DNA from: Bacteroidales bacterium | Lineage (GTDB): Bacteria; Bacteroidota; Bacteroidia; Bacteroidales; VadinHA17 | NCBI GenBank assembly: GCA_024763075.1 | Contig: JANTGF010000023.1 | Span: 1 to 47,827, forward strand | Direction of reading: 5' to 3' | Length of the DNA stretch: 47,827 nucleotides | In this document: piece after piece, positions 1-47,827 of the stretch | How the letters are laid out: each line of letters begins with the position of its first letter | Position numbering within the stretch: position 1 is the stretch's first letter | The notes under the pieces: generated by a model | The model's input: the letters and a program-made list of their open reading frames with translations, nothing else | Told to the model about the DNA's origin: nothing | Databases searched by the model: none | Made by a program: the position numbers and the translations under genes

Positions 1-7
1 GTGCGAA

Positions 8-104
8 ATTCTGTTTGGTCAGGCCCAAAGGAATGCCTGTGTGTACAGGAGGCCTGCGGGGAAAGGCGACCATACAGAATATGGTGTTTCCGGTGTCCTT
101 TTTT
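8..104 (+). other. Structured region, possible 3' part of an RNA or attenuator
   Basis: Nested complementary arms are visible on the plus strand: 8-14 with 74-80 (7 bp), 16-20 with 68-72, 21-25 with 51-55, and 36-40 with 45-49 around a GTGT loop. A second, mutually exclusive fold pairs 69-74 with 80-85 and 60-64 with 87-91, and is followed by a T-run at 99-104. The element could be the tail of a structured non-coding RNA that starts left of the window, or an attenuator-like 3' end. I could not match it to SRP RNA, RNase P RNA, tmRNA or 6S RNA. It lies downstream of the convergent minus-strand gene, so it is not a leader of that gene. Confidence 0.3.
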
Positions 105-190
105 GTTTCGTTTTTTGGACAAGCAAAAAATGATAAAAAGCATAAATGAAATACGCCACTGTCATTGATTTGCAATCTCTTACCCTGGAT

Positions 191-982
191 TCATTTTCTT
201 CCTGCCTTTTCTTTCTCCAAAAACTCCTTTGTCGGATCCAGATGTAGATAGCGACTCAGGTATTTCACTCCAATATAAAAAGGAATGGTATCCAGTAAAG
301 CTGTAACCATTTTATAAAAATAGTTGGAGAGAATCAAAACAACCAATCCGAAAAGAATGGTTTCTCCCGGTGTGATGTGAATGGCATCTCTGGCAAAAAA
401 GTAGGTGATTAAGATTACCGATAAAGAGTCCACCATCTGGCTGGTTAGGGTAGATCCGTTGTTTCTCAGCCAGAGTTTCTTTCCCCGGGTGCGCTTTCGT
501 ATATAATGAAATAAGTGAACATCAATGAACTGAGCTGTGAGGTAAGCGATCATAGAAGCCAGTGTAGCCCCGAAAGTCCATTTTCGTATCTGGAAAAAGG
601 TGTGATTCGGGTCGGTGGGTGCCGGGAGTCCGGTTTCGGTAAGAACCGGATGAGGAGGTAAAACTCCTCCCAGCCATAAAATGAAGATAACCCATACATT
701 TAATAATAGTCCGATCCACACAACGGTGTTGGCTCTTTTTCTTCCGTAAAGTTCACTGATAAAATCGGTACAAAGGAAAGTAAGAGGATATGGTAAAACA
801 CCAATAAAAACGATAAACGGTACCCTCCATCCAAAAAGATCAAAAGAAAGATCAATTTGCCGGGAGATCCCCAATACATTCAAAATGGCAAGCGTGCCAA
901 AAAATAATCCGGAAAGAATCAGGAATACCACTTCCCTTCTCCGGTGAATGGTTTTGCTTACCTGGTCGCCGTAATCAAACAT
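191..982 (-). CDS. yhhQ: Queuosine precursor transporter, YhhQ/VUT (DUF165) family
   Basis: This 263-residue integral inner-membrane protein should import queuosine precursors (preQ0/preQ1-type deazapurines) used to modify tRNA wobble positions. About six hydrophobic segments are visible, and two family-typical stretches occur: the TDFISELYGRKRAN motif after the third segment and the LRNNGSTLTSQMVDS motif near residue 175. The basic C-terminal tail is normal for the family. The gene stands alone on the minus strand, divergent from the next gene. I found no convincing preQ1 riboswitch in the short upstream spacer. The family call is strong; the exact transported compound is inferred from the family. 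Confidence 0.87.
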   Translation of the reverse strand: MFDYGDQVSKTIHRRREVVFLILSGLFFGTLAILNVLGISRQIDLSFDLFGWRVPFIVFIGVLPYPLTFLCTDFISELYGRKRANTVVWIGLLLNVWVIFILWLGGVLPPHPVLTETGLPAPTDPNHTFFQIRKWTFGATLASMIAYLTAQFIDVHLFHYIRKRTRGKKLWLRNNGSTLTSQMVDSLSVILITYFFARDAIHITPGETILFGLVVLILSNYFYKMVTALLDTIPFYIGVKYLSRYLHLDPTKEFLEKEKAGRK

Positions 983-1100
983 AGGGTTAAATATATGGAA
1001 TATTTTATAAAATCATAATTCTGTTTTTATTCCTTTTCAAATGAATAACTTTGCAACTGGTTCCTTATTTTGTTTTTACCGGTATCAAAGTTTTATTCAA

Positions 1101-1556
1101 ATGAACTTTAAGTCATTATATGGTTTGCTCTTATTCCTGCTGATTCCCTGGTTTCAGTCGGATGATTTTAAAGTGATTAATGCTGAAATGCAGGCATTTG
1201 ACAGTGGCAGGGAAGAGTCAGGATCCGGTATAAATTACAGGATAAAAATAGTGACAAATAAAAAGTCTTCCCTGATACAGTTTAAAAAAATATGGTTGAA
1301 CGGCAGGATATATGAACTAAAAATCAAGGGCAAAGGTTCAACAGGTTTTTCAAAAGGAGATACTTTATTATTGACATTTACGGTATGGCAACCGAATTCT
1401 GAGCATCAAATGAGTGTACAGGAAAAAGAAGCTTTGTTACCTGAGTTACCTGAAAAGTTTAGTGGGAAGAATGTCATTGAGTGGAAGAAAAGAAGGAAAA
1501 TACATTTTAAAGAATTACCGGAATTCAGAAAATTACCTCCCAGGGTGAACAGATAA
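1101..1556 (+). CDS. Small secreted protein, function unknown
   Basis: I choose the ATG at 1101, giving 151 residues, because it begins a clean signal peptide (MNFKSLYGLLLFLLIPWF) whereas the in-frame ATG at 1041 would add 20 residues of non-signal sequence. The mature part is polar, rich in Lys and Glu, with alternating beta-type segments and a basic C-terminus. I do not recognise the family. It is followed after 31 bp by the DUF3109 gene on the same strand. The reading frame has ordinary composition for the window, so it is probably real, but nothing in it points to a function. Confidence 0.6.
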   Translation: MNFKSLYGLLLFLLIPWFQSDDFKVINAEMQAFDSGREESGSGINYRIKIVTNKKSSLIQFKKIWLNGRIYELKIKGKGSTGFSKGDTLLLTFTVWQPNSEHQMSVQEKEALLPELPEKFSGKNVIEWKKRRKIHFKELPEFRKLPPRVNR

Positions 1557-1587
1557 AGACTAACTTTTAAATTTAACGATAAATGCC

Positions 1588-2172
1588 GTGCTGCAAATAG
1601 ATAATACCATCATAAGCCTGGATGTTTTAGAGAAAAAGTTCAAATGTGACCTTTCAAAATGCAAGGGGAAATGCTGTGTTTACGGTGACTCCGGTGCTCC
1701 TCTTGAGAAAAATGAGGTGAAATTGCTGGAAGAGGTCTATCAGGAAATAAAACCTTTTCTTCGCCCGCAAGGAGTCCGTGCAATTGAGGAGCAGGGAACT
1801 TCAATGGTCGATTCAGACGGTGATGATGTAACCCCCCTGATCAATAATAAAGAATGTGCTTACACCATTATTGAGAACGGAATTTATTTTTGTGCAATAG
1901 AATCTGCTTATCTGAAAAAGAAAATTAAATTTCAGAAACCCATTTCCTGTCACCTCTTTCCTGTACGGACTAAGGATTATCCAGAATTTACTGCAGTGAA
2001 CTATGAAAAATGGAAGATTTGTAAAGATGCTGTGAAACTGGGAAATGAAGAGGATATTTCAGTAGTGGATTTTTTAAAACAAGCATTAATTCGTAAATTT
2101 GGAAAGAAGTGGTATAAAAAACTTATCATTGCATCGAAAGAAATTAAAAAGAATCAATATTTCAAAAAATAA
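1588..2172 (+). CDS. DUF3109 family cysteine-rich protein
   Basis: The 194-residue product belongs to the DUF3109 family, common in Bacteroidota and without a defined role. Eight or so cysteines are spread through it, including the N-terminal CDLSKCKGKCC cluster, a central NKECAY, a FCAIES, an ISCHLF and a late IC, a pattern that suggests metal or iron-sulfur binding similar to YkgJ-type zinc/iron-chelating proteins. The start is a GTG: family members begin with the same IDxTIISLDVLEKKF stretch, which fits here only from the GTG. An ATG five bases upstream is in another frame and closes after five codons. It ends 6 bp before the dipeptidase gene, so the two are probably co-transcribed. Confidence 0.85.
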   Translation: MLQIDNTIISLDVLEKKFKCDLSKCKGKCCVYGDSGAPLEKNEVKLLEEVYQEIKPFLRPQGVRAIEEQGTSMVDSDGDDVTPLINNKECAYTIIENGIYFCAIESAYLKKKIKFQKPISCHLFPVRTKDYPEFTAVNYEKWKICKDAVKLGNEEDISVVDFLKQALIRKFGKKWYKKLIIASKEIKKNQYFKK

Positions 2173-2178
2173 CTACAA

Positions 2179-3549
2179 ATGGAAATCATAAAAAATTATA
2201 TCGAAAATAATAAAGATCGTTTTTTGGATGAGTTGTTTGACCTGATCAGAATACCTTCCATAAGTGCAAAGCCTGAGAACCAGCTAGATATGGCCAGGGC
2301 AACCGAATACATTAAAGAAAGTTTACTTAATGCCGGTGCAGACCATGCCGAAGTGATTAGCACAAGTGGCCATCCCGTAGTTTATGGTGAAAGGATTGTT
2401 GATCCTGCAAAACCTACCGTATTGGTTTACGGGCATTATGATGTACAACCGGCAGATCCGCTGGAATTGTGGGATTCGCCCCCTTTTGAGCCGGAAGTAC
2501 GGGACGGGAAGATCTATGCCCGTGGCGCTGACGATGATAAAGGCCAGATGTTTATGCAGGTCAAGGCTTTTGAACTGATGGTGAAAACCGGCACCCTTCC
2601 TTGTAATGTAAAATTTATGATTGAAGGAGAGGAAGAGATCGGTTCACCCAGCCTTAAACAATTTTGTGTAGATCATAAGGAGAAATTAAGTGCTGATGTA
2701 ATTCTGATTTCGGATACTACCATGATCGCACAGGACATCGCTTCCATTACAGTTGGTCTAAGGGGGTTAAGCTATATGGAGGTTGAGGTAACAGGTCCCA
2801 ATCGTGACCTGCATTCCGGGTTATATGGAGGTGCTGTGATGAATCCGGCCAATGCCCTGGCAAAAATGATCGCTTCTCTCACAGATGAGAACAATCATAT
2901 TACCATTAAAGGTTTTTATGATGATGTGCAGGAAGTAAATGAGGCAGAAAGAAATGAAATGGCAAAAGCTCCTTTTAACCTGGAAGAATATAAAGAATCC
3001 ATTGGAGTAAATGAGGTAGTCGGGGAAAAAGGATTTTCTACCCGTGAGCGAACCGGGATTCGTCCTTCTCTGGATGTGAACGGAATTTGGAGCGGCTATA
3101 CGGAGGAAGGTGCAAAAACAGTGCTCCCTTCAAAAGCCTGGGCAAAAATTTCCATGCGGCTGGTTCCCAATCAAAAGTCAAAAAAGATTGACCGCCTTTT
3201 TGAGGAACATTTTAAATCAATTGCTCCGGAAGGAATTACGGTAAATGTTAAAAGCCTGCATGGTGGCGAGGGTTATGTCAGCCCGATCGACAGCGTAGCC
3301 TATAAAGCTGCAAGTCTTGCCTGTGAAGAATCCTTTGGAAAGAAACCCATTCCGGTACGAAGCGGGGGGAGCATTCCCATTGTATCTGATTTTGAAGAAG
3401 TACTTGGAATAAAATCTATTCTTTTGGGTTTTGGCCTGGATTCAGATGCCATTCATTCTCCGAATGAAAATTATCCTTTGTTTAATTTTTATAAAGGCAT
3501 TGAAACCATCCCATTATTTTTCAATAATTTTGCTGAATTAAAAAAATAG
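2179..3549 (+). CDS. M20 family dipeptidase
   Basis: This 456-residue cytoplasmic metallopeptidase should hydrolyse dipeptides or short peptides using two zinc ions. The M20 ligands are visible: GHYDVQPAD with His86 and Asp88, GADDDKGQ with the bridging Asp119, the EGEEEIGS motif with the catalytic/ligand Glu pair at 152-153, and the late His in AIHSPNE. The dimerisation domain insertion starts near GLRGLSYMEVEV. The length is typical of the CNDP/dipeptidase branch of M20 rather than of PepT. It follows the DUF3109 gene by 6 bp. Substrate range cannot be read from the sequence. Confidence 0.9.
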   Translation: MEIIKNYIENNKDRFLDELFDLIRIPSISAKPENQLDMARATEYIKESLLNAGADHAEVISTSGHPVVYGERIVDPAKPTVLVYGHYDVQPADPLELWDSPPFEPEVRDGKIYARGADDDKGQMFMQVKAFELMVKTGTLPCNVKFMIEGEEEIGSPSLKQFCVDHKEKLSADVILISDTTMIAQDIASITVGLRGLSYMEVEVTGPNRDLHSGLYGGAVMNPANALAKMIASLTDENNHITIKGFYDDVQEVNEAERNEMAKAPFNLEEYKESIGVNEVVGEKGFSTRERTGIRPSLDVNGIWSGYTEEGAKTVLPSKAWAKISMRLVPNQKSKKIDRLFEEHFKSIAPEGITVNVKSLHGGEGYVSPIDSVAYKAASLACEESFGKKPIPVRSGGSIPIVSDFEEVLGIKSILLGFGLDSDAIHSPNENYPLFNFYKGIETIPLFFNNFAELKK

Positions 3550-3577
3550 AATAATTCTGCTATTATTTTCATTGTCA

Positions 3578-3611
3578 TTTGAATCTTGTATCTCATAATT
3601 CCGTATTTTTG
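3578..3611 (+). promoter_or_regulatory. Putative Bacteroidetes-type promoter for the DUF4412 gene
   Basis: TTTG at 3578-3581 and TATTTTTG at 3604-3611 match the -33/-7 elements (TTTG, TAnnTTTG) with a 22-base spacer, at the long end of the accepted range. The expected transcription start near 3618 leaves about 43 bases before the ATG at 3661. Confidence 0.45.
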
Positions 3612-3660
3612 TTATAAGACTGCAATCGGCTTGTATTTTACTTTATAATCTTATAATCAA

Positions 3661-4698
3661 ATGAGAACAATTAAAACATTTTTGTCACTTATACTGGTTT
3701 TTAGCTTCATTTCATTTAACGGGAATGCACAGCTTTTAAACAAACTGGGAAATGCTGCTAAAAAATCTGCGAAAAAAACAGCCACCAGAAAAGCGGAAGA
3801 AAAAGTAGCAGATGAGACCGAAAAGGCAACAGAAAAGGCCATCGATAAGTTATTCAATAAACTGGATAAGAAAATTGATGATAAATCTAAAAAAACTGAT
3901 TCGGTTGATAGTACCGGGAAAGCAACTTCAGGATCAGAGGGTCAGGTTACTGAAGATAAGACTACTGTGAGTTCATCTGCACCGCCGCCAAATATTGAAA
4001 GTAGCTATCATTTCTCTCAAAAGGTGGTTTATAAGATGAGTTCAGAAGATGAAAAGGAAGGGCCTTCTTCACTTGAGTACATTTTATGGTTTCCAACAGA
4101 TGGAAAGTATATGGCTACGCAAATGGGAGAAATATCTGTAAAGGATGAGAGTGGAAAGCAACAAAAAGGCGAAACCATGAAGATGTTTACGATTATGGAT
4201 AATAAAAATCAGGCTATGGTAATGATCATGGAAGAGCAGAAAATGGTACAGGTCATTCCAATGGATGGAGCAATTGATGCAGCTGAAGCTAAAATGAAAG
4301 AAGATGCTGCCAAAGGGGAATCTGATCAGGTGGACATAAAGAAGACGGGAAGGACAAAAAAGATTCTCGGGTATTCCTGCAATGAGTATGTTTCAAGTTC
4401 GCCGGATGGCGACGCAACATTCTGGCTCACCGATGAGGTAGATTTGCAGAATAATACTTTTAGGGATTTTGGCAGTGCATTTGGAGAGGACTCAGATGAA
4501 TTTAAACTACCCGATGGCACAAGTGGATTCTTGATGGAAATGCACATTAAAAGCAAATCGCCTGATGATCCGGAGCAAAAGGAAGTAAGCATTGAAGTAA
4601 CCGAAATAAAAAAAGAAAAGAAAGACGTAAAAATTTCCGATTATCAGGTCCTGAATATGGGCAACGGACTCAGGGATATGTTCCGGAATCAAAAATAG
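3661..4698 (+). CDS. Secreted DUF4412 domain protein
   Basis: The 345-residue product has a signal peptide (residues 1-23, ending at GNAQ) and then a low-complexity Lys/Ala/Glu/Asp-rich helical segment (about 25-110) before a globular domain. That domain (about 115-340) has the DUF4412 pattern: ILGYSCNEY followed by ATFWLTDEV, seen in secreted Bacteroidota proteins of unknown role. The N-terminal charged stretch may form a coiled coil or flexible linker. It has its own promoter candidate upstream and a hairpin 40 bases after the stop. Function is not known; an envelope location is likely. Confidence 0.75.
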   Translation: MRTIKTFLSLILVFSFISFNGNAQLLNKLGNAAKKSAKKTATRKAEEKVADETEKATEKAIDKLFNKLDKKIDDKSKKTDSVDSTGKATSGSEGQVTEDKTTVSSSAPPPNIESSYHFSQKVVYKMSSEDEKEGPSSLEYILWFPTDGKYMATQMGEISVKDESGKQQKGETMKMFTIMDNKNQAMVMIMEEQKMVQVIPMDGAIDAAEAKMKEDAAKGESDQVDIKKTGRTKKILGYSCNEYVSSSPDGDATFWLTDEVDLQNNTFRDFGSAFGEDSDEFKLPDGTSGFLMEMHIKSKSPDDPEQKEVSIEVTEIKKEKKDVKISDYQVLNMGNGLRDMFRNQK

Positions 4699-4732
4699 GA
4701 GAGATACTCTCACCTGGAATTTGCTTAACCAA

Positions 4733-5080
4733 CCTGTAGCACCCTTCTACATGCTCAGGGTGCGGCTATCATTTTGAGTGCTACCGATAAAAAGTCTTCC
4801 ATATTATATACAAAACACTGAAAGTGTATAAATCATAACCAAGTAGTGAACCAAATGATAAACAAATATTTAAATTTCCTGGTGTTAGGTCAGATATATT
4901 ATGGCGTTACTATTTGATTCGAAGGAAGTATGACTGAGAAATCTTTCAGTTGAAGCAGATTTCTCACCATCGTACCTCTGGTTCGAAATGACAGCTTAAA
5001 TATGATTTGACTCTTTTCCTGACATGCTTTTTTCAGCAAACCCCATGTAGCACCGTAATAAATTTAACGACTAATTATTA
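4733..5080. repeat. Spacer with degenerate intergenic repeat pieces
   Basis: This gene-free stretch carries recurring words: GTAGCACC occurs at 4736 and near 5047, and its complement-like GTGCTACC near 4777. A perfect 7-bp hairpin GCACCCT/AGGGTGC lies at 4739-4745 and 4757-4763 and could also close the upstream transcript, though no T-run follows. A segment around 4957-4993 ends in TTCGAAATGACAG, a wording often seen in dispersed intergenic repeats. No coding potential was seen. Confidence 0.4.
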
Positions 5081-5120
5081 TAGATTTAACAATAAAATTA
5101 TATTTATCCATTATAAATTA

Positions 5121-5203
5121 GGGGGTATTGAATAAAAAAACATAAAAATATTTAAAATACCCCTTATTTATATGGGGGTTGTATGTAAAAAGTATTAAAT
5201 TTG
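5121..5203 (+). promoter_or_regulatory. Control region of glutamine synthetase: palindromes and -7 element
   Basis: GGGGTATT (5122-5129) is repeated in inverted order as AATACCCC (5156-5163), and the same CCCC can instead pair with GGGG at 5174-5178 across a 10-base loop. A perfect -7 element TAAATTTG lies at 5196-5203, 32 bases before the start codon, without a good -33 box. The GC blocks stand out in very A/T-rich surroundings, so this looks like an operator or leader switch for nitrogen control; the regulator is not identifiable. Confidence 0.45.
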
Positions 5204-5234
5204 CCTTCTTTATAATAACACAAATATTTATTTC

Positions 5235-7424
5235 ATGGCAGAATTAAGATTTAAAGCATTAGAAGAAGTATTTTCAAGACAACCTCGTAAAGTGGAATTT
5301 CCTTCCAATGAGGTTTCTGAATTTTTTGGGACCAACGTTTTTGATAAGCCCAAAATGGAAAAATTTTTAAACCGGGAAGCCTACAAAAGTGTTATCACGG
5401 CAATAGATGAAGGACGAGCGATTGACCGAAAAATGGCTGATCAGGTTGCAACCGGAATGAAAGCCTGGGCATCTGAAATGGGTGCTACACACTATACACA
5501 CTGGTTCCATCCGCTTACCGATGGCACAGCTGAAAAGCATGATGCCTTTGTTGAATTTGGTGTTTCCGGTGATCTTATTGAAAATTTTTCAGGAAAGCTG
5601 CTTGCTCAGCAGGAACCTGATGCTTCAAGCTTTCCGAGTGGTGGACTCAGAAATACTTTTGAAGCACGGGGATACACAGCCTGGGATGTCTCATCTCCCG
5701 CTTTTATTGTGGACACCACCTTGTGTATTCCAACAGTTTTTGTCTCATATACAGGAGTAGCTCTGGACTACAAAGTGCCATTGCTTAAAACAATGTATGC
5801 CCTGGACAAAGCTGCTGTGGAAGTTTGTCAGTATTTTGATAAAAATGTTTCTAAAGTATTTGCAAATCTGGGCTGGGAACAGGAATATTTTCTGATTGAT
5901 GATGCTTTGTATAATTCACGACCGGACCTTATTCTTACCGGCAGGACCCTGATGGGGCATCAGTCATCAAAAGATCAGCAACTGGATGACCATTATTTTG
6001 GCTCCATCCCTGAAAGGGTGGGAGCCTTCATGAAAGACTTCGAAATAGAAGCCTATAAACTGGGAATTCCTATTAAGACCAGACACAATGAAGTAGCTCC
6101 GAATCAGTTTGAGTGCGCTCCTATTTTTGAAGAGGTGAATCTGGCGAATGATCATAACCAGCTGGTAATGGATGTGATAAAAAGGGTTGCGCGGAGGCAT
6201 AACTTCAGAGCATTGTTCCATGAAAAGCCTTTTGCCGGTATCAACGGCTCGGGGAAGCACAACAACTGGTCAATTGCAACAGATACCGGAATAAACCTTT
6301 TGTCACCTGGTAAAAATCCGAAAGGGAACCTTCAGTTTCTTACATTTCTGATTAATGTGGTCAAAGCCGTTCATGATAATCAGGATTTGCTTAGAGCCAG
6401 TATCCTGACAGCCGGTAATTCGCACAGGTTGGGTGCCAATGAAGCACCCCCGGCAATTCTCTCTGTGTTTTTGGGTTCCAAGCTTACCGAAACGCTGGAT
6501 GATCTGGTTGAGAAAGTAACAGATCGAAAAATGACCCCGGATGAAAAAACAGAACTAAAGCTCGGTATCGGGAAAATTCCGGAAATTTTACTTGACAATA
6601 CGGACAGAAACCGGACTTCTCCTTTTGCTTTCACAGGAAACCGTTTTGAATTCAGAGCTGTGGGTTCCGCTGCAAATTGTTCTTCTGCAATGATTGCATT
6701 AAATGCTTCACTGGCAAACCAGTTGAAACAATTTAAGGTGGATGTGGATGAAATCATTGAAAAGGGGATTAAGAAAGATGAAGCCATTTTCCAGGTGCTG
6801 AAAAAATATATACTGGAATCAGAAAACATCAGGTTTGAAGGCGATGGTTACAGCGAGGAATGGACAAAAGAAGCAAAGAAAAGAGGATTGTCAAATATTG
6901 TAAGTGTACCTCAGTCAATTTCAACTTATTTGTCGGAACAATCAAAAAAGGTATTGATTGGTAATGGGATCTTTATTGAACAGGAACTTGAAGGAAGAGT
7001 TGAAGTGGAATATGAAAAATTTACAAAAAAAATTCAGATTGAAGCCAGGGTACTGGGTGATCTCGCGATTAATCATGTTGTTCCCACAGCAATTTCCTAC
7101 CAGAATACTCTGTTGGAAAATGTTCAGGGTTTAAAAGACCTTTTCGATGAAAAGGATTTCTACGAAATGGCAGGAGCAAGGATAGAGCTGATAAAGGAGG
7201 TTTCAAATCGTATTTCTACCATCAAACAACTGGTTAATGGAATGATTGATGAAAGGAAGATTGCAAATAAAGTTGTCTCTGAAAAAGAAAAAGCCTTTCA
7301 GTATGAACAAAAAGTACGGCCGTTCTTTGATAAGATCAGGTATGAGATCGACAAGCTTGAACTAACTGTGGATAATGAAATCTGGCCATTGCCAAAATAC
7401 AGGGAACTTTTGTTTACCAGGTAA
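5235..7424 (+). CDS. glnN: Glutamine synthetase type III
   Basis: This 729-residue enzyme condenses ammonia with glutamate using ATP and is the main ammonia-assimilating enzyme in many Bacteroidota. It has the size and N-terminus of GSIII (about 725-730 residues; MAELRFKALEE start), far longer than GSI. Visible family motifs include the GLRNTFEARGYTAWD region near residue 137, NEVAPNQFE for ligand binding near 285, the GINGSGKHNNWS loop near 335 and the NRTSPFAFTGNRFEFRAVGS segment near 455. The gene is monocistronic: a palindrome-containing promoter region precedes it and a strong terminator follows 27 bp after the stop. Expression is likely nitrogen-responsive, inferred from the family. Confidence 0.96.
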   Translation: MAELRFKALEEVFSRQPRKVEFPSNEVSEFFGTNVFDKPKMEKFLNREAYKSVITAIDEGRAIDRKMADQVATGMKAWASEMGATHYTHWFHPLTDGTAEKHDAFVEFGVSGDLIENFSGKLLAQQEPDASSFPSGGLRNTFEARGYTAWDVSSPAFIVDTTLCIPTVFVSYTGVALDYKVPLLKTMYALDKAAVEVCQYFDKNVSKVFANLGWEQEYFLIDDALYNSRPDLILTGRTLMGHQSSKDQQLDDHYFGSIPERVGAFMKDFEIEAYKLGIPIKTRHNEVAPNQFECAPIFEEVNLANDHNQLVMDVIKRVARRHNFRALFHEKPFAGINGSGKHNNWSIATDTGINLLSPGKNPKGNLQFLTFLINVVKAVHDNQDLLRASILTAGNSHRLGANEAPPAILSVFLGSKLTETLDDLVEKVTDRKMTPDEKTELKLGIGKIPEILLDNTDRNRTSPFAFTGNRFEFRAVGSAANCSSAMIALNASLANQLKQFKVDVDEIIEKGIKKDEAIFQVLKKYILESENIRFEGDGYSEEWTKEAKKRGLSNIVSVPQSISTYLSEQSKKVLIGNGIFIEQELEGRVEVEYEKFTKKIQIEARVLGDLAINHVVPTAISYQNTLLENVQGLKDLFDEKDFYEMAGARIELIKEVSNRISTIKQLVNGMIDERKIANKVVSEKEKAFQYEQKVRPFFDKIRYEIDKLELTVDNEIWPLPKYRELLFTR

Positions 7425-7451
7425 CTGGGTTTTAGTTAATTGTTATGATTG

Positions 7452-7490
7452 AATCCTCCGGAAAGCAGACTTCCGGGGGATTGTTTTTTT
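7452..7490 (+). terminator. Rho-independent terminator of glnN
   Basis: A 12-bp stem, 7452-7463 with 7471-7482 (one G-U pair), closes a 7-base loop and is followed by G and seven T residues at 7484-7490. It is the clearest terminator in the window. Confidence 0.92.
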
Positions 7491-7665
7491 CTGAGCAACG
7501 AAGAATTTATGAAGTCTTTTTATATCAAATAAAAATATTTACTTTTACCTTTCGTTATATAACAATATTACAAGTTATCAGAACAGCCGTGAAAAAGGAA
7601 TATCCCATACATATCCAGCCGGTTGTCAGGCCCGGTTATTTGACCATGAAAAGAAAAATTGATGA

Positions 7666-9663
7666 ATGATGAAACTCTTTAAAACACTTATTTTTACATT
7701 CCTTGTTTTATTACTTATTGCTCCGGAAGCGATCGGGCAAAAAAAGAAATTGCAAAAAGCAGTGGATGCTTTTGAAGCAGGTGAATATTATGATGCCATT
7801 GACCTTTACAAAGAAGCTTATGCAGCTTTGCAAAACAAAGAATTAAAGACGGATGCTGTTTTTAAAATTGCAGAATGCTACCGGAAAACGAATTCCCCGG
7901 AACTGGCAGAATTGTGGTATAAAAAAGCAGTTGGAGGAAATTATCCGGATCCTATTGCAGTACTCAGATATGCCGAAAGCATGAAAAAGAACGGGAAATA
8001 TGAGGATGCCATCGTTGAATTTCAAAAATACAAAGAACTGGTTCCCGATGATCCCCGTGCAAACCTGGGAGTAAAATCCTGTGAACTGGCAATGCAATGG
8101 GAAGAAAATCAAATGGGGTATATAATCCAGGATATGAAGTACTTCAATTCAAGAAGCCGTGATTACAGTCCGGCTTATGCCAGGGATGACTATGAAGTGG
8201 TATATTTTACATCTTCACGTGATGACGCAGATGGAAATAAGACCCATGGTGCAACCGGTCAGGACTTTAGTGATATTTTCATGACTAAGGTTGACAGAAA
8301 AGGGAAATGGAGTGTGCCTGTTCCACTGGATTCAAAAATAAATACGGAATTTGAAGAAGGAACGCCTTCATTTACTTCTGATTACAATACAATGTATTTT
8401 ACAAGATGCGAGGTAAGCAAAAGGGAACGCCTTGGTTGTCAGATTATGGTTACTTCCAGAACCAGTGAAGGCTGGTCAAGACCCGAGTCTCTTGGTTTGT
8501 TACCTGACAGCCTTGTGGTTGCTCACCCTGCAATTTCCAAAGATGGTTTAACCCTGCTATTTGTCTCGGATATGGGAGGTGGTTATGGGGCACATGATAT
8601 CTGGAAAGTAACCCGTAAAAGCATGTCCGGAGAATGGAGCCCACCTGAAAATATGGGAGATGATATCAATACGGAGGAGGATGAAATGTTCCCTTATATC
8701 CATAAAGACGGAAGTATATATTTTGCTTCTAACGGACATATGGGAATGGGTGGCCTGGATATTTTTAGAGCTGTGGAAGAACCTGGAGGAAGATGGAACG
8801 TGGAAAATATGCGGTCTCCGATCAATTCAAATGCTGATGATTTTGGAATCATTTTTGAAGATGAAACTGAAAGGGGCTACTTTAGTTCTACACGAAAAGG
8901 AAAAGGAAACGATGATATTTTTGCCTTTTCTTTGCCTCCATTAAAATTTAACATTAAAGGGATTGTAATTGATCACAAAACAGAAGCCGTAATACCGGAT
9001 GCCAAAGTTAAACTGATTGGAAGTGATGGTACTACCCTGGAGAATAAAACCGGTTCTGATGGTACTTTCAGATACAATCTAAAACCGAATACAGATTATA
9101 TTTTTCTTGCATCAAAAGAGGGCTATCTGAACTCAAAAGGACGTGAAACTACTAAAGGCCAGGAGGAAAGCAAGGATTACAGGATTACACTTGAAATGGC
9201 TTCCATTGATAAACCGATTGAATTACCCAATATTTTCTATGATTTCGGTAAGTGGGACCTGAGGCCGGAATCCATGGTTGCCCTGGATAAACTTGTGGAA
9301 GTACTGAATGATAACCCGAACATTACCATTGAGCTGGGGTCGCACACCGACAGCAGGGATACAGAAGCCTTTAACCAGCAACTTTCCCAAAAGAGAGCCC
9401 AATCGGTTATTGACTATCTGATCAGCAAAGGAATTGCCGCAGACCGTCTGACCGCAAAAGGTTATGGCGAATCGCAACCTAAAGTGGTGGATGCAAAAAC
9501 AGCCAAGCTCTATACATTCCTGAAAGAAGGGGATGTGCTGAATGATAAATTCATCAATGCCTTATCAAATCAGGATGATCAGGAAATTTGCCATCAGATG
9601 AACAGGCGGACAGAAATGAAAGTGCTGAGAACGGATTATGCAAAGGATTCAAATTCGAATTAA
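7666..9663 (+). CDS. PorE-like TPR/PD40/OmpA outer-membrane-associated protein
   Basis: The 665-residue product has a signal peptide (1-24), TPR-like helices (about 25-150), a PD40/WD40-type propeller (about 160-420; repeated blades such as GTPSFTSDYNTMYF, HPAISKDGLTLLFVSD and FPYIHKDGSIYFAS), a carboxypeptidase-regulatory-like beta domain (about 425-515) and a C-terminal OmpA peptidoglycan-binding domain (about 520-660; GSHTDSRDTEAFNQQLS, then KRAQSVIDYL). This order and length match PorE (PG1058) of the type IX secretion system, which links that machine to peptidoglycan. No other Por/Gld gene is nearby, and paralogues with this architecture are numerous, so the PorE role is not proven. The start is the first of two adjacent ATGs. 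Confidence 0.82.
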   Translation: MMKLFKTLIFTFLVLLLIAPEAIGQKKKLQKAVDAFEAGEYYDAIDLYKEAYAALQNKELKTDAVFKIAECYRKTNSPELAELWYKKAVGGNYPDPIAVLRYAESMKKNGKYEDAIVEFQKYKELVPDDPRANLGVKSCELAMQWEENQMGYIIQDMKYFNSRSRDYSPAYARDDYEVVYFTSSRDDADGNKTHGATGQDFSDIFMTKVDRKGKWSVPVPLDSKINTEFEEGTPSFTSDYNTMYFTRCEVSKRERLGCQIMVTSRTSEGWSRPESLGLLPDSLVVAHPAISKDGLTLLFVSDMGGGYGAHDIWKVTRKSMSGEWSPPENMGDDINTEEDEMFPYIHKDGSIYFASNGHMGMGGLDIFRAVEEPGGRWNVENMRSPINSNADDFGIIFEDETERGYFSSTRKGKGNDDIFAFSLPPLKFNIKGIVIDHKTEAVIPDAKVKLIGSDGTTLENKTGSDGTFRYNLKPNTDYIFLASKEGYLNSKGRETTKGQEESKDYRITLEMASIDKPIELPNIFYDFGKWDLRPESMVALDKLVEVLNDNPNITIELGSHTDSRDTEAFNQQLSQKRAQSVIDYLISKGIAADRLTAKGYGESQPKVVDAKTAKLYTFLKEGDVLNDKFINALSNQDDQEICHQMNRRTEMKVLRTDYAKDSNSN

Positions 9664-9724
9664 TTAAAGTTTATCCATAATGTCCGATTTCTTTGTTATG
9701 CTCGTCTTTAAAATTTGAACTATT

Positions 9725-10888
9725 ATGGATAACAGATATGCCCGCCGGGGAGTTTCAGCATCAAAAGAGGATGTACATAATGCGATTGCCGGAGTAGATA
9801 AGGGTATTTTCCCGAATGCTTTTTGCAAAATTGTTCCGGATATCCTGGGGGGCGATTCTGATTACTGTAATATAATGCATGCCGATGGTGCCGGAACAAA
9901 ATCGTCTTTGGCATATCTCTACTGGAAAGAAACGGGTGACCTGAATGTATGGAAAGGAATTGCACAGGATGCCATCGTAATGAATCTGGATGATCTTCTG
10001 TGTGTGGGTGCCACAAAGAATATTCTCTTGTCATCAACTATTGGACGGAATAAAAATCTGATTCCGGGAGAAGTGATTTCTGCAATTATTCAAGGGACAG
10101 AGGAAGTGCTGGAAGAATTACGGGATATGGGGGTTTCCATTTATTCCACAGGTGGTGAAACCGCCGATGTGGGAGACCTGGTACGGACCATTATTGTGGA
10201 CTCTACGGTAACTACAAGAATGAAGCGTTCTGAAGTGATTGACAACACTGATATTCAGCCCGGAGATGTGATCGTTGGCTTGTCTTCTTCTGGTATATCC
10301 AGTTATGAAAAAGAGTATAACGGAGGGATGGGCAGTAACGGGCTTACTTCTGCGCGCCATGATGTTTTCCATCATTATCTGGCAGATAAATATCCCGAGA
10401 GTTTCGATCCGCTTGTTCCGGAAGAACTGGTTTATTCGGGAAAATATAAGCTGGCAGAAGAGATAAAGGATATAGGTATTTCTGCCGGGAAGCTGGTTTT
10501 ATCTCCAACACGTACCTATGCACCTGTTGTACAGAAGGTATTAAGTCTTTTTCGCTATGATATTCATGGAATGATACATTGTTCCGGTGGTGCCCAAACC
10601 AAAGTGTTGAATTTCGTAAATAATTTGCATGTTATTAAAGATAATATGTTTCCGGTGCCTCCTTTGTTCAGGATAATTCAGCAACAATCCGGTACTTCCT
10701 GGCAGGAAATGTATAAGGTTTATAACATGGGGCACCGTTTTGAATTATATGTTCCGAAAGGTTTGGCCGGTGAAATTATTTCTATTTCCAGGGAGTTTGA
10801 AGTGGATGCACGGATCATTGGTCATTGTGACAGAAAATCAGGAAAGACCCTGACCATTCAATCTGAATTCGGGGTATTTCAGTATTGA
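9725..10888 (+). CDS. purM: Phosphoribosylformylglycinamidine cyclo-ligase (AIR synthase)
   Basis: PurM closes the imidazole ring, converting FGAM and ATP to AIR in purine synthesis in the cytoplasm. The 387-residue product has the ATP/substrate region DADGAGTK-like HADGAGTKSSLAY near residue 53, the MNLDDLLCVGA segment near 91, the STGGETADVGDLVRT motif near 140 and GLSSSGISSYEKEYNGGMGSNG near 182. It is longer than the E. coli enzyme (about 345) but in the range of the Bacteroidota form. prfA follows after a 349-bp spacer; purM-prfA proximity is a common arrangement in the phylum. Confidence 0.93.
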   Translation: MDNRYARRGVSASKEDVHNAIAGVDKGIFPNAFCKIVPDILGGDSDYCNIMHADGAGTKSSLAYLYWKETGDLNVWKGIAQDAIVMNLDDLLCVGATKNILLSSTIGRNKNLIPGEVISAIIQGTEEVLEELRDMGVSIYSTGGETADVGDLVRTIIVDSTVTTRMKRSEVIDNTDIQPGDVIVGLSSSGISSYEKEYNGGMGSNGLTSARHDVFHHYLADKYPESFDPLVPEELVYSGKYKLAEEIKDIGISAGKLVLSPTRTYAPVVQKVLSLFRYDIHGMIHCSGGAQTKVLNFVNNLHVIKDNMFPVPPLFRIIQQQSGTSWQEMYKVYNMGHRFELYVPKGLAGEIISISREFEVDARIIGHCDRKSGKTLTIQSEFGVFQY

Positions 10889-10892
10889 AACT

Positions 10893-10912
10893 CTGCTAAA
10901 TAGTAGTTTTTT
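10893..10912 (+). terminator. Weak terminator after purM
   Basis: A 5-bp stem 10893-10897 with 10902-10906 (one G-U pair) and a 4-base loop is followed by six T residues (10907-10912), four bases after the purM stop. The stem is short, so confidence is modest. The rest of the spacer to 11180 shows no gene or other clear element. Confidence 0.35.
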
Positions 10913-11180
10913 CAACCAACCTTCATTTTCCATCAGGTACTTTTCAGGTATTTTTGATTTTAGATTCAAATCATATTCCGGTCAGGCTCAGATTGGACCT
11001 GATTATTGGCTCCGTAAATGGTGACCTCGCAGAATATCAAAAACCGAATTGATAATCATTCAGGCCATTCGTATTTTTCGGAGTCTTTCAGCTATATCAT
11101 CTGTCTTTGTTTTTCCAATGAATAATCTGACTTTTCTGAAATCTTCAACAATCATCGTTCATCGTTCATCGTTTCTTAAA

Positions 11181-11211
11181 ATTGATCCCTGCTTTTTATT
11201 TATTATCTTTG
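11181..11211 (+). promoter_or_regulatory. Promoter of prfA
   Basis: ATTG at 11181-11184 and a perfect -7 element TATCTTTG at 11204-11211 are separated by 19 bases, matching the Bacteroidetes consensus. The predicted start near 11218 gives a leader of about 20 bases containing an unusually strong Shine-Dalgarno sequence (AGGAGG at 11226-11231) spaced 6 bases from the ATG; most genes here lack one. Confidence 0.72.
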
Positions 11212-11237
11212 CATTCTGAAAAACAGGAGGTATTATT

Positions 11238-12323
11238 ATGGGTAAAAATTTGATTCTGGATAAACTGGAAGGAGTAAAGGAGCGATTTCAGGAAGTTGGA
11301 AGATTAATAACCGATCCGGAAACAATTTCTGATATGAAGCGCTATGTAAAGCTGAATAAGGAGTATAAGGATCTGGAACCCATTATTCAGGCTTATGATG
11401 AATACACAAATGTGTTGAGTAATATTCAATCAGCAAAAGATATCCTGGGTGAGGAGAAAGATCCGGAAATGAGGGAAATGGCAAAGGAGGAACTGGATGA
11501 ATTACTGGAAAAGGTAACCCCGATGGAAGAAAGGATACAATTGCTGTTGATTCCAAAGGACCCGGAAGATGACAAAAATGCCCTGATGGAGATCCGTGCC
11601 GGTACGGGTGGGGATGAAGCCAGTATTTTTGCCGGAGACCTGCAACGAATGTATATGAAATATGCAGAATCCCGTGGCTGGAAAGTGGAAATTGAAAGGT
11701 TTACGGAGGGAACCGCAGGTGGTTTTAAAGAGATCGTATTGAAGGTGGCAGGAAATGGAGTTTACGGAACTTTGAAATATGAATCCGGTGTTCACCGGGT
11801 GCAAAGGGTACCACAGACGGAAACTCAGGGAAGAGTGCATACTTCTGCTGCCTCGGTGGCAGTGCTCCCTGAAGCTGAAGAGTTTGATGTGGAAATCAAA
11901 CCAGACGAAGTCCGGAAAGATACATATTGTTCTTCGGGACCGGGAGGCCAATCGGTGAATACAACTTATTCGGCGATTCGTTTAACCCATATTCCCTCCG
12001 GTATTGTGGTTACCTGCCAGGATCAGAAGTCGCAGTTAAAGAACCTTGATAAAGCCATGGCTGAACTGAGAACCCGGCTTTATGACCTGGAACATCAGAA
12101 GTACCTTGCTGAGATATCCTCAAAAAGAAAGACAATGGTCTCCACCGGAGACCGGTCCGCGAAAATACGTACCTACAATTACCCGCAGGGAAGAGTGACA
12201 GATCACCGGATAAACCTGACCATGTACAATTTGCAGGCGGTATTAAACGGAGATATACAGGAACTGATCGATAAACTTCAGATGGCTGAGAATGCTGAGA
12301 GGCTAAAAGAAAATGTGGCATAG
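11238..12323 (+). CDS. prfA: Peptide chain release factor 1
   Basis: RF1 recognises UAA and UAG stop codons on the ribosome and releases the finished peptide. The 361-residue product has the peptidyl-hydrolysis GGQ motif at 236-238 ([12 protein letters not shown]), the RF1-type stop-codon tripeptide P-x-T in VPQTETQGR near residue 190 (RF2 would have SPF), and the conserved [14 protein letters not shown] region near 310. Length is standard. The start is fixed by the strong ribosome-binding site and the promoter just upstream. It is followed 25 bp later by the methyltransferase-like gene. Confidence 0.96.
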
Positions 12324-12348
12324 TACTGTCAAATCTTAAGAATCAGTT

Positions 12349-12861
12349 ATGGTGCGGATCATCATATGGTTATTGCTGATAATCGGAGGGGCGATTCTCG
12401 GATTTTATCTTGATTCAATTTTTTTCCCCCTAATGGTAAGGAGCATTTGGTTTCATCTTATAACTTTGCTGTTGGGTGGGTTCCTCTTATCCCTGGTTCT
12501 AATAATCAGCCGTAATACAGGGAGGATTCTGGCAAAGTACGGAAGAGAAGGTGACCTCCCCCGGATGGAAACCAATGTATTGGTAAAAGAAGGCCCGTAT
12601 AAATATATGCGGCATCCGATGCATTTGGGTCTCTTCTTTTTCCCACTTTCAATTGCCCTGATCCTGGGTTCGCCGGCTTTTGTTTTTTTTATCGCACCGG
12701 CTGAACTTATTTTTATGCTGATCATGGTAAAACTGGTGGAAGAACCGGAAGCCAAAAGAAAGTTTGGTGAAGCTTATGATCAGTATGTTGCAAAAACACC
12801 GGGTTTTTGTTTGAATCCTGATTGTTTAAAGTCACTGTTTAGATCTAAAATAAATTATTAA
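12349..12861 (+). CDS. Isoprenylcysteine carboxyl methyltransferase-like membrane protein
   Basis: This 170-residue protein has about four hydrophobic segments and the ICMT/phospholipid methyltransferase (PEMT) signature GPYKYMRHPMHLG at about 86-98, then VEEPEAKRKFGEAYDQY near 135, where the E and R/Y residues contact the SAM cofactor in relatives. Bacterial members methylate lipids or small hydrophobic molecules at the membrane; the substrate here is unknown. It follows prfA closely and may be read through from its promoter. The ending is Lys/Ser-rich and unremarkable. Confidence 0.8.
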   Translation: MVRIIIWLLLIIGGAILGFYLDSIFFPLMVRSIWFHLITLLLGGFLLSLVLIISRNTGRILAKYGREGDLPRMETNVLVKEGPYKYMRHPMHLGLFFFPLSIALILGSPAFVFFIAPAELIFMLIMVKLVEEPEAKRKFGEAYDQYVAKTPGFCLNPDCLKSLFRSKINY

Positions 12862-12947
12862 ATTTATAATTTCTGGCACTTTCTTTGTGGAAATGTATTA
12901 ACCCCTATCATGTCTTCCTGTTTGTTTGAATTCTAACTATTGAAGAA

Positions 12948-14387
12948 ATGGATATTGAGCAATACCTGTTTAAAGAAGAGGCTGTAAGGGGAGAAAAAGC
13001 AGCGCTAAAGTTTCGTTGGATACTAATTTTTGTTATTCTCGCTTTTATTGTCGTAACCCTTTTGAAAGGAGATGTAAAGGAGGCAATGTTCTCTTTGATC
13101 CCTGCTTCAATCTTCCTTGTTTATAACCTGGTCCTGGGTTATATGATCAAAAAGGATAAAAACTATTATGTCCTTCGGTATTTGTCAGTTACTATAGATA
13201 TTCTGGCACTCTCAATACATATTTATATTAACTCAGTATTCTTCTCATCCATTGCAGTAAGTACTACCGCCACCATTCTTGTTTATCCGATTCTCATGTT
13301 TTTATCTGTGTTGAGGTATGATAAAAGACTGATTATCTATGCCACCCTTTTGACCATCTTATGTTTCAACCTAAATTATTATTTAAGGATCCACAGCATT
13401 GATAAGAATTTAATGGAACAGGTTATTTCTGCCAATCCGATGGGGCATTTTTTTAAATCGGCTTATTTACTGTTGCTGGGTATTTTCTTCCTTCAGGTAC
13501 CGGATATGGTCAGAAGATATATCGGAAGGCAGAAAAAGATGTTGCAAAAGAAGAATGCAGCCGAAATTACACTGGCTATTGAAAAAAGGGAAAAGGATAT
13601 CCTGAAAGAGAGCCTGGACGAGGTAAGCCGGCTGAATCAAGAGTTAAAGGAAAAAAATCAGAAAATTGAAGATCAGAATTTACAATTGAATGAATTAATG
13701 CAAATTAAGGATAAATTGCTGTCATTCATTAGTCATGATTTAAAGAACTCATTTTCAACAATGGTATCAATTGTTGAAACTTTTGGAGAAGATTATAAAA
13801 AGCTTTCAACGGAAGATATAGAATTGGGAATGGATGTTTTATCAAAGCATACAAAGAACAATTATGAATTATTTGAAAACCTCCTGCATTGGGCAAATGT
13901 TCAGCACGATGAAATCCCCATTCAGAAAATACCTTTGAAACTTTATGATTTTATGAGCAAAGTGTTTGAAGGTTTTGATGATGCTGCCTCACGGAAGAAA
14001 CTTAAAATAAGGATGCGGATAGAAAAGGATTTTATGTTTTATGCTGACAAGCGTATTATGAATATCGTTTTCAGGAATTTAATCAGCAATGCGATGAAAT
14101 TTACCCCTGAGGGAGGAAAAATTACCATGGATGCTGTTTCGGGAGAAAAATATACCCTGATAAATGTATCAGATACAGGTGTTGGATTTGATCAGGAGAA
14201 AGCAGCCCGTCTTTTTGAGATTGGAGGGATTCATAATACGAAGGGTACGAATGGTGAAACAGGGAGTGGCTTTGGTTTGATCTTGTGTAAAGAGCTAATA
14301 AACAAATGTGGAGGAGAAATTCACTTAAAAAGCAAACCCGGAAAAGGCAGTGTATTTTCCGTAATGATTCCAAATCAACCTGAATGA
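12948..14387 (+). CDS. Membrane-bound sensor histidine kinase, orphan
   Basis: The 479-residue protein has about six transmembrane segments in its first 185 residues, a coiled-coil linker rich in Glu/Lys (about 190-250), a HisKA domain with the phospho-acceptor His263 in the SFISHDLKNS motif, and a HATPase domain with the N box (NLISNAMKF), G1 box (DTGVGF) and G2 box (GSGFGL). It lacks a receiver domain and a recognisable periplasmic sensor; the stimulus is probably sensed in or at the membrane. No response regulator gene is adjacent, so its partner must lie elsewhere. The next gene is convergent, 46 bp away. Confidence 0.9.
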   Translation: MDIEQYLFKEEAVRGEKAALKFRWILIFVILAFIVVTLLKGDVKEAMFSLIPASIFLVYNLVLGYMIKKDKNYYVLRYLSVTIDILALSIHIYINSVFFSSIAVSTTATILVYPILMFLSVLRYDKRLIIYATLLTILCFNLNYYLRIHSIDKNLMEQVISANPMGHFFKSAYLLLLGIFFLQVPDMVRRYIGRQKKMLQKKNAAEITLAIEKREKDILKESLDEVSRLNQELKEKNQKIEDQNLQLNELMQIKDKLLSFISHDLKNSFSTMVSIVETFGEDYKKLSTEDIELGMDVLSKHTKNNYELFENLLHWANVQHDEIPIQKIPLKLYDFMSKVFEGFDDAASRKKLKIRMRIEKDFMFYADKRIMNIVFRNLISNAMKFTPEGGKITMDAVSGEKYTLINVSDTGVGFDQEKAARLFEIGGIHNTKGTNGETGSGFGLILCKELINKCGGEIHLKSKPGKGSVFSVMIPNQPE

Positions 14388-14433
14388 AAATTAACTCCTG
14401 ACTCAGAGGAGGCTTAACTTAGTGAGCAGGTAT

Positions 14434-15231
14434 TTATTTATAGACCTTTACCCAGTCCACAATCATCTGAACTGGCAAATCGGTGGGGTCAACCTTACCC
14501 ACCCAGGAGCCTCCCAGCTGCATATCGATCATAACATAAAAAGGCTGATCAAACGGCCATTGCGATGGATCTGCATCTTCAAGCCGCGGATAAATAAAAG
14601 TTTCTTTTCCATTCAGGGTAAAAACAAGTTTGTCAGGGTACCATTCCATACCATAAATATTAAATTCCTCATTATTCACCTGAGTTGTACCATAGTGTGG
14701 CGGGTTATCTTTCTTTTTTAAAACCAGGGTATAGTAGGAATGAACCGTTTGATAAATTTTGTTTTCATAATTCAGGTGCTCCATCAGGTCAATTTCTCCA
14801 TTACGGGGATATTTTCCGTATTTTGGCTGGTCAGCCAACATCCACATGGCAGGCCAGGCACCTGTAGCATTTTCCAGTTTGGCCCTGATCTCTACCTTTC
14901 CGTACTGATAAGAAAATTTCCCTTTGGTATTGACTCCACCGGTCAGGTATGGGACGGTATCGGTGGTCCTGTCCGGATTTACAATTCCCCTCAGGAAAAG
15001 CAAGCCGTCTTTTATCCATATACAATCTACATGGTTTGACATATAGTTGCCCCAGTCAGCCTTATTTCTTTCAATTACATTCCATTTAGTAGTATCTAAG
15101 CTGTTTTTTTCAAAATGATCTTCCCAGATCAGCTCCCAGGGCTCTCCTTCTTTATGACCGGTATATGTTTCCTGTTCTTTACAGGAAATTAAGACGACGG
15201 GAATAAAAAAAATTAGAATTGAATATTTCAT
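14434..15231 (-). CDS. GH16 family endo-beta-glucanase lipoprotein
   Basis: This 265-residue lipoprotein (lipobox with Cys17 in VLISCKE) has the GH16 active-site motif NGEIDLMEH, with the nucleophile Glu146, assisting Asp148 and acid/base Glu151. GH16 enzymes cut internal beta-1,3 or beta-1,3/1,4 bonds in laminarin, lichenan, agar or carrageenan; this one has the extra Met in the E-x-D-x-M-E form, typical of the laminarinase branch. Substrate-binding aromatic residues (WPAMW near 126) are present. It starts 24 bp after the GH43-like gene and is probably in one operon with it. It is expected at the cell envelope. Confidence 0.88.
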   Translation of the reverse strand: MKYSILIFFIPVVLISCKEQETYTGHKEGEPWELIWEDHFEKNSLDTTKWNVIERNKADWGNYMSNHVDCIWIKDGLLFLRGIVNPDRTTDTVPYLTGGVNTKGKFSYQYGKVEIRAKLENATGAWPAMWMLADQPKYGKYPRNGEIDLMEHLNYENKIYQTVHSYYTLVLKKKDNPPHYGTTQVNNEEFNIYGMEWYPDKLVFTLNGKETFIYPRLEDADPSQWPFDQPFYVMIDMQLGGSWVGKVDPTDLPVQMIVDWVKVYK

Positions 15232-15255
15232 AATTTTAATTCATTAACAATTTAA

Positions 15256-16326
15256 TTATTTATTCATATTTATTTTTAAGACATACCCAACAGTTCTGTC
15301 CCCGCCAAAGATATTCCAGCCACCCGGAGCATATAAATAGGCCGGTTTATGATTAATCATTAAGATTTTTGGCCTTTCCAGTTTGGGATCGGGTCCATAA
15401 ATTTTAGTGGTTTTTTTAAGATCTAAATCCGGGTAGTATGCAGCCAGCCGTTCGTAAGCGACCTCAGCATCCTTGAGTTTATAAGTCAATCCGTCTTTAG
15501 ATTTCCAAAGTGTTCCGCCGCCCACAATTCCTGTATTTTTACCGTGATTATCGGTTGTCAATAGGTAAAAAGTATGGTTGTAATAAAAAGCTGTGGCATC
15601 TTCCAGGGTGGCATTATTATCTGTTACCGGTTCATTACGGATGATATAGGGACCTTCCAGCTTATCGGAAATTGCCAGTCCGTATCTGAGTCCGTTTTTT
15701 CCTCTGGCTTTAAAATACAGGTAAAACTTACCATTTACCGTCAAAAATGCCGGGTTTACCACTCCATTTGACGATTTATAACACCACTTTGCAGGGTCGT
15801 TTGCATTGAGGATCTGGCCATCTTTACCCACTTTCTTCCAGGGTCCAAAGGGAGAATCAGCAATGGCCATACCAATGCTTTGATTCGCCGGATGAGGTGG
15901 CTGGTGAAAATCTGTATTTCCAATGTAAAGTAACACATATTTTTTACCCACCTTTTTAATTTCTGGATTATGAGGGGCGTATTTGTCCCATGTATTTTTT
16001 CGGGTACCCTGAATGGTTATATCTGAAAATTTAAATGGACCTTCCGGGCTGTCGGAAACATAATGAGCGATCTCACTGGATTTCCTCCATGCAGGATCCA
16101 CATTTTTCTCCGGCCAGCGGGCTACAAATAAATGTATTTTCCCGTTATCACCCTGAATGGGGGCACAACCCCAAATGGTATAATTATCATCCTGCACAGC
16201 AACTCCTTTCCATTCCAGGCTTTTGGCAATAAAAGAAAAAGCTGCTGTCTTTGGCGAATGCTGGCTGTAACCATTCTGGCTCAGCACAATTATCAGGAAA
16301 ATAAGGTATGAAACGGACTTATTCAT
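15256..16326 (-). CDS. Secreted GH43-like five-bladed propeller glycosidase
   Basis: The 356-residue protein has a signal peptide (1-21, NGYSQ) and blade-like repeats typical of the GH43/GH32/GH117 superfamily: TIWGCAPIQGDNGKIHLFVARW, NTWDKYAPHNPEIKKVGKKYVLLY, SSNGVVNPAFLTVNGKFYLYFKA (shown in part as NPAFLTVNGKFYLYF), and ATLEDATAFYYNHTFYLL. Candidate catalytic acids are the Asp in the first blade, the Glu in HNPEIKK and the Asp/Glu in LEDATAF. Such enzymes remove arabinose, xylose, galactose or anhydro-sugars; the specificity is not clear. It lies directly upstream of the GH16 gene. Confidence 0.66.
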   Translation of the reverse strand: MNKSVSYLIFLIIVLSQNGYSQHSPKTAAFSFIAKSLEWKGVAVQDDNYTIWGCAPIQGDNGKIHLFVARWPEKNVDPAWRKSSEIAHYVSDSPEGPFKFSDITIQGTRKNTWDKYAPHNPEIKKVGKKYVLLYIGNTDFHQPPHPANQSIGMAIADSPFGPWKKVGKDGQILNANDPAKWCYKSSNGVVNPAFLTVNGKFYLYFKARGKNGLRYGLAISDKLEGPYIIRNEPVTDNNATLEDATAFYYNHTFYLLTTDNHGKNTGIVGGGTLWKSKDGLTYKLKDAEVAYERLAAYYPDLDLKKTTKIYGPDPKLERPKILMINHKPAYLYAPGGWNIFGGDRTVGYVLKINMNK

Positions 16327-16414
16327 AATTCAGCAGGATTTGAATTATTACTTATACAATAACAATTTGCTAAATTGGAATAAAAACTGAAAAATAACAA
16401 TTCTAGGCTAATAT

Positions 16415-18784
16415 TTATTCATATTTCAGCGTTTCTGCAGGATTGGTGACAGATGCCCTGTAACTCTGGTATCCAATTGTAATCCAGGATAAAAGAATGG
16501 TTATCACACTGGCGGCAATAAAATACAGATACGGCATATCTATTTTGTAGGCATAATTATCCAGAAATTTTTGAATAATATACCATGAAACCGGCCAGGC
16601 AAACAAAGTTGCAAGGAGTATCCAGATGGAGAATTCCCGAATGATCATTTTCAGGATTTCATTCGAATTTGCACCCATTACTTTCCTTATCCCGATTTCT
16701 TTTGTGCGCTGAACCGTGGTAAAAACAGAAAGACCAAACAAACCCAGAAGTGTAATTAAAATAGCCAGGATGGTCAGAACGTACAGGACTGTTTTCATCT
16801 TTTTTTCCTGTAAGTAGGATTGTGCCAGATCATTTTTTAAAAAACTGAAAATAAATGGTTCATCCCTTTCAACTTCCTTCCAGACTGTTTTTGTACTTGC
16901 CAGAAAACTTTTAATGTTCCCGGTTTGAAACTGAATATTCAAAACATCAAAACCAGCGTATGGCTTATTCGTAAATATCAGAGGCATAATCTTTTGGTGC
17001 ATGGGAGCAAAATGGAAATCTTTAACCACCCCAATGATCTCGTGTTTGCCGCTTCTGGAAATTATTTTACCAATGGGATCCTCCCAGTTCATCATTTTTA
17101 CAAAGGACTGATTCACCATATATTTTGATTTATCACCCGGGTTCAGTGAAAAGTTCCGGCCTGAAACAACTTCCAGTTTATAGGTCTTGATGAAATCTTT
17201 GTCCACATCCACCACATTGATCATTACAGGTTTTTCTTTTCCTTCAGGAAAATAGCCATTCATAGTTAATCCAGAACCTAATGGAGCCGACGAAGCACTT
17301 ATTGCCTTGATCTCAGGCAGGGATTTTAGTTTTTCCTTCAGAAGATTGTAGTTCTTTCTGGCATCACCACTGATCAGCGGAACAATTAATATGTGATCTT
17401 TTTCAAATCCGGTTTTTTTGTTTAGTATATAGTTAAACTGCTTGTTAAATGAAGCGGTACTGATAACCAGTATAATGGAAATTATGAACTGGAAAAGAAG
17501 CAGTATATTAAAAAATCTTTTCTTACTCATTCCGGTGAAACGCTTTCCGTGTATTACCTCAATCGGGCTGAAAGAGGATAAATGAAAAGCAGGGTAGTAT
17601 CCGGCTATGAGTCCGATAAAGATGGCAAGCAGGGGAAGTAAAATAATGAGAAACTGATGTCCTGAACCAAATAATTGCAAATCTTTATTTAGAAAGGTAT
17701 TGAGTCCGGGTAAACTTATTTCAACCAGAACCAGGGCAATAACAAGAGCAAACAAGCTCATACCCACAGATTCTCCCATAAACTGGGAGATCAGATTCCT
17801 TTTTTTTGCACCGAAGACTTTTCGTACGCCCACTTCTTTTGCCCGCGTACTACTATAGGCCGTTTTGAGATTGACGAAATTTATGATGGACAGTGAAAGG
17901 ATGAATAAAGTAACGATGATGAAGATAAGGATGTACCCCGGAGAACCCTTCGGACCGTAACTGTCTTCAGCTGCTGAGTGCATGTAAATACGACTTAAAG
18001 GCTCAAAAACAGGTTCCAGATGTGCTCCGTATTGCTCGTATTTCTGATTGATATGCCGGAACATGAAATCCTTTGTTTTTCCTTTGAATGACTCAATTGG
18101 GTAGTCGGTCGTAAAAACAAGGTAGGTTACAAATTGCCAGCCTCCGTCCCATCCCAGGAACATTGCAGATTCGTGATTAAGTGAACTAAAAGAGATAAGT
18201 CCGTCAAACTGTATCGTCGAATTTGGTGGAGGATCTTTAATGATACCGGTAACATTTAAGAGCTTATCACTATTTAAACGGATGGTTTTTCCAATGGCAG
18301 CTCCATCCGGAAATAACCTGTATGCCGTAGATTCGCTCAGGACGATGGAAAAAGGGGCGGAAAGGGCTGTGTTTTTGTCTCCTTCAATTAAGGGGAAGGA
18401 AAAAATCCGGAGGAAGGATGAATCAACATAACTCAATTTATCGCAATGAATACTTTTGTCTTTTATGGCAAGATACCCTGGAGCGGGAGTCCTGACACGC
18501 GCAAAATCAATAACTGCGGGGAACTCATCATAAAAAGACGGTCCTACAGCAGCAGTAATGGCACTTCCCGTACTTTCTCCTTCTTTTGTGGTTTCCTTCA
18601 AAGACACCCTGTAAATCTGATCTTTGTTTTTATGGAATTTATCAAAACTCAGTTCATAACGGATAAACAGTAACATGATGATAGCAATGGAAATTCCAAA
18701 GGCAAGACTGAACAGGCTTATGGCTCCCTGTAACGGACCTTTCAGAAACAGTCTTTTGTACAATCTGTATAGCTGGCCAAACAT
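16415..18784 (-). CDS. MacB/FtsX-type ABC transporter permease
   Basis: The 789-residue inner-membrane protein has the duplicated architecture of Bacteroidota ABC permeases: a first transmembrane helix (about 20-42), a periplasmic MacB core domain, three helices of an FtsX domain (about 285-410, with STRAKEVGVRKVFGAKK), another helix and periplasmic domain, and a second FtsX domain (about 665-789, with RTKEIGIRKVMGANS). Members couple to a separate ATPase and move lipoproteins or peptides, or act as mechanotransmitters. No ATPase gene is adjacent. It is transcribed toward the glycosidase pair but separated from it by about 90 bp. Confidence 0.9.
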   Translation of the reverse strand: MFGQLYRLYKRLFLKGPLQGAISLFSLAFGISIAIIMLLFIRYELSFDKFHKNKDQIYRVSLKETTKEGESTGSAITAAVGPSFYDEFPAVIDFARVRTPAPGYLAIKDKSIHCDKLSYVDSSFLRIFSFPLIEGDKNTALSAPFSIVLSESTAYRLFPDGAAIGKTIRLNSDKLLNVTGIIKDPPPNSTIQFDGLISFSSLNHESAMFLGWDGGWQFVTYLVFTTDYPIESFKGKTKDFMFRHINQKYEQYGAHLEPVFEPLSRIYMHSAAEDSYGPKGSPGYILIFIIVTLFILSLSIINFVNLKTAYSSTRAKEVGVRKVFGAKKRNLISQFMGESVGMSLFALVIALVLVEISLPGLNTFLNKDLQLFGSGHQFLIILLPLLAIFIGLIAGYYPAFHLSSFSPIEVIHGKRFTGMSKKRFFNILLLFQFIISIILVISTASFNKQFNYILNKKTGFEKDHILIVPLISGDARKNYNLLKEKLKSLPEIKAISASSAPLGSGLTMNGYFPEGKEKPVMINVVDVDKDFIKTYKLEVVSGRNFSLNPGDKSKYMVNQSFVKMMNWEDPIGKIISRSGKHEIIGVVKDFHFAPMHQKIMPLIFTNKPYAGFDVLNIQFQTGNIKSFLASTKTVWKEVERDEPFIFSFLKNDLAQSYLQEKKMKTVLYVLTILAILITLLGLFGLSVFTTVQRTKEIGIRKVMGANSNEILKMIIREFSIWILLATLFAWPVSWYIIQKFLDNYAYKIDMPYLYFIAASVITILLSWITIGYQSYRASVTNPAETLKYE

Positions 18785-18975
18785 GGGTGATTCTAATTGT
18801 AAAAAATACAGACAGGTTGATAAATTTGTTACATTAGAAACAAATCACACCAGATCCTTTCGTTATTGTTAACTAATTCGATTTTATCATTTATCATGCC
18901 AAAGAATGTAATCAATTATATAAGTGATAATTAAATATATAGTTCAGTTTTAAGAGTTCTCAGAGGTGTACGGTT
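18785..18975. other. Spacer upstream of the ABC permease
   Basis: No gene or confident promoter is visible in this A/T-rich stretch. Its left end must contain the permease promoter. The hairpin AGGTGT/ACACCT at about 18964-18969 and 18981-18986 straddles its right end and the stop of the gene remnant beside it. Confidence 0.4.
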
Positions 18976-19077
18976 TTATAACACCTGAGTACGAATATGA
19001 CCAGCAATGTCTAAATATGGTGAAAAGGCATCAAGAGCCAATGGTTCAATGGTAATACATATATCATCAGGCTTGCT
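18976..19077 (-). pseudogene. Gene remnant, 33 codons, unidentified C-terminus
   Basis: On the minus strand an open stretch reads SKPDDICITIEPLALDAF and continues SPYLDIAGHIRTQVL before a stop at 18976-18978. It has no start codon and is preceded by an in-frame stop. The composition looks like a genuine protein C-terminus (perhaps a TIM-barrel sugar enzyme), but I cannot name the family. It follows the dehydrogenase remnant directly and is likely part of the same decayed operon. Confidence 0.45.
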
Positions 19078-19099
19078 TCATGATTTTCATAAGACTTCG

Positions 19100-19246
19100 T
19101 CATTTATCTTCGAACTCTAATAGTATTTTAAATACAGAAGAAGGGTCTTTTGCCCATTCTGCTAATGCTTTGGGCGCTTCTTCAATGCTTACTATCCGGC
19201 TGAACATTAAAATTCTGACAAATCTGAAAAAAATTATCCAACCAGG
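19100..19246 (-). pseudogene. Remnant of a zinc-type alcohol/polyol dehydrogenase C-terminus
   Basis: The minus-strand frame between stops at 19247-19249 and 19100-19102 reads 48 codons ending FSRIVSIEEAPKALAEW, AKDPSSVFKILLEFEDK. The I-x-E-A-P-x-A-L-x-x-W-A-x-D-P pattern followed by FKIL is the usual ending of medium-chain zinc dehydrogenases, where the substrate-domain helix ends near the C-terminus. No start and no cofactor-binding domain exist upstream, so this is a truncated gene tail. Identification rests on wording typical of the family. Confidence 0.55.
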
Positions 19247-19257
19247 TTAAACGCTTA

Positions 19258-19346
19258 CGATCTCATTTTTCTGCAATCGAAATATTCTCCTCCGGTAAAG
19301 AAACCTGCATTGAATATAGCCGAATCAAATATTTTCTTCACTTTGA
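19258..19346 (-). pseudogene. Remnant of an aldo/keto reductase (sugar dehydrogenase type)
   Basis: Directly after the stop of the carboxypeptidase gene, another minus-strand frame reads VKKIFDSAIFNAGFFTGG followed by EYFDCRKMRS and a stop at 19255-19257. The xAxFNAGFxTGGxxFDYR pattern is characteristic of bacterial aldo/keto reductases of the L-fucose/D-threo-aldose 1-dehydrogenase group. The piece covers only about 25 residues of a protein of about 320. The break lies right at the end of the M14 reading frame. Confidence 0.45.
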
Positions 19347-20600
19347 TCAGTATTTCTTACTTTTTTTAAGCAGGATTGCTATGAGTTCATAAGCTGCAGT
19401 TTCTCCTCTTTTGCTTATTACATTGCGGTCAGTATTATCCCCTACCTCATAAGTAATAGATTCAGATCTGAGCTCATTAAAGAACCAGTTCTTTGAGATT
19501 TGGGCTGTAAAACCGGTTAGTTCAGCAGTAAAAGGATGATCAGGAAACTTTTTATTAATGGCATTGAGCCAATCCATAGCAATCCCTGATTTCCCCGGAA
19601 GATTATTTTTATCAAACAAATAAAATAAATCTTTTTGCGTAGAATGAAAATCAACAGAAAACCGGACTTTGGCATTTTGCTCATTTATAACCGTAAGTAA
19701 AAGCTTTCTTAATCCGGATGTTTCAGGCTGGTTGAAAAAACGCCAGTCACGATTCAGATCAACCCCTCCTGCATTATGCCGCCAATGACCATTGTCCACC
19801 CCGTCAGGATTTATCATTGGAACAACAATAATTTCAAATTTCTTCCTGAACCTCTTTGCTTTCCGGCTGTCGCCTGCAAGGGTTTCCACAAAAGCGATCA
19901 TTTCTTTATACCCGGTAATTTCAGGTGGATGCTGACGGGATAAAACAACAAGCAGGTTCTTCCTGTCGGATTCTGAAATACGGAGTGCAACAAGGGGCCT
20001 TTCCTGAACAGTATGGCCAATAACAAGTTTTTCAATATAGGGTTTTTTCGCAAGCTCATCCGTCCACTTTTGCATGGAGGCAGAGGTCATTAATTCCTGT
20101 GCCGAGACCCATGTGGTGTCTTCCCCGATATGAACTCTGAAAAAAGCAACAGAATCTTTAGGTTGGGAAAGTAAATCCCCTGATTCAATGAGTGTCCATT
20201 TTTTTCCGTCATGGCTGAGTTTTGGTGGATACCTGTGCCGGCCATGCTCATAATGTAATTGGATATACAAAACTTTTTCACCGGTTCCCCAAATTTTAAA
20301 TGCGTACCAGGGACTCATGTTAATCGGATGATTTTCAGGTCGGATCAACACAGAGATAGTACTGTCATTCAGTAAACTGACATGACTTAACCGGGCTCCG
20401 TCAAACTTATTTCCAATGCTTACTCCAATGGAAGAAAAGGCATAATCTTTCTTAAGCTGGAAGTCTATCGGACGCGACCGGGTATCAACAAGATCAGCAG
20501 GATTCGTTACTTCAGGCCAGTTTATCCATAAGGTTTGACCCTGACCCAGATAGAAAAACAACGTTATAAAAATAACGGTGAAAAAGGCTTTTAATTTCAT
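19347..20600 (-). CDS. Secreted M14 family zinc carboxypeptidase
   Basis: The 417-residue protein has a signal peptide (1-21), an N-terminal beta-sandwich (about 22-165) as found before the catalytic domain in cytosolic-carboxypeptidase-like M14 enzymes, and the catalytic domain (about 175-410). Zinc ligands are His224 and Glu227 (QHPPE) and His319 (DFHST); the substrate-binding motif NPDGVDNG and GGVDLNRDW (Arg284) are present, and Glu385 in TYEVGDN is the expected catalytic base. All key residues are intact. It should trim C-terminal residues or peptidoglycan-type peptides outside the cytoplasm. It is divergent from the ECF sigma gene; its downstream side is a graveyard of gene fragments. 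Confidence 0.88.
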   Translation of the reverse strand: MKLKAFFTVIFITLFFYLGQGQTLWINWPEVTNPADLVDTRSRPIDFQLKKDYAFSSIGVSIGNKFDGARLSHVSLLNDSTISVLIRPENHPINMSPWYAFKIWGTGEKVLYIQLHYEHGRHRYPPKLSHDGKKWTLIESGDLLSQPKDSVAFFRVHIGEDTTWVSAQELMTSASMQKWTDELAKKPYIEKLVIGHTVQERPLVALRISESDRKNLLVVLSRQHPPEITGYKEMIAFVETLAGDSRKAKRFRKKFEIIVVPMINPDGVDNGHWRHNAGGVDLNRDWRFFNQPETSGLRKLLLTVINEQNAKVRFSVDFHSTQKDLFYLFDKNNLPGKSGIAMDWLNAINKKFPDHPFTAELTGFTAQISKNWFFNELRSESITYEVGDNTDRNVISKRGETAAYELIAILLKKSKKY

Positions 20601-20732
20601 GATAACAACAATAGGGTTTACAGACTTTTTACTTCTTTTTAATTAAAAAATCAGAAATTGAAGATACGAAGAATTCTAATATTTCCATGAAAAAAATAAT
20701 ATTTCCCTTATGTTTACATCTTAAATAGTACT

Positions 20733-20765
20733 TTTGCATGTATGTTAAAGAGCTTTATATCTTTG
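20733..20765 (+). promoter_or_regulatory. Promoter of the ECF sigma gene
   Basis: TTTG at 20733-20736 and a perfect TATCTTTG at 20758-20765 are separated by 21 bases, matching the Bacteroidetes -33/-7 consensus; the start would be near 20772, 18 bases before the ATG. The -33 element is itself the end of another perfect -7 word, TACTTTTG at 20729-20736, which could serve a second, upstream start. Confidence 0.68.
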
Positions 20766-20789
20766 TATTCATAAAGGATATGATTTAAA

Positions 20790-21359
20790 ATGGTCAGAAT
20801 TGAATCAAGAATAGAGAAGATACTGAAAGGAGGGGATATAAATGCCTTTAGCGAGGTTTATTCAGAATTCTATGCCTCTTTATATGCCTGGTCAAGGAAA
20901 TACATTTCTGATCCTGATGAAGCAGAAGATATTGTTCAGAATGTGTTTATCGGGTTATGGGAGAAAAGAGAAAGCTTATCGATACATTCTTCGTTTAAAT
21001 CTTATTTGTATAGAATGGTTAGTAATTCCTGCCTGAATGTACTGAAACACAAGGAAGTTAAAAACGAATTTGCCCGTGATTTTAAAATTAGAATGATTGA
21101 GGAGGATAACCGGAGAATACAGGAAGAAGTAATTTCTGAAGAAATGAACAATGAAGGAATCATCAATGACTTAAAACTGGCCATTGACGAATTGCCGGAT
21201 AGTTGCCAGAGGATATTTAAAATGAGTCGTTTTTCAGCTATGAAAAATAAGGAAATTGCAAACGATTTGAATATTTCAGTACGTACGGTGGAAACCCAGA
21301 TTTACCGTGCATTAAAACTCCTGAGAAAAAAACTTGTAAAAGAGAAGCTTGTTTTCTGA
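20790..21359 (+). CDS. ECF RNA polymerase sigma factor
   Basis: The 189-residue protein is an extracytoplasmic-function sigma-70 factor. Region 2 spans about 20-95 (DEAEDIVQNVFIGLWEKRE, SFKSYLYRMVSN), and region 4 about 125-182 with the helix-turn-helix (MKNKEIANDLNISVRTVETQI). It has no other domain. Together with the FecR gene at 23.7 kb and the STN-bearing SusC it should form a trans-envelope switch that turns on the utilisation locus when substrate binds. Unusually, a BNR-propeller gene separates it from its presumed anti-sigma partner. Confidence 0.93.
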   Translation: MVRIESRIEKILKGGDINAFSEVYSEFYASLYAWSRKYISDPDEAEDIVQNVFIGLWEKRESLSIHSSFKSYLYRMVSNSCLNVLKHKEVKNEFARDFKIRMIEEDNRRIQEEVISEEMNNEGIINDLKLAIDELPDSCQRIFKMSRFSAMKNKEIANDLNISVRTVETQIYRALKLLRKKLVKEKLVF

Positions 21360-21407
21360 AATTAATTGTTGCGAAGTAATAGTATCTGGTTGATAAATAT
21401 ATAAATT

Positions 21408-23582
21408 ATGATAAAAATTAATATATTGATTCTGACTGTATTGATAAGTATGGCCAGCTTTGCACAGGATTATCAGGAATTGCCCCTGATTGATATTTCT
21501 CAGGAAACCAATCGTCAAGTTGTTATTGCAGAGGGAACCAAAGACATTTATCAGGGGCACCCGACTACCCTTTTATTACCGGATGGCAAGACCATGTTTT
21601 GTGTCTGGAGCATAGGTCATGGTGGACCTGCCGGCCCAATGGCTGTAAGCCACAATGGTGGTTATAGCTGGGAAAGAATGGATGAGCAGTTACCTAAAGG
21701 ATTTAAAAAACATATAAATTGTCCGAGTATTTACCGGATGATGGATATGCAAAGTGGGAAAATCAATCTTTGGGTTTTTTCGGCCCAACCCAATATGCCC
21801 CGCATTATGAGCAAAGATGGTGGAAAAACATGGGCTGAAATGCCTCCCCTGGGTTTTGAATGTGTCATGACCTTCAGTAGCATTGTACGGTTATCAGACG
21901 GTAACTATATGGGATTCTATCACCGAAGAAAAGGTTCAACCTTAGAAGTATTACAATCCAAAACACAAGATGGGGGTATATCCTGGTCTGAGCCTCAGGT
22001 TATTGCAGATGTAAAAGGAAAAGATCCATGCGAACCTTTCGTATTTCGTTCACCAAACCATAAGGAGTTGTGTTGTATTATGAGGGAAAATACACATAAA
22101 GGACGTAGTATTATGATGTTCAGCAGGGATGAAGGGAAAACATGGAGCGATATTTTTGATACCCCGTGGGGCTTAACAGGAGATAGGCACAAGGGATTAT
22201 ACACACCAGATGGCCGGTTGGTAATTGCATTTCGTGACAGGGCACTAAATAGTCCGACTTATGGGCATTTTGTAGCATGGGTAGGAACCTATGAAGATAT
22301 AAAGAAGAATCAGCCCGGAGAATATAGGGTAAAATTATTGAATAGTTATGCTGGTACTGATTGTGGATATCCCGGAATGGAATTGTTACCTGACGGAACT
22401 ATCGTTGCAACAACATACATTAAATACAAGGATGACAATAATAAACACTCTGTTGTTAGTACACGATTCAGGATACAGGAAACAGATGCAAAGAATGCAA
22501 AATATTTAATTGAAAATAGTAAAACAGGGAATGAAGCACCTCTTTTTCATATTCAGACACTTTTTAAATCTGAAAAAGCAAATTCAGCAAGGGGCCCACA
22601 TATAATTGTGGCTCCCGACGGAACTGTTCTGGCATTTGGCCGTTGGTGTAGTTCCATCCGGAGAAGTAAAGATAAAGGTAAAACATGGTCACCGGAAGAG
22701 AGTCTTGGTTTTAAAGGGGGTAATGTTTTGATAGATGATGCATTAGGAGATATTTTAATCATTGCTCCAAATCAAGAAAATCCATGCTTATACAGAAGCA
22801 GGGATAACGGATATACATGGAAAAAGGAAAATATTGTTATTAAACCAAACGCTATGGGCCATGGTTTAGGGAGAGTGCCCATTGATGTAGATGCAATGGA
22901 AACAGGTATTACACTTAAATATGGAAAGCATAAAGGGCGTTTGCTTATTGCCGGGCGAATACAGCCACCCGATGGAGATAATGCTCAGGAATACTGGATG
23001 TATAATTACAATACAGCAATGTATAGTGACGATCGGGGGAAAACCTGGCAGGTAAGTGATGGAATTATGACGGGAACAGGTGAAGCTGCCCTCGAAGAAT
23101 TATTGGATGGCAAAATTTATTACAACTCCAGATCACACATGTCGATTGACCACCGAAGGCGTATTGCATGGAGCCTGGATGGAGGGGACAGGTTTGTTGA
23201 CTGGTACGTATCTGATGATCTTTTTGAGGTTGGTGAACCATTCTACTTTAAATATGGGAGCAAACCAAGTTACGGATGCAGGGCAGGCTTGATTCGTATT
23301 CCCGATGGAATTACTAAAGGAAAAGATGTTTTACTTTATAGTTCACCGGACTGGAAAGGTGGATGGCGTTTTCAAATGACTGTATGGGCTTCTTTTAATG
23401 GTGCTGCCACATGGCCAATAAAACGGCTTATTGATCAGGGTTTTAGTGCTTATTCATCCCTGGCTGTCGATAAAGATGGTACCATCTATTTACTTTATGA
23501 AGGTGGTGAAAATCAATTGTATGATGAAACCAATATTGCAGTTCTTAATCTTAAGTGGCTACTTGGCGGAAAAGAATATTAG
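21408..23582 (+). CDS. Secreted BNR/Asp-box double-propeller protein (sialidase superfamily)
   Basis: The 724-residue product has a signal peptide (1-19) and at least seven Asp-box loops (S-x-D/N-x-G-x-x-W), e.g. SHNGGYSW at 81-88, SKDGGKTW at 135-142, SRDEGKTW at 239-246, then [16 protein letters not shown] and SDDRGKTW in the second half. Two propeller domains fit the length. The (F/Y)RIP motif that supplies the first catalytic Arg in GH33 sialidases is replaced by [11 protein letters not shown] near residue 50, so true neuraminidase activity is doubtful; another glycosidase or lyase activity, or binding only, is possible. It sits between the sigma and anti-sigma genes, 48 bp after the former. 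Confidence 0.78.
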
Positions 23583-23655
23583 CTTCAGGAAAATCAATTT
23601 TTTAACTATGAAAAATAATAATTTTATTTTTCCCGGTGGATTTGTAAGTAGTTTT

Positions 23656-23663
23656 TATTTTTG
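23656..23663 (+). promoter_or_regulatory. Possible -7 element before the FecR gene
   Basis: A perfect TATTTTTG lies 37 bases before the FecR start, but no TTTG at the right distance upstream. It may allow the anti-sigma, SusC and SusD genes to be transcribed apart from the sigma/BNR pair; an ECF-type promoter would look different and could not be recognised here. Confidence 0.3.
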
Positions 23664-23700
23664 AATTGTCTTTTATATAATCATGCCATAAATTCATAGG

Positions 23701-24795
23701 ATGGAAAAGATCAGTTTTGACGAAAATATTATTGTAAAATATTTACAGAATTTGGCATCTGAAAAGGAAATACAACTTTTGGATACATGGATTCATGCGG
23801 AAGCAAAAAACAGGGAGATCTTTGAATCATTCCAAATAATATGGAGTACATCAGAGCTGATCGATAAGGGACCTTCCGGTTCCCTGAATTTAAAAGATGA
23901 AAAGCTAAAATCCAATTTAAACTTAAAATCCAAACATAAGGATAATCTAAAATCCGGTAATTTGAGGATTTTTAAATCTGTTCTCAGGTATGCAGCCGTG
24001 GTAATTATAAGTGCAGGACTTTCCTGGCTGGCTTATAGTTATCTGGGAAATCCCCAAAAGGCAGAGATAAGTTACAATGAAGTTATTACCCCAATGGGGT
24101 CAAGAACGCATATTTTTTTGCCGGATGGCTCGGATGTGTGGTTAAATGCAGACAGCTATCTGAAATTTCCTTCGGTTTTTTCCGATAAATCCAGAGAGGT
24201 GGAATTAAAAGGAGAGGGGTATTTTAAAGTAAAAAAAGACAGTATGAGACAATTTATTGTTAGTACTTCTGATATTAAAGTTAAGGTGCTGGGAACTACG
24301 TTTAATTTAAAATCATATCCTGAGGAAGGAACCGTTGAGACCACTCTTGTTGAGGGGAAAATTGAGTTGCAGCGGACCAGGGCCGGCAAAAAAGGGAAGG
24401 TGATTACTATGGAACCCGAACAACGGGTAATGTATATTAAAGATGAAGGCAGGGTTGTTCTGTCTGAAATTAAGAAAATGAATGCTTCCATTGGCAGACC
24501 GGTAGTAGTTCCGGGAAATATTTTTATTGCAGATAGTGTAAAAACTGAAATTTATACTGCATGGAAAGATGGCCGGCTGATTATTGAAGATGAACCCCTG
24601 GAAGAACTGACTGTGAAACTGGAAAGGAAATTTGATGTAAAGATTATTTTTGAAAATGATAAAATCCGGAATTATAAATTTACAGGTATCCTTGAAAATG
24701 AAACATTGGAGCAAGTGCTGTATGCAATGGAATTATCATCACACATAAAGTACAAAATTGATAAAAAAAACGTTTACCTTGAATCCCTTAATTAA
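23701..24795 (+). CDS. FecR family anti-sigma factor
   Basis: The 364-residue inner-membrane protein binds the ECF sigma factor with its cytoplasmic N-terminus (about 1-90) and receives the signal from the SusC N-terminal domain in the periplasm. A single transmembrane helix lies near 95-115 (AAVVIISAGLSWLAY). The periplasmic FecR domain follows (TPMGSRTHIFLPDGSDVWLNADS, shown here in part as GSRTHIFLPDGSDVW; LKGEGYFKVKKD; FNLKSYPEEGTVETTLVEGK in part), then a DUF4974 domain (about 290-364, DEPLEELTVKLERKF). The SusC gene starts 12 bp after the stop, so the two are co-transcribed. Confidence 0.94.
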   Translation: MEKISFDENIIVKYLQNLASEKEIQLLDTWIHAEAKNREIFESFQIIWSTSELIDKGPSGSLNLKDEKLKSNLNLKSKHKDNLKSGNLRIFKSVLRYAAVVIISAGLSWLAYSYLGNPQKAEISYNEVITPMGSRTHIFLPDGSDVWLNADSYLKFPSVFSDKSREVELKGEGYFKVKKDSMRQFIVSTSDIKVKVLGTTFNLKSYPEEGTVETTLVEGKIELQRTRAGKKGKVITMEPEQRVMYIKDEGRVVLSEIKKMNASIGRPVVVPGNIFIADSVKTEIYTAWKDGRLIIEDEPLEELTVKLERKFDVKIIFENDKIRNYKFTGILENETLEQVLYAMELSSHIKYKIDKKNVYLESLN

Positions 24796-24807
24796 CTAAC
24801 CAAAGAG

Positions 24808-27800
24808 ATGAAAATAAAAATCATATTAGTATTATTTCTAATAATTGCACCTTTTGTTCTGTTTGCCCAGAAGGATACTACCGTAACTATCCGGAAGGAA
24901 AATATTGCACTGAAGGACGTATTAAAAGAAATTCAGAATGGAAGTGATTTCCGTTTTTTTTATAATGCTGAACTACCCGAATTGAATAATACAGTTTCTG
25001 TAAAAGTAAAAAATGAAGGTGTTATGGAAGTCCTTGATTCAATTCTGGACGGGACAGACTTGATTTATAAAGTGTTGGAAAATAATTTTGTGGTTATAGC
25101 CTCAAAGGAAGGATTTGAACAACATGAAGTTTCAGGTCAGGTAGTTTCTTCAGAGAAGGGGGAGTCCATCCCTGGGGCGAATGTTTTTATAAAAGGTTCA
25201 ACTACCGGTACAATAACAGATATTGACGGCAAATTCAATATTATTGTTCCTGGAGGCGAAACTATTCTGGTTTTTTCATTTGTTGGCTACGAACCGGTTG
25301 AAATTCCTGCAGGTGGAGTAACAAATATCAGGGTTCGTCTGGAGGAATCTTCAAAAAAAATACAGGAGGTGGTCGTAACGGCATTGAACATTGCAAGGGA
25401 TAAAAGTTCGTTGGGGTATTCAATTACTCAGGTAGGGAGTGAAGAGATAACCCAGGTGAAACAAAGTAATCCCATCAATTCTTTGGCTGGCAAAGTTGCC
25501 GGGTTACAAATTTCCAGCACTCCTTCAGGTGTGGATGGTTCTTCAAGAGTAGTCTTAAGAGGGATATCCTCCCTGTCAAGTGGAAACCGGCCATTAATTG
25601 TTATTGATGGAATTCCGGTGAGCGGAGGGTCTTATGGTGGTGCAAGCGAATGGGGTGGTACTGATAAAGGAGATGCACTTGCGGATATTAACCCTGACGA
25701 TGTGGAATCTATGAGTGTGTTGAAAGGTGCGGGTGCAGCAGCCGTTTATGGTTCCAGAGGGGCAAATGGTGTTATCCTTATTACTACAAAGAAAGGGAAA
25801 AAGCGGAAGGGTCTCGGAATCTCTTTTAATTCAAGTTATATGGCTGAAAATCCAATGAAACTTCCCGAGCTTCAGAATGAATACGGACAGGGAGCTTATG
25901 GAAGATATCCAACAGAAGTTTATGGAAACATGAGTGATATTGTAGGTGAAGAACCCTGGATTTGGAGCTGGGGCAGTAAAATGGATGGTTCATCAAAAGA
26001 AGATTGGTTGGGGAATGAGGTTGTTTATGAACCTCAGCCTAATCCATTCAAAGAATTTTATCGTACCGGGAATACTTTCATCAACACACTGGCTTTTGAC
26101 GGAGGTAATGAGAGTACTACTTTCAGGGCTTCTATTACCAATCAGAACAGCTCCGGGATGTATCCCACCAATGATATGAACAAACAAACTTTCAACCTGC
26201 ACGGATCATCAAAATTTGGGAATAGCATTGAGATGAATGCAAAGATAACCTACATTCACAGCAAAGTTAATAACCGTCCTTACCTGGCCGAGGATCCTGC
26301 AAATGCCGGATGGTCACTCGGAGCTTTGCCAAGAAATGTAGTCCTGCAAACAGTAAAAGACAATGCGATGGCTCCTGATGGTTCTGAGCAATGGGCATGG
26401 GATCGCACCGTATCCAACCCGTACTGGACCATGCAAAATAAAAAGAATAAGGATGAAAAAAACCGTCTTCAGGGATTAGTATCCGTTAAATTTGACCTTT
26501 CAAAAAGGTTTGACCTTTTGATTCGTTCCGGACTGGATCTTACCAATAGGAATGCAAAAGAGTATGTTGCGGCAGGGAGTTACAATGGCAGTTCATATCG
26601 GGGTTCTATGAATCAGAATTTCAATAGTGGTTATGAATGGAACAATGACTTTTTACTTACTTACAATCAGAAAATAAGCGAAAACATAAATATAAACCTG
26701 AGTTTAGGTGGTAATTATCGTTACAACGAGTGGAAAAGCATCGGTCAGGGTGGAAATGACTGGAAAGTGCCTGAGTTCTACCACATGAGTAATCTCCAGA
26801 ATTATTATACATGGGAAAGTTTTGGACAGAAAGAGGTATTATCCATGTATGGCATGGGAACATTTTCTTTTAAAAATTATCTGTATTTTGATTTTACCTA
26901 CAGGAATGACTGGTCATCAACATTACCTGCTGATAATAATTCTTACAGTTTCTATTCAGGTAACCTCAGCTTCCTGTTTACGGAAGCATTTAATATTGAA
27001 TCCTCTGTTTTATCTAAAGGAAAAGTAAGAGCTTCTGTAGCAAGAGTGGGTAATGATGCCGGACCCTATCAAACAACAAATTACTACAGTGTAGGCCAGT
27101 CGTCATTTCCTTATCCTTTGGGTGGTATGAGCAGCCGGCTGGCATTTCAGAACTTTAAACCTGAAATTACTGATTCATGGGAACTTGGTACGAATTTAAG
27201 TTTTTTTAATAACCGGCTGGAATTTGACTTTACCTATTACGATGGCATCTCTAAAAACCAGATCATGCCTGTGGAGCTGGCACCTTCTTCCGGCTTTGGG
27301 TCAATTATGGTGAATGCAGGCGAAGTACGGAATCATGGTGTTGAAATATTATTTAGCGGTACGGCTGTTTCGCAGGCTGATTTTAACTGGGATTTGTCAC
27401 TTAACTTTTCAAAAAATATCAGTGAAGTTGTTTCATTGTATCAGGGTGTCGACAGACGGGTTTTGCTCTCCGCCGTTACAGCCTTTGCCTTTGTTGAGCT
27501 AAGGCCGGGAGAGCCTTTTGGTTCGATATACGGATATGACTATGCCTACAATGAAAAAGGCCAGAGACTTGTGGATGATTACGGTTATCCTGTAAAAAGT
27601 GAGTATAAAAAACTGGGAGATATTAACCCTGATTTGATTGGAGGCCTATCCAATCGATTTAGTTATAAGAATTTTAATCTGAGCTTCCTAATCGACTGTC
27701 AGTTGGGTGGAGAGTATTATTCGCAAACAAAACTTTATCACGACTTGTTCGGTACTTCTCCAGGATCATTGAGAGGAAGAGATGAGTGGTACTCTACTCA

Positions 27801-28215
27801 TACCGGCCTTCTGTATGGAACCCCCATCCCGGGCGTTGTTCCCAGAGGGTATCTTGAAGATGGAGTAAATGAGAACACCGGTGAACCAAATGATGTGGTG
27901 GTTCAACCCATGTTACGAAATGTTAATGTAATCTATTTTGATAAAATTATTTCAGACTATATAATTGATGCAACCAATATACGTTTGCGGGAGTTGTCAC
28001 TGGGGTATAATTTTCCCCGGCAATGGTTAAATGATTCATTTATAAAACGTGTAAATGTTTCCTTTATAGCAAGAAACCTGTTCTTTTTCTATAATGCCTC
28101 GGGTGATTACGACCCTGAATCGGGCTTTAACTCCGGAAGTATCGGAAATGCATTCACTTTAAATCCAATGCCAAGCTCAAGAAGCTATGGTTTTAGCCTG
28201 AATCTGAATTTTTAA
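24808..28215 (+). CDS. SusC/RagA TonB-dependent receptor with STN domain
   Basis: The 1135-residue outer-membrane protein imports oligosaccharides or similar ligands in complex with SusD. Domains in order: signal peptide (1-21), STN signalling domain (about 25-98), carboxypeptidase-D-like beta domain (about 108-185, starting at VSGQVVSSEKGESIPGANV), plug (about 195-330, with LAGKVAGLQISS, LRGISSL, PLIVIDGIPV and VLKGAGAAAVYGSRGANGV), and a 22-strand barrel to the C-terminus (SLNLNF end, final Phe as expected for barrel insertion). The STN domain shows that it signals to FecR. Length and motifs are complete, with no frameshift. Confidence 0.96.
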   Translation: MKIKIILVLFLIIAPFVLFAQKDTTVTIRKENIALKDVLKEIQNGSDFRFFYNAELPELNNTVSVKVKNEGVMEVLDSILDGTDLIYKVLENNFVVIASKEGFEQHEVSGQVVSSEKGESIPGANVFIKGSTTGTITDIDGKFNIIVPGGETILVFSFVGYEPVEIPAGGVTNIRVRLEESSKKIQEVVVTALNIARDKSSLGYSITQVGSEEITQVKQSNPINSLAGKVAGLQISSTPSGVDGSSRVVLRGISSLSSGNRPLIVIDGIPVSGGSYGGASEWGGTDKGDALADINPDDVESMSVLKGAGAAAVYGSRGANGVILITTKKGKKRKGLGISFNSSYMAENPMKLPELQNEYGQGAYGRYPTEVYGNMSDIVGEEPWIWSWGSKMDGSSKEDWLGNEVVYEPQPNPFKEFYRTGNTFINTLAFDGGNESTTFRASITNQNSSGMYPTNDMNKQTFNLHGSSKFGNSIEMNAKITYIHSKVNNRPYLAEDPANAGWSLGALPRNVVLQTVKDNAMAPDGSEQWAWDRTVSNPYWTMQNKKNKDEKNRLQGLVSVKFDLSKRFDLLIRSGLDLTNRNAKEYVAAGSYNGSSYRGSMNQNFNSGYEWNNDFLLTYNQKISENININLSLGGNYRYNEWKSIGQGGNDWKVPEFYHMSNLQNYYTWESFGQKEVLSMYGMGTFSFKNYLYFDFTYRNDWSSTLPADNNSYSFYSGNLSFLFTEAFNIESSVLSKGKVRASVARVGNDAGPYQTTNYYSVGQSSFPYPLGGMSSRLAFQNFKPEITDSWELGTNLSFFNNRLEFDFTYYDGISKNQIMPVELAPSSGFGSIMVNAGEVRNHGVEILFSGTAVSQADFNWDLSLNFSKNISEVVSLYQGVDRRVLLSAVTAFAFVELRPGEPFGSIYGYDYAYNEKGQRLVDDYGYPVKSEYKKLGDINPDLIGGLSNRFSYKNFNLSFLIDCQLGGEYYSQTKLYHDLFGTSPGSLRGRDEWYSTHTGLLYGTPIPGVVPRGYLEDGVNENTGEPNDVVVQPMLRNVNVIYFDKIISDYIIDATNIRLRELSLGYNFPRQWLNDSFIKRVNVSFIARNLFFFYNASGDYDPESGFNSGSIGNAFTLNPMPSSRSYGFSLNLNF

Positions 28216-28233
28216 CCGCAAATTTTCTGAAAA

Positions 28234-29790
28234 ATGAAAAGGAAAATAAAGAAAATAAAACCGGTAAAAGCTATTTTGGCTTTTACTATTATAATAGCCG
28301 GCCTTACAAATTGTACAGAACGTTGGGAAGAAATGAACACTGATCCTAACAGGCTGACAAACATCCCGGATGCCTATCTTTTTACAAGTGCAGTAAGAGG
28401 TGCATTTAATGATGGGATGGGAGATTTTCATATGAATTTCGGGGGCCAGTACGGTCATGTTTATATTGCCAGCAACTGGGTACGTGAAGTTGATAAGTAT
28501 AATGGATACGGAACCCAGGATTATCCTGAAATGGTTTTTAGTGGAGTGTATAATTCTTCAATACGTAATGCTGTTGAAGTACTTAAATTAACTTCTGAGG
28601 GGGAAGAATATGAGAATAAATGGCATAATGTTCAGGCTCAGCTGATCGCAATTATTAGTTTCTCTAAACTTACAGATATGTTTGGGGATATTCCATACAG
28701 CCAGGGAGGAATGGCAAAATATGGCATTGAGCAACCAAAGTATGATCGCCAGGAAGATATTTACGCAGATATGGTTGAAAGATTGAAAAACTGCATTGAT
28801 GTTTTGGAAGAACCGGAAGCAGAGAAGCAAATCTATCCTTCTGATATTGACCCAATTTATAAGGGAGACCTTAATAAATGGATTCGTTTTGCCAATTCTT
28901 ACCGTTTGCATCTGGCTATGAGGGCAAGATTTGCAGATCCTGGGAAATATGAACCAATTATTGCTGAGTGTCTTTCATTACCATTAATTGAAAATAATGA
29001 TCAGAACCCAACACTGGAAACCTCAGATAGCAAAAGCGATCTGTATAATCCCTGGTATTGGACCTGGAATGCAAGTCAGGAAGGTGTGTATAATCTTGTT
29101 TGGTCTGAAAAGTTCATTAATACTTTGATAGAGACGAATGATCCGCGTTTATTCTTTTATGCATCCAGGAATGTGGATGGGGAGTATAAAGGAATGCCAA
29201 ATGGTTTAACCGATAAAGCGTTTTCTTCCTTTAATAAGAAAACCGCATCGATACCCTCTGGTGAATTTTTTGCAAAAACTCAACCAATTTATATGATCAC
29301 CGCAGCTCAGATTTGGTTATATAAAGCCGAACTAGCTTTATTTAATATTGGTAGTTCAGGAGGTGATGCAAATTTAATGTACCAAACGGCTATCAGACTG
29401 GCAATGGAACAATGGAATATCAATCCTGATTCAATTGACACCTATATTTCGGTGGAAGAAGAAGCAAGTCTTTACGGTGACCGGGAAAATATGTTCAGAC
29501 AGATCTCTACACAAATGTGGATTGCCAGTGTTCCGAATGCCTTTGAATCATGGTGTACCATTCGCCGTACCGGATATCCGGAGATTCCTCAAAGAACAGA
29601 CCCCTTATTTTCACAGGGAGTTACAAATGGCTATATGCCTACCAGGGTATCTTATCCGGTCACAAAGGAAAGAACAATTAACGGAGAAAATGTGGACGAA
29701 GCAATTGGTCGCATTCCCGGAGGCCAGGACAGAATTGATGCCAGAGTCTGGTGGGATGCCCGTGATATTCATGGAGCCCAGGAACAATAG
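28234..29790 (+). CDS. SusD/RagB-type surface lipoprotein (SusD-like_2)
   Basis: The 518-residue lipoprotein is the lid of the SusCD complex and binds the imported glycan at the cell surface. The lipobox Cys lies near residue 27 (AGLTNCTE), followed by the family start EEMNTDPNRLTNIPDAYLF. Internal features of the SusD-like_2 branch are the SRLTDMFGDIPYS-like segment FSKLTDMFGDIPYSQG near 150 and the C-terminal ESWCTIRRTGYPEIP near 435, before the usual R-x-x-YP region. TPR-like helices make up the core. It is 18 bp after SusC. The N-terminal lysine-rich signal is longer than usual. Confidence 0.94.
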   Translation: MKRKIKKIKPVKAILAFTIIIAGLTNCTERWEEMNTDPNRLTNIPDAYLFTSAVRGAFNDGMGDFHMNFGGQYGHVYIASNWVREVDKYNGYGTQDYPEMVFSGVYNSSIRNAVEVLKLTSEGEEYENKWHNVQAQLIAIISFSKLTDMFGDIPYSQGGMAKYGIEQPKYDRQEDIYADMVERLKNCIDVLEEPEAEKQIYPSDIDPIYKGDLNKWIRFANSYRLHLAMRARFADPGKYEPIIAECLSLPLIENNDQNPTLETSDSKSDLYNPWYWTWNASQEGVYNLVWSEKFINTLIETNDPRLFFYASRNVDGEYKGMPNGLTDKAFSSFNKKTASIPSGEFFAKTQPIYMITAAQIWLYKAELALFNIGSSGGDANLMYQTAIRLAMEQWNINPDSIDTYISVEEEASLYGDRENMFRQISTQMWIASVPNAFESWCTIRRTGYPEIPQRTDPLFSQGVTNGYMPTRVSYPVTKERTINGENVDEAIGRIPGGQDRIDARVWWDARDIHGAQEQ

Positions 29791-29832
29791 ATTTATTAAG
29801 ATAAGTATTTTTTATTTTAAATTATTATAATT

Positions 29833-30792
29833 ATGAAACGCAAAAGATTATTAAAGAATGTTTTAGGATTAGGTTTGGTCCTGTTTTTAGGGGTTTACTT
29901 TACAGCATGTGAAAAAGATAAACCGGCACCAACCCTTGACCTGTTTATTACAATTGACGGGTTTACCGTGGATATCGCAGCAGAAGCAACGAATGTAACC
30001 TCCTGGAGCTGGGATTATGGTGATGGTACGGTTTCTGATTCTGTGGGTAGTCATACGCATACTTACGCAACCGGAGGAAATTTTACAATTAAGTGTACAG
30101 TTACAGGCGAGGGAGGAGAGATAACAAAAACAGAAGCTGTAACAATTGCAACAATAAAAGACCTCCTTACCGGAGGTGCAAGTGCAACAAATGGTAAAAC
30201 ATGGCTTATCTCAAGAACTGCAGGTGGTTATGATGGAGTTGGTTTTGTGAAAGAGGCCCTGGCACCTGATTATTTTCCCGCTGTGAATAATATGCTTGAT
30301 GTACTCGATTTACCTGAAGAATATGACAATGAGTTTACTTTCAAATTTGACGGCAGCTATTCCATTGACAATAAAAATGGAAATGTGCTGGCAGGCTGGG
30401 TTTATAGTGATATGGATGTTGATCCTGGTGACATTATAAAAACGACAGCTTATGGAATCTTTCAGATTGCTTATCCTAACCCAACTGATGCAACATGGTC
30501 TTTACATGAAAATCAGGATCTAACAATCGAATCGGTTTATGATGCAAATGATGATCAGGAGGACGGTGTTCCGGAAACGGTTACTTTTGAAAATGTGGAC
30601 TATATTACTTTTACTGGTGGTGGCTTTATTGGGATGAAAGATTATACATCTACAGCCATTATAAGGGAAATTGCCCCTGATAGAATGGTTATGACAATGT
30701 TCTTTCACTCTTACAAAGGGAGCCCGGGGAATGATGGTGACTTATACCTGAGACCCTCTTTTATTATGACTTTGTCGTTTGATAAAAAATAG
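29833..30792 (+). CDS. PKD-domain lipoprotein, likely surface glycan-binding protein
   Basis: The 319-residue product has a lipoprotein signal (Cys near residue 26, YFTACEKD) and a PKD domain (about 35-110) with the WDYGDGT motif and the TYATGGNF strand. The rest (about 118-319) is beta-rich with a GKTWLISR motif that often follows PKD domains in SusE-like proteins downstream of SusD. It probably binds the substrate on the cell surface and helps SusCD. It is 42 bp after SusD and is the last gene before a terminator. The ligand is unknown. Confidence 0.78.
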   Translation: MKRKRLLKNVLGLGLVLFLGVYFTACEKDKPAPTLDLFITIDGFTVDIAAEATNVTSWSWDYGDGTVSDSVGSHTHTYATGGNFTIKCTVTGEGGEITKTEAVTIATIKDLLTGGASATNGKTWLISRTAGGYDGVGFVKEALAPDYFPAVNNMLDVLDLPEEYDNEFTFKFDGSYSIDNKNGNVLAGWVYSDMDVDPGDIIKTTAYGIFQIAYPNPTDATWSLHENQDLTIESVYDANDDQEDGVPETVTFENVDYITFTGGGFIGMKDYTSTAIIREIAPDRMVMTMFFHSYKGSPGNDGDLYLRPSFIMTLSFDKK

Positions 30793-30807
30793 GAATCAAT
30801 TAAAATG

Positions 30808-30842
30808 AACCTCCCCGGTTACGGGGTGGTTTGTTTTCCTCT
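30808..30842 (+). terminator. Terminator after the SusCD-PKD unit
   Basis: Arms AACC (30808-30811) and CCCC (30813-30816) pair with GGGG (30823-30826) and GGTT (30828-30831) with one T-T mismatch, followed by a T-rich tract. It would separate the transport unit from the glycosidase and catabolic genes. Confidence 0.58.
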
Positions 30843-30926
30843 TTACTTCATTTTGTACTTATTTTAACATAAGGAAAACCCTGATGTATTGGGAATGTAT
30901 TGCAGATTCATATTAAGAAAAGCAAA

Positions 30927-32522
30927 ATGAATATAATGAAAAAATATAGTTATTTATTTATTGTTTTAATAATATCAGTATTGTCAGCTTGCTTTTACAG
31001 TCATCCTGATAAGGAATCCCAGGAAGGAGGTCATTTCATTTCTGTAAAAGACAGGTCATTCATTGACCCGATGGGTAGGGAGGTGATCTTAAGTGGTGTA
31101 AATCTGGTCAATAAATCCCCTGATGGAGATTATTTTTGTGCCCTGACACCAAAAGTTTTTGAAAATCTACGTAATTCCGGGTTTAATGTGGTCCGCTTAG
31201 GGATTATATGGGACGGGCTGGAGCCTGAACCGGGGATTTATGATGAAAAAATGTTTGACTGCCTGGATGAACGGATTCAGTGGGCAAGGGATAACGGTTT
31301 ATATGTGCTGCTGGATATGCATCAGGACCTATACAGCGTTAAGTTTTCTGACGGGGCTCCTGAATGGGCAACTTTAACTGAAGGAAAACCTCATTACACA
31401 GGTCATGTATGGAGCGATTCATATCTGATAAGCCCGGCAGTTCAGACTGCTTTTGATAACTTCTGGAAGAATACTCCTGCTTCTGATGGTGTGGGCATCC
31501 AGGATCATTATGCAAATCTTTGGAGATATATTGCAAAAAGATATGCATATGATACTTTGATTATTGGATATGACCTGATGAATGAACCATTTCCCGGCTC
31601 AGCGGCAAACAACTACATGCCTGCAATGATTGAGGCTTATGCTAAGATTCTTGCTGCCTCAGGCAAAAAAATCCCCGGGCCGGACGAATTGATGCAATCC
31701 TGGAGTGTACCTGAAAACAGAGCAGAGATCCTGTTGACCTTGCAGGATACCAACTTGTATAAGCAGGTAATCTTCTCCACACAAGAGATGAACAGGAAGT
31801 TTGAACAAGATGATTTATCTGCTATGTATCAGAAGGTCACTCAGGCAATCCGCGAAGTTGATACCAACCACATCGTATTTCTTGAGCATAGTTATTTTTC
31901 AAACCCAGGTGTTCCAAGTTCCCTGATTCCGGTGAAAGATAAAAACGGCAAAGTGGATAAAAAGATTGCATATGCTCCACATGGCTATGATCTGGTTGTG
32001 GATACAGAAGCATATACCAATGCCAGCTCTTCACGGGTTAAATTCCTTTTCGATCAGGCGGAAGCTACTTCCAAACGCCTGAATATACCAATGCTGGTAG
32101 GGGAATGGGGTGCATTTGGTGGCAAAAATCCGGGTTTTGCTAATCAGTCAGATGAAATTCTCAGATTATTTGAAAAATACAAATGTTTAAACATGTATTG
32201 GGCTTATTCTGAGGGCATTGAGTCATATCCTTATTTTAAAATGCTGGTAAGATCATACCCCAGAGCAACTCTTGGCACGCTGTTGAGTTATTCCAATCAA
32301 CCCGGGGAGGTATTTTCATGTGTATGGGAAGAGAGTGGGATTGAAAAAGGAAACTCTGTGTTTTTTATTTCCTCAGCCTTTAAAGAAGGAAAAGAAACTG
32401 TAAATATATCATTAGATAAAAAAGAATATGAATTAAAGGCTTTACCGGATTCTGAACATGCTTTACTGATTGTTCCTGTATCCGGTGAACCCGGCGTTCG
32501 TAAATTAAAAATCAATTATTAA
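30927..32522 (+). CDS. GH5 glycosidase of endoglycoceramidase type, lipoprotein
   Basis: I choose ATG 30927 (531 residues); another ATG lies at 30936 and both lead into the same lipoprotein signal (VLSAC). The TIM barrel carries the acid/base Glu220 in LMNEPFPG and the nucleophile Glu393 in VGEWGAFGG. The stretch LLDMHQDLYS followed by FSDGAPEWA near 130-150 is typical of endoglycoceramidase-like GH5 enzymes, which split the bond between a glycan and ceramide or act on other glucosides. A C-terminal beta domain (about 440-531) is also typical. Substrate could be glycosphingolipids, steryl or other hydrophobic glucosides. Family call is firm; the lipid substrate is inferred. Confidence 0.85.
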   Translation: MNIMKKYSYLFIVLIISVLSACFYSHPDKESQEGGHFISVKDRSFIDPMGREVILSGVNLVNKSPDGDYFCALTPKVFENLRNSGFNVVRLGIIWDGLEPEPGIYDEKMFDCLDERIQWARDNGLYVLLDMHQDLYSVKFSDGAPEWATLTEGKPHYTGHVWSDSYLISPAVQTAFDNFWKNTPASDGVGIQDHYANLWRYIAKRYAYDTLIIGYDLMNEPFPGSAANNYMPAMIEAYAKILAASGKKIPGPDELMQSWSVPENRAEILLTLQDTNLYKQVIFSTQEMNRKFEQDDLSAMYQKVTQAIREVDTNHIVFLEHSYFSNPGVPSSLIPVKDKNGKVDKKIAYAPHGYDLVVDTEAYTNASSSRVKFLFDQAEATSKRLNIPMLVGEWGAFGGKNPGFANQSDEILRLFEKYKCLNMYWAYSEGIESYPYFKMLVRSYPRATLGTLLSYSNQPGEVFSCVWEESGIEKGNSVFFISSAFKEGKETVNISLDKKEYELKALPDSEHALLIVPVSGEPGVRKLKINY

Positions 32523-32544
32523 TTATTTATTAAAATTTTAAAAC

Positions 32545-32925
32545 ATGAAAAATTTAAAAGTATTATTGTTTGTAAGTGTTTTTATGCTTTCAACTGCTGT
32601 AATGTTTGCAGAGGGGAAAAAAGATGTTAAACCGGTTGGGACCTGGACATTTGTTGCCGAAGATGTACCCTATGAGTACAGTACAGGTGATATCGTTATC
32701 ACAAAGGATGGAAAAGAGCACAAAGGCGAAATTGTTTTCAGTGAATATTATAAGTTAAAAACCAGTGATTTTAAAATTGAAGAAGACAAGATATCTTTCA
32801 AGGCTTATGTTGAAGGAGAAGTTGTTTATTGTAAAGGAACTTTTACAGGAAAAGACAAGATTGAAGGTAAAGTTTCTTTCTCTGAAGGTACCGTTGACTT
32901 TTCAGCCACCAGAAAAAAGAAGTAA
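32545..32925 (+). CDS. Small secreted beta-rich protein
   Basis: The 126-residue protein has a signal peptide (1-22, ending VMFAEG) and a mature part of about 100 residues of alternating beta strands (VGTWTFVAED, GDIVITKDGKEHKGEIVFS), resembling small lipocalin-like barrels. It has no known active-site motif. It is 22 bp after the GH5 gene and shares its transcript, ending at a clear terminator. It might bind the lipid or glycan product of the GH5 enzyme, but that is only a guess from position. Confidence 0.75.
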   Translation: MKNLKVLLFVSVFMLSTAVMFAEGKKDVKPVGTWTFVAEDVPYEYSTGDIVITKDGKEHKGEIVFSEYYKLKTSDFKIEEDKISFKAYVEGEVVYCKGTFTGKDKIEGKVSFSEGTVDFSATRKKK

Positions 32926-32943
32926 GCTTAATTAGTTTTTCAG

Positions 32944-32980
32944 GAAACCGGAATATATTTTCCGGTTTCTTTGTATTTTA
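32944..32980 (+). terminator. Rho-independent terminator
   Basis: A perfect 10-bp stem 32944-32953 with 32960-32969 and a 6-base loop is followed by a T-rich tract. It ends the GH5/small-protein transcript; the aminotransferase start must lie beyond it. Confidence 0.85.
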
Positions 32981-33039
32981 TCCCTGGAAATTATTTTCCT
33001 GATGATCTACATCAGTATAAAGCATTTAAAAATTATCCT

Positions 33040-34485
33040 ATGACAACTCCTGATAAAAACTACCCGGATGTAAAAATGGTTTATTCAAAAATGGAGAATC
33101 TTCTTTCCCGGCCTGTTTGTCATTTTAATAAAGATACACTGGATCAAATGTTGACACATTTTGACCGGAGTTGTATACAGTCAAGGGAAATGTCTAAAAG
33201 ATCGAAGGAGTCTATTCCGGGCGGTGTTCAGCACAATCTGGCTTTTAATTACCCTTTCCCTCTGGTTTTTAACAAAGCTGAGGGTGCCTGGTTACATGAT
33301 CTGGACGGGAATAAATACATTGACTTTCTGCAGGCAGGTGGCCCCACGGTACTGGGGAGTAATTATTTGCCTGTTAGAGAGAAGGTAGTTGATCTGATCA
33401 ATACCTGTGGTCCGGTTACCGGACTTTTTCATGAATATGAAATGAAAATTGCAGAGCTGATCTGCCGGCTTTTTCCCTCGGTGGATTTATTCCGGATGCT
33501 TGGGAGTGGTACGGAAGCAGTTATGGCAGCCATCAGGGTGGCAAGACTGGCAACAGGAAAGAAAAAGATCATTAAATTAGGAGGGGCCTATCATGGATGG
33601 AGTGACCAGATGGTCTATGGGATGCGCATACCCGGAACAGGTAGGTTTGAAGCACACGGTATACCCGCTTCCTGTTCAAAGCATACCCAGGAGGTTTGGC
33701 CCAACAGCATATCTTCACTGGAGAAAAAGCTGAAATGGAACAGCATCCGGGGAGGAACAGCAGCAGTTATTCTGGAGCCGATTGGACCAGAAAGTGGCAC
33801 ACGTCCCGTTGATTGGGAATACAACCGGCAGGTAAGGGAATTATGTGATAAGTATGGAGCTTTACTCATCTTTGACGAAGTGGTCAGTGCTTTTCGTATT
33901 GGTGTGAGTGGTGCCCAGGGTTATTATGGGGTAAACCCGGATTTGACGGTTTTTGGGAAAGTTGTGGCGGGAGGATACCCCAGTGCAGGAGGCCTTGGAG
34001 GCAGAAAAGATTTGATGGAATATCTGGCTGCCGGATTGCAAAGTGGCAAAAAGCGGGCAATGGTAGGAGGAACCCTGGCCGCAAATCCTCTGAGTTCTGC
34101 AGCAGGTTATTATACCATCCTGGAAATTGAAAAAACACAGGCTTGCGACAAGGCCGCTGAAGCAGGCAACCGGCTTGTGAAAGGGCTGCAATTACTTATT
34201 GATCAGTATAAACTTCCGTTTGTTACGTATAATCAAAAATCGGTTTGTCACCTCGAAACTTCAGGTGTAATGTTTGTGAAAATAAACTACCTGAAAATTC
34301 GTAAAGTTCTCAAAGAGATTAAGCAAAGAAAGCATTTGATGGAAGAAATGGGTGCTCTTCTCATGTCAAAGGGTATTGTTACAGTTGCCGGAAGCAGAAT
34401 GTACACCAGTATGGCAGATACCGATGAAATCATAGATGAGGCATTGAATAGGTTTGAATCCATATTTAAAAGTCTGGAAACCTGA
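33040..34485 (+). CDS. Class III (GSA-aminomutase-like) aminotransferase
   Basis: The 481-residue PLP enzyme resembles glutamate-1-semialdehyde aminomutase and related class III transaminases. Visible features: SIPGGVQHN near 50, the phosphate-binding GSGTEAVMAAIRVAR near 148, GGAYHGWSDQ near 180, ILEPIGPE near 245, FDEVVSAFR (cofactor Asp) near 280, and the Schiff-base Lys307 in VFGKVVAGGYPSAGG. I start at ATG 33040 because the earlier TTG lies inside the terminator tail. It is the first gene of a tight set (GH1, FGGY kinase, aldolase follow with gaps of 20, 28 and 1 bp). An aminotransferase is unusual in a sugar locus; the amino substrate is unknown. Confidence 0.86.
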   Translation: MTTPDKNYPDVKMVYSKMENLLSRPVCHFNKDTLDQMLTHFDRSCIQSREMSKRSKESIPGGVQHNLAFNYPFPLVFNKAEGAWLHDLDGNKYIDFLQAGGPTVLGSNYLPVREKVVDLINTCGPVTGLFHEYEMKIAELICRLFPSVDLFRMLGSGTEAVMAAIRVARLATGKKKIIKLGGAYHGWSDQMVYGMRIPGTGRFEAHGIPASCSKHTQEVWPNSISSLEKKLKWNSIRGGTAAVILEPIGPESGTRPVDWEYNRQVRELCDKYGALLIFDEVVSAFRIGVSGAQGYYGVNPDLTVFGKVVAGGYPSAGGLGGRKDLMEYLAAGLQSGKKRAMVGGTLAANPLSSAAGYYTILEIEKTQACDKAAEAGNRLVKGLQLLIDQYKLPFVTYNQKSVCHLETSGVMFVKINYLKIRKVLKEIKQRKHLMEEMGALLMSKGIVTVAGSRMYTSMADTDEIIDEALNRFESIFKSLET

Positions 34486-34505
34486 ACGAAATAGATTTAT
34501 TGCAG

Positions 34506-35912
34506 ATGAGAAATAAGTTAATAGTTGTATTTATATCAACAATGATGATAGTTTATTTTATCATCGTTTTTTTATATCAGTCCAAATATCCTCAGTTGAA
34601 ATGGGACTGGAATAAGATTGACACGGAAAACCTGAATTTCCCAAAAGATTTCCTCTGGGGAGTGTCCACTGCAGCTCATCAGGTGGAAGGGAATAATACA
34701 AATAATCAGTGGTATGACTGGGAAAATTCCGTTGATGAAAACGGGAAGCCCAGAGTGGAAGGTGGTCAGAAATCCGGACTGGCATGTGATCATTGGAATC
34801 GCTATCCCGAAGACATTCAATTAATGAAACAATTGGGTGTAAAAGCATATCGTTTTTCTGTGGAATGGAGCCGGATTGAACCACTAATGGGCGTTTTTGA
34901 CTCAACAGCGATCAGGCATTACCAGGATGTTTGTGATTCCCTGATTGAAAACGATATAGAACCGGTAGTTACCCTCCATCATTTTACCAATCCCATTTGG
35001 TTTGAAGAAATGGGAGCTTTTGAGAAGAAAGAAAATGTAAAATATTTTGTCGAATTTGTTGAGAGAATATTTCCTGCTTTGCAGAATCGTGTTAATATGT
35101 GGTGCACCATAAATGAACCTGCCGTTTATACCGTGGATGGTTACTTTACAACCATGTCTCCTCCGGGTAAATCGGATCCCGCTTTGGCAGCTGTTGTTCT
35201 CAGGAATCTTCTGGAAGCACATGTTCAGGCATATCATAAAATAAAAAGTTTGCCTGGTGGTGAAAAGGCAAAAATTGGTATCGTAAAAAACATGACACAA
35301 TTTGACCCTTATGATAAATGGAACCCTGCTGACTGGTTTGTGGCAACTACGGTTTATAAGATATTTAATGAATCCATTCTGGGATTCCTGAGAACCGGAG
35401 AGTATAAATTCAGGCTGCCATTTGAAGTAAATATGATTGATCACAATCCCAGGGCAGTAAATACCCTGGATTTTATAGGCCTTAATTATTATTCCCATTA
35501 TTATTACAGATTCACATTTGATCAGGAAAAGATATTTGAGCCTCATTACAAAACCGGGGATATCATGACAGATATGGATTATGCATTTTATCCTGAAGGC
35601 ATTTATCGTGCAGTGCAAGCCTTGTCGAAGTTTGATGTGCCAATATATGTCACAGAGAATGGAATTGCCGATTCGAAAGATGATCGCCGGGCTATATTCA
35701 TAAGCAGATATTTATATGCAATCTCAAAAGCAATTAAGGACGGATATGATGTAAAAGGATATTTTTACTGGTCGCTTCTTGATAATTTTGAGTGGTCCTT
35801 TGGGTATGATAAACAATTTGGTTTATATAGTGTTGACCCACAAACACAGGAAAGAAAACTTAAAAAGGGTGCAAAACAATATCAGAAAATTGTAAAAGAG
35901 TTTTCCAGGTAG
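34506..35912 (+). CDS. GH1 beta-glycosidase
   Basis: The product (468 residues from ATG 34506; a TTG two codons earlier is less likely) is a retaining beta-glucosidase/galactosidase of GH1. Acid/base Glu204 is in CTINEPA and nucleophile Glu384 in VTENGIAD. The barrel begins with FPKDFLWGVSTAAHQVEG, the normal GH1 start, near residue 42. Before it is an unusual hydrophobic segment (about 4-25), which may act as a signal anchor, so the enzyme may face the periplasm. It should cleave oligosaccharides released by GH5. Confidence 0.92.
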   Translation: MRNKLIVVFISTMMIVYFIIVFLYQSKYPQLKWDWNKIDTENLNFPKDFLWGVSTAAHQVEGNNTNNQWYDWENSVDENGKPRVEGGQKSGLACDHWNRYPEDIQLMKQLGVKAYRFSVEWSRIEPLMGVFDSTAIRHYQDVCDSLIENDIEPVVTLHHFTNPIWFEEMGAFEKKENVKYFVEFVERIFPALQNRVNMWCTINEPAVYTVDGYFTTMSPPGKSDPALAAVVLRNLLEAHVQAYHKIKSLPGGEKAKIGIVKNMTQFDPYDKWNPADWFVATTVYKIFNESILGFLRTGEYKFRLPFEVNMIDHNPRAVNTLDFIGLNYYSHYYYRFTFDQEKIFEPHYKTGDIMTDMDYAFYPEGIYRAVQALSKFDVPIYVTENGIADSKDDRRAIFISRYLYAISKAIKDGYDVKGYFYWSLLDNFEWSFGYDKQFGLYSVDPQTQERKLKKGAKQYQKIVKEFSR

Positions 35913-35940
35913 ATAAGCTTTTTGAAAGCTATCAAAAAGG

Positions 35941-37491
35941 ATGGAAATGGATTTGAAAAAGAAATATTTGGTTGCCCATGATGTGGGTACCGGTAGCAAC
36001 AAGGCTGCCTTGATCAGTGCAGATGGACAAATTCTGGCATCAGCAGAGGCTTCATACCCTTTTCAATATCCTCAGCCCGGCTGGGTGGAGCAACTTCCTG
36101 GAGATTACTGGAAAGCAATCGTAGAAACCACAAAAGCATTGATTCACAGTACAGGAACAGATGTTTCTAACATTATCGGTTTGTCCTTTTCAACCCAAGC
36201 CATGGGAATTATCCCGGTGGATAAGACCGGGGAGGTGTTGCATCCGAATATTACCTGGGTGGATGGAAGGGCAGAGGATGAAGCCCGCTGGCTGATGAGG
36301 AGATTTATGGGGAAAGAGGTTTTTAAATCCATTGTGGGAATTACTCTTACAGGAAAAGATGTTATTCCTAAACTGATTTGGCTGAAAAAAAACAGACCCA
36401 GGGTTTACAGGGAAACAGACACATTTCTTGATGTTAACGGTTATTTGAAATTCATGGCCACTGGAAAATGCGTGGCTGAATGGTCGGGAGCATGTTCTTA
36501 TGCCTTTAACCTGAAAAGAAAGGACTGGGAGCGGATCTTTTTCAAAATTGCAGGAATTGATCTCGAAAAGCTTCCTTCATTGGTGAAATCCACGGATAAG
36601 GTGGGAGGATTAACAGCTGAAGCTGCACAACAACTTGGTTTGAAGCAGGGAACTCTGGTATTTGGTGGTTGTGATGATACGCAAAGTGCAGCAGTGGGTA
36701 CCGGATCAACCGGGGAGGGTGAAGCTCATATTTACCTGGGAACTTCGGCCTGGGTGGGTGTAACCACAAGTAAAGTTTATAAGTTTAGGCATGGGGCAGT
36801 TTGTCTTCAAAGTGCTGATCCTGAAAAAAATCTGGTGGTCGGAATTACTGAATCGGCAGGAAACAATCTGGAGTGGTTAATGGACAACTTCTATAAAAAG
36901 GAGAAAGAGAAATTCGGAGATGAATATATTTACAAGCAGATTGAAAAAGAAGCAAGTCAGATTCCTCCCGGATCGGATTATTTGATAATTACGCCATGGT
37001 TGCTGGGCGAAAGGTGTCCGGTAAGTACTACCACCACCAGAGGAACGGTTTTTAACCTGGGACTGGAGCACACCCGCGGACATTTTGTACGTGCACTGGG
37101 GGAGGGAATTGCTTATAATTTGCGATGGATTATTGAAAATTTCGAAAAGGATTTTGGTTTTAAGATATCCTCATTGAGAATTACCGGCGGTGGTTCACAA
37201 AATAATCAGTGGATGCAAAGCTTTGCGGATATCATTAGACATCCGGTTTATACTACCAGTCAACCTAAAATGGCAGGGGCCATTGGAGCTTCCGTATGTG
37301 CTTTTGTTGGTGCAGGAATTTTCCAGGGCTTTGATGAGGTGAAAAAATTTGTTCAGACAGAGAAAACTTTTATTCCGGATAAGGAAAATGAACAAATTTA
37401 TAACGAGTTATTCGCCTCATATAAGCAAATTTATAAAAAGTTAAAAGGGGAGTACAAAAGAATAAATTTGAAACGCTTTAGAACAAAATAG
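35941..37491 (+). CDS. FGGY family carbohydrate kinase
   Basis: The 516-residue cytoplasmic kinase phosphorylates a sugar, ketose or polyol with ATP. It shows the two actin-like ATPase domains: N-terminal HDVGTGSNKAALI and GLSFSTQAMGI, WVDGRAEDEA; then GGCDDTQSAAVGTG with the catalytic Asp, and the FGGY signature region LRITGGGSQNNQWMQSFADI near 400. It is nearest in wording to xylulokinase-type members but the residues seen do not settle the substrate. The next gene starts one base after its stop, and it encodes a class II aldolase, so a ketose-1-phosphate (fuculose- or rhamnulose-like) is the likely product. Confidence 0.88.
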   Translation: MEMDLKKKYLVAHDVGTGSNKAALISADGQILASAEASYPFQYPQPGWVEQLPGDYWKAIVETTKALIHSTGTDVSNIIGLSFSTQAMGIIPVDKTGEVLHPNITWVDGRAEDEARWLMRRFMGKEVFKSIVGITLTGKDVIPKLIWLKKNRPRVYRETDTFLDVNGYLKFMATGKCVAEWSGACSYAFNLKRKDWERIFFKIAGIDLEKLPSLVKSTDKVGGLTAEAAQQLGLKQGTLVFGGCDDTQSAAVGTGSTGEGEAHIYLGTSAWVGVTTSKVYKFRHGAVCLQSADPEKNLVVGITESAGNNLEWLMDNFYKKEKEKFGDEYIYKQIEKEASQIPPGSDYLIITPWLLGERCPVSTTTTRGTVFNLGLEHTRGHFVRALGEGIAYNLRWIIENFEKDFGFKISSLRITGGGSQNNQWMQSFADIIRHPVYTTSQPKMAGAIGASVCAFVGAGIFQGFDEVKKFVQTEKTFIPDKENEQIYNELFASYKQIYKKLKGEYKRINLKRFRTK

Positions 37492-37492
37492 A

Positions 37493-38152
37493 ATGACTGA
37501 AAAAGAAGCCCGCAATCTGATTTGTGAATCAGGAAGGAGACTTGTGGAAAAGGGACTGGTTTCCAGAACCTGGGGGAACATTAGCATCCGTATGGATGAA
37601 AATATTATGCTGATCACTCCGAGTGGAAGAACTTACGAAGATTTAAAGCCGGAAGAGGTAGTACAGGTTTACATTGAAAGCCTGAAATATGAGGGAAGTA
37701 TAAAACCATCATCTGAATTTGTTTTGCATGCTGAAGTTTATAAAAAGCGTAAGAATGTAAATGCGGTCATTCATACCCATCAAATGAATGCCTCTACGCT
37801 TGCTGCTGCACACAGGGAAGTACCCCCCATTTTGGATGATATGGCTCAGATTATTGGACCTTCAGTCAGGGTGGCGGATTATGCTTTACCCGGCACAAAA
37901 AAAATAGTCAGAAAAACAGTGAAAGCGCTGCAGGGCAGGAATGCAGCTTTAATGGCAAACCATGGCGCGGTTTGTGTCGGCAAGGATATGGAAGAGGCTT
38001 TTGTGGTTTGTGAAGTCCTGGAAAAAGCCTGTAAGGCATATATTGAGGCAGAGTTTCTGGGAGGTGCAAAGTCCATCAATAAGTTTGAAGCCCATTTAAT
38101 GCATCAATATTATTTAAGGAAGTATTCAAAAAGAGAAAGGAAGAATAAATAA
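37493..38152 (+). CDS. Class II aldolase, FucA-like (L-fuculose-1-phosphate aldolase family)
   Basis: The 219-residue zinc enzyme splits a ketose-1-phosphate into DHAP and an aldehyde. The zinc/catalytic residues align with those of FucA: Glu75 in SSEFVLH, His94 and His96 in VIHTHQ, and His157 in MANHGAV, each two residues after the E. coli FucA positions 73, 92, 94 and 155. Ser/Gly phosphate-binding residues (GNISIR, TPSGR) are also present. It could alternatively be a ribulose-phosphate epimerase of the same fold. Coupling to the FGGY gene (1-bp gap) supports a kinase-aldolase pathway. Confidence 0.86.
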   Translation: MTEKEARNLICESGRRLVEKGLVSRTWGNISIRMDENIMLITPSGRTYEDLKPEEVVQVYIESLKYEGSIKPSSEFVLHAEVYKKRKNVNAVIHTHQMNASTLAAAHREVPPILDDMAQIIGPSVRVADYALPGTKKIVRKTVKALQGRNAALMANHGAVCVGKDMEEAFVVCEVLEKACKAYIEAEFLGGAKSINKFEAHLMHQYYLRKYSKRERKNK

Positions 38153-38187
38153 AATTATTAATTTTCAGGCACAAATTTTTTTTTGTC

Positions 38188-40182
38188 ATGTTATTAAAGA
38201 ATCGAAATTTTACCTTTTTACTTTTATTGTTTGGGTTGGTGTATTCAGGTTATTCCCAAACGCAAAACAAATTCCTATGGAACTTTGATGAAAACGGTGG
38301 TATTTACTGGGCAGTAAGGGAATCACAGAACCACACTGACCACATAGAGATGAGTGGTTTCCATGTTTCGGTGATCCTGACCTATGGAGTGGAAAACGGG
38401 GGACTGGTGCTAAAGTATCATCTGGTTTTTCCAATGCTCCGGACCATCCCAAATAATACACATGCCAGCCTGGCTTATGATTTTAATAGCAGTGATTTAC
38501 AGGATGTTGTGATTAATTCATCTCCTGTGAAGGAGAATCCTGAAAAGTTCAGCCTGAATGGTTTGCTTTCTGTTAATTCCAAAGCAAATGAGGTCAATGT
38601 CCTGCATGAGATTTATCCTTCTGTGGATAAAGCTGCGGTGATTGAAAAAAGGATATATAAAAATATTTCCGGCAACAACATATCTGTCCACCTACCTGAG
38701 ATAAATAAGATTCATAAAACTCCTGAAAAAAAAGGTGTATATGGTATTTATGTAATAACAGCCAGGTCAGATAAGAATGGAGATTTTACTTTAAAGCCTG
38801 ATGAGACCATTGAGTATTCGATCATTTATTCTGCAAGAAAAGCCTGTGAACCTGCTTTTTACGTTTCTGCTGATTATGAACTTCTGAAAAGAAAAATGTT
38901 TGTTGATGGCATTCATCGTGACCTGGTTTTTGAAAGTCCGAACGATACACTGAACAGGGTATTTAACTTTGCGAAAATCCGTGCAACGGAAAGTATTTAT
39001 GATACCAAAGGAGGTTTAATGCACGGACCTGGAGGTGGAAGTTATTATGCAGCCATCTGGGCAAATGATCAGGCAGAATATGCGAATCCTTTTTTCCCCT
39101 TTCTCGGGAATCTTGCCGGAAATGAATCGGCCATTAATTCCTTTCTCCATTTTGCCAGGTATATGAATCCGGAGTATAAGAGGATACCGAGTTCTATCAT
39201 TGCCGAGGGAGTTGATTTTTGGAATGGTGCCGGAGACCGCGGTGACATGGCTATGATTGCCTATGGTGCCGGAAGATTTGCCCTGGCGTATGGGTACAGA
39301 CAAACTGCTAAAAACTTATGGCCTTTGGTTGAGTGGTCACTTGAATATTGCCGAAGGAAAATTAATAAGGATGGGGTTGTAACAAGCGACAGTGATGAGC
39401 TTGAAGGCCGTTTCCCTGCAGGAAAAGCAAATCTGAATACTTCCTCCCTTTATTATGATGCACTCAATACTGCTGTTTTACTTGGAAAGGAACTGAAAAA
39501 AGATGAGTCTCTGTTGCAGGCATATAAAAAGCAAGCAACTGAGATGAAGCAGGCTATTGAAAATTATTTCGGTGCAAAGATGGATGGTTTTAATACCTAT
39601 CGTTATTACAGGAAGAATACCACTTTGAGGGCCTGGATATGTACACCACTTACAGTAGGTATATATGAAAGGGCCGAAGGGACGATTGATGCTTTATTTT
39701 CACCTCGCTTATGGACAAAAGATGGGTTGGCCACGGAAGAGGGCGATGTCACTTTCTGGGACAGGGCTACACTGTACGGTTTACGTGGTGCTTTTGCTGC
39801 CGGAGAAACGGAAAGGACAATGAAGTTTTTCAATTATTATTCTGCCAGGCGATTACTCGGCGAACATGTTCCTTACCCGGTTGAGGCTTACCCCGAAGGT
39901 GGACAGCAACATTTATCAGCGGAAAGCGCTCTGTATTGCCGGGTGGTGACAGAAGGGATTTTTGGTATCCGGCCGGCCGGTTTATCCACTTTCACGCTAA
40001 CTCCTCAGCTATTCTCAGAATGGGATGAGATGGCCTTGCGGCATATTCGTGCATTTAAGCGGGATTTTGATATCGAAGTGAAACGATCTGGAAAAAACCT
40101 TCAGGTTAAAGTCCTTCAAAATGGCAAAGTCTTTTTCTCTGAAAAAATCAAGGAGGGGGATTCTGTAAAGATAAAGCTTTAA
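38188..40182 (+). CDS. Secreted six-hairpin glycosidase superfamily protein
   Basis: The 664-residue protein has a signal peptide (1-23, SGYSQ), an N-terminal beta domain (about 25-240) and an (alpha/alpha)6 barrel (about 250-600), as in GH63/GH78/GH15-like enzymes. Barrel features are GPGGGSYYAAIWANDQAEY near 282 with a candidate acid Asp, AEGVDFWNGAGDRGD near 345 and YPVEAYPEGGQQHLS near 565. A short beta domain closes the protein (IEVKRSGKNLQVKVL). I cannot assign a family number or substrate; an exo-acting alpha-glycosidase is likely. It follows the aldolase by 35 bp and ends before a terminator-like hairpin. Confidence 0.72.
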   Translation: MLLKNRNFTFLLLLFGLVYSGYSQTQNKFLWNFDENGGIYWAVRESQNHTDHIEMSGFHVSVILTYGVENGGLVLKYHLVFPMLRTIPNNTHASLAYDFNSSDLQDVVINSSPVKENPEKFSLNGLLSVNSKANEVNVLHEIYPSVDKAAVIEKRIYKNISGNNISVHLPEINKIHKTPEKKGVYGIYVITARSDKNGDFTLKPDETIEYSIIYSARKACEPAFYVSADYELLKRKMFVDGIHRDLVFESPNDTLNRVFNFAKIRATESIYDTKGGLMHGPGGGSYYAAIWANDQAEYANPFFPFLGNLAGNESAINSFLHFARYMNPEYKRIPSSIIAEGVDFWNGAGDRGDMAMIAYGAGRFALAYGYRQTAKNLWPLVEWSLEYCRRKINKDGVVTSDSDELEGRFPAGKANLNTSSLYYDALNTAVLLGKELKKDESLLQAYKKQATEMKQAIENYFGAKMDGFNTYRYYRKNTTLRAWICTPLTVGIYERAEGTIDALFSPRLWTKDGLATEEGDVTFWDRATLYGLRGAFAAGETERTMKFFNYYSARRLLGEHVPYPVEAYPEGGQQHLSAESALYCRVVTEGIFGIRPAGLSTFTLTPQLFSEWDEMALRHIRAFKRDFDIEVKRSGKNLQVKVLQNGKVFFSEKIKEGDSVKIKL

Positions 40183-40220
40183 TGATGGCGGATTACATGG
40201 TTTTTGGAACTGATGTGTTT

Positions 40221-40238
40221 AAGCCCTTCAGGCTTTTT
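40221..40238 (+). terminator. Terminator-like hairpin after the six-hairpin gene
   Basis: AAGCC (40221-40225) pairs with GGCTT (40231-40235) around a 5-base loop and runs into T residues. It is also the first hairpin of a repeat element, so it may serve as both. Confidence 0.5.
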
Positions 40239-40301
40239 GTGCATTATGTGTTATTTACCCGGGGCTTTGCCCCAGGTTTTGATGGGACAGGCTTTCAGCC
40301 T
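40221..40301 (+). repeat. Inverted hairpin-triplet repeat, copy A
   Basis: Three hairpins follow one another: AGCC/GGCT with loop CTTCA (from 40222), GGGGC/GCCCC at 40261-40265 and 40269-40273 with outer ACC/GGT, and AGGCT/AGCCT at 40289-40293 and 40297-40301. The series occurs again in opposite orientation about 390 bases further on. The composite is like REP-type intergenic elements. Confidence 0.68.
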
Positions 40302-40692
40302 TTAAAAGTTGTTTTATATCAAGCTTGAATATTTTTGATTGTCTGGGGAATATTTATTTTAGATTATGAGTCACTTGGCAGATATATAATGGAAAAATAT
40401 GTAGTTATAGCAAATCGTTTAATCGACTATATAGAGCTCATCTATAAACTCGGTGTTTGATTCAGAAAGTTCAATATCGAGGTGTTACAATGTTCGGGTT
40501 CGAGGTGCTATACTGAGTGAGCTGAAGTGCCTGCGAAGTATTTAGAACCAAGGAGTTTACTATAGTAAATGGCTGTTTTAATGATGAGTATAACAAAGAA
40601 ATCGGACATTATGGACGAGCACTATATAGGAAGATTTTGCTTGGTATTTTGTTCATGGTCTTTCAGTTTATTGGTTTGTTGAAAAGTTAGGA
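40302..40692. other. Spacer between the two repeat copies, with a possible gene remnant
   Basis: No intact gene is present. On the plus strand, 40526-40690 is a 54-codon open frame without a start codon, reading RTKEFTIVNGCFNDEYNKE and then a hydrophobic end ILLGILFMVFQFIGLLKS. It could be the tail of a decayed gene carried between the repeats; I do not recognise it. Confidence 0.35.
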
Positions 40693-40775
40693 ACAGCCTG
40701 TAAGGCTGTGAGATCAGAACCTGGAACAGCGTCCCAGGTGATTAGTAAGAATATTAATAAAAGCCTGAAGGGCTG
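40693..40775 (-). repeat. Inverted hairpin-triplet repeat, copy B
   Basis: ACAGCCT/AGGCTGT (40693-40699, 40703-40709), ACCTGG/CCAGGT (40719-40724, 40734-40739) and AGCC/GGCT (40762-40765, 40771-40774) repeat the hairpins of copy A in reverse order. On the minus strand the AGCCCTTCAGGCTTTT end is identical in both copies and the spacing of the three hairpins is close. Confidence 0.68.
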
Positions 40776-40849
40776 AGATAGCTAATGTATTGGAAAATAA
40801 TAAGTATTTTTAAAAATTATGAAAATCCAACAATAATAATTTATTCATT

Positions 40850-42118
40850 TTGAAAGAAAATTTTAAAATCTATCCCTATCGCTGGGTTGTACTGGCAGCC
40901 TTTATGTTCATAACATTTGTTATTGAAATCCAGTGGCTGGCACATGCTGCTGTTGCCCGTCCTGCAGGAATATTTTATGAAGGGCAATTTGCTGCCGGTT
41001 CCTTCTTTAATATTGATTTTCTGGCCATGGTGTATATGCTGGTTTACCTGATCATGAGCATTCCGGCTTCCTATGTGATTGATACTTATGGAATAAAACC
41101 CGGACTTGGAATAGGGGCAGTACTTTTGGGGATATCGGGTCTGGTAAAAGGGATTTTTGCCACTGATTTTCAAATTGTCCTGGTTGCCCAGATAGGTCTG
41201 GCAGTTGCCCAGCCCTTTATTCTAAACGCTGTTACGGCAGTTTCTGTCAGGTGGTTTCCTTTGAAAGAAAGAGGCCTGGCGGCAGGCTTGTCGGTACTGG
41301 CTCAATACCTGGGGATCATTGTCGCCATGCTTGTTACACCCCTGATGATAGGCACAGAACCGGATCTGGCAGGTTATGGCCAGGGGTTCGAGAGAATGTT
41401 GATGATATATGGGGTTCTTTCTCTGGTTGCAGCACTTGTGTCGTTGATTTTTATAAAAGAATATCCTCCGAGTGCTCCATCAGAAGAGGAGTATGTCAGG
41501 CATAACTTTTTTGAGGGAATCCGCTATATTTTCCGTCAACGGGATATGCTTATAACCCTTGCATTGTTCACGGTTGGACTGGGAATATTTAATGCTATTA
41601 GTTCCATGACCGATGCCATTGCGGCCAATATTGGTGTAAAAGATTCGGATGGGCTAATTGGTGGACTGATGCTTATTGGCGGGGTGATTGGCGCATTGAT
41701 AATCCCCGTTTTGTCAGACAAACAACAAAAGCGGAAAAAATTCCTTGTAATGTGTATGATCGGAGCGGTTCCGGGTATCCTGGGTCTAACTTTTGCCGGA
41801 TTTATTTCTGAAGATCCTCAAACGGGTTATATGATCGCTTTGGTTTCATCTTTTATACTTGGATTCTTTATAATGAGTGCCGGTCCCATTGGTTTTCAGT
41901 ATGCAGCTGAAGTAAGTGCTCCTGCTCCCGAATCTACCTCGCAGGGGCTGCTTTTACTGGTTGGCCAGGTGAGTGGATTAGTATTTGTGGCCGGAATGAG
42001 TATAGACCGGAATGCTTATCTGAATCAGTTTATGATCCTTTTTAGTGTTTTGTCTTTTCTAATTATTGTTGGTGTTCTACTTTTGAAAGAGTCTCCAATG
42101 ATGAAAACCGATAATTGA
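40850..42118 (+). CDS. MFS transporter
   Basis: The 422-residue inner-membrane protein has 12 predicted transmembrane helices in two halves, with the major-facilitator loop between helices 2 and 3 (ASYVIDTYGIKPGLGIG) and its neighbour WFPLKERGLAAG in helix 4-5. The second half starts near ITLALFTVGLGIF. The start appears to be TTG at 40850, because no in-frame ATG occurs before the first helix; an upstream ATG (40820) closes after five codons. Position at the end of the locus suggests import of the released sugar, but the FLVCR-like wording leaves other substrates open. Confidence 0.85.
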   Translation: MKENFKIYPYRWVVLAAFMFITFVIEIQWLAHAAVARPAGIFYEGQFAAGSFFNIDFLAMVYMLVYLIMSIPASYVIDTYGIKPGLGIGAVLLGISGLVKGIFATDFQIVLVAQIGLAVAQPFILNAVTAVSVRWFPLKERGLAAGLSVLAQYLGIIVAMLVTPLMIGTEPDLAGYGQGFERMLMIYGVLSLVAALVSLIFIKEYPPSAPSEEEYVRHNFFEGIRYIFRQRDMLITLALFTVGLGIFNAISSMTDAIAANIGVKDSDGLIGGLMLIGGVIGALIIPVLSDKQQKRKKFLVMCMIGAVPGILGLTFAGFISEDPQTGYMIALVSSFILGFFIMSAGPIGFQYAAEVSAPAPESTSQGLLLLVGQVSGLVFVAGMSIDRNAYLNQFMILFSVLSFLIIVGVLLLKESPMMKTDN

Positions 42119-42155
42119 CCAGATCCTAATCCATGCGTATCCGGACAAAACAGAA

Positions 42156-42842
42156 TCAATGGAAGCTTAATCCCAGTCTGAATTCCATCCGGTTGAATTC
42201 GGTATATATTTTTGTTTCTTCGCCAAAGTAATCAATTAAAGTACTTTCCAGTTTCTGGTAGCGGTAACCAAAATAAAAATAAAAGCCAGCCCGGCTGCTA
42301 ATCGAAAAAACCATCCCTCCACCTGCTCCGGCATAGATACCACCTTTTTCGTGGTAATCCTGACGGTTTGAAAGTGGTATTGCATATCCAATCTTAGCCC
42401 CGATCCAGGGCTTAATACTTCCTCCTGTGAAAAATCCTTTAACATCAAAAAACAGGGGCATGAGCGAAGGATCAAATGTTTCAACCGCTAATCCACCGCC
42501 AATATACAATCCTGACGGATCAAAAAAGCCATGGCTCATAGCAAGGCTGACAGGGGTTGTAGTTATTACATCCTGGCTTCCGGGTAACAGGCCAAGTGAC
42601 ATAAAGCTCATATAATGTACTTTTTGCTTTAGAATTTCATTTTCTTTTGAAACATGTTTTTCAATGACCTGGGTATTTAACAGAGTTGTATCTGACTGAA
42701 TTATTTTGCTGCTTCCCTGGTGATATGCAAAGTAAGTGTAATTTGATTGTGCATCTAAGCCATAAAATCCTGCAAAGAAAATCAAAGTAAATGTTAAGAA
42801 AAATCCAGCTACTTGTTTTTTAAACGAATTTCTTGGTTTCAT
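42156..42842 (-). CDS. Outer-membrane beta-barrel protein, function unknown
   Basis: The 228-residue protein has a basic start and signal peptide (about 1-32, ending GLDAQS) and alternating amphipathic strands with many Gly and aromatic residues (LYIGGGLAVE, KPWIGAKIGYAIP, GIYAGAGGGMVFS, GFYFYFGYRYQ), ending FRLGLSFH. This is the pattern of small eight-stranded barrels. It lacks a recognisable active site. It is convergent with the MFS gene and divergent from the LVIVD lipoprotein. Confidence 0.68.
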   Translation of the reverse strand: MKPRNSFKKQVAGFFLTFTLIFFAGFYGLDAQSNYTYFAYHQGSSKIIQSDTTLLNTQVIEKHVSKENEILKQKVHYMSFMSLGLLPGSQDVITTTPVSLAMSHGFFDPSGLYIGGGLAVETFDPSLMPLFFDVKGFFTGGSIKPWIGAKIGYAIPLSNRQDYHEKGGIYAGAGGGMVFSISSRAGFYFYFGYRYQKLESTLIDYFGEETKIYTEFNRMEFRLGLSFH

Positions 42843-42956
42843 GATAGTTTGGTGTAATTTTTGCTTTAAATTATTATTGAGCTTCTGCCTGGATAATTTT
42901 GTTTGTATTAAAATATATATTTTTCAGCCTTAACAAATTTATAAAAACCTTAAATT

Positions 42957-44255
42957 ATGTTTAAACGAAAAAGCCTTTCTATTGGAATCTTTTTTCTTTT
43001 CATAATTGGCATTACCGGGTGCAATGATAGAATGTATGAGGAACATATATTAAACACACCCAAATATATGTCATATGAAGATTTGCGATCTTCCGTTAAA
43101 GTTTCTCCTCCACAATCCCTGCAAAAACCGGGCAAAATTTACTTTAAAGGCAACTTAATTTTTATCAATGAAGAATTAAAGGGGATTCATGTTATAGATA
43201 ATGATAATCCGGGTAATCCCGAGTTCCTTAGTTTTATTGAGATACCCGGGAATGTGGATATTGCCGTTCGTGATAATATATTATATGCCGATAGCTATGT
43301 TGATTTAGTTGCATTGGATATTTCCAACCCGCGTAGTGTAATAATTAAGGGGCGCTTAGAAAATATATTTCCACCTGTTATCCCCCCTGTTGATGATAAC
43401 TATGGAATTAACCATGATGAAATAGACGAAAGCAAAGGGGTAATTATCGGATGGGATGTAAAAACTGTAATTAAGGAGATTGAACCGAATAAAAAGCAAT
43501 GGCCTTATCCGTACCCAATTTTCTTTGATGGGGCAGAAAAAAACTATGCAACTTTTTCGGGAAGTACCCAGAGTGCAGGAGGTACTACATTTGGAATTGG
43601 AGGTTCAATGGCCAGGTTTACCCTGTTCTCAGATTATTTGTATGCAGTTGGTAACAATGATTTAAAGATACTTAATATTGCAGACCCTGCTCAAATGCAG
43701 AAGGAGAATTCTATTCAACTCAGAGGAGGTCTTGAAACTATTTTCCAATATGATGAAAAACTGTTTTTTGGGACGCAGACCGGAATGTTGATTTATGAGC
43801 TTTCAAATCCTGTGAGCCCTGCTTATATTTCAGAATTTAATCATATTCAAAGTTGTGATCCTGTGGTGGTTCAGGATAATCTGGCTTATGTAACCCTTCG
43901 TGATGGCAACAATTGTGGAAGAGTCGTGAATCGTATGGATGTAGTCGATTTGAAAGATATAACCCATCCAAAGCGACTTAGATCCTACGTTTTGAAAAAT
44001 CCTCATGGTCTTGGAATCGATGGTAAAACACTGTTTGTTTGTGATGGTTCAGATGGGTTAAAAGTTTTTAATGCGGAAGATCCCCTTAACCTGAAAAAGT
44101 CAGCGGAATTTCCCGGAATACATGCATGGGATGTAATTCCTGTTAATGGTTTGCTCTTTATGATTGGGGAAGATGGGTTTTTTCAGTATGATTACAGTGG
44201 TCCGGATAATATTTATTTATTGAGTTCAATTTCTGTGGATAGCTCAAAAAATTAA
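42957..44255 (+). CDS. LVIVD-repeat lipoprotein
   Basis: The 432-residue lipoprotein (Cys near residue 22, GITGCND) is built of LVIVD-type beta-propeller repeats, each with the form I/V-x-V/I-x-D-I/N-x-x-P: GIHVIDNDNPGNPEFLSFI, LVALDISNPRSVII, LKILNIADPAQM, LMIYELSNPVSPAYIS-like MLIYELSNPVSPAYIS, VVDLKDITHPKRLRSY and LKVFNAEDPLNLKKSA. The family is found on surfaces of Bacteroidota; its role is not known. A second small lipoprotein gene follows 62 bp later, so the two may form one transcript. Confidence 0.85.
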   Translation: MFKRKSLSIGIFFLFIIGITGCNDRMYEEHILNTPKYMSYEDLRSSVKVSPPQSLQKPGKIYFKGNLIFINEELKGIHVIDNDNPGNPEFLSFIEIPGNVDIAVRDNILYADSYVDLVALDISNPRSVIIKGRLENIFPPVIPPVDDNYGINHDEIDESKGVIIGWDVKTVIKEIEPNKKQWPYPYPIFFDGAEKNYATFSGSTQSAGGTTFGIGGSMARFTLFSDYLYAVGNNDLKILNIADPAQMQKENSIQLRGGLETIFQYDEKLFFGTQTGMLIYELSNPVSPAYISEFNHIQSCDPVVVQDNLAYVTLRDGNNCGRVVNRMDVVDLKDITHPKRLRSYVLKNPHGLGIDGKTLFVCDGSDGLKVFNAEDPLNLKKSAEFPGIHAWDVIPVNGLLFMIGEDGFFQYDYSGPDNIYLLSSISVDSSKN

Positions 44256-44317
44256 ATCCTGAAAAAACCTCTGAAGTAGATCAGGGATTTTTATAATACA
44301 CTTTTTTGTAAACAGAT

Positions 44318-44689
44318 ATGAAAATTAGGATAAATCAAGTCATTTTTACCATTATTATTGTTTTTCTGATTGTTTCAGTTTCCTGTGAGAAGGAGAAAAA
44401 ATTTCCGGATGGCCGGTTTATCGGAACCTGGGTGTCAGTGGACAAAAGGGACTCATTGATTTTTATTTCGGATGATATATTGATGCGTCCTGCTGCAGAC
44501 GGGATAAAACATACCTATATTTACAATTATACAAATGATAGTATAACTTTACAGTACAAAGGACCTTACCTGATTTTAGTAGAACCCTCCACCCATTCTT
44601 ATTTCCTGAGTGGGGATAATCTGGAGATTGATTTTACCAATGGTGGTTATGGCTTTGACAGGGATGTGATTGATTTCAAAAGGGAGTAG
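44318..44689 (+). CDS. Small lipoprotein
   Basis: The 123-residue product has a lipoprotein signal peptide (Cys near residue 23, VSVSCEKE) and a short beta-rich domain (RFIGTWVSVDKRD, LIFISDD, ITLQYKGPYLIL) resembling lipocalin-like domains found in Bacteroidota surface proteins. No specific family or binding site could be read. It follows the LVIVD lipoprotein on the same strand and is likely its partner. Confidence 0.75.
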   Translation: MKIRINQVIFTIIIVFLIVSVSCEKEKKFPDGRFIGTWVSVDKRDSLIFISDDILMRPAADGIKHTYIYNYTNDSITLQYKGPYLILVEPSTHSYFLSGDNLEIDFTNGGYGFDRDVIDFKRE

Positions 44690-45200
44690 CTGCATATCTT
44701 TAAGTTATAGGTGGAAAAATATTTGATATCCGCAGAATCTTTTAGAACATAGTAATTAAGAAAAATATATACGTGCCTCCATCTACTTTACTGTAAGCTG
44801 ATTTCAGCGTCCATCATTCATCATTGAACCTTCATCTCACTGGTTACTTGCACCCATAAGCCCACCTCTAAAAAATGCTTCGTGAGGTTTTCACTGACTC
44901 GCTCAATCGTTCATCGTTTATCGCTCATCCTTCATCACCCCAGCCGCCTTTATTACCTAAATTTCCACAAATGCCTAAAGTGCCTAAAATTTAAAATACT
45001 TAAAATGAAAATGGAGTAAAAGCTGTCAACTTATTCAGGACGAGATACTTTTCATAATCCTGATTTTTGTTTACTTTCTTTTGCCTTCTTCCTTTTTACT
45101 TTTGCCTTTTCACTATTAACCCTCATCTATCATCCACCATAGCTTTCTTTGATCTCCATAGCTGTTGCCAAGGAGTTAACCTAGGTGGATTTCAATCTCC
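44690..45200. other. Gene-free spacer with low-complexity word repeats
   Basis: No convincing gene is present. The stretch is made of repeated short words: TCATC-type runs at 44811-44840, 44908-44941 and 45122-45140, a tandem TGCCTAAA at 44972-44988, and TTTTGCCTT-type words at 45078-45110. An open frame over 45067-45345 is mostly the antisense of the helicase end and is not a gene. Confidence 0.5.
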
Positions 45201-46364
45201 TCAAATCCCTTCCGGCACCTTGATCTCAAATATTTTACTGCCAATCAGCCGTTCAATTTTCATCAGGTTACGACTGTCCTTTCTATTCACAAAAGTAATG
45301 GCTACTCCTGTAGATTTAGCCCTGGCTGTTCTTCCCACCCGGTGAACATAATCTTCGGCATCCATGGGAACATGATAATTGATAACCAGATCAATATTGT
45401 CAATATCAATGCCTCTTGAGACAATATCCGTGGCAACCAGAATACTGGTACTGGCACTTTTAAAGTTCAGCAGAACCTGTTCCCTTTCTTTTTGCTTCAG
45501 GTCTGAATGAATTGCTGCCACGGAGAGTTCTTCACTTTTTAATTCCCTGGCCAGACTTTTAACGGCGCTCTTTGTGGAAGCAAAAATCAATACCCGCTGA
45601 AGGTCTTTCTCTTTTAGTAATTCTTTGATAAGTTTGGTTTTAAGCCCGTCTTCTACTTTGTAAATAGCCTGAAGTATGCCTTCTGCAGGTTTGGCAACAG
45701 CCAGGTTGATTTCATCCGGATTGTTTAACAGTTTGGTTGCCAGTTTTCGTATTTCGCGAGGCATGGTAGCTGAAAACAACAGTGTTTGTCTTTTTTCAGG
45801 AAGTTCTTTTACAATTTTGAGAATATCACCATAAAAACCCATATCCAGCATACGGTCGGCTTCGTCCAGTACCAGGTGTTTTAATTCGCTGAAGTCCAGG
45901 TATCCCATTTGTAAATGAGCAATTAACCTGCCAGGTGTTGCCACTATAATATCTGCTCCCCGTTCAAAGGCATTTCTCTGCTGATCCCAGCTCATCCCGT
46001 CGCCACCCCCATACACAGCGAGTGAGCTGATGCCAGTAAAATATGAGAGTCCCTGCAGCTGCTGGTCAATCTGTACGGCCAGTTCCCTGGTGGGTACAAT
46101 GATCAGTGTATTGATCTTTCCGCCTTTGCCATTGTCTTTATCTTTTAAAATGTTTTGCGTGATGGGTAGCAAAAAGGCAGCTGTTTTTCCAGTTCCTGTC
46201 TGGGCACACCCTATCAGGTCTTTATTCTGAAGAATGATGGGGATTCCTTTTTCCTGAATGGGAGTCGGTTCGTTAAAACCCATTGCATCCAGCGACTCCA
46301 GAATGCTTTTGTCCAGTTGGAAATCCCGGAAGGTGCTTATTTTTTTTTTGTCTTTTTCAGTCAT
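45201..46364 (-). CDS. DEAD-box ATP-dependent RNA helicase, RhlE-like
   Basis: The 387-residue helicase unwinds structured RNA and probably helps in ribosome assembly or RNA decay. The motifs run in order: Q motif (FQLDKSILESLDAMGF, PTPIQ), Walker A AQTGTGKT near 55, PTRELAVQ, TPGRL, DEAD (VLDEADRM) near 170, SAT, then the second domain with VLIFASTKS, ATDIVSRGIDI and HRVGRTARA near 350. It ends soon after motif VI, without the basic C-terminal tail of many RhlE proteins. It starts 9 bp after the peptidase stop, so both share a transcript. Confidence 0.93.
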   Translation of the reverse strand: MTEKDKKKISTFRDFQLDKSILESLDAMGFNEPTPIQEKGIPIILQNKDLIGCAQTGTGKTAAFLLPITQNILKDKDNGKGGKINTLIIVPTRELAVQIDQQLQGLSYFTGISSLAVYGGGDGMSWDQQRNAFERGADIIVATPGRLIAHLQMGYLDFSELKHLVLDEADRMLDMGFYGDILKIVKELPEKRQTLLFSATMPREIRKLATKLLNNPDEINLAVAKPAEGILQAIYKVEDGLKTKLIKELLKEKDLQRVLIFASTKSAVKSLARELKSEELSVAAIHSDLKQKEREQVLLNFKSASTSILVATDIVSRGIDIDNIDLVINYHVPMDAEDYVHRVGRTARAKSTGVAITFVNRKDSRNLMKIERLIGSKIFEIKVPEGI

Positions 46365-46373
46365 ATAAAGAGG

Positions 46374-47453
46374 TTAATTTTCAGCAGATATTTTTAAAAT
46401 TTCAACGATCATTGTTAACGCCTTTTCCATATCTGAAATATAGATGTGCTCTTCCGGGGAGTGCTCCAGTTTTGCACCGATACCTACAACAGCTACTTCA
46501 ATGCCCCGGTTGTTGTACACAGAAGCATCTGTGAAACCGGTAATAAAGGTGGTAGTAGCTTCTATGCCTGCTTTTTTCAATGCTTTCTGAGAAACCTGAA
46601 CCGTTTCTGCATCCGGTGCAATTTCAACTGCCTTAAATGGATTATCTACTTTTATCTTCACACTGGCACCCATGGAGGTGACTTCTTTACGGATTGTATT
46701 TTCCATTTCTTCAGCCAGCTTTGCTGCTTTCTCATGGGTGAGGCTGCGGCATTCTGCCAGGAACGAGGTTTCATCCGGTACGCCGTTCCTAATAATTCCC
46801 CCTTTTATCACTCCCACATTTGCAGTGGTTTCTTCATCCAGCCGGCCCAGAGAAAGAGCGGAAATTGCTTTGGAAGCTGCCAGCACAGCATTGATCCCTT
46901 TCTCAGGCTCCATTCCGGCATGTGCAGATCTTCCTTTTACTTCCACATCCAGCGTATAATAGGAGGGCCCCCCGATTACAATGGTATCAAGGGTGTCATT
47001 GTCCAGTAAATAACCTTTCTTTGCTGTCAGCCAGCCAAATTCCAGCTTATCTACTCCAAGTAAACCTACTTCTTCCTGCCGGGTAATGGCGATTTCCACA
47101 ACCGGTCTTTTTTCAGCTATACGCAGAGATTCAAGCATTTCAGCGATACCGGCTTTATCGTCGGCTCCAAGTATGGTATCCCCTTTTGACCGGATGATGC
47201 CGTTTTCAATATAGGGTTCAATTCCCACACCCGGCTTTACCGTATCCGCGTGGCATGAGAGCAGTATAGGTTCTTCATTATCTGCATTGAGTGCCGGAAA
47301 ACGTGCAAGAAGGTTCCCGTAATCATCAATGTGGGTTTCCGCACCAAGTGAAGTGAGTTCTTTTTCAAGGTAGGAGATCATGTTGGCCTCATTCCCGGAT
47401 TCACTGTCGATCTGAACCATTTCCAGGAACTGATCAATCATTCTGCTGTTCAT
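46374..47453 (-). CDS. PepT-like M20 family peptidase
   Basis: The 359-residue cytoplasmic metallopeptidase resembles the PepT-like branch of M20 (peptidase T and relatives that cut tripeptides). Zinc ligands are visible: CHADTVKPG with His and Asp near 70, GADDKAG near 97 (bridging Asp), ITRQEEVGLLG with the Glu pair near 130, and the late His in LEHSPEEHI near 340. The dimerisation domain includes GRSAHAGMEPEKGINA. It is shorter than E. coli PepT (about 408). The helicase gene follows 9 bp later on the same strand. Confidence 0.88.
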   Translation of the reverse strand: MNSRMIDQFLEMVQIDSESGNEANMISYLEKELTSLGAETHIDDYGNLLARFPALNADNEEPILLSCHADTVKPGVGIEPYIENGIIRSKGDTILGADDKAGIAEMLESLRIAEKRPVVEIAITRQEEVGLLGVDKLEFGWLTAKKGYLLDNDTLDTIVIGGPSYYTLDVEVKGRSAHAGMEPEKGINAVLAASKAISALSLGRLDEETTANVGVIKGGIIRNGVPDETSFLAECRSLTHEKAAKLAEEMENTIRKEVTSMGASVKIKVDNPFKAVEIAPDAETVQVSQKALKKAGIEATTTFITGFTDASVYNNRGIEVAVVGIGAKLEHSPEEHIYISDMEKALTMIVEILKISAEN

Positions 47454-47523
47454 GATGTTTTGTTTTTAGATGAAATGGAACGAATGCCTGGTAATTCCAT
47501 TTTTGAATTTTATTATAAGTTTT

Positions 47524-47553
47524 CAAAGCTACAAAATCTAAGAATAAACCAAA
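47524..47553 (-). promoter_or_regulatory. Promoter of the peptidase-helicase operon
   Basis: Read on the minus strand, TTTG (47550-47553) and TAGCTTTG (47524-47531) are separated by 18 bases, an excellent Bacteroidetes -33/-7 pair. The start would be near 47517, about 63 bases before the ATG. Confidence 0.7.
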
Positions 47554-47763
47554 TAGATAACAGAAATAAAAAATTATAAATCTGGCTTTAACCATAAACA
47601 GGAATGATACATCAAGCCTTTCATGAAAATCCGGAATACAGTTTTTTATTGATTAATATTAAACAATAGTTTTAATTTTGCTTTTTCATCTGTTTAAACT
47701 TTTTAATTACTTGGTTACAAATTAACTAAAAATTTAAGAACAGATGTAACCACTCCGTTCTCC

Positions 47764-47818
47764 CATGAACTTGTTTTAATCATTTTCGTGGGTGAACTTT
47801 TGATTAAAAAAGTTCATG
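47764..47818. repeat. Long near-perfect inverted repeat at the right edge
   Basis: CATGAACTT (47764-47772) pairs with AAGTTCATG (47810-47818) and TTTTAATCA (47774-47782) with TGATTAAAA (47801-47809), with G47773 as the only bulge: 18 bp in all around an 18-base loop. The loop also contains TGAACTTT (47793-47800), which offers a second partner for the same AAGTTCA arm. No gene overlaps it; the rest of 47554-47763 holds nothing recognisable. Confidence 0.62.
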
Positions 47819-47827
47819 TTCGTTTCA

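Follow-up and report, generated by a model that had tools for sequence, protein, structure and literature searches.

The stretch of Bacteroidales DNA analysed here (the window, 47,827 nucleotides) carries a locus that probably dismantles glycosphingolipids and consumes their lipid backbone through an aminotransferase-kinase-aldolase pathway for phytosphingosine, a reading to which a probability of about 0.58 is attached. The chemistry proposed for it, at slightly better than even odds, is a microbial phytosphingosine route that has not been described, in which transamination at C2 and phosphorylation at C1 are followed by an aldol cleavage to dihydroxyacetone phosphate (DHAP) and a C15 aldehyde. 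Among the papers listed in a search of the full-text literature, which covered few subscription journals, none had a title or opening lines of an abstract on a phytosphingosine transaminase-kinase-aldolase route. The locus consists of the following features.

20790..21359, plus strand: ECF-type sigma factor (PF04542/PF08281), start of the locus
21408-23582, plus strand: Asp-box (BNR-repeat) protein, flanked by the genes for the ECF sigma factor and FecR
23701..24795, plus strand: FecR-type anti-sigma factor (PF04773, PF16344)
24808..28215, plus strand: SusC-like TonB-dependent transporter (PF13715, PF07715)
28234..29790, plus strand: SusD-like lipoprotein (PF12771, 252 bits)
29833..30792, plus strand: PKD-domain lipoprotein (PF18911)
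30936..32522, plus strand: GH5 endoglycoceramidase-like protein (PF00150, 128 bits)
32545..32925, plus strand: small protein with a signal-peptide-like start, read from the sequence
32942..32971, plus strand: terminator-like hairpin of 12 pairs with a T-rich tail, between the GH5 part and the aminotransferase
33040..34485, plus strand: class III aminotransferase (AT; PF00202), proposed phytosphingosine (sphingoid base) 2-transaminase
34500..35912, plus strand: GH1 beta-glucosidase-like protein (PF00232, 315 bits), start TTG 34500
35941..37491, plus strand: FGGY kinase (PF00370/PF02782), proposed to phosphorylate O1 of the 2-keto lipid
37493..38152, plus strand: class II aldolase of the fuculose-1-phosphate type (PF00596, 182 bits)
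38188..40182, plus strand: 664-aa protein, family unassigned, 35 bp after the aldolase
40850..42118, plus strand: FLVCR-like MFS transporter (FLVCR1/2 matches in the PDB)

The window holds 34 frames of at least 150 aa, of which 32 were scanned against Pfam; the other two (34902-35618 on the minus strand and 46446-47009 on the plus strand) both overlap longer genes. The Pfam search gave no match for the small protein, and the 664-aa protein has none in Pfam, NCBIfam or the PDB; relatives of the latter occur in 22 of 196 genomes, its own included, and near AT in none of the 80 loci described below. The BNR-repeat protein could be an additional glycosidase of the locus. Adjacent GH16 and GH43-like genes lie outside the AT locus on the minus strand (14434-16326). 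The sequence-only reading of this DNA had placed a glutamate-1-semialdehyde (GSA) aminomutase-like enzyme with an intact PLP lysine (Lys307) directly before the GH1, FGGY kinase and aldolase genes at short distances, which is borne out by the PF00202 match and by intergenic gaps of 14, 28 and 1 bp along the order AT, GH1, kinase and aldolase. It had taken these genes for a sugar catabolic operon with an odd enzyme in it; more likely they form a lipid-backbone pathway that uses sugar-type enzymes. The AT frame opens at ATG 33040, has its stop at 34485 and encodes 481 aa. A longer alternative from TTG 32971 begins inside the terminator-like hairpin, which makes ATG 33040, the start chosen earlier, the likelier one. 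Terminator-like sites are not rare in the region (13 against 9.5 expected in shuffles), and the hairpin at 32942-32971 has the longest stem among those listed; it suggests that the SusC/SusD-GH5 part and the AT part are two transcription units.

AT is a class III PLP-dependent aminotransferase by its PF00202 score (174.5 bits against a cut-off of 30.5) and by K307. The closest named models and structures are those of HemL, the glutamate-1-semialdehyde aminomutase of heme synthesis, and the best NCBIfam fits are aminomutase models matched under their cut-offs. That AT is a HemL lying by chance in a sugar operon is nevertheless extremely improbable and was rejected. On the HemL model TIGR00713 AT reaches 261.6 bits against a cut-off of 527.3, and its copies in the sampled AT genomes score about 254-298 bits. 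The column of Lys307 holds lysine in 82/82 AT, 12/12 HemL and 15/15 HemL-like proteins of the alignment. The Arg, Trp, Asn and Glu of HemL (R26, W61, N211 and E400 in L112), which are present in 12/12 HemL proteins and which we take to form the substrate pocket of GSA aminomutase with the Arg binding the substrate carboxylate, are replaced by a gap, G, E and a gap in all 82 AT members. Judged from the alignment, this loss would fit a substrate that does not have the carboxylate of glutamate. In a FastTree tree of 82 AT, 12 HemL, 15 HemL-like and 2 other class III proteins, the AT proteins form a long-stemmed clade of their own (support 0.8) and the HemL proteins a second one (support 1.0). The earlier reading had suggested just such a phylogeny and had held that a grouping with HemL would undo its proposal; AT falls outside the HemL clade and this objection fails. 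Its further suggestion of looking for a separate hemL was answered in part, as a HemL over the cut-off is present in 25 of 50 sampled AT genomes, while in the genome of the window (96 % complete, 197 contigs) a search with AT as query found no second HemL-like gene and ALAD was not found either. That query recovered two other relatives, an ornithine aminotransferase that passes its cut-off with 684 bits and an ArgD-like protein that stays under the cut-offs. One deltaproteobacterial MAG (G517, the genome of L038) has seven matches to the HemL model including its AT, one of them over the HemL cut-off.

A structure predicted from 28 aligned sequences (pLDDT 78.3, pTM 0.85), used in place of a single-sequence fold with a pLDDT of 32.6, has the class III fold and cannot decide between substrates. 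Its best structural match is the GSA aminomutase 2hoz (Z 38.6, rmsd 2.5, 408 residues aligned), and residues 1-30 are barely covered by the structural alignments listed. AT thus resembles HemL in its fold and PLP lysine and differs from it in the HemL-specific residues, in its clade and in its gene context.

Relatives of AT were found with a threshold of E 1e-3 in at least 556 confirmed stretches of a named-genome scan, not every one of which need be an orthologue, and the best 80 of these, with 60-76 % identity to AT, were read as loci. By record title they span about eleven phyla and include 20 Bacteroidota, 18 Bacillota (16 Clostridia or unspecified and 2 Chengkuizengella), 17 Chloroflexota, 8 Hydrogenedentota, 5 Desulfo- or deltaproteobacterial records, 4 archaeal MAGs, 3 Spirochaetes, 2 Verrucomicrobia and 1 each of Marinimicrobia, Caldisericota and Phycisphaerales; since the majority are MAGs, unexpected assignments, Thorarchaeota for instance, call for caution. 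The distribution of AT is patchy, with occurrences in 3 of 99 relatives and 1 of 395 genomes of the phylum sample. Many of the 80 loci are cut by contig ends. Of the 43 loci that extend 5 kb or more to either side of AT, 37 have an aldolase no further than 5 kb from AT, 30 a kinase, 30 both and 15 an FLVCR-like transporter, and the idea of the sequence-only reading that a keto compound is fed to the kinase and aldolase fits this conservation. Over all 80 loci the corresponding numbers are 56, 46, 42 and 21, and either a kinase or an aldolase is within 5 kb in 60, whereas five of the 43 well-covered loci (L024, L034, L062, L077 and L090) have neither within 10 kb. Linkage to kinase and aldolase among relatives at this level of identity indicates that the gene neighbourhood of AT is more than chance. 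Four loci (L063, L070, L075 and L081) are included in these neighbour counts and missing from the clustering and operon listings, where a longer shadow frame displaced AT.

The conserved core consists of AT, kinase and aldolase, sometimes joined by the FLVCR-like transporter, and GH1 stands outside it. The four-gene set with GH1 that had been expected to be conserved therefore holds up only for the other three genes: a GH1 between AT and kinase was seen only in the window and within its genus (G001, L013), and just one of the 80 loci (L054) has a GH1 relative no more than 10 kb from AT, at another place in the gene order. The kinases of the AT loci fall into two groups of identity to that of the window, 28-35 % and 52-66 %, and so do the aldolases with 34-42 % and 49-76 %, which makes a functional tie likelier than descent from one operon. 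TetR-like genes are found within 5 kb of AT in 40 of the 80 loci by BLAST to six representatives, five of which match TetR_N and the sixth of which (L090) clusters with L062, which matches. In clostridial loci (L062, L077, L090 and others), many of them from rumen or gut by title, AT directly follows a TetR regulator and neither kinase nor aldolase was found nearby; perhaps these loci serve the detoxification of sphingoid bases.

The kinase scores under the cut-offs of all 12 NCBIfam models it matched, the best being XylB with 326 of 380 bits. The nearest solved relatives of the aldolase are FucA proteins. In the aligned aldolases the Glu of the SSE motif is present in 55 of 56, HxH in 55 of 56 and the His of NHG in 54 of 56, in a count over 57 loci that leaves out two frames of at least 260 aa (L045, L092); L073 deviates at each of these positions and L041 at the last His. 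We take these residues to be the catalytic Glu and the three metal-binding His of the aldolase, which thus has the catalytic residues of the FucA type. With 152 of the 264 bits of PRK06833 it remains under the cut-off for L-fuculose-phosphate aldolase and is accordingly classed as FucA type rather than as an equivalog.

From the gene content, family assignments, conservation, linkage and co-occurrence observed in the AT loci we infer the following pathway, with each of its substrates and reaction steps, and whatever part the FLVCR-like transporter may have in it. SusC/SusD and the PKD lipoprotein would capture a glycosphingolipid, the GH5 endoglycoceramidase-like enzyme and GH1 would take off the sugar, and a ceramidase, which is absent from the locus, would liberate the long-chain base. 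AT would then transfer the 2-amino group of phytosphingosine, a 2-amino-1,3,4-triol, to a keto acid and leave a 1,3,4-trihydroxy-2-ketone, which amounts to a ketose carrying an alkyl tail. The FGGY kinase would phosphorylate O1 of this 2-ketone and the FucA-type aldolase would split the C3-C4 bond into dihydroxyacetone phosphate (C1-C3), which could enter glycolysis, and pentadecanal (C4-C18), a C15 fatty aldehyde that would be oxidised by a class 3 aldehyde dehydrogenase (ALDH3). Phytosphingosine has the (2S,3S,4R) configuration, and bookkeeping of the CIP order from this assignment gives (3R,4R) for its 2-ketone. The products of FucA are (3R,4R) D-erythro, with imperfect selectivity for the non-natural aldehydes used by the authors (PMC11274987). 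The configuration of the 2-ketone fits that of FucA and supports the pathway. Sphinganine and sphingosine do not have the 4-hydroxyl and would not be cleavable in this way, so that the pathway points to phytosphingosine.

A different substrate of AT is conceivable, namely a water-soluble amino sugar, an aminopolyol or a small amino alcohol of which the keto form is phosphorylated and cleaved, with the FLVCR-like transporter perhaps importing the compound and the sphingolipid-type enzymes being present through a glycosylated compound or by coincidence. All five PDB matches of the transporter at a threshold of E 0.01 are FLVCR1/2 (best 112.5 bits, E 2e-31), which are named in the PDB as heme or choline/ethanolamine transporters, so another substrate is possible. 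The usual substrates of FGGY kinases and FucA-type aldolases are small sugars, which counts in the same direction, as does the fact that most AT loci do not have a sphingolipid-type gene nearby (GH5 in 3 of 80, ALDH3 in 3 of 80). Yet such a substrate would leave unexplained why GH5, ALDH3 and S1P-lyase genes recur as neighbours and why GH5 co-occurs with AT, and it appears unlikely, if by no means negligible. Bacteria whose AT loci have no sphingolipid-type gene nearby, or whose genomes gave no GH5, may import free bases or rely on different glycosidases; alternatively the substrate may be a smaller amino alcohol, with which the resemblance of the transporter to FLVCR would also agree. The sequence-only reading had offered an amino sugar, an amino alcohol or a sphingoid-like compound; the neighbourhood favours a sphingoid base, and the other two are less supported.

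Evidence for the phytosphingosine pathway comes from the glycosidase part of the locus. The GH5 frame is open from TTG 30900, and ATG 30936 gives a signal-peptide-like start with an LSAC lipobox by reading; the searches used a 523-aa query (30951-32522). The nearest solved relatives are endoglycoceramidases, among them endoglycoceramidase II, and both catalytic glutamates align: Glu212 with the Glu of NEP and Glu385 with a Glu that is Ser in one endoglycoceramidase II chain. On the endoglycoceramidase I model NF051847 the protein reaches 138.7 bits under a cut-off of 700 and is for this reason named endoglycoceramidase-like only. The GH1 protein has a hydrophobic N-terminal stretch and, by reading, TINEP and TENG motifs, and it scores 322 bits on TIGR03356, under the cut-off of that model. 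A GH5 of the type in the window lies beside AT in 3 of 80 loci, L020 (Maribellus), L033 and L052 (a Verrucomicrobia MAG). In the genome of L017 it is located on the AT contig, about 11 kb from AT, in the order SusC, SusD, PKD, GH5, alpha-L-fucosidase-type gene, GH30, transporter and AT-kinase-aldolase-ALDH3. In the genome of L033 one contig end carries sigma factor-FecR-SusC-SusD-PKD-GH5 and a second contig GH5-AT-kinase-aldolase-GH30. The GH30 genes near AT in L017 and L033 were considered as glucocerebrosidase-like and dropped: they match PF14587, which is not known to be the glucocerebrosidase model, no NCBIfam name was obtained for that of L033, and they are not counted as sphingolipid evidence. 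The upstream genes recur as well, since SusC near AT in L015, L016 and L020 is 46-49 % identical to that of the window and SusD 38-42 %, a sigma factor is followed by FecR in L140 and L015 as in the window, relatives of the PKD lipoprotein lie near AT in L016 and L020, and PKD proteins precede GH5 in L139 and L140.

Genome counts for GH5, HemL and S1P lyase cover 50 of the 80 AT loci. At E 1e-40 GH5 is present in 15 of the 50 AT genomes and 35 gave none; by title the positive genomes are 7 of 20 Bacteroidota, 7 of 8 Hydrogenedentota and 1 of 2 Verrucomicrobia. The Bacteroidota sample has GH5 in 1 of 395 genomes, which is the genome of the window itself, and in 0 of the 394 others. The difference between 7/20 AT genomes and 0/394 others in Bacteroidota gives a Fisher value of 2e-10, which is a guide only because at most three candidates per control genome were scored against all candidates in AT genomes, the two sets were drawn from separate collections and related genomes do not count independently.

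An ALDH3 is located beside AT in L016, L017 and L053 (3 of 80 loci) and also in L012, where human fatty aldehyde dehydrogenase (4qgk) is among its best matches; the best curated model of the ALDH3 proteins is the benzaldehyde dehydrogenase MdlD, with 400 and 423 of 550 bits. In the Phycisphaerales locus L053 (5322-12102) the operon order is kinase, S1P lyase, ALDH3, AT and aldolase. In the PDB this lyase finds S1P lyases (3mad) at E 1e-188 and with 631 bits, against 99 bits for MfnA, and its best curated model is the tyrosine decarboxylase MfnA with 230 of 299 bits. Two routes for sphingoid bases may share this one operon. The same operon lends some weight to the idea that AT deaminates or detoxifies sphingoid bases generally, or uses the phosphoethanolamine released by S1P lyase, with the kinase and aldolase working on the sugar that is set free. 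Phosphoethanolamine is a substrate of some class III enzymes, and several clostridial loci have AT after TetR and neither kinase nor aldolase found nearby. This is nevertheless improbable, clearly more so than a small water-soluble substrate, as AT remains linked to both identity groups of kinases and to both of aldolases and the genome of the window has no clear S1P lyase (best match 34.8 bits). Relatives of S1P lyase are found in 21 of 50 AT genomes, with five matches above 500 bits, a count that has no matched control, and only the linkage in L053 is therefore used as evidence. A neighbour of AT in L030 is a distant relative (38 %) that also fits tyrosine decarboxylase models and was not counted.

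Neither a ceramidase nor an ALDH3 is found among the 32 of 34 window frames scanned. The same genome has an ALDH3 (436 bits) on a contig other than that of the window and four weak ceramidase-like matches of 51-62 bits, also on other contigs; the latter are partial PF04734 matches with no control in relatives (0 of 14 well-known genomes) and are thus not used as co-occurrence evidence. On one contig (C93, L150; 4445-12864) a ceramidase-like protein with a long C-terminal part is encoded about 3 kb from an ALDH3 with two genes in between, and by reading the ALDH3 overlaps a GMC-type oxidoreductase gene. In view of this overlap and distance the pair was set aside as weak support for the pathway.

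The pathway proposed for phytosphingosine has counterparts in known systems. The S1P lyase pathway likewise splits a sphingoid base so that a fatty aldehyde and a phosphorylated head group result, but it yields phosphoethanolamine and needs no such transaminase or aldolase. The aminopentol aminotransferase FumI of Sphingopyxis sp. MTA144 transfers the C2 amine of a sphingoid-like chain to pyruvate and leaves a 2-ketone, and in the part of the source available its substrate as named does not have the 1-hydroxyl of phytosphingosine and no follow-up by kinase and aldolase is seen, unlike in the AT loci (PMC2933618). FumI shares the class III fold with AT (6hbv, Z 34.9, rmsd 2.6, 396 residues aligned) at an identity of 24 % over the structural alignment, and as a match to the AT model it ranks below structures of GSA aminomutase and D-phenylglycine aminotransferase. 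The FucA-like aldolase DrdA cleaves 5-deoxyribulose 1-phosphate to DHAP and acetaldehyde, and both the DrdK-DrdI-DrdA disposal of 5-deoxyribose and L-fucose catabolism use a kinase and a FucA-type aldolase to obtain DHAP and an aldehyde (PMC6079011). The substrate of DrdA has the same head as the proposed lipid and a one-carbon tail. These pathways begin with sugars and pass through an isomerase, whereas the AT pathway would rely on an aminotransferase for its ketone and yield a fatty aldehyde. A eukaryotic phytosphingosine route to odd-numbered fatty acids has reportedly been described, going by the title of work by Kondo from 2014.

If the pathway is real, it would provide a transaminase and an aldolase that work on long-chain bases, and the backbone of phytosphingosine-containing sphingolipids would be recycled without S1P lyase. 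It would also explain a source of odd-chain aldehydes, from which odd-chain fatty acids would be made. A large family of HemL-like enzymes, which in sequence models stands next to the HemL of heme synthesis, would belong to lipid degradation, and the combination of AT, kinase and aldolase would serve as a gene marker for consumers of sphingoid bases in environmental and gut genomes. Across about eleven phyla, as judged from titles, the backbone of a membrane lipid would be converted into a long-tailed ketose that is broken by sugar enzymes and feeds glycolysis.
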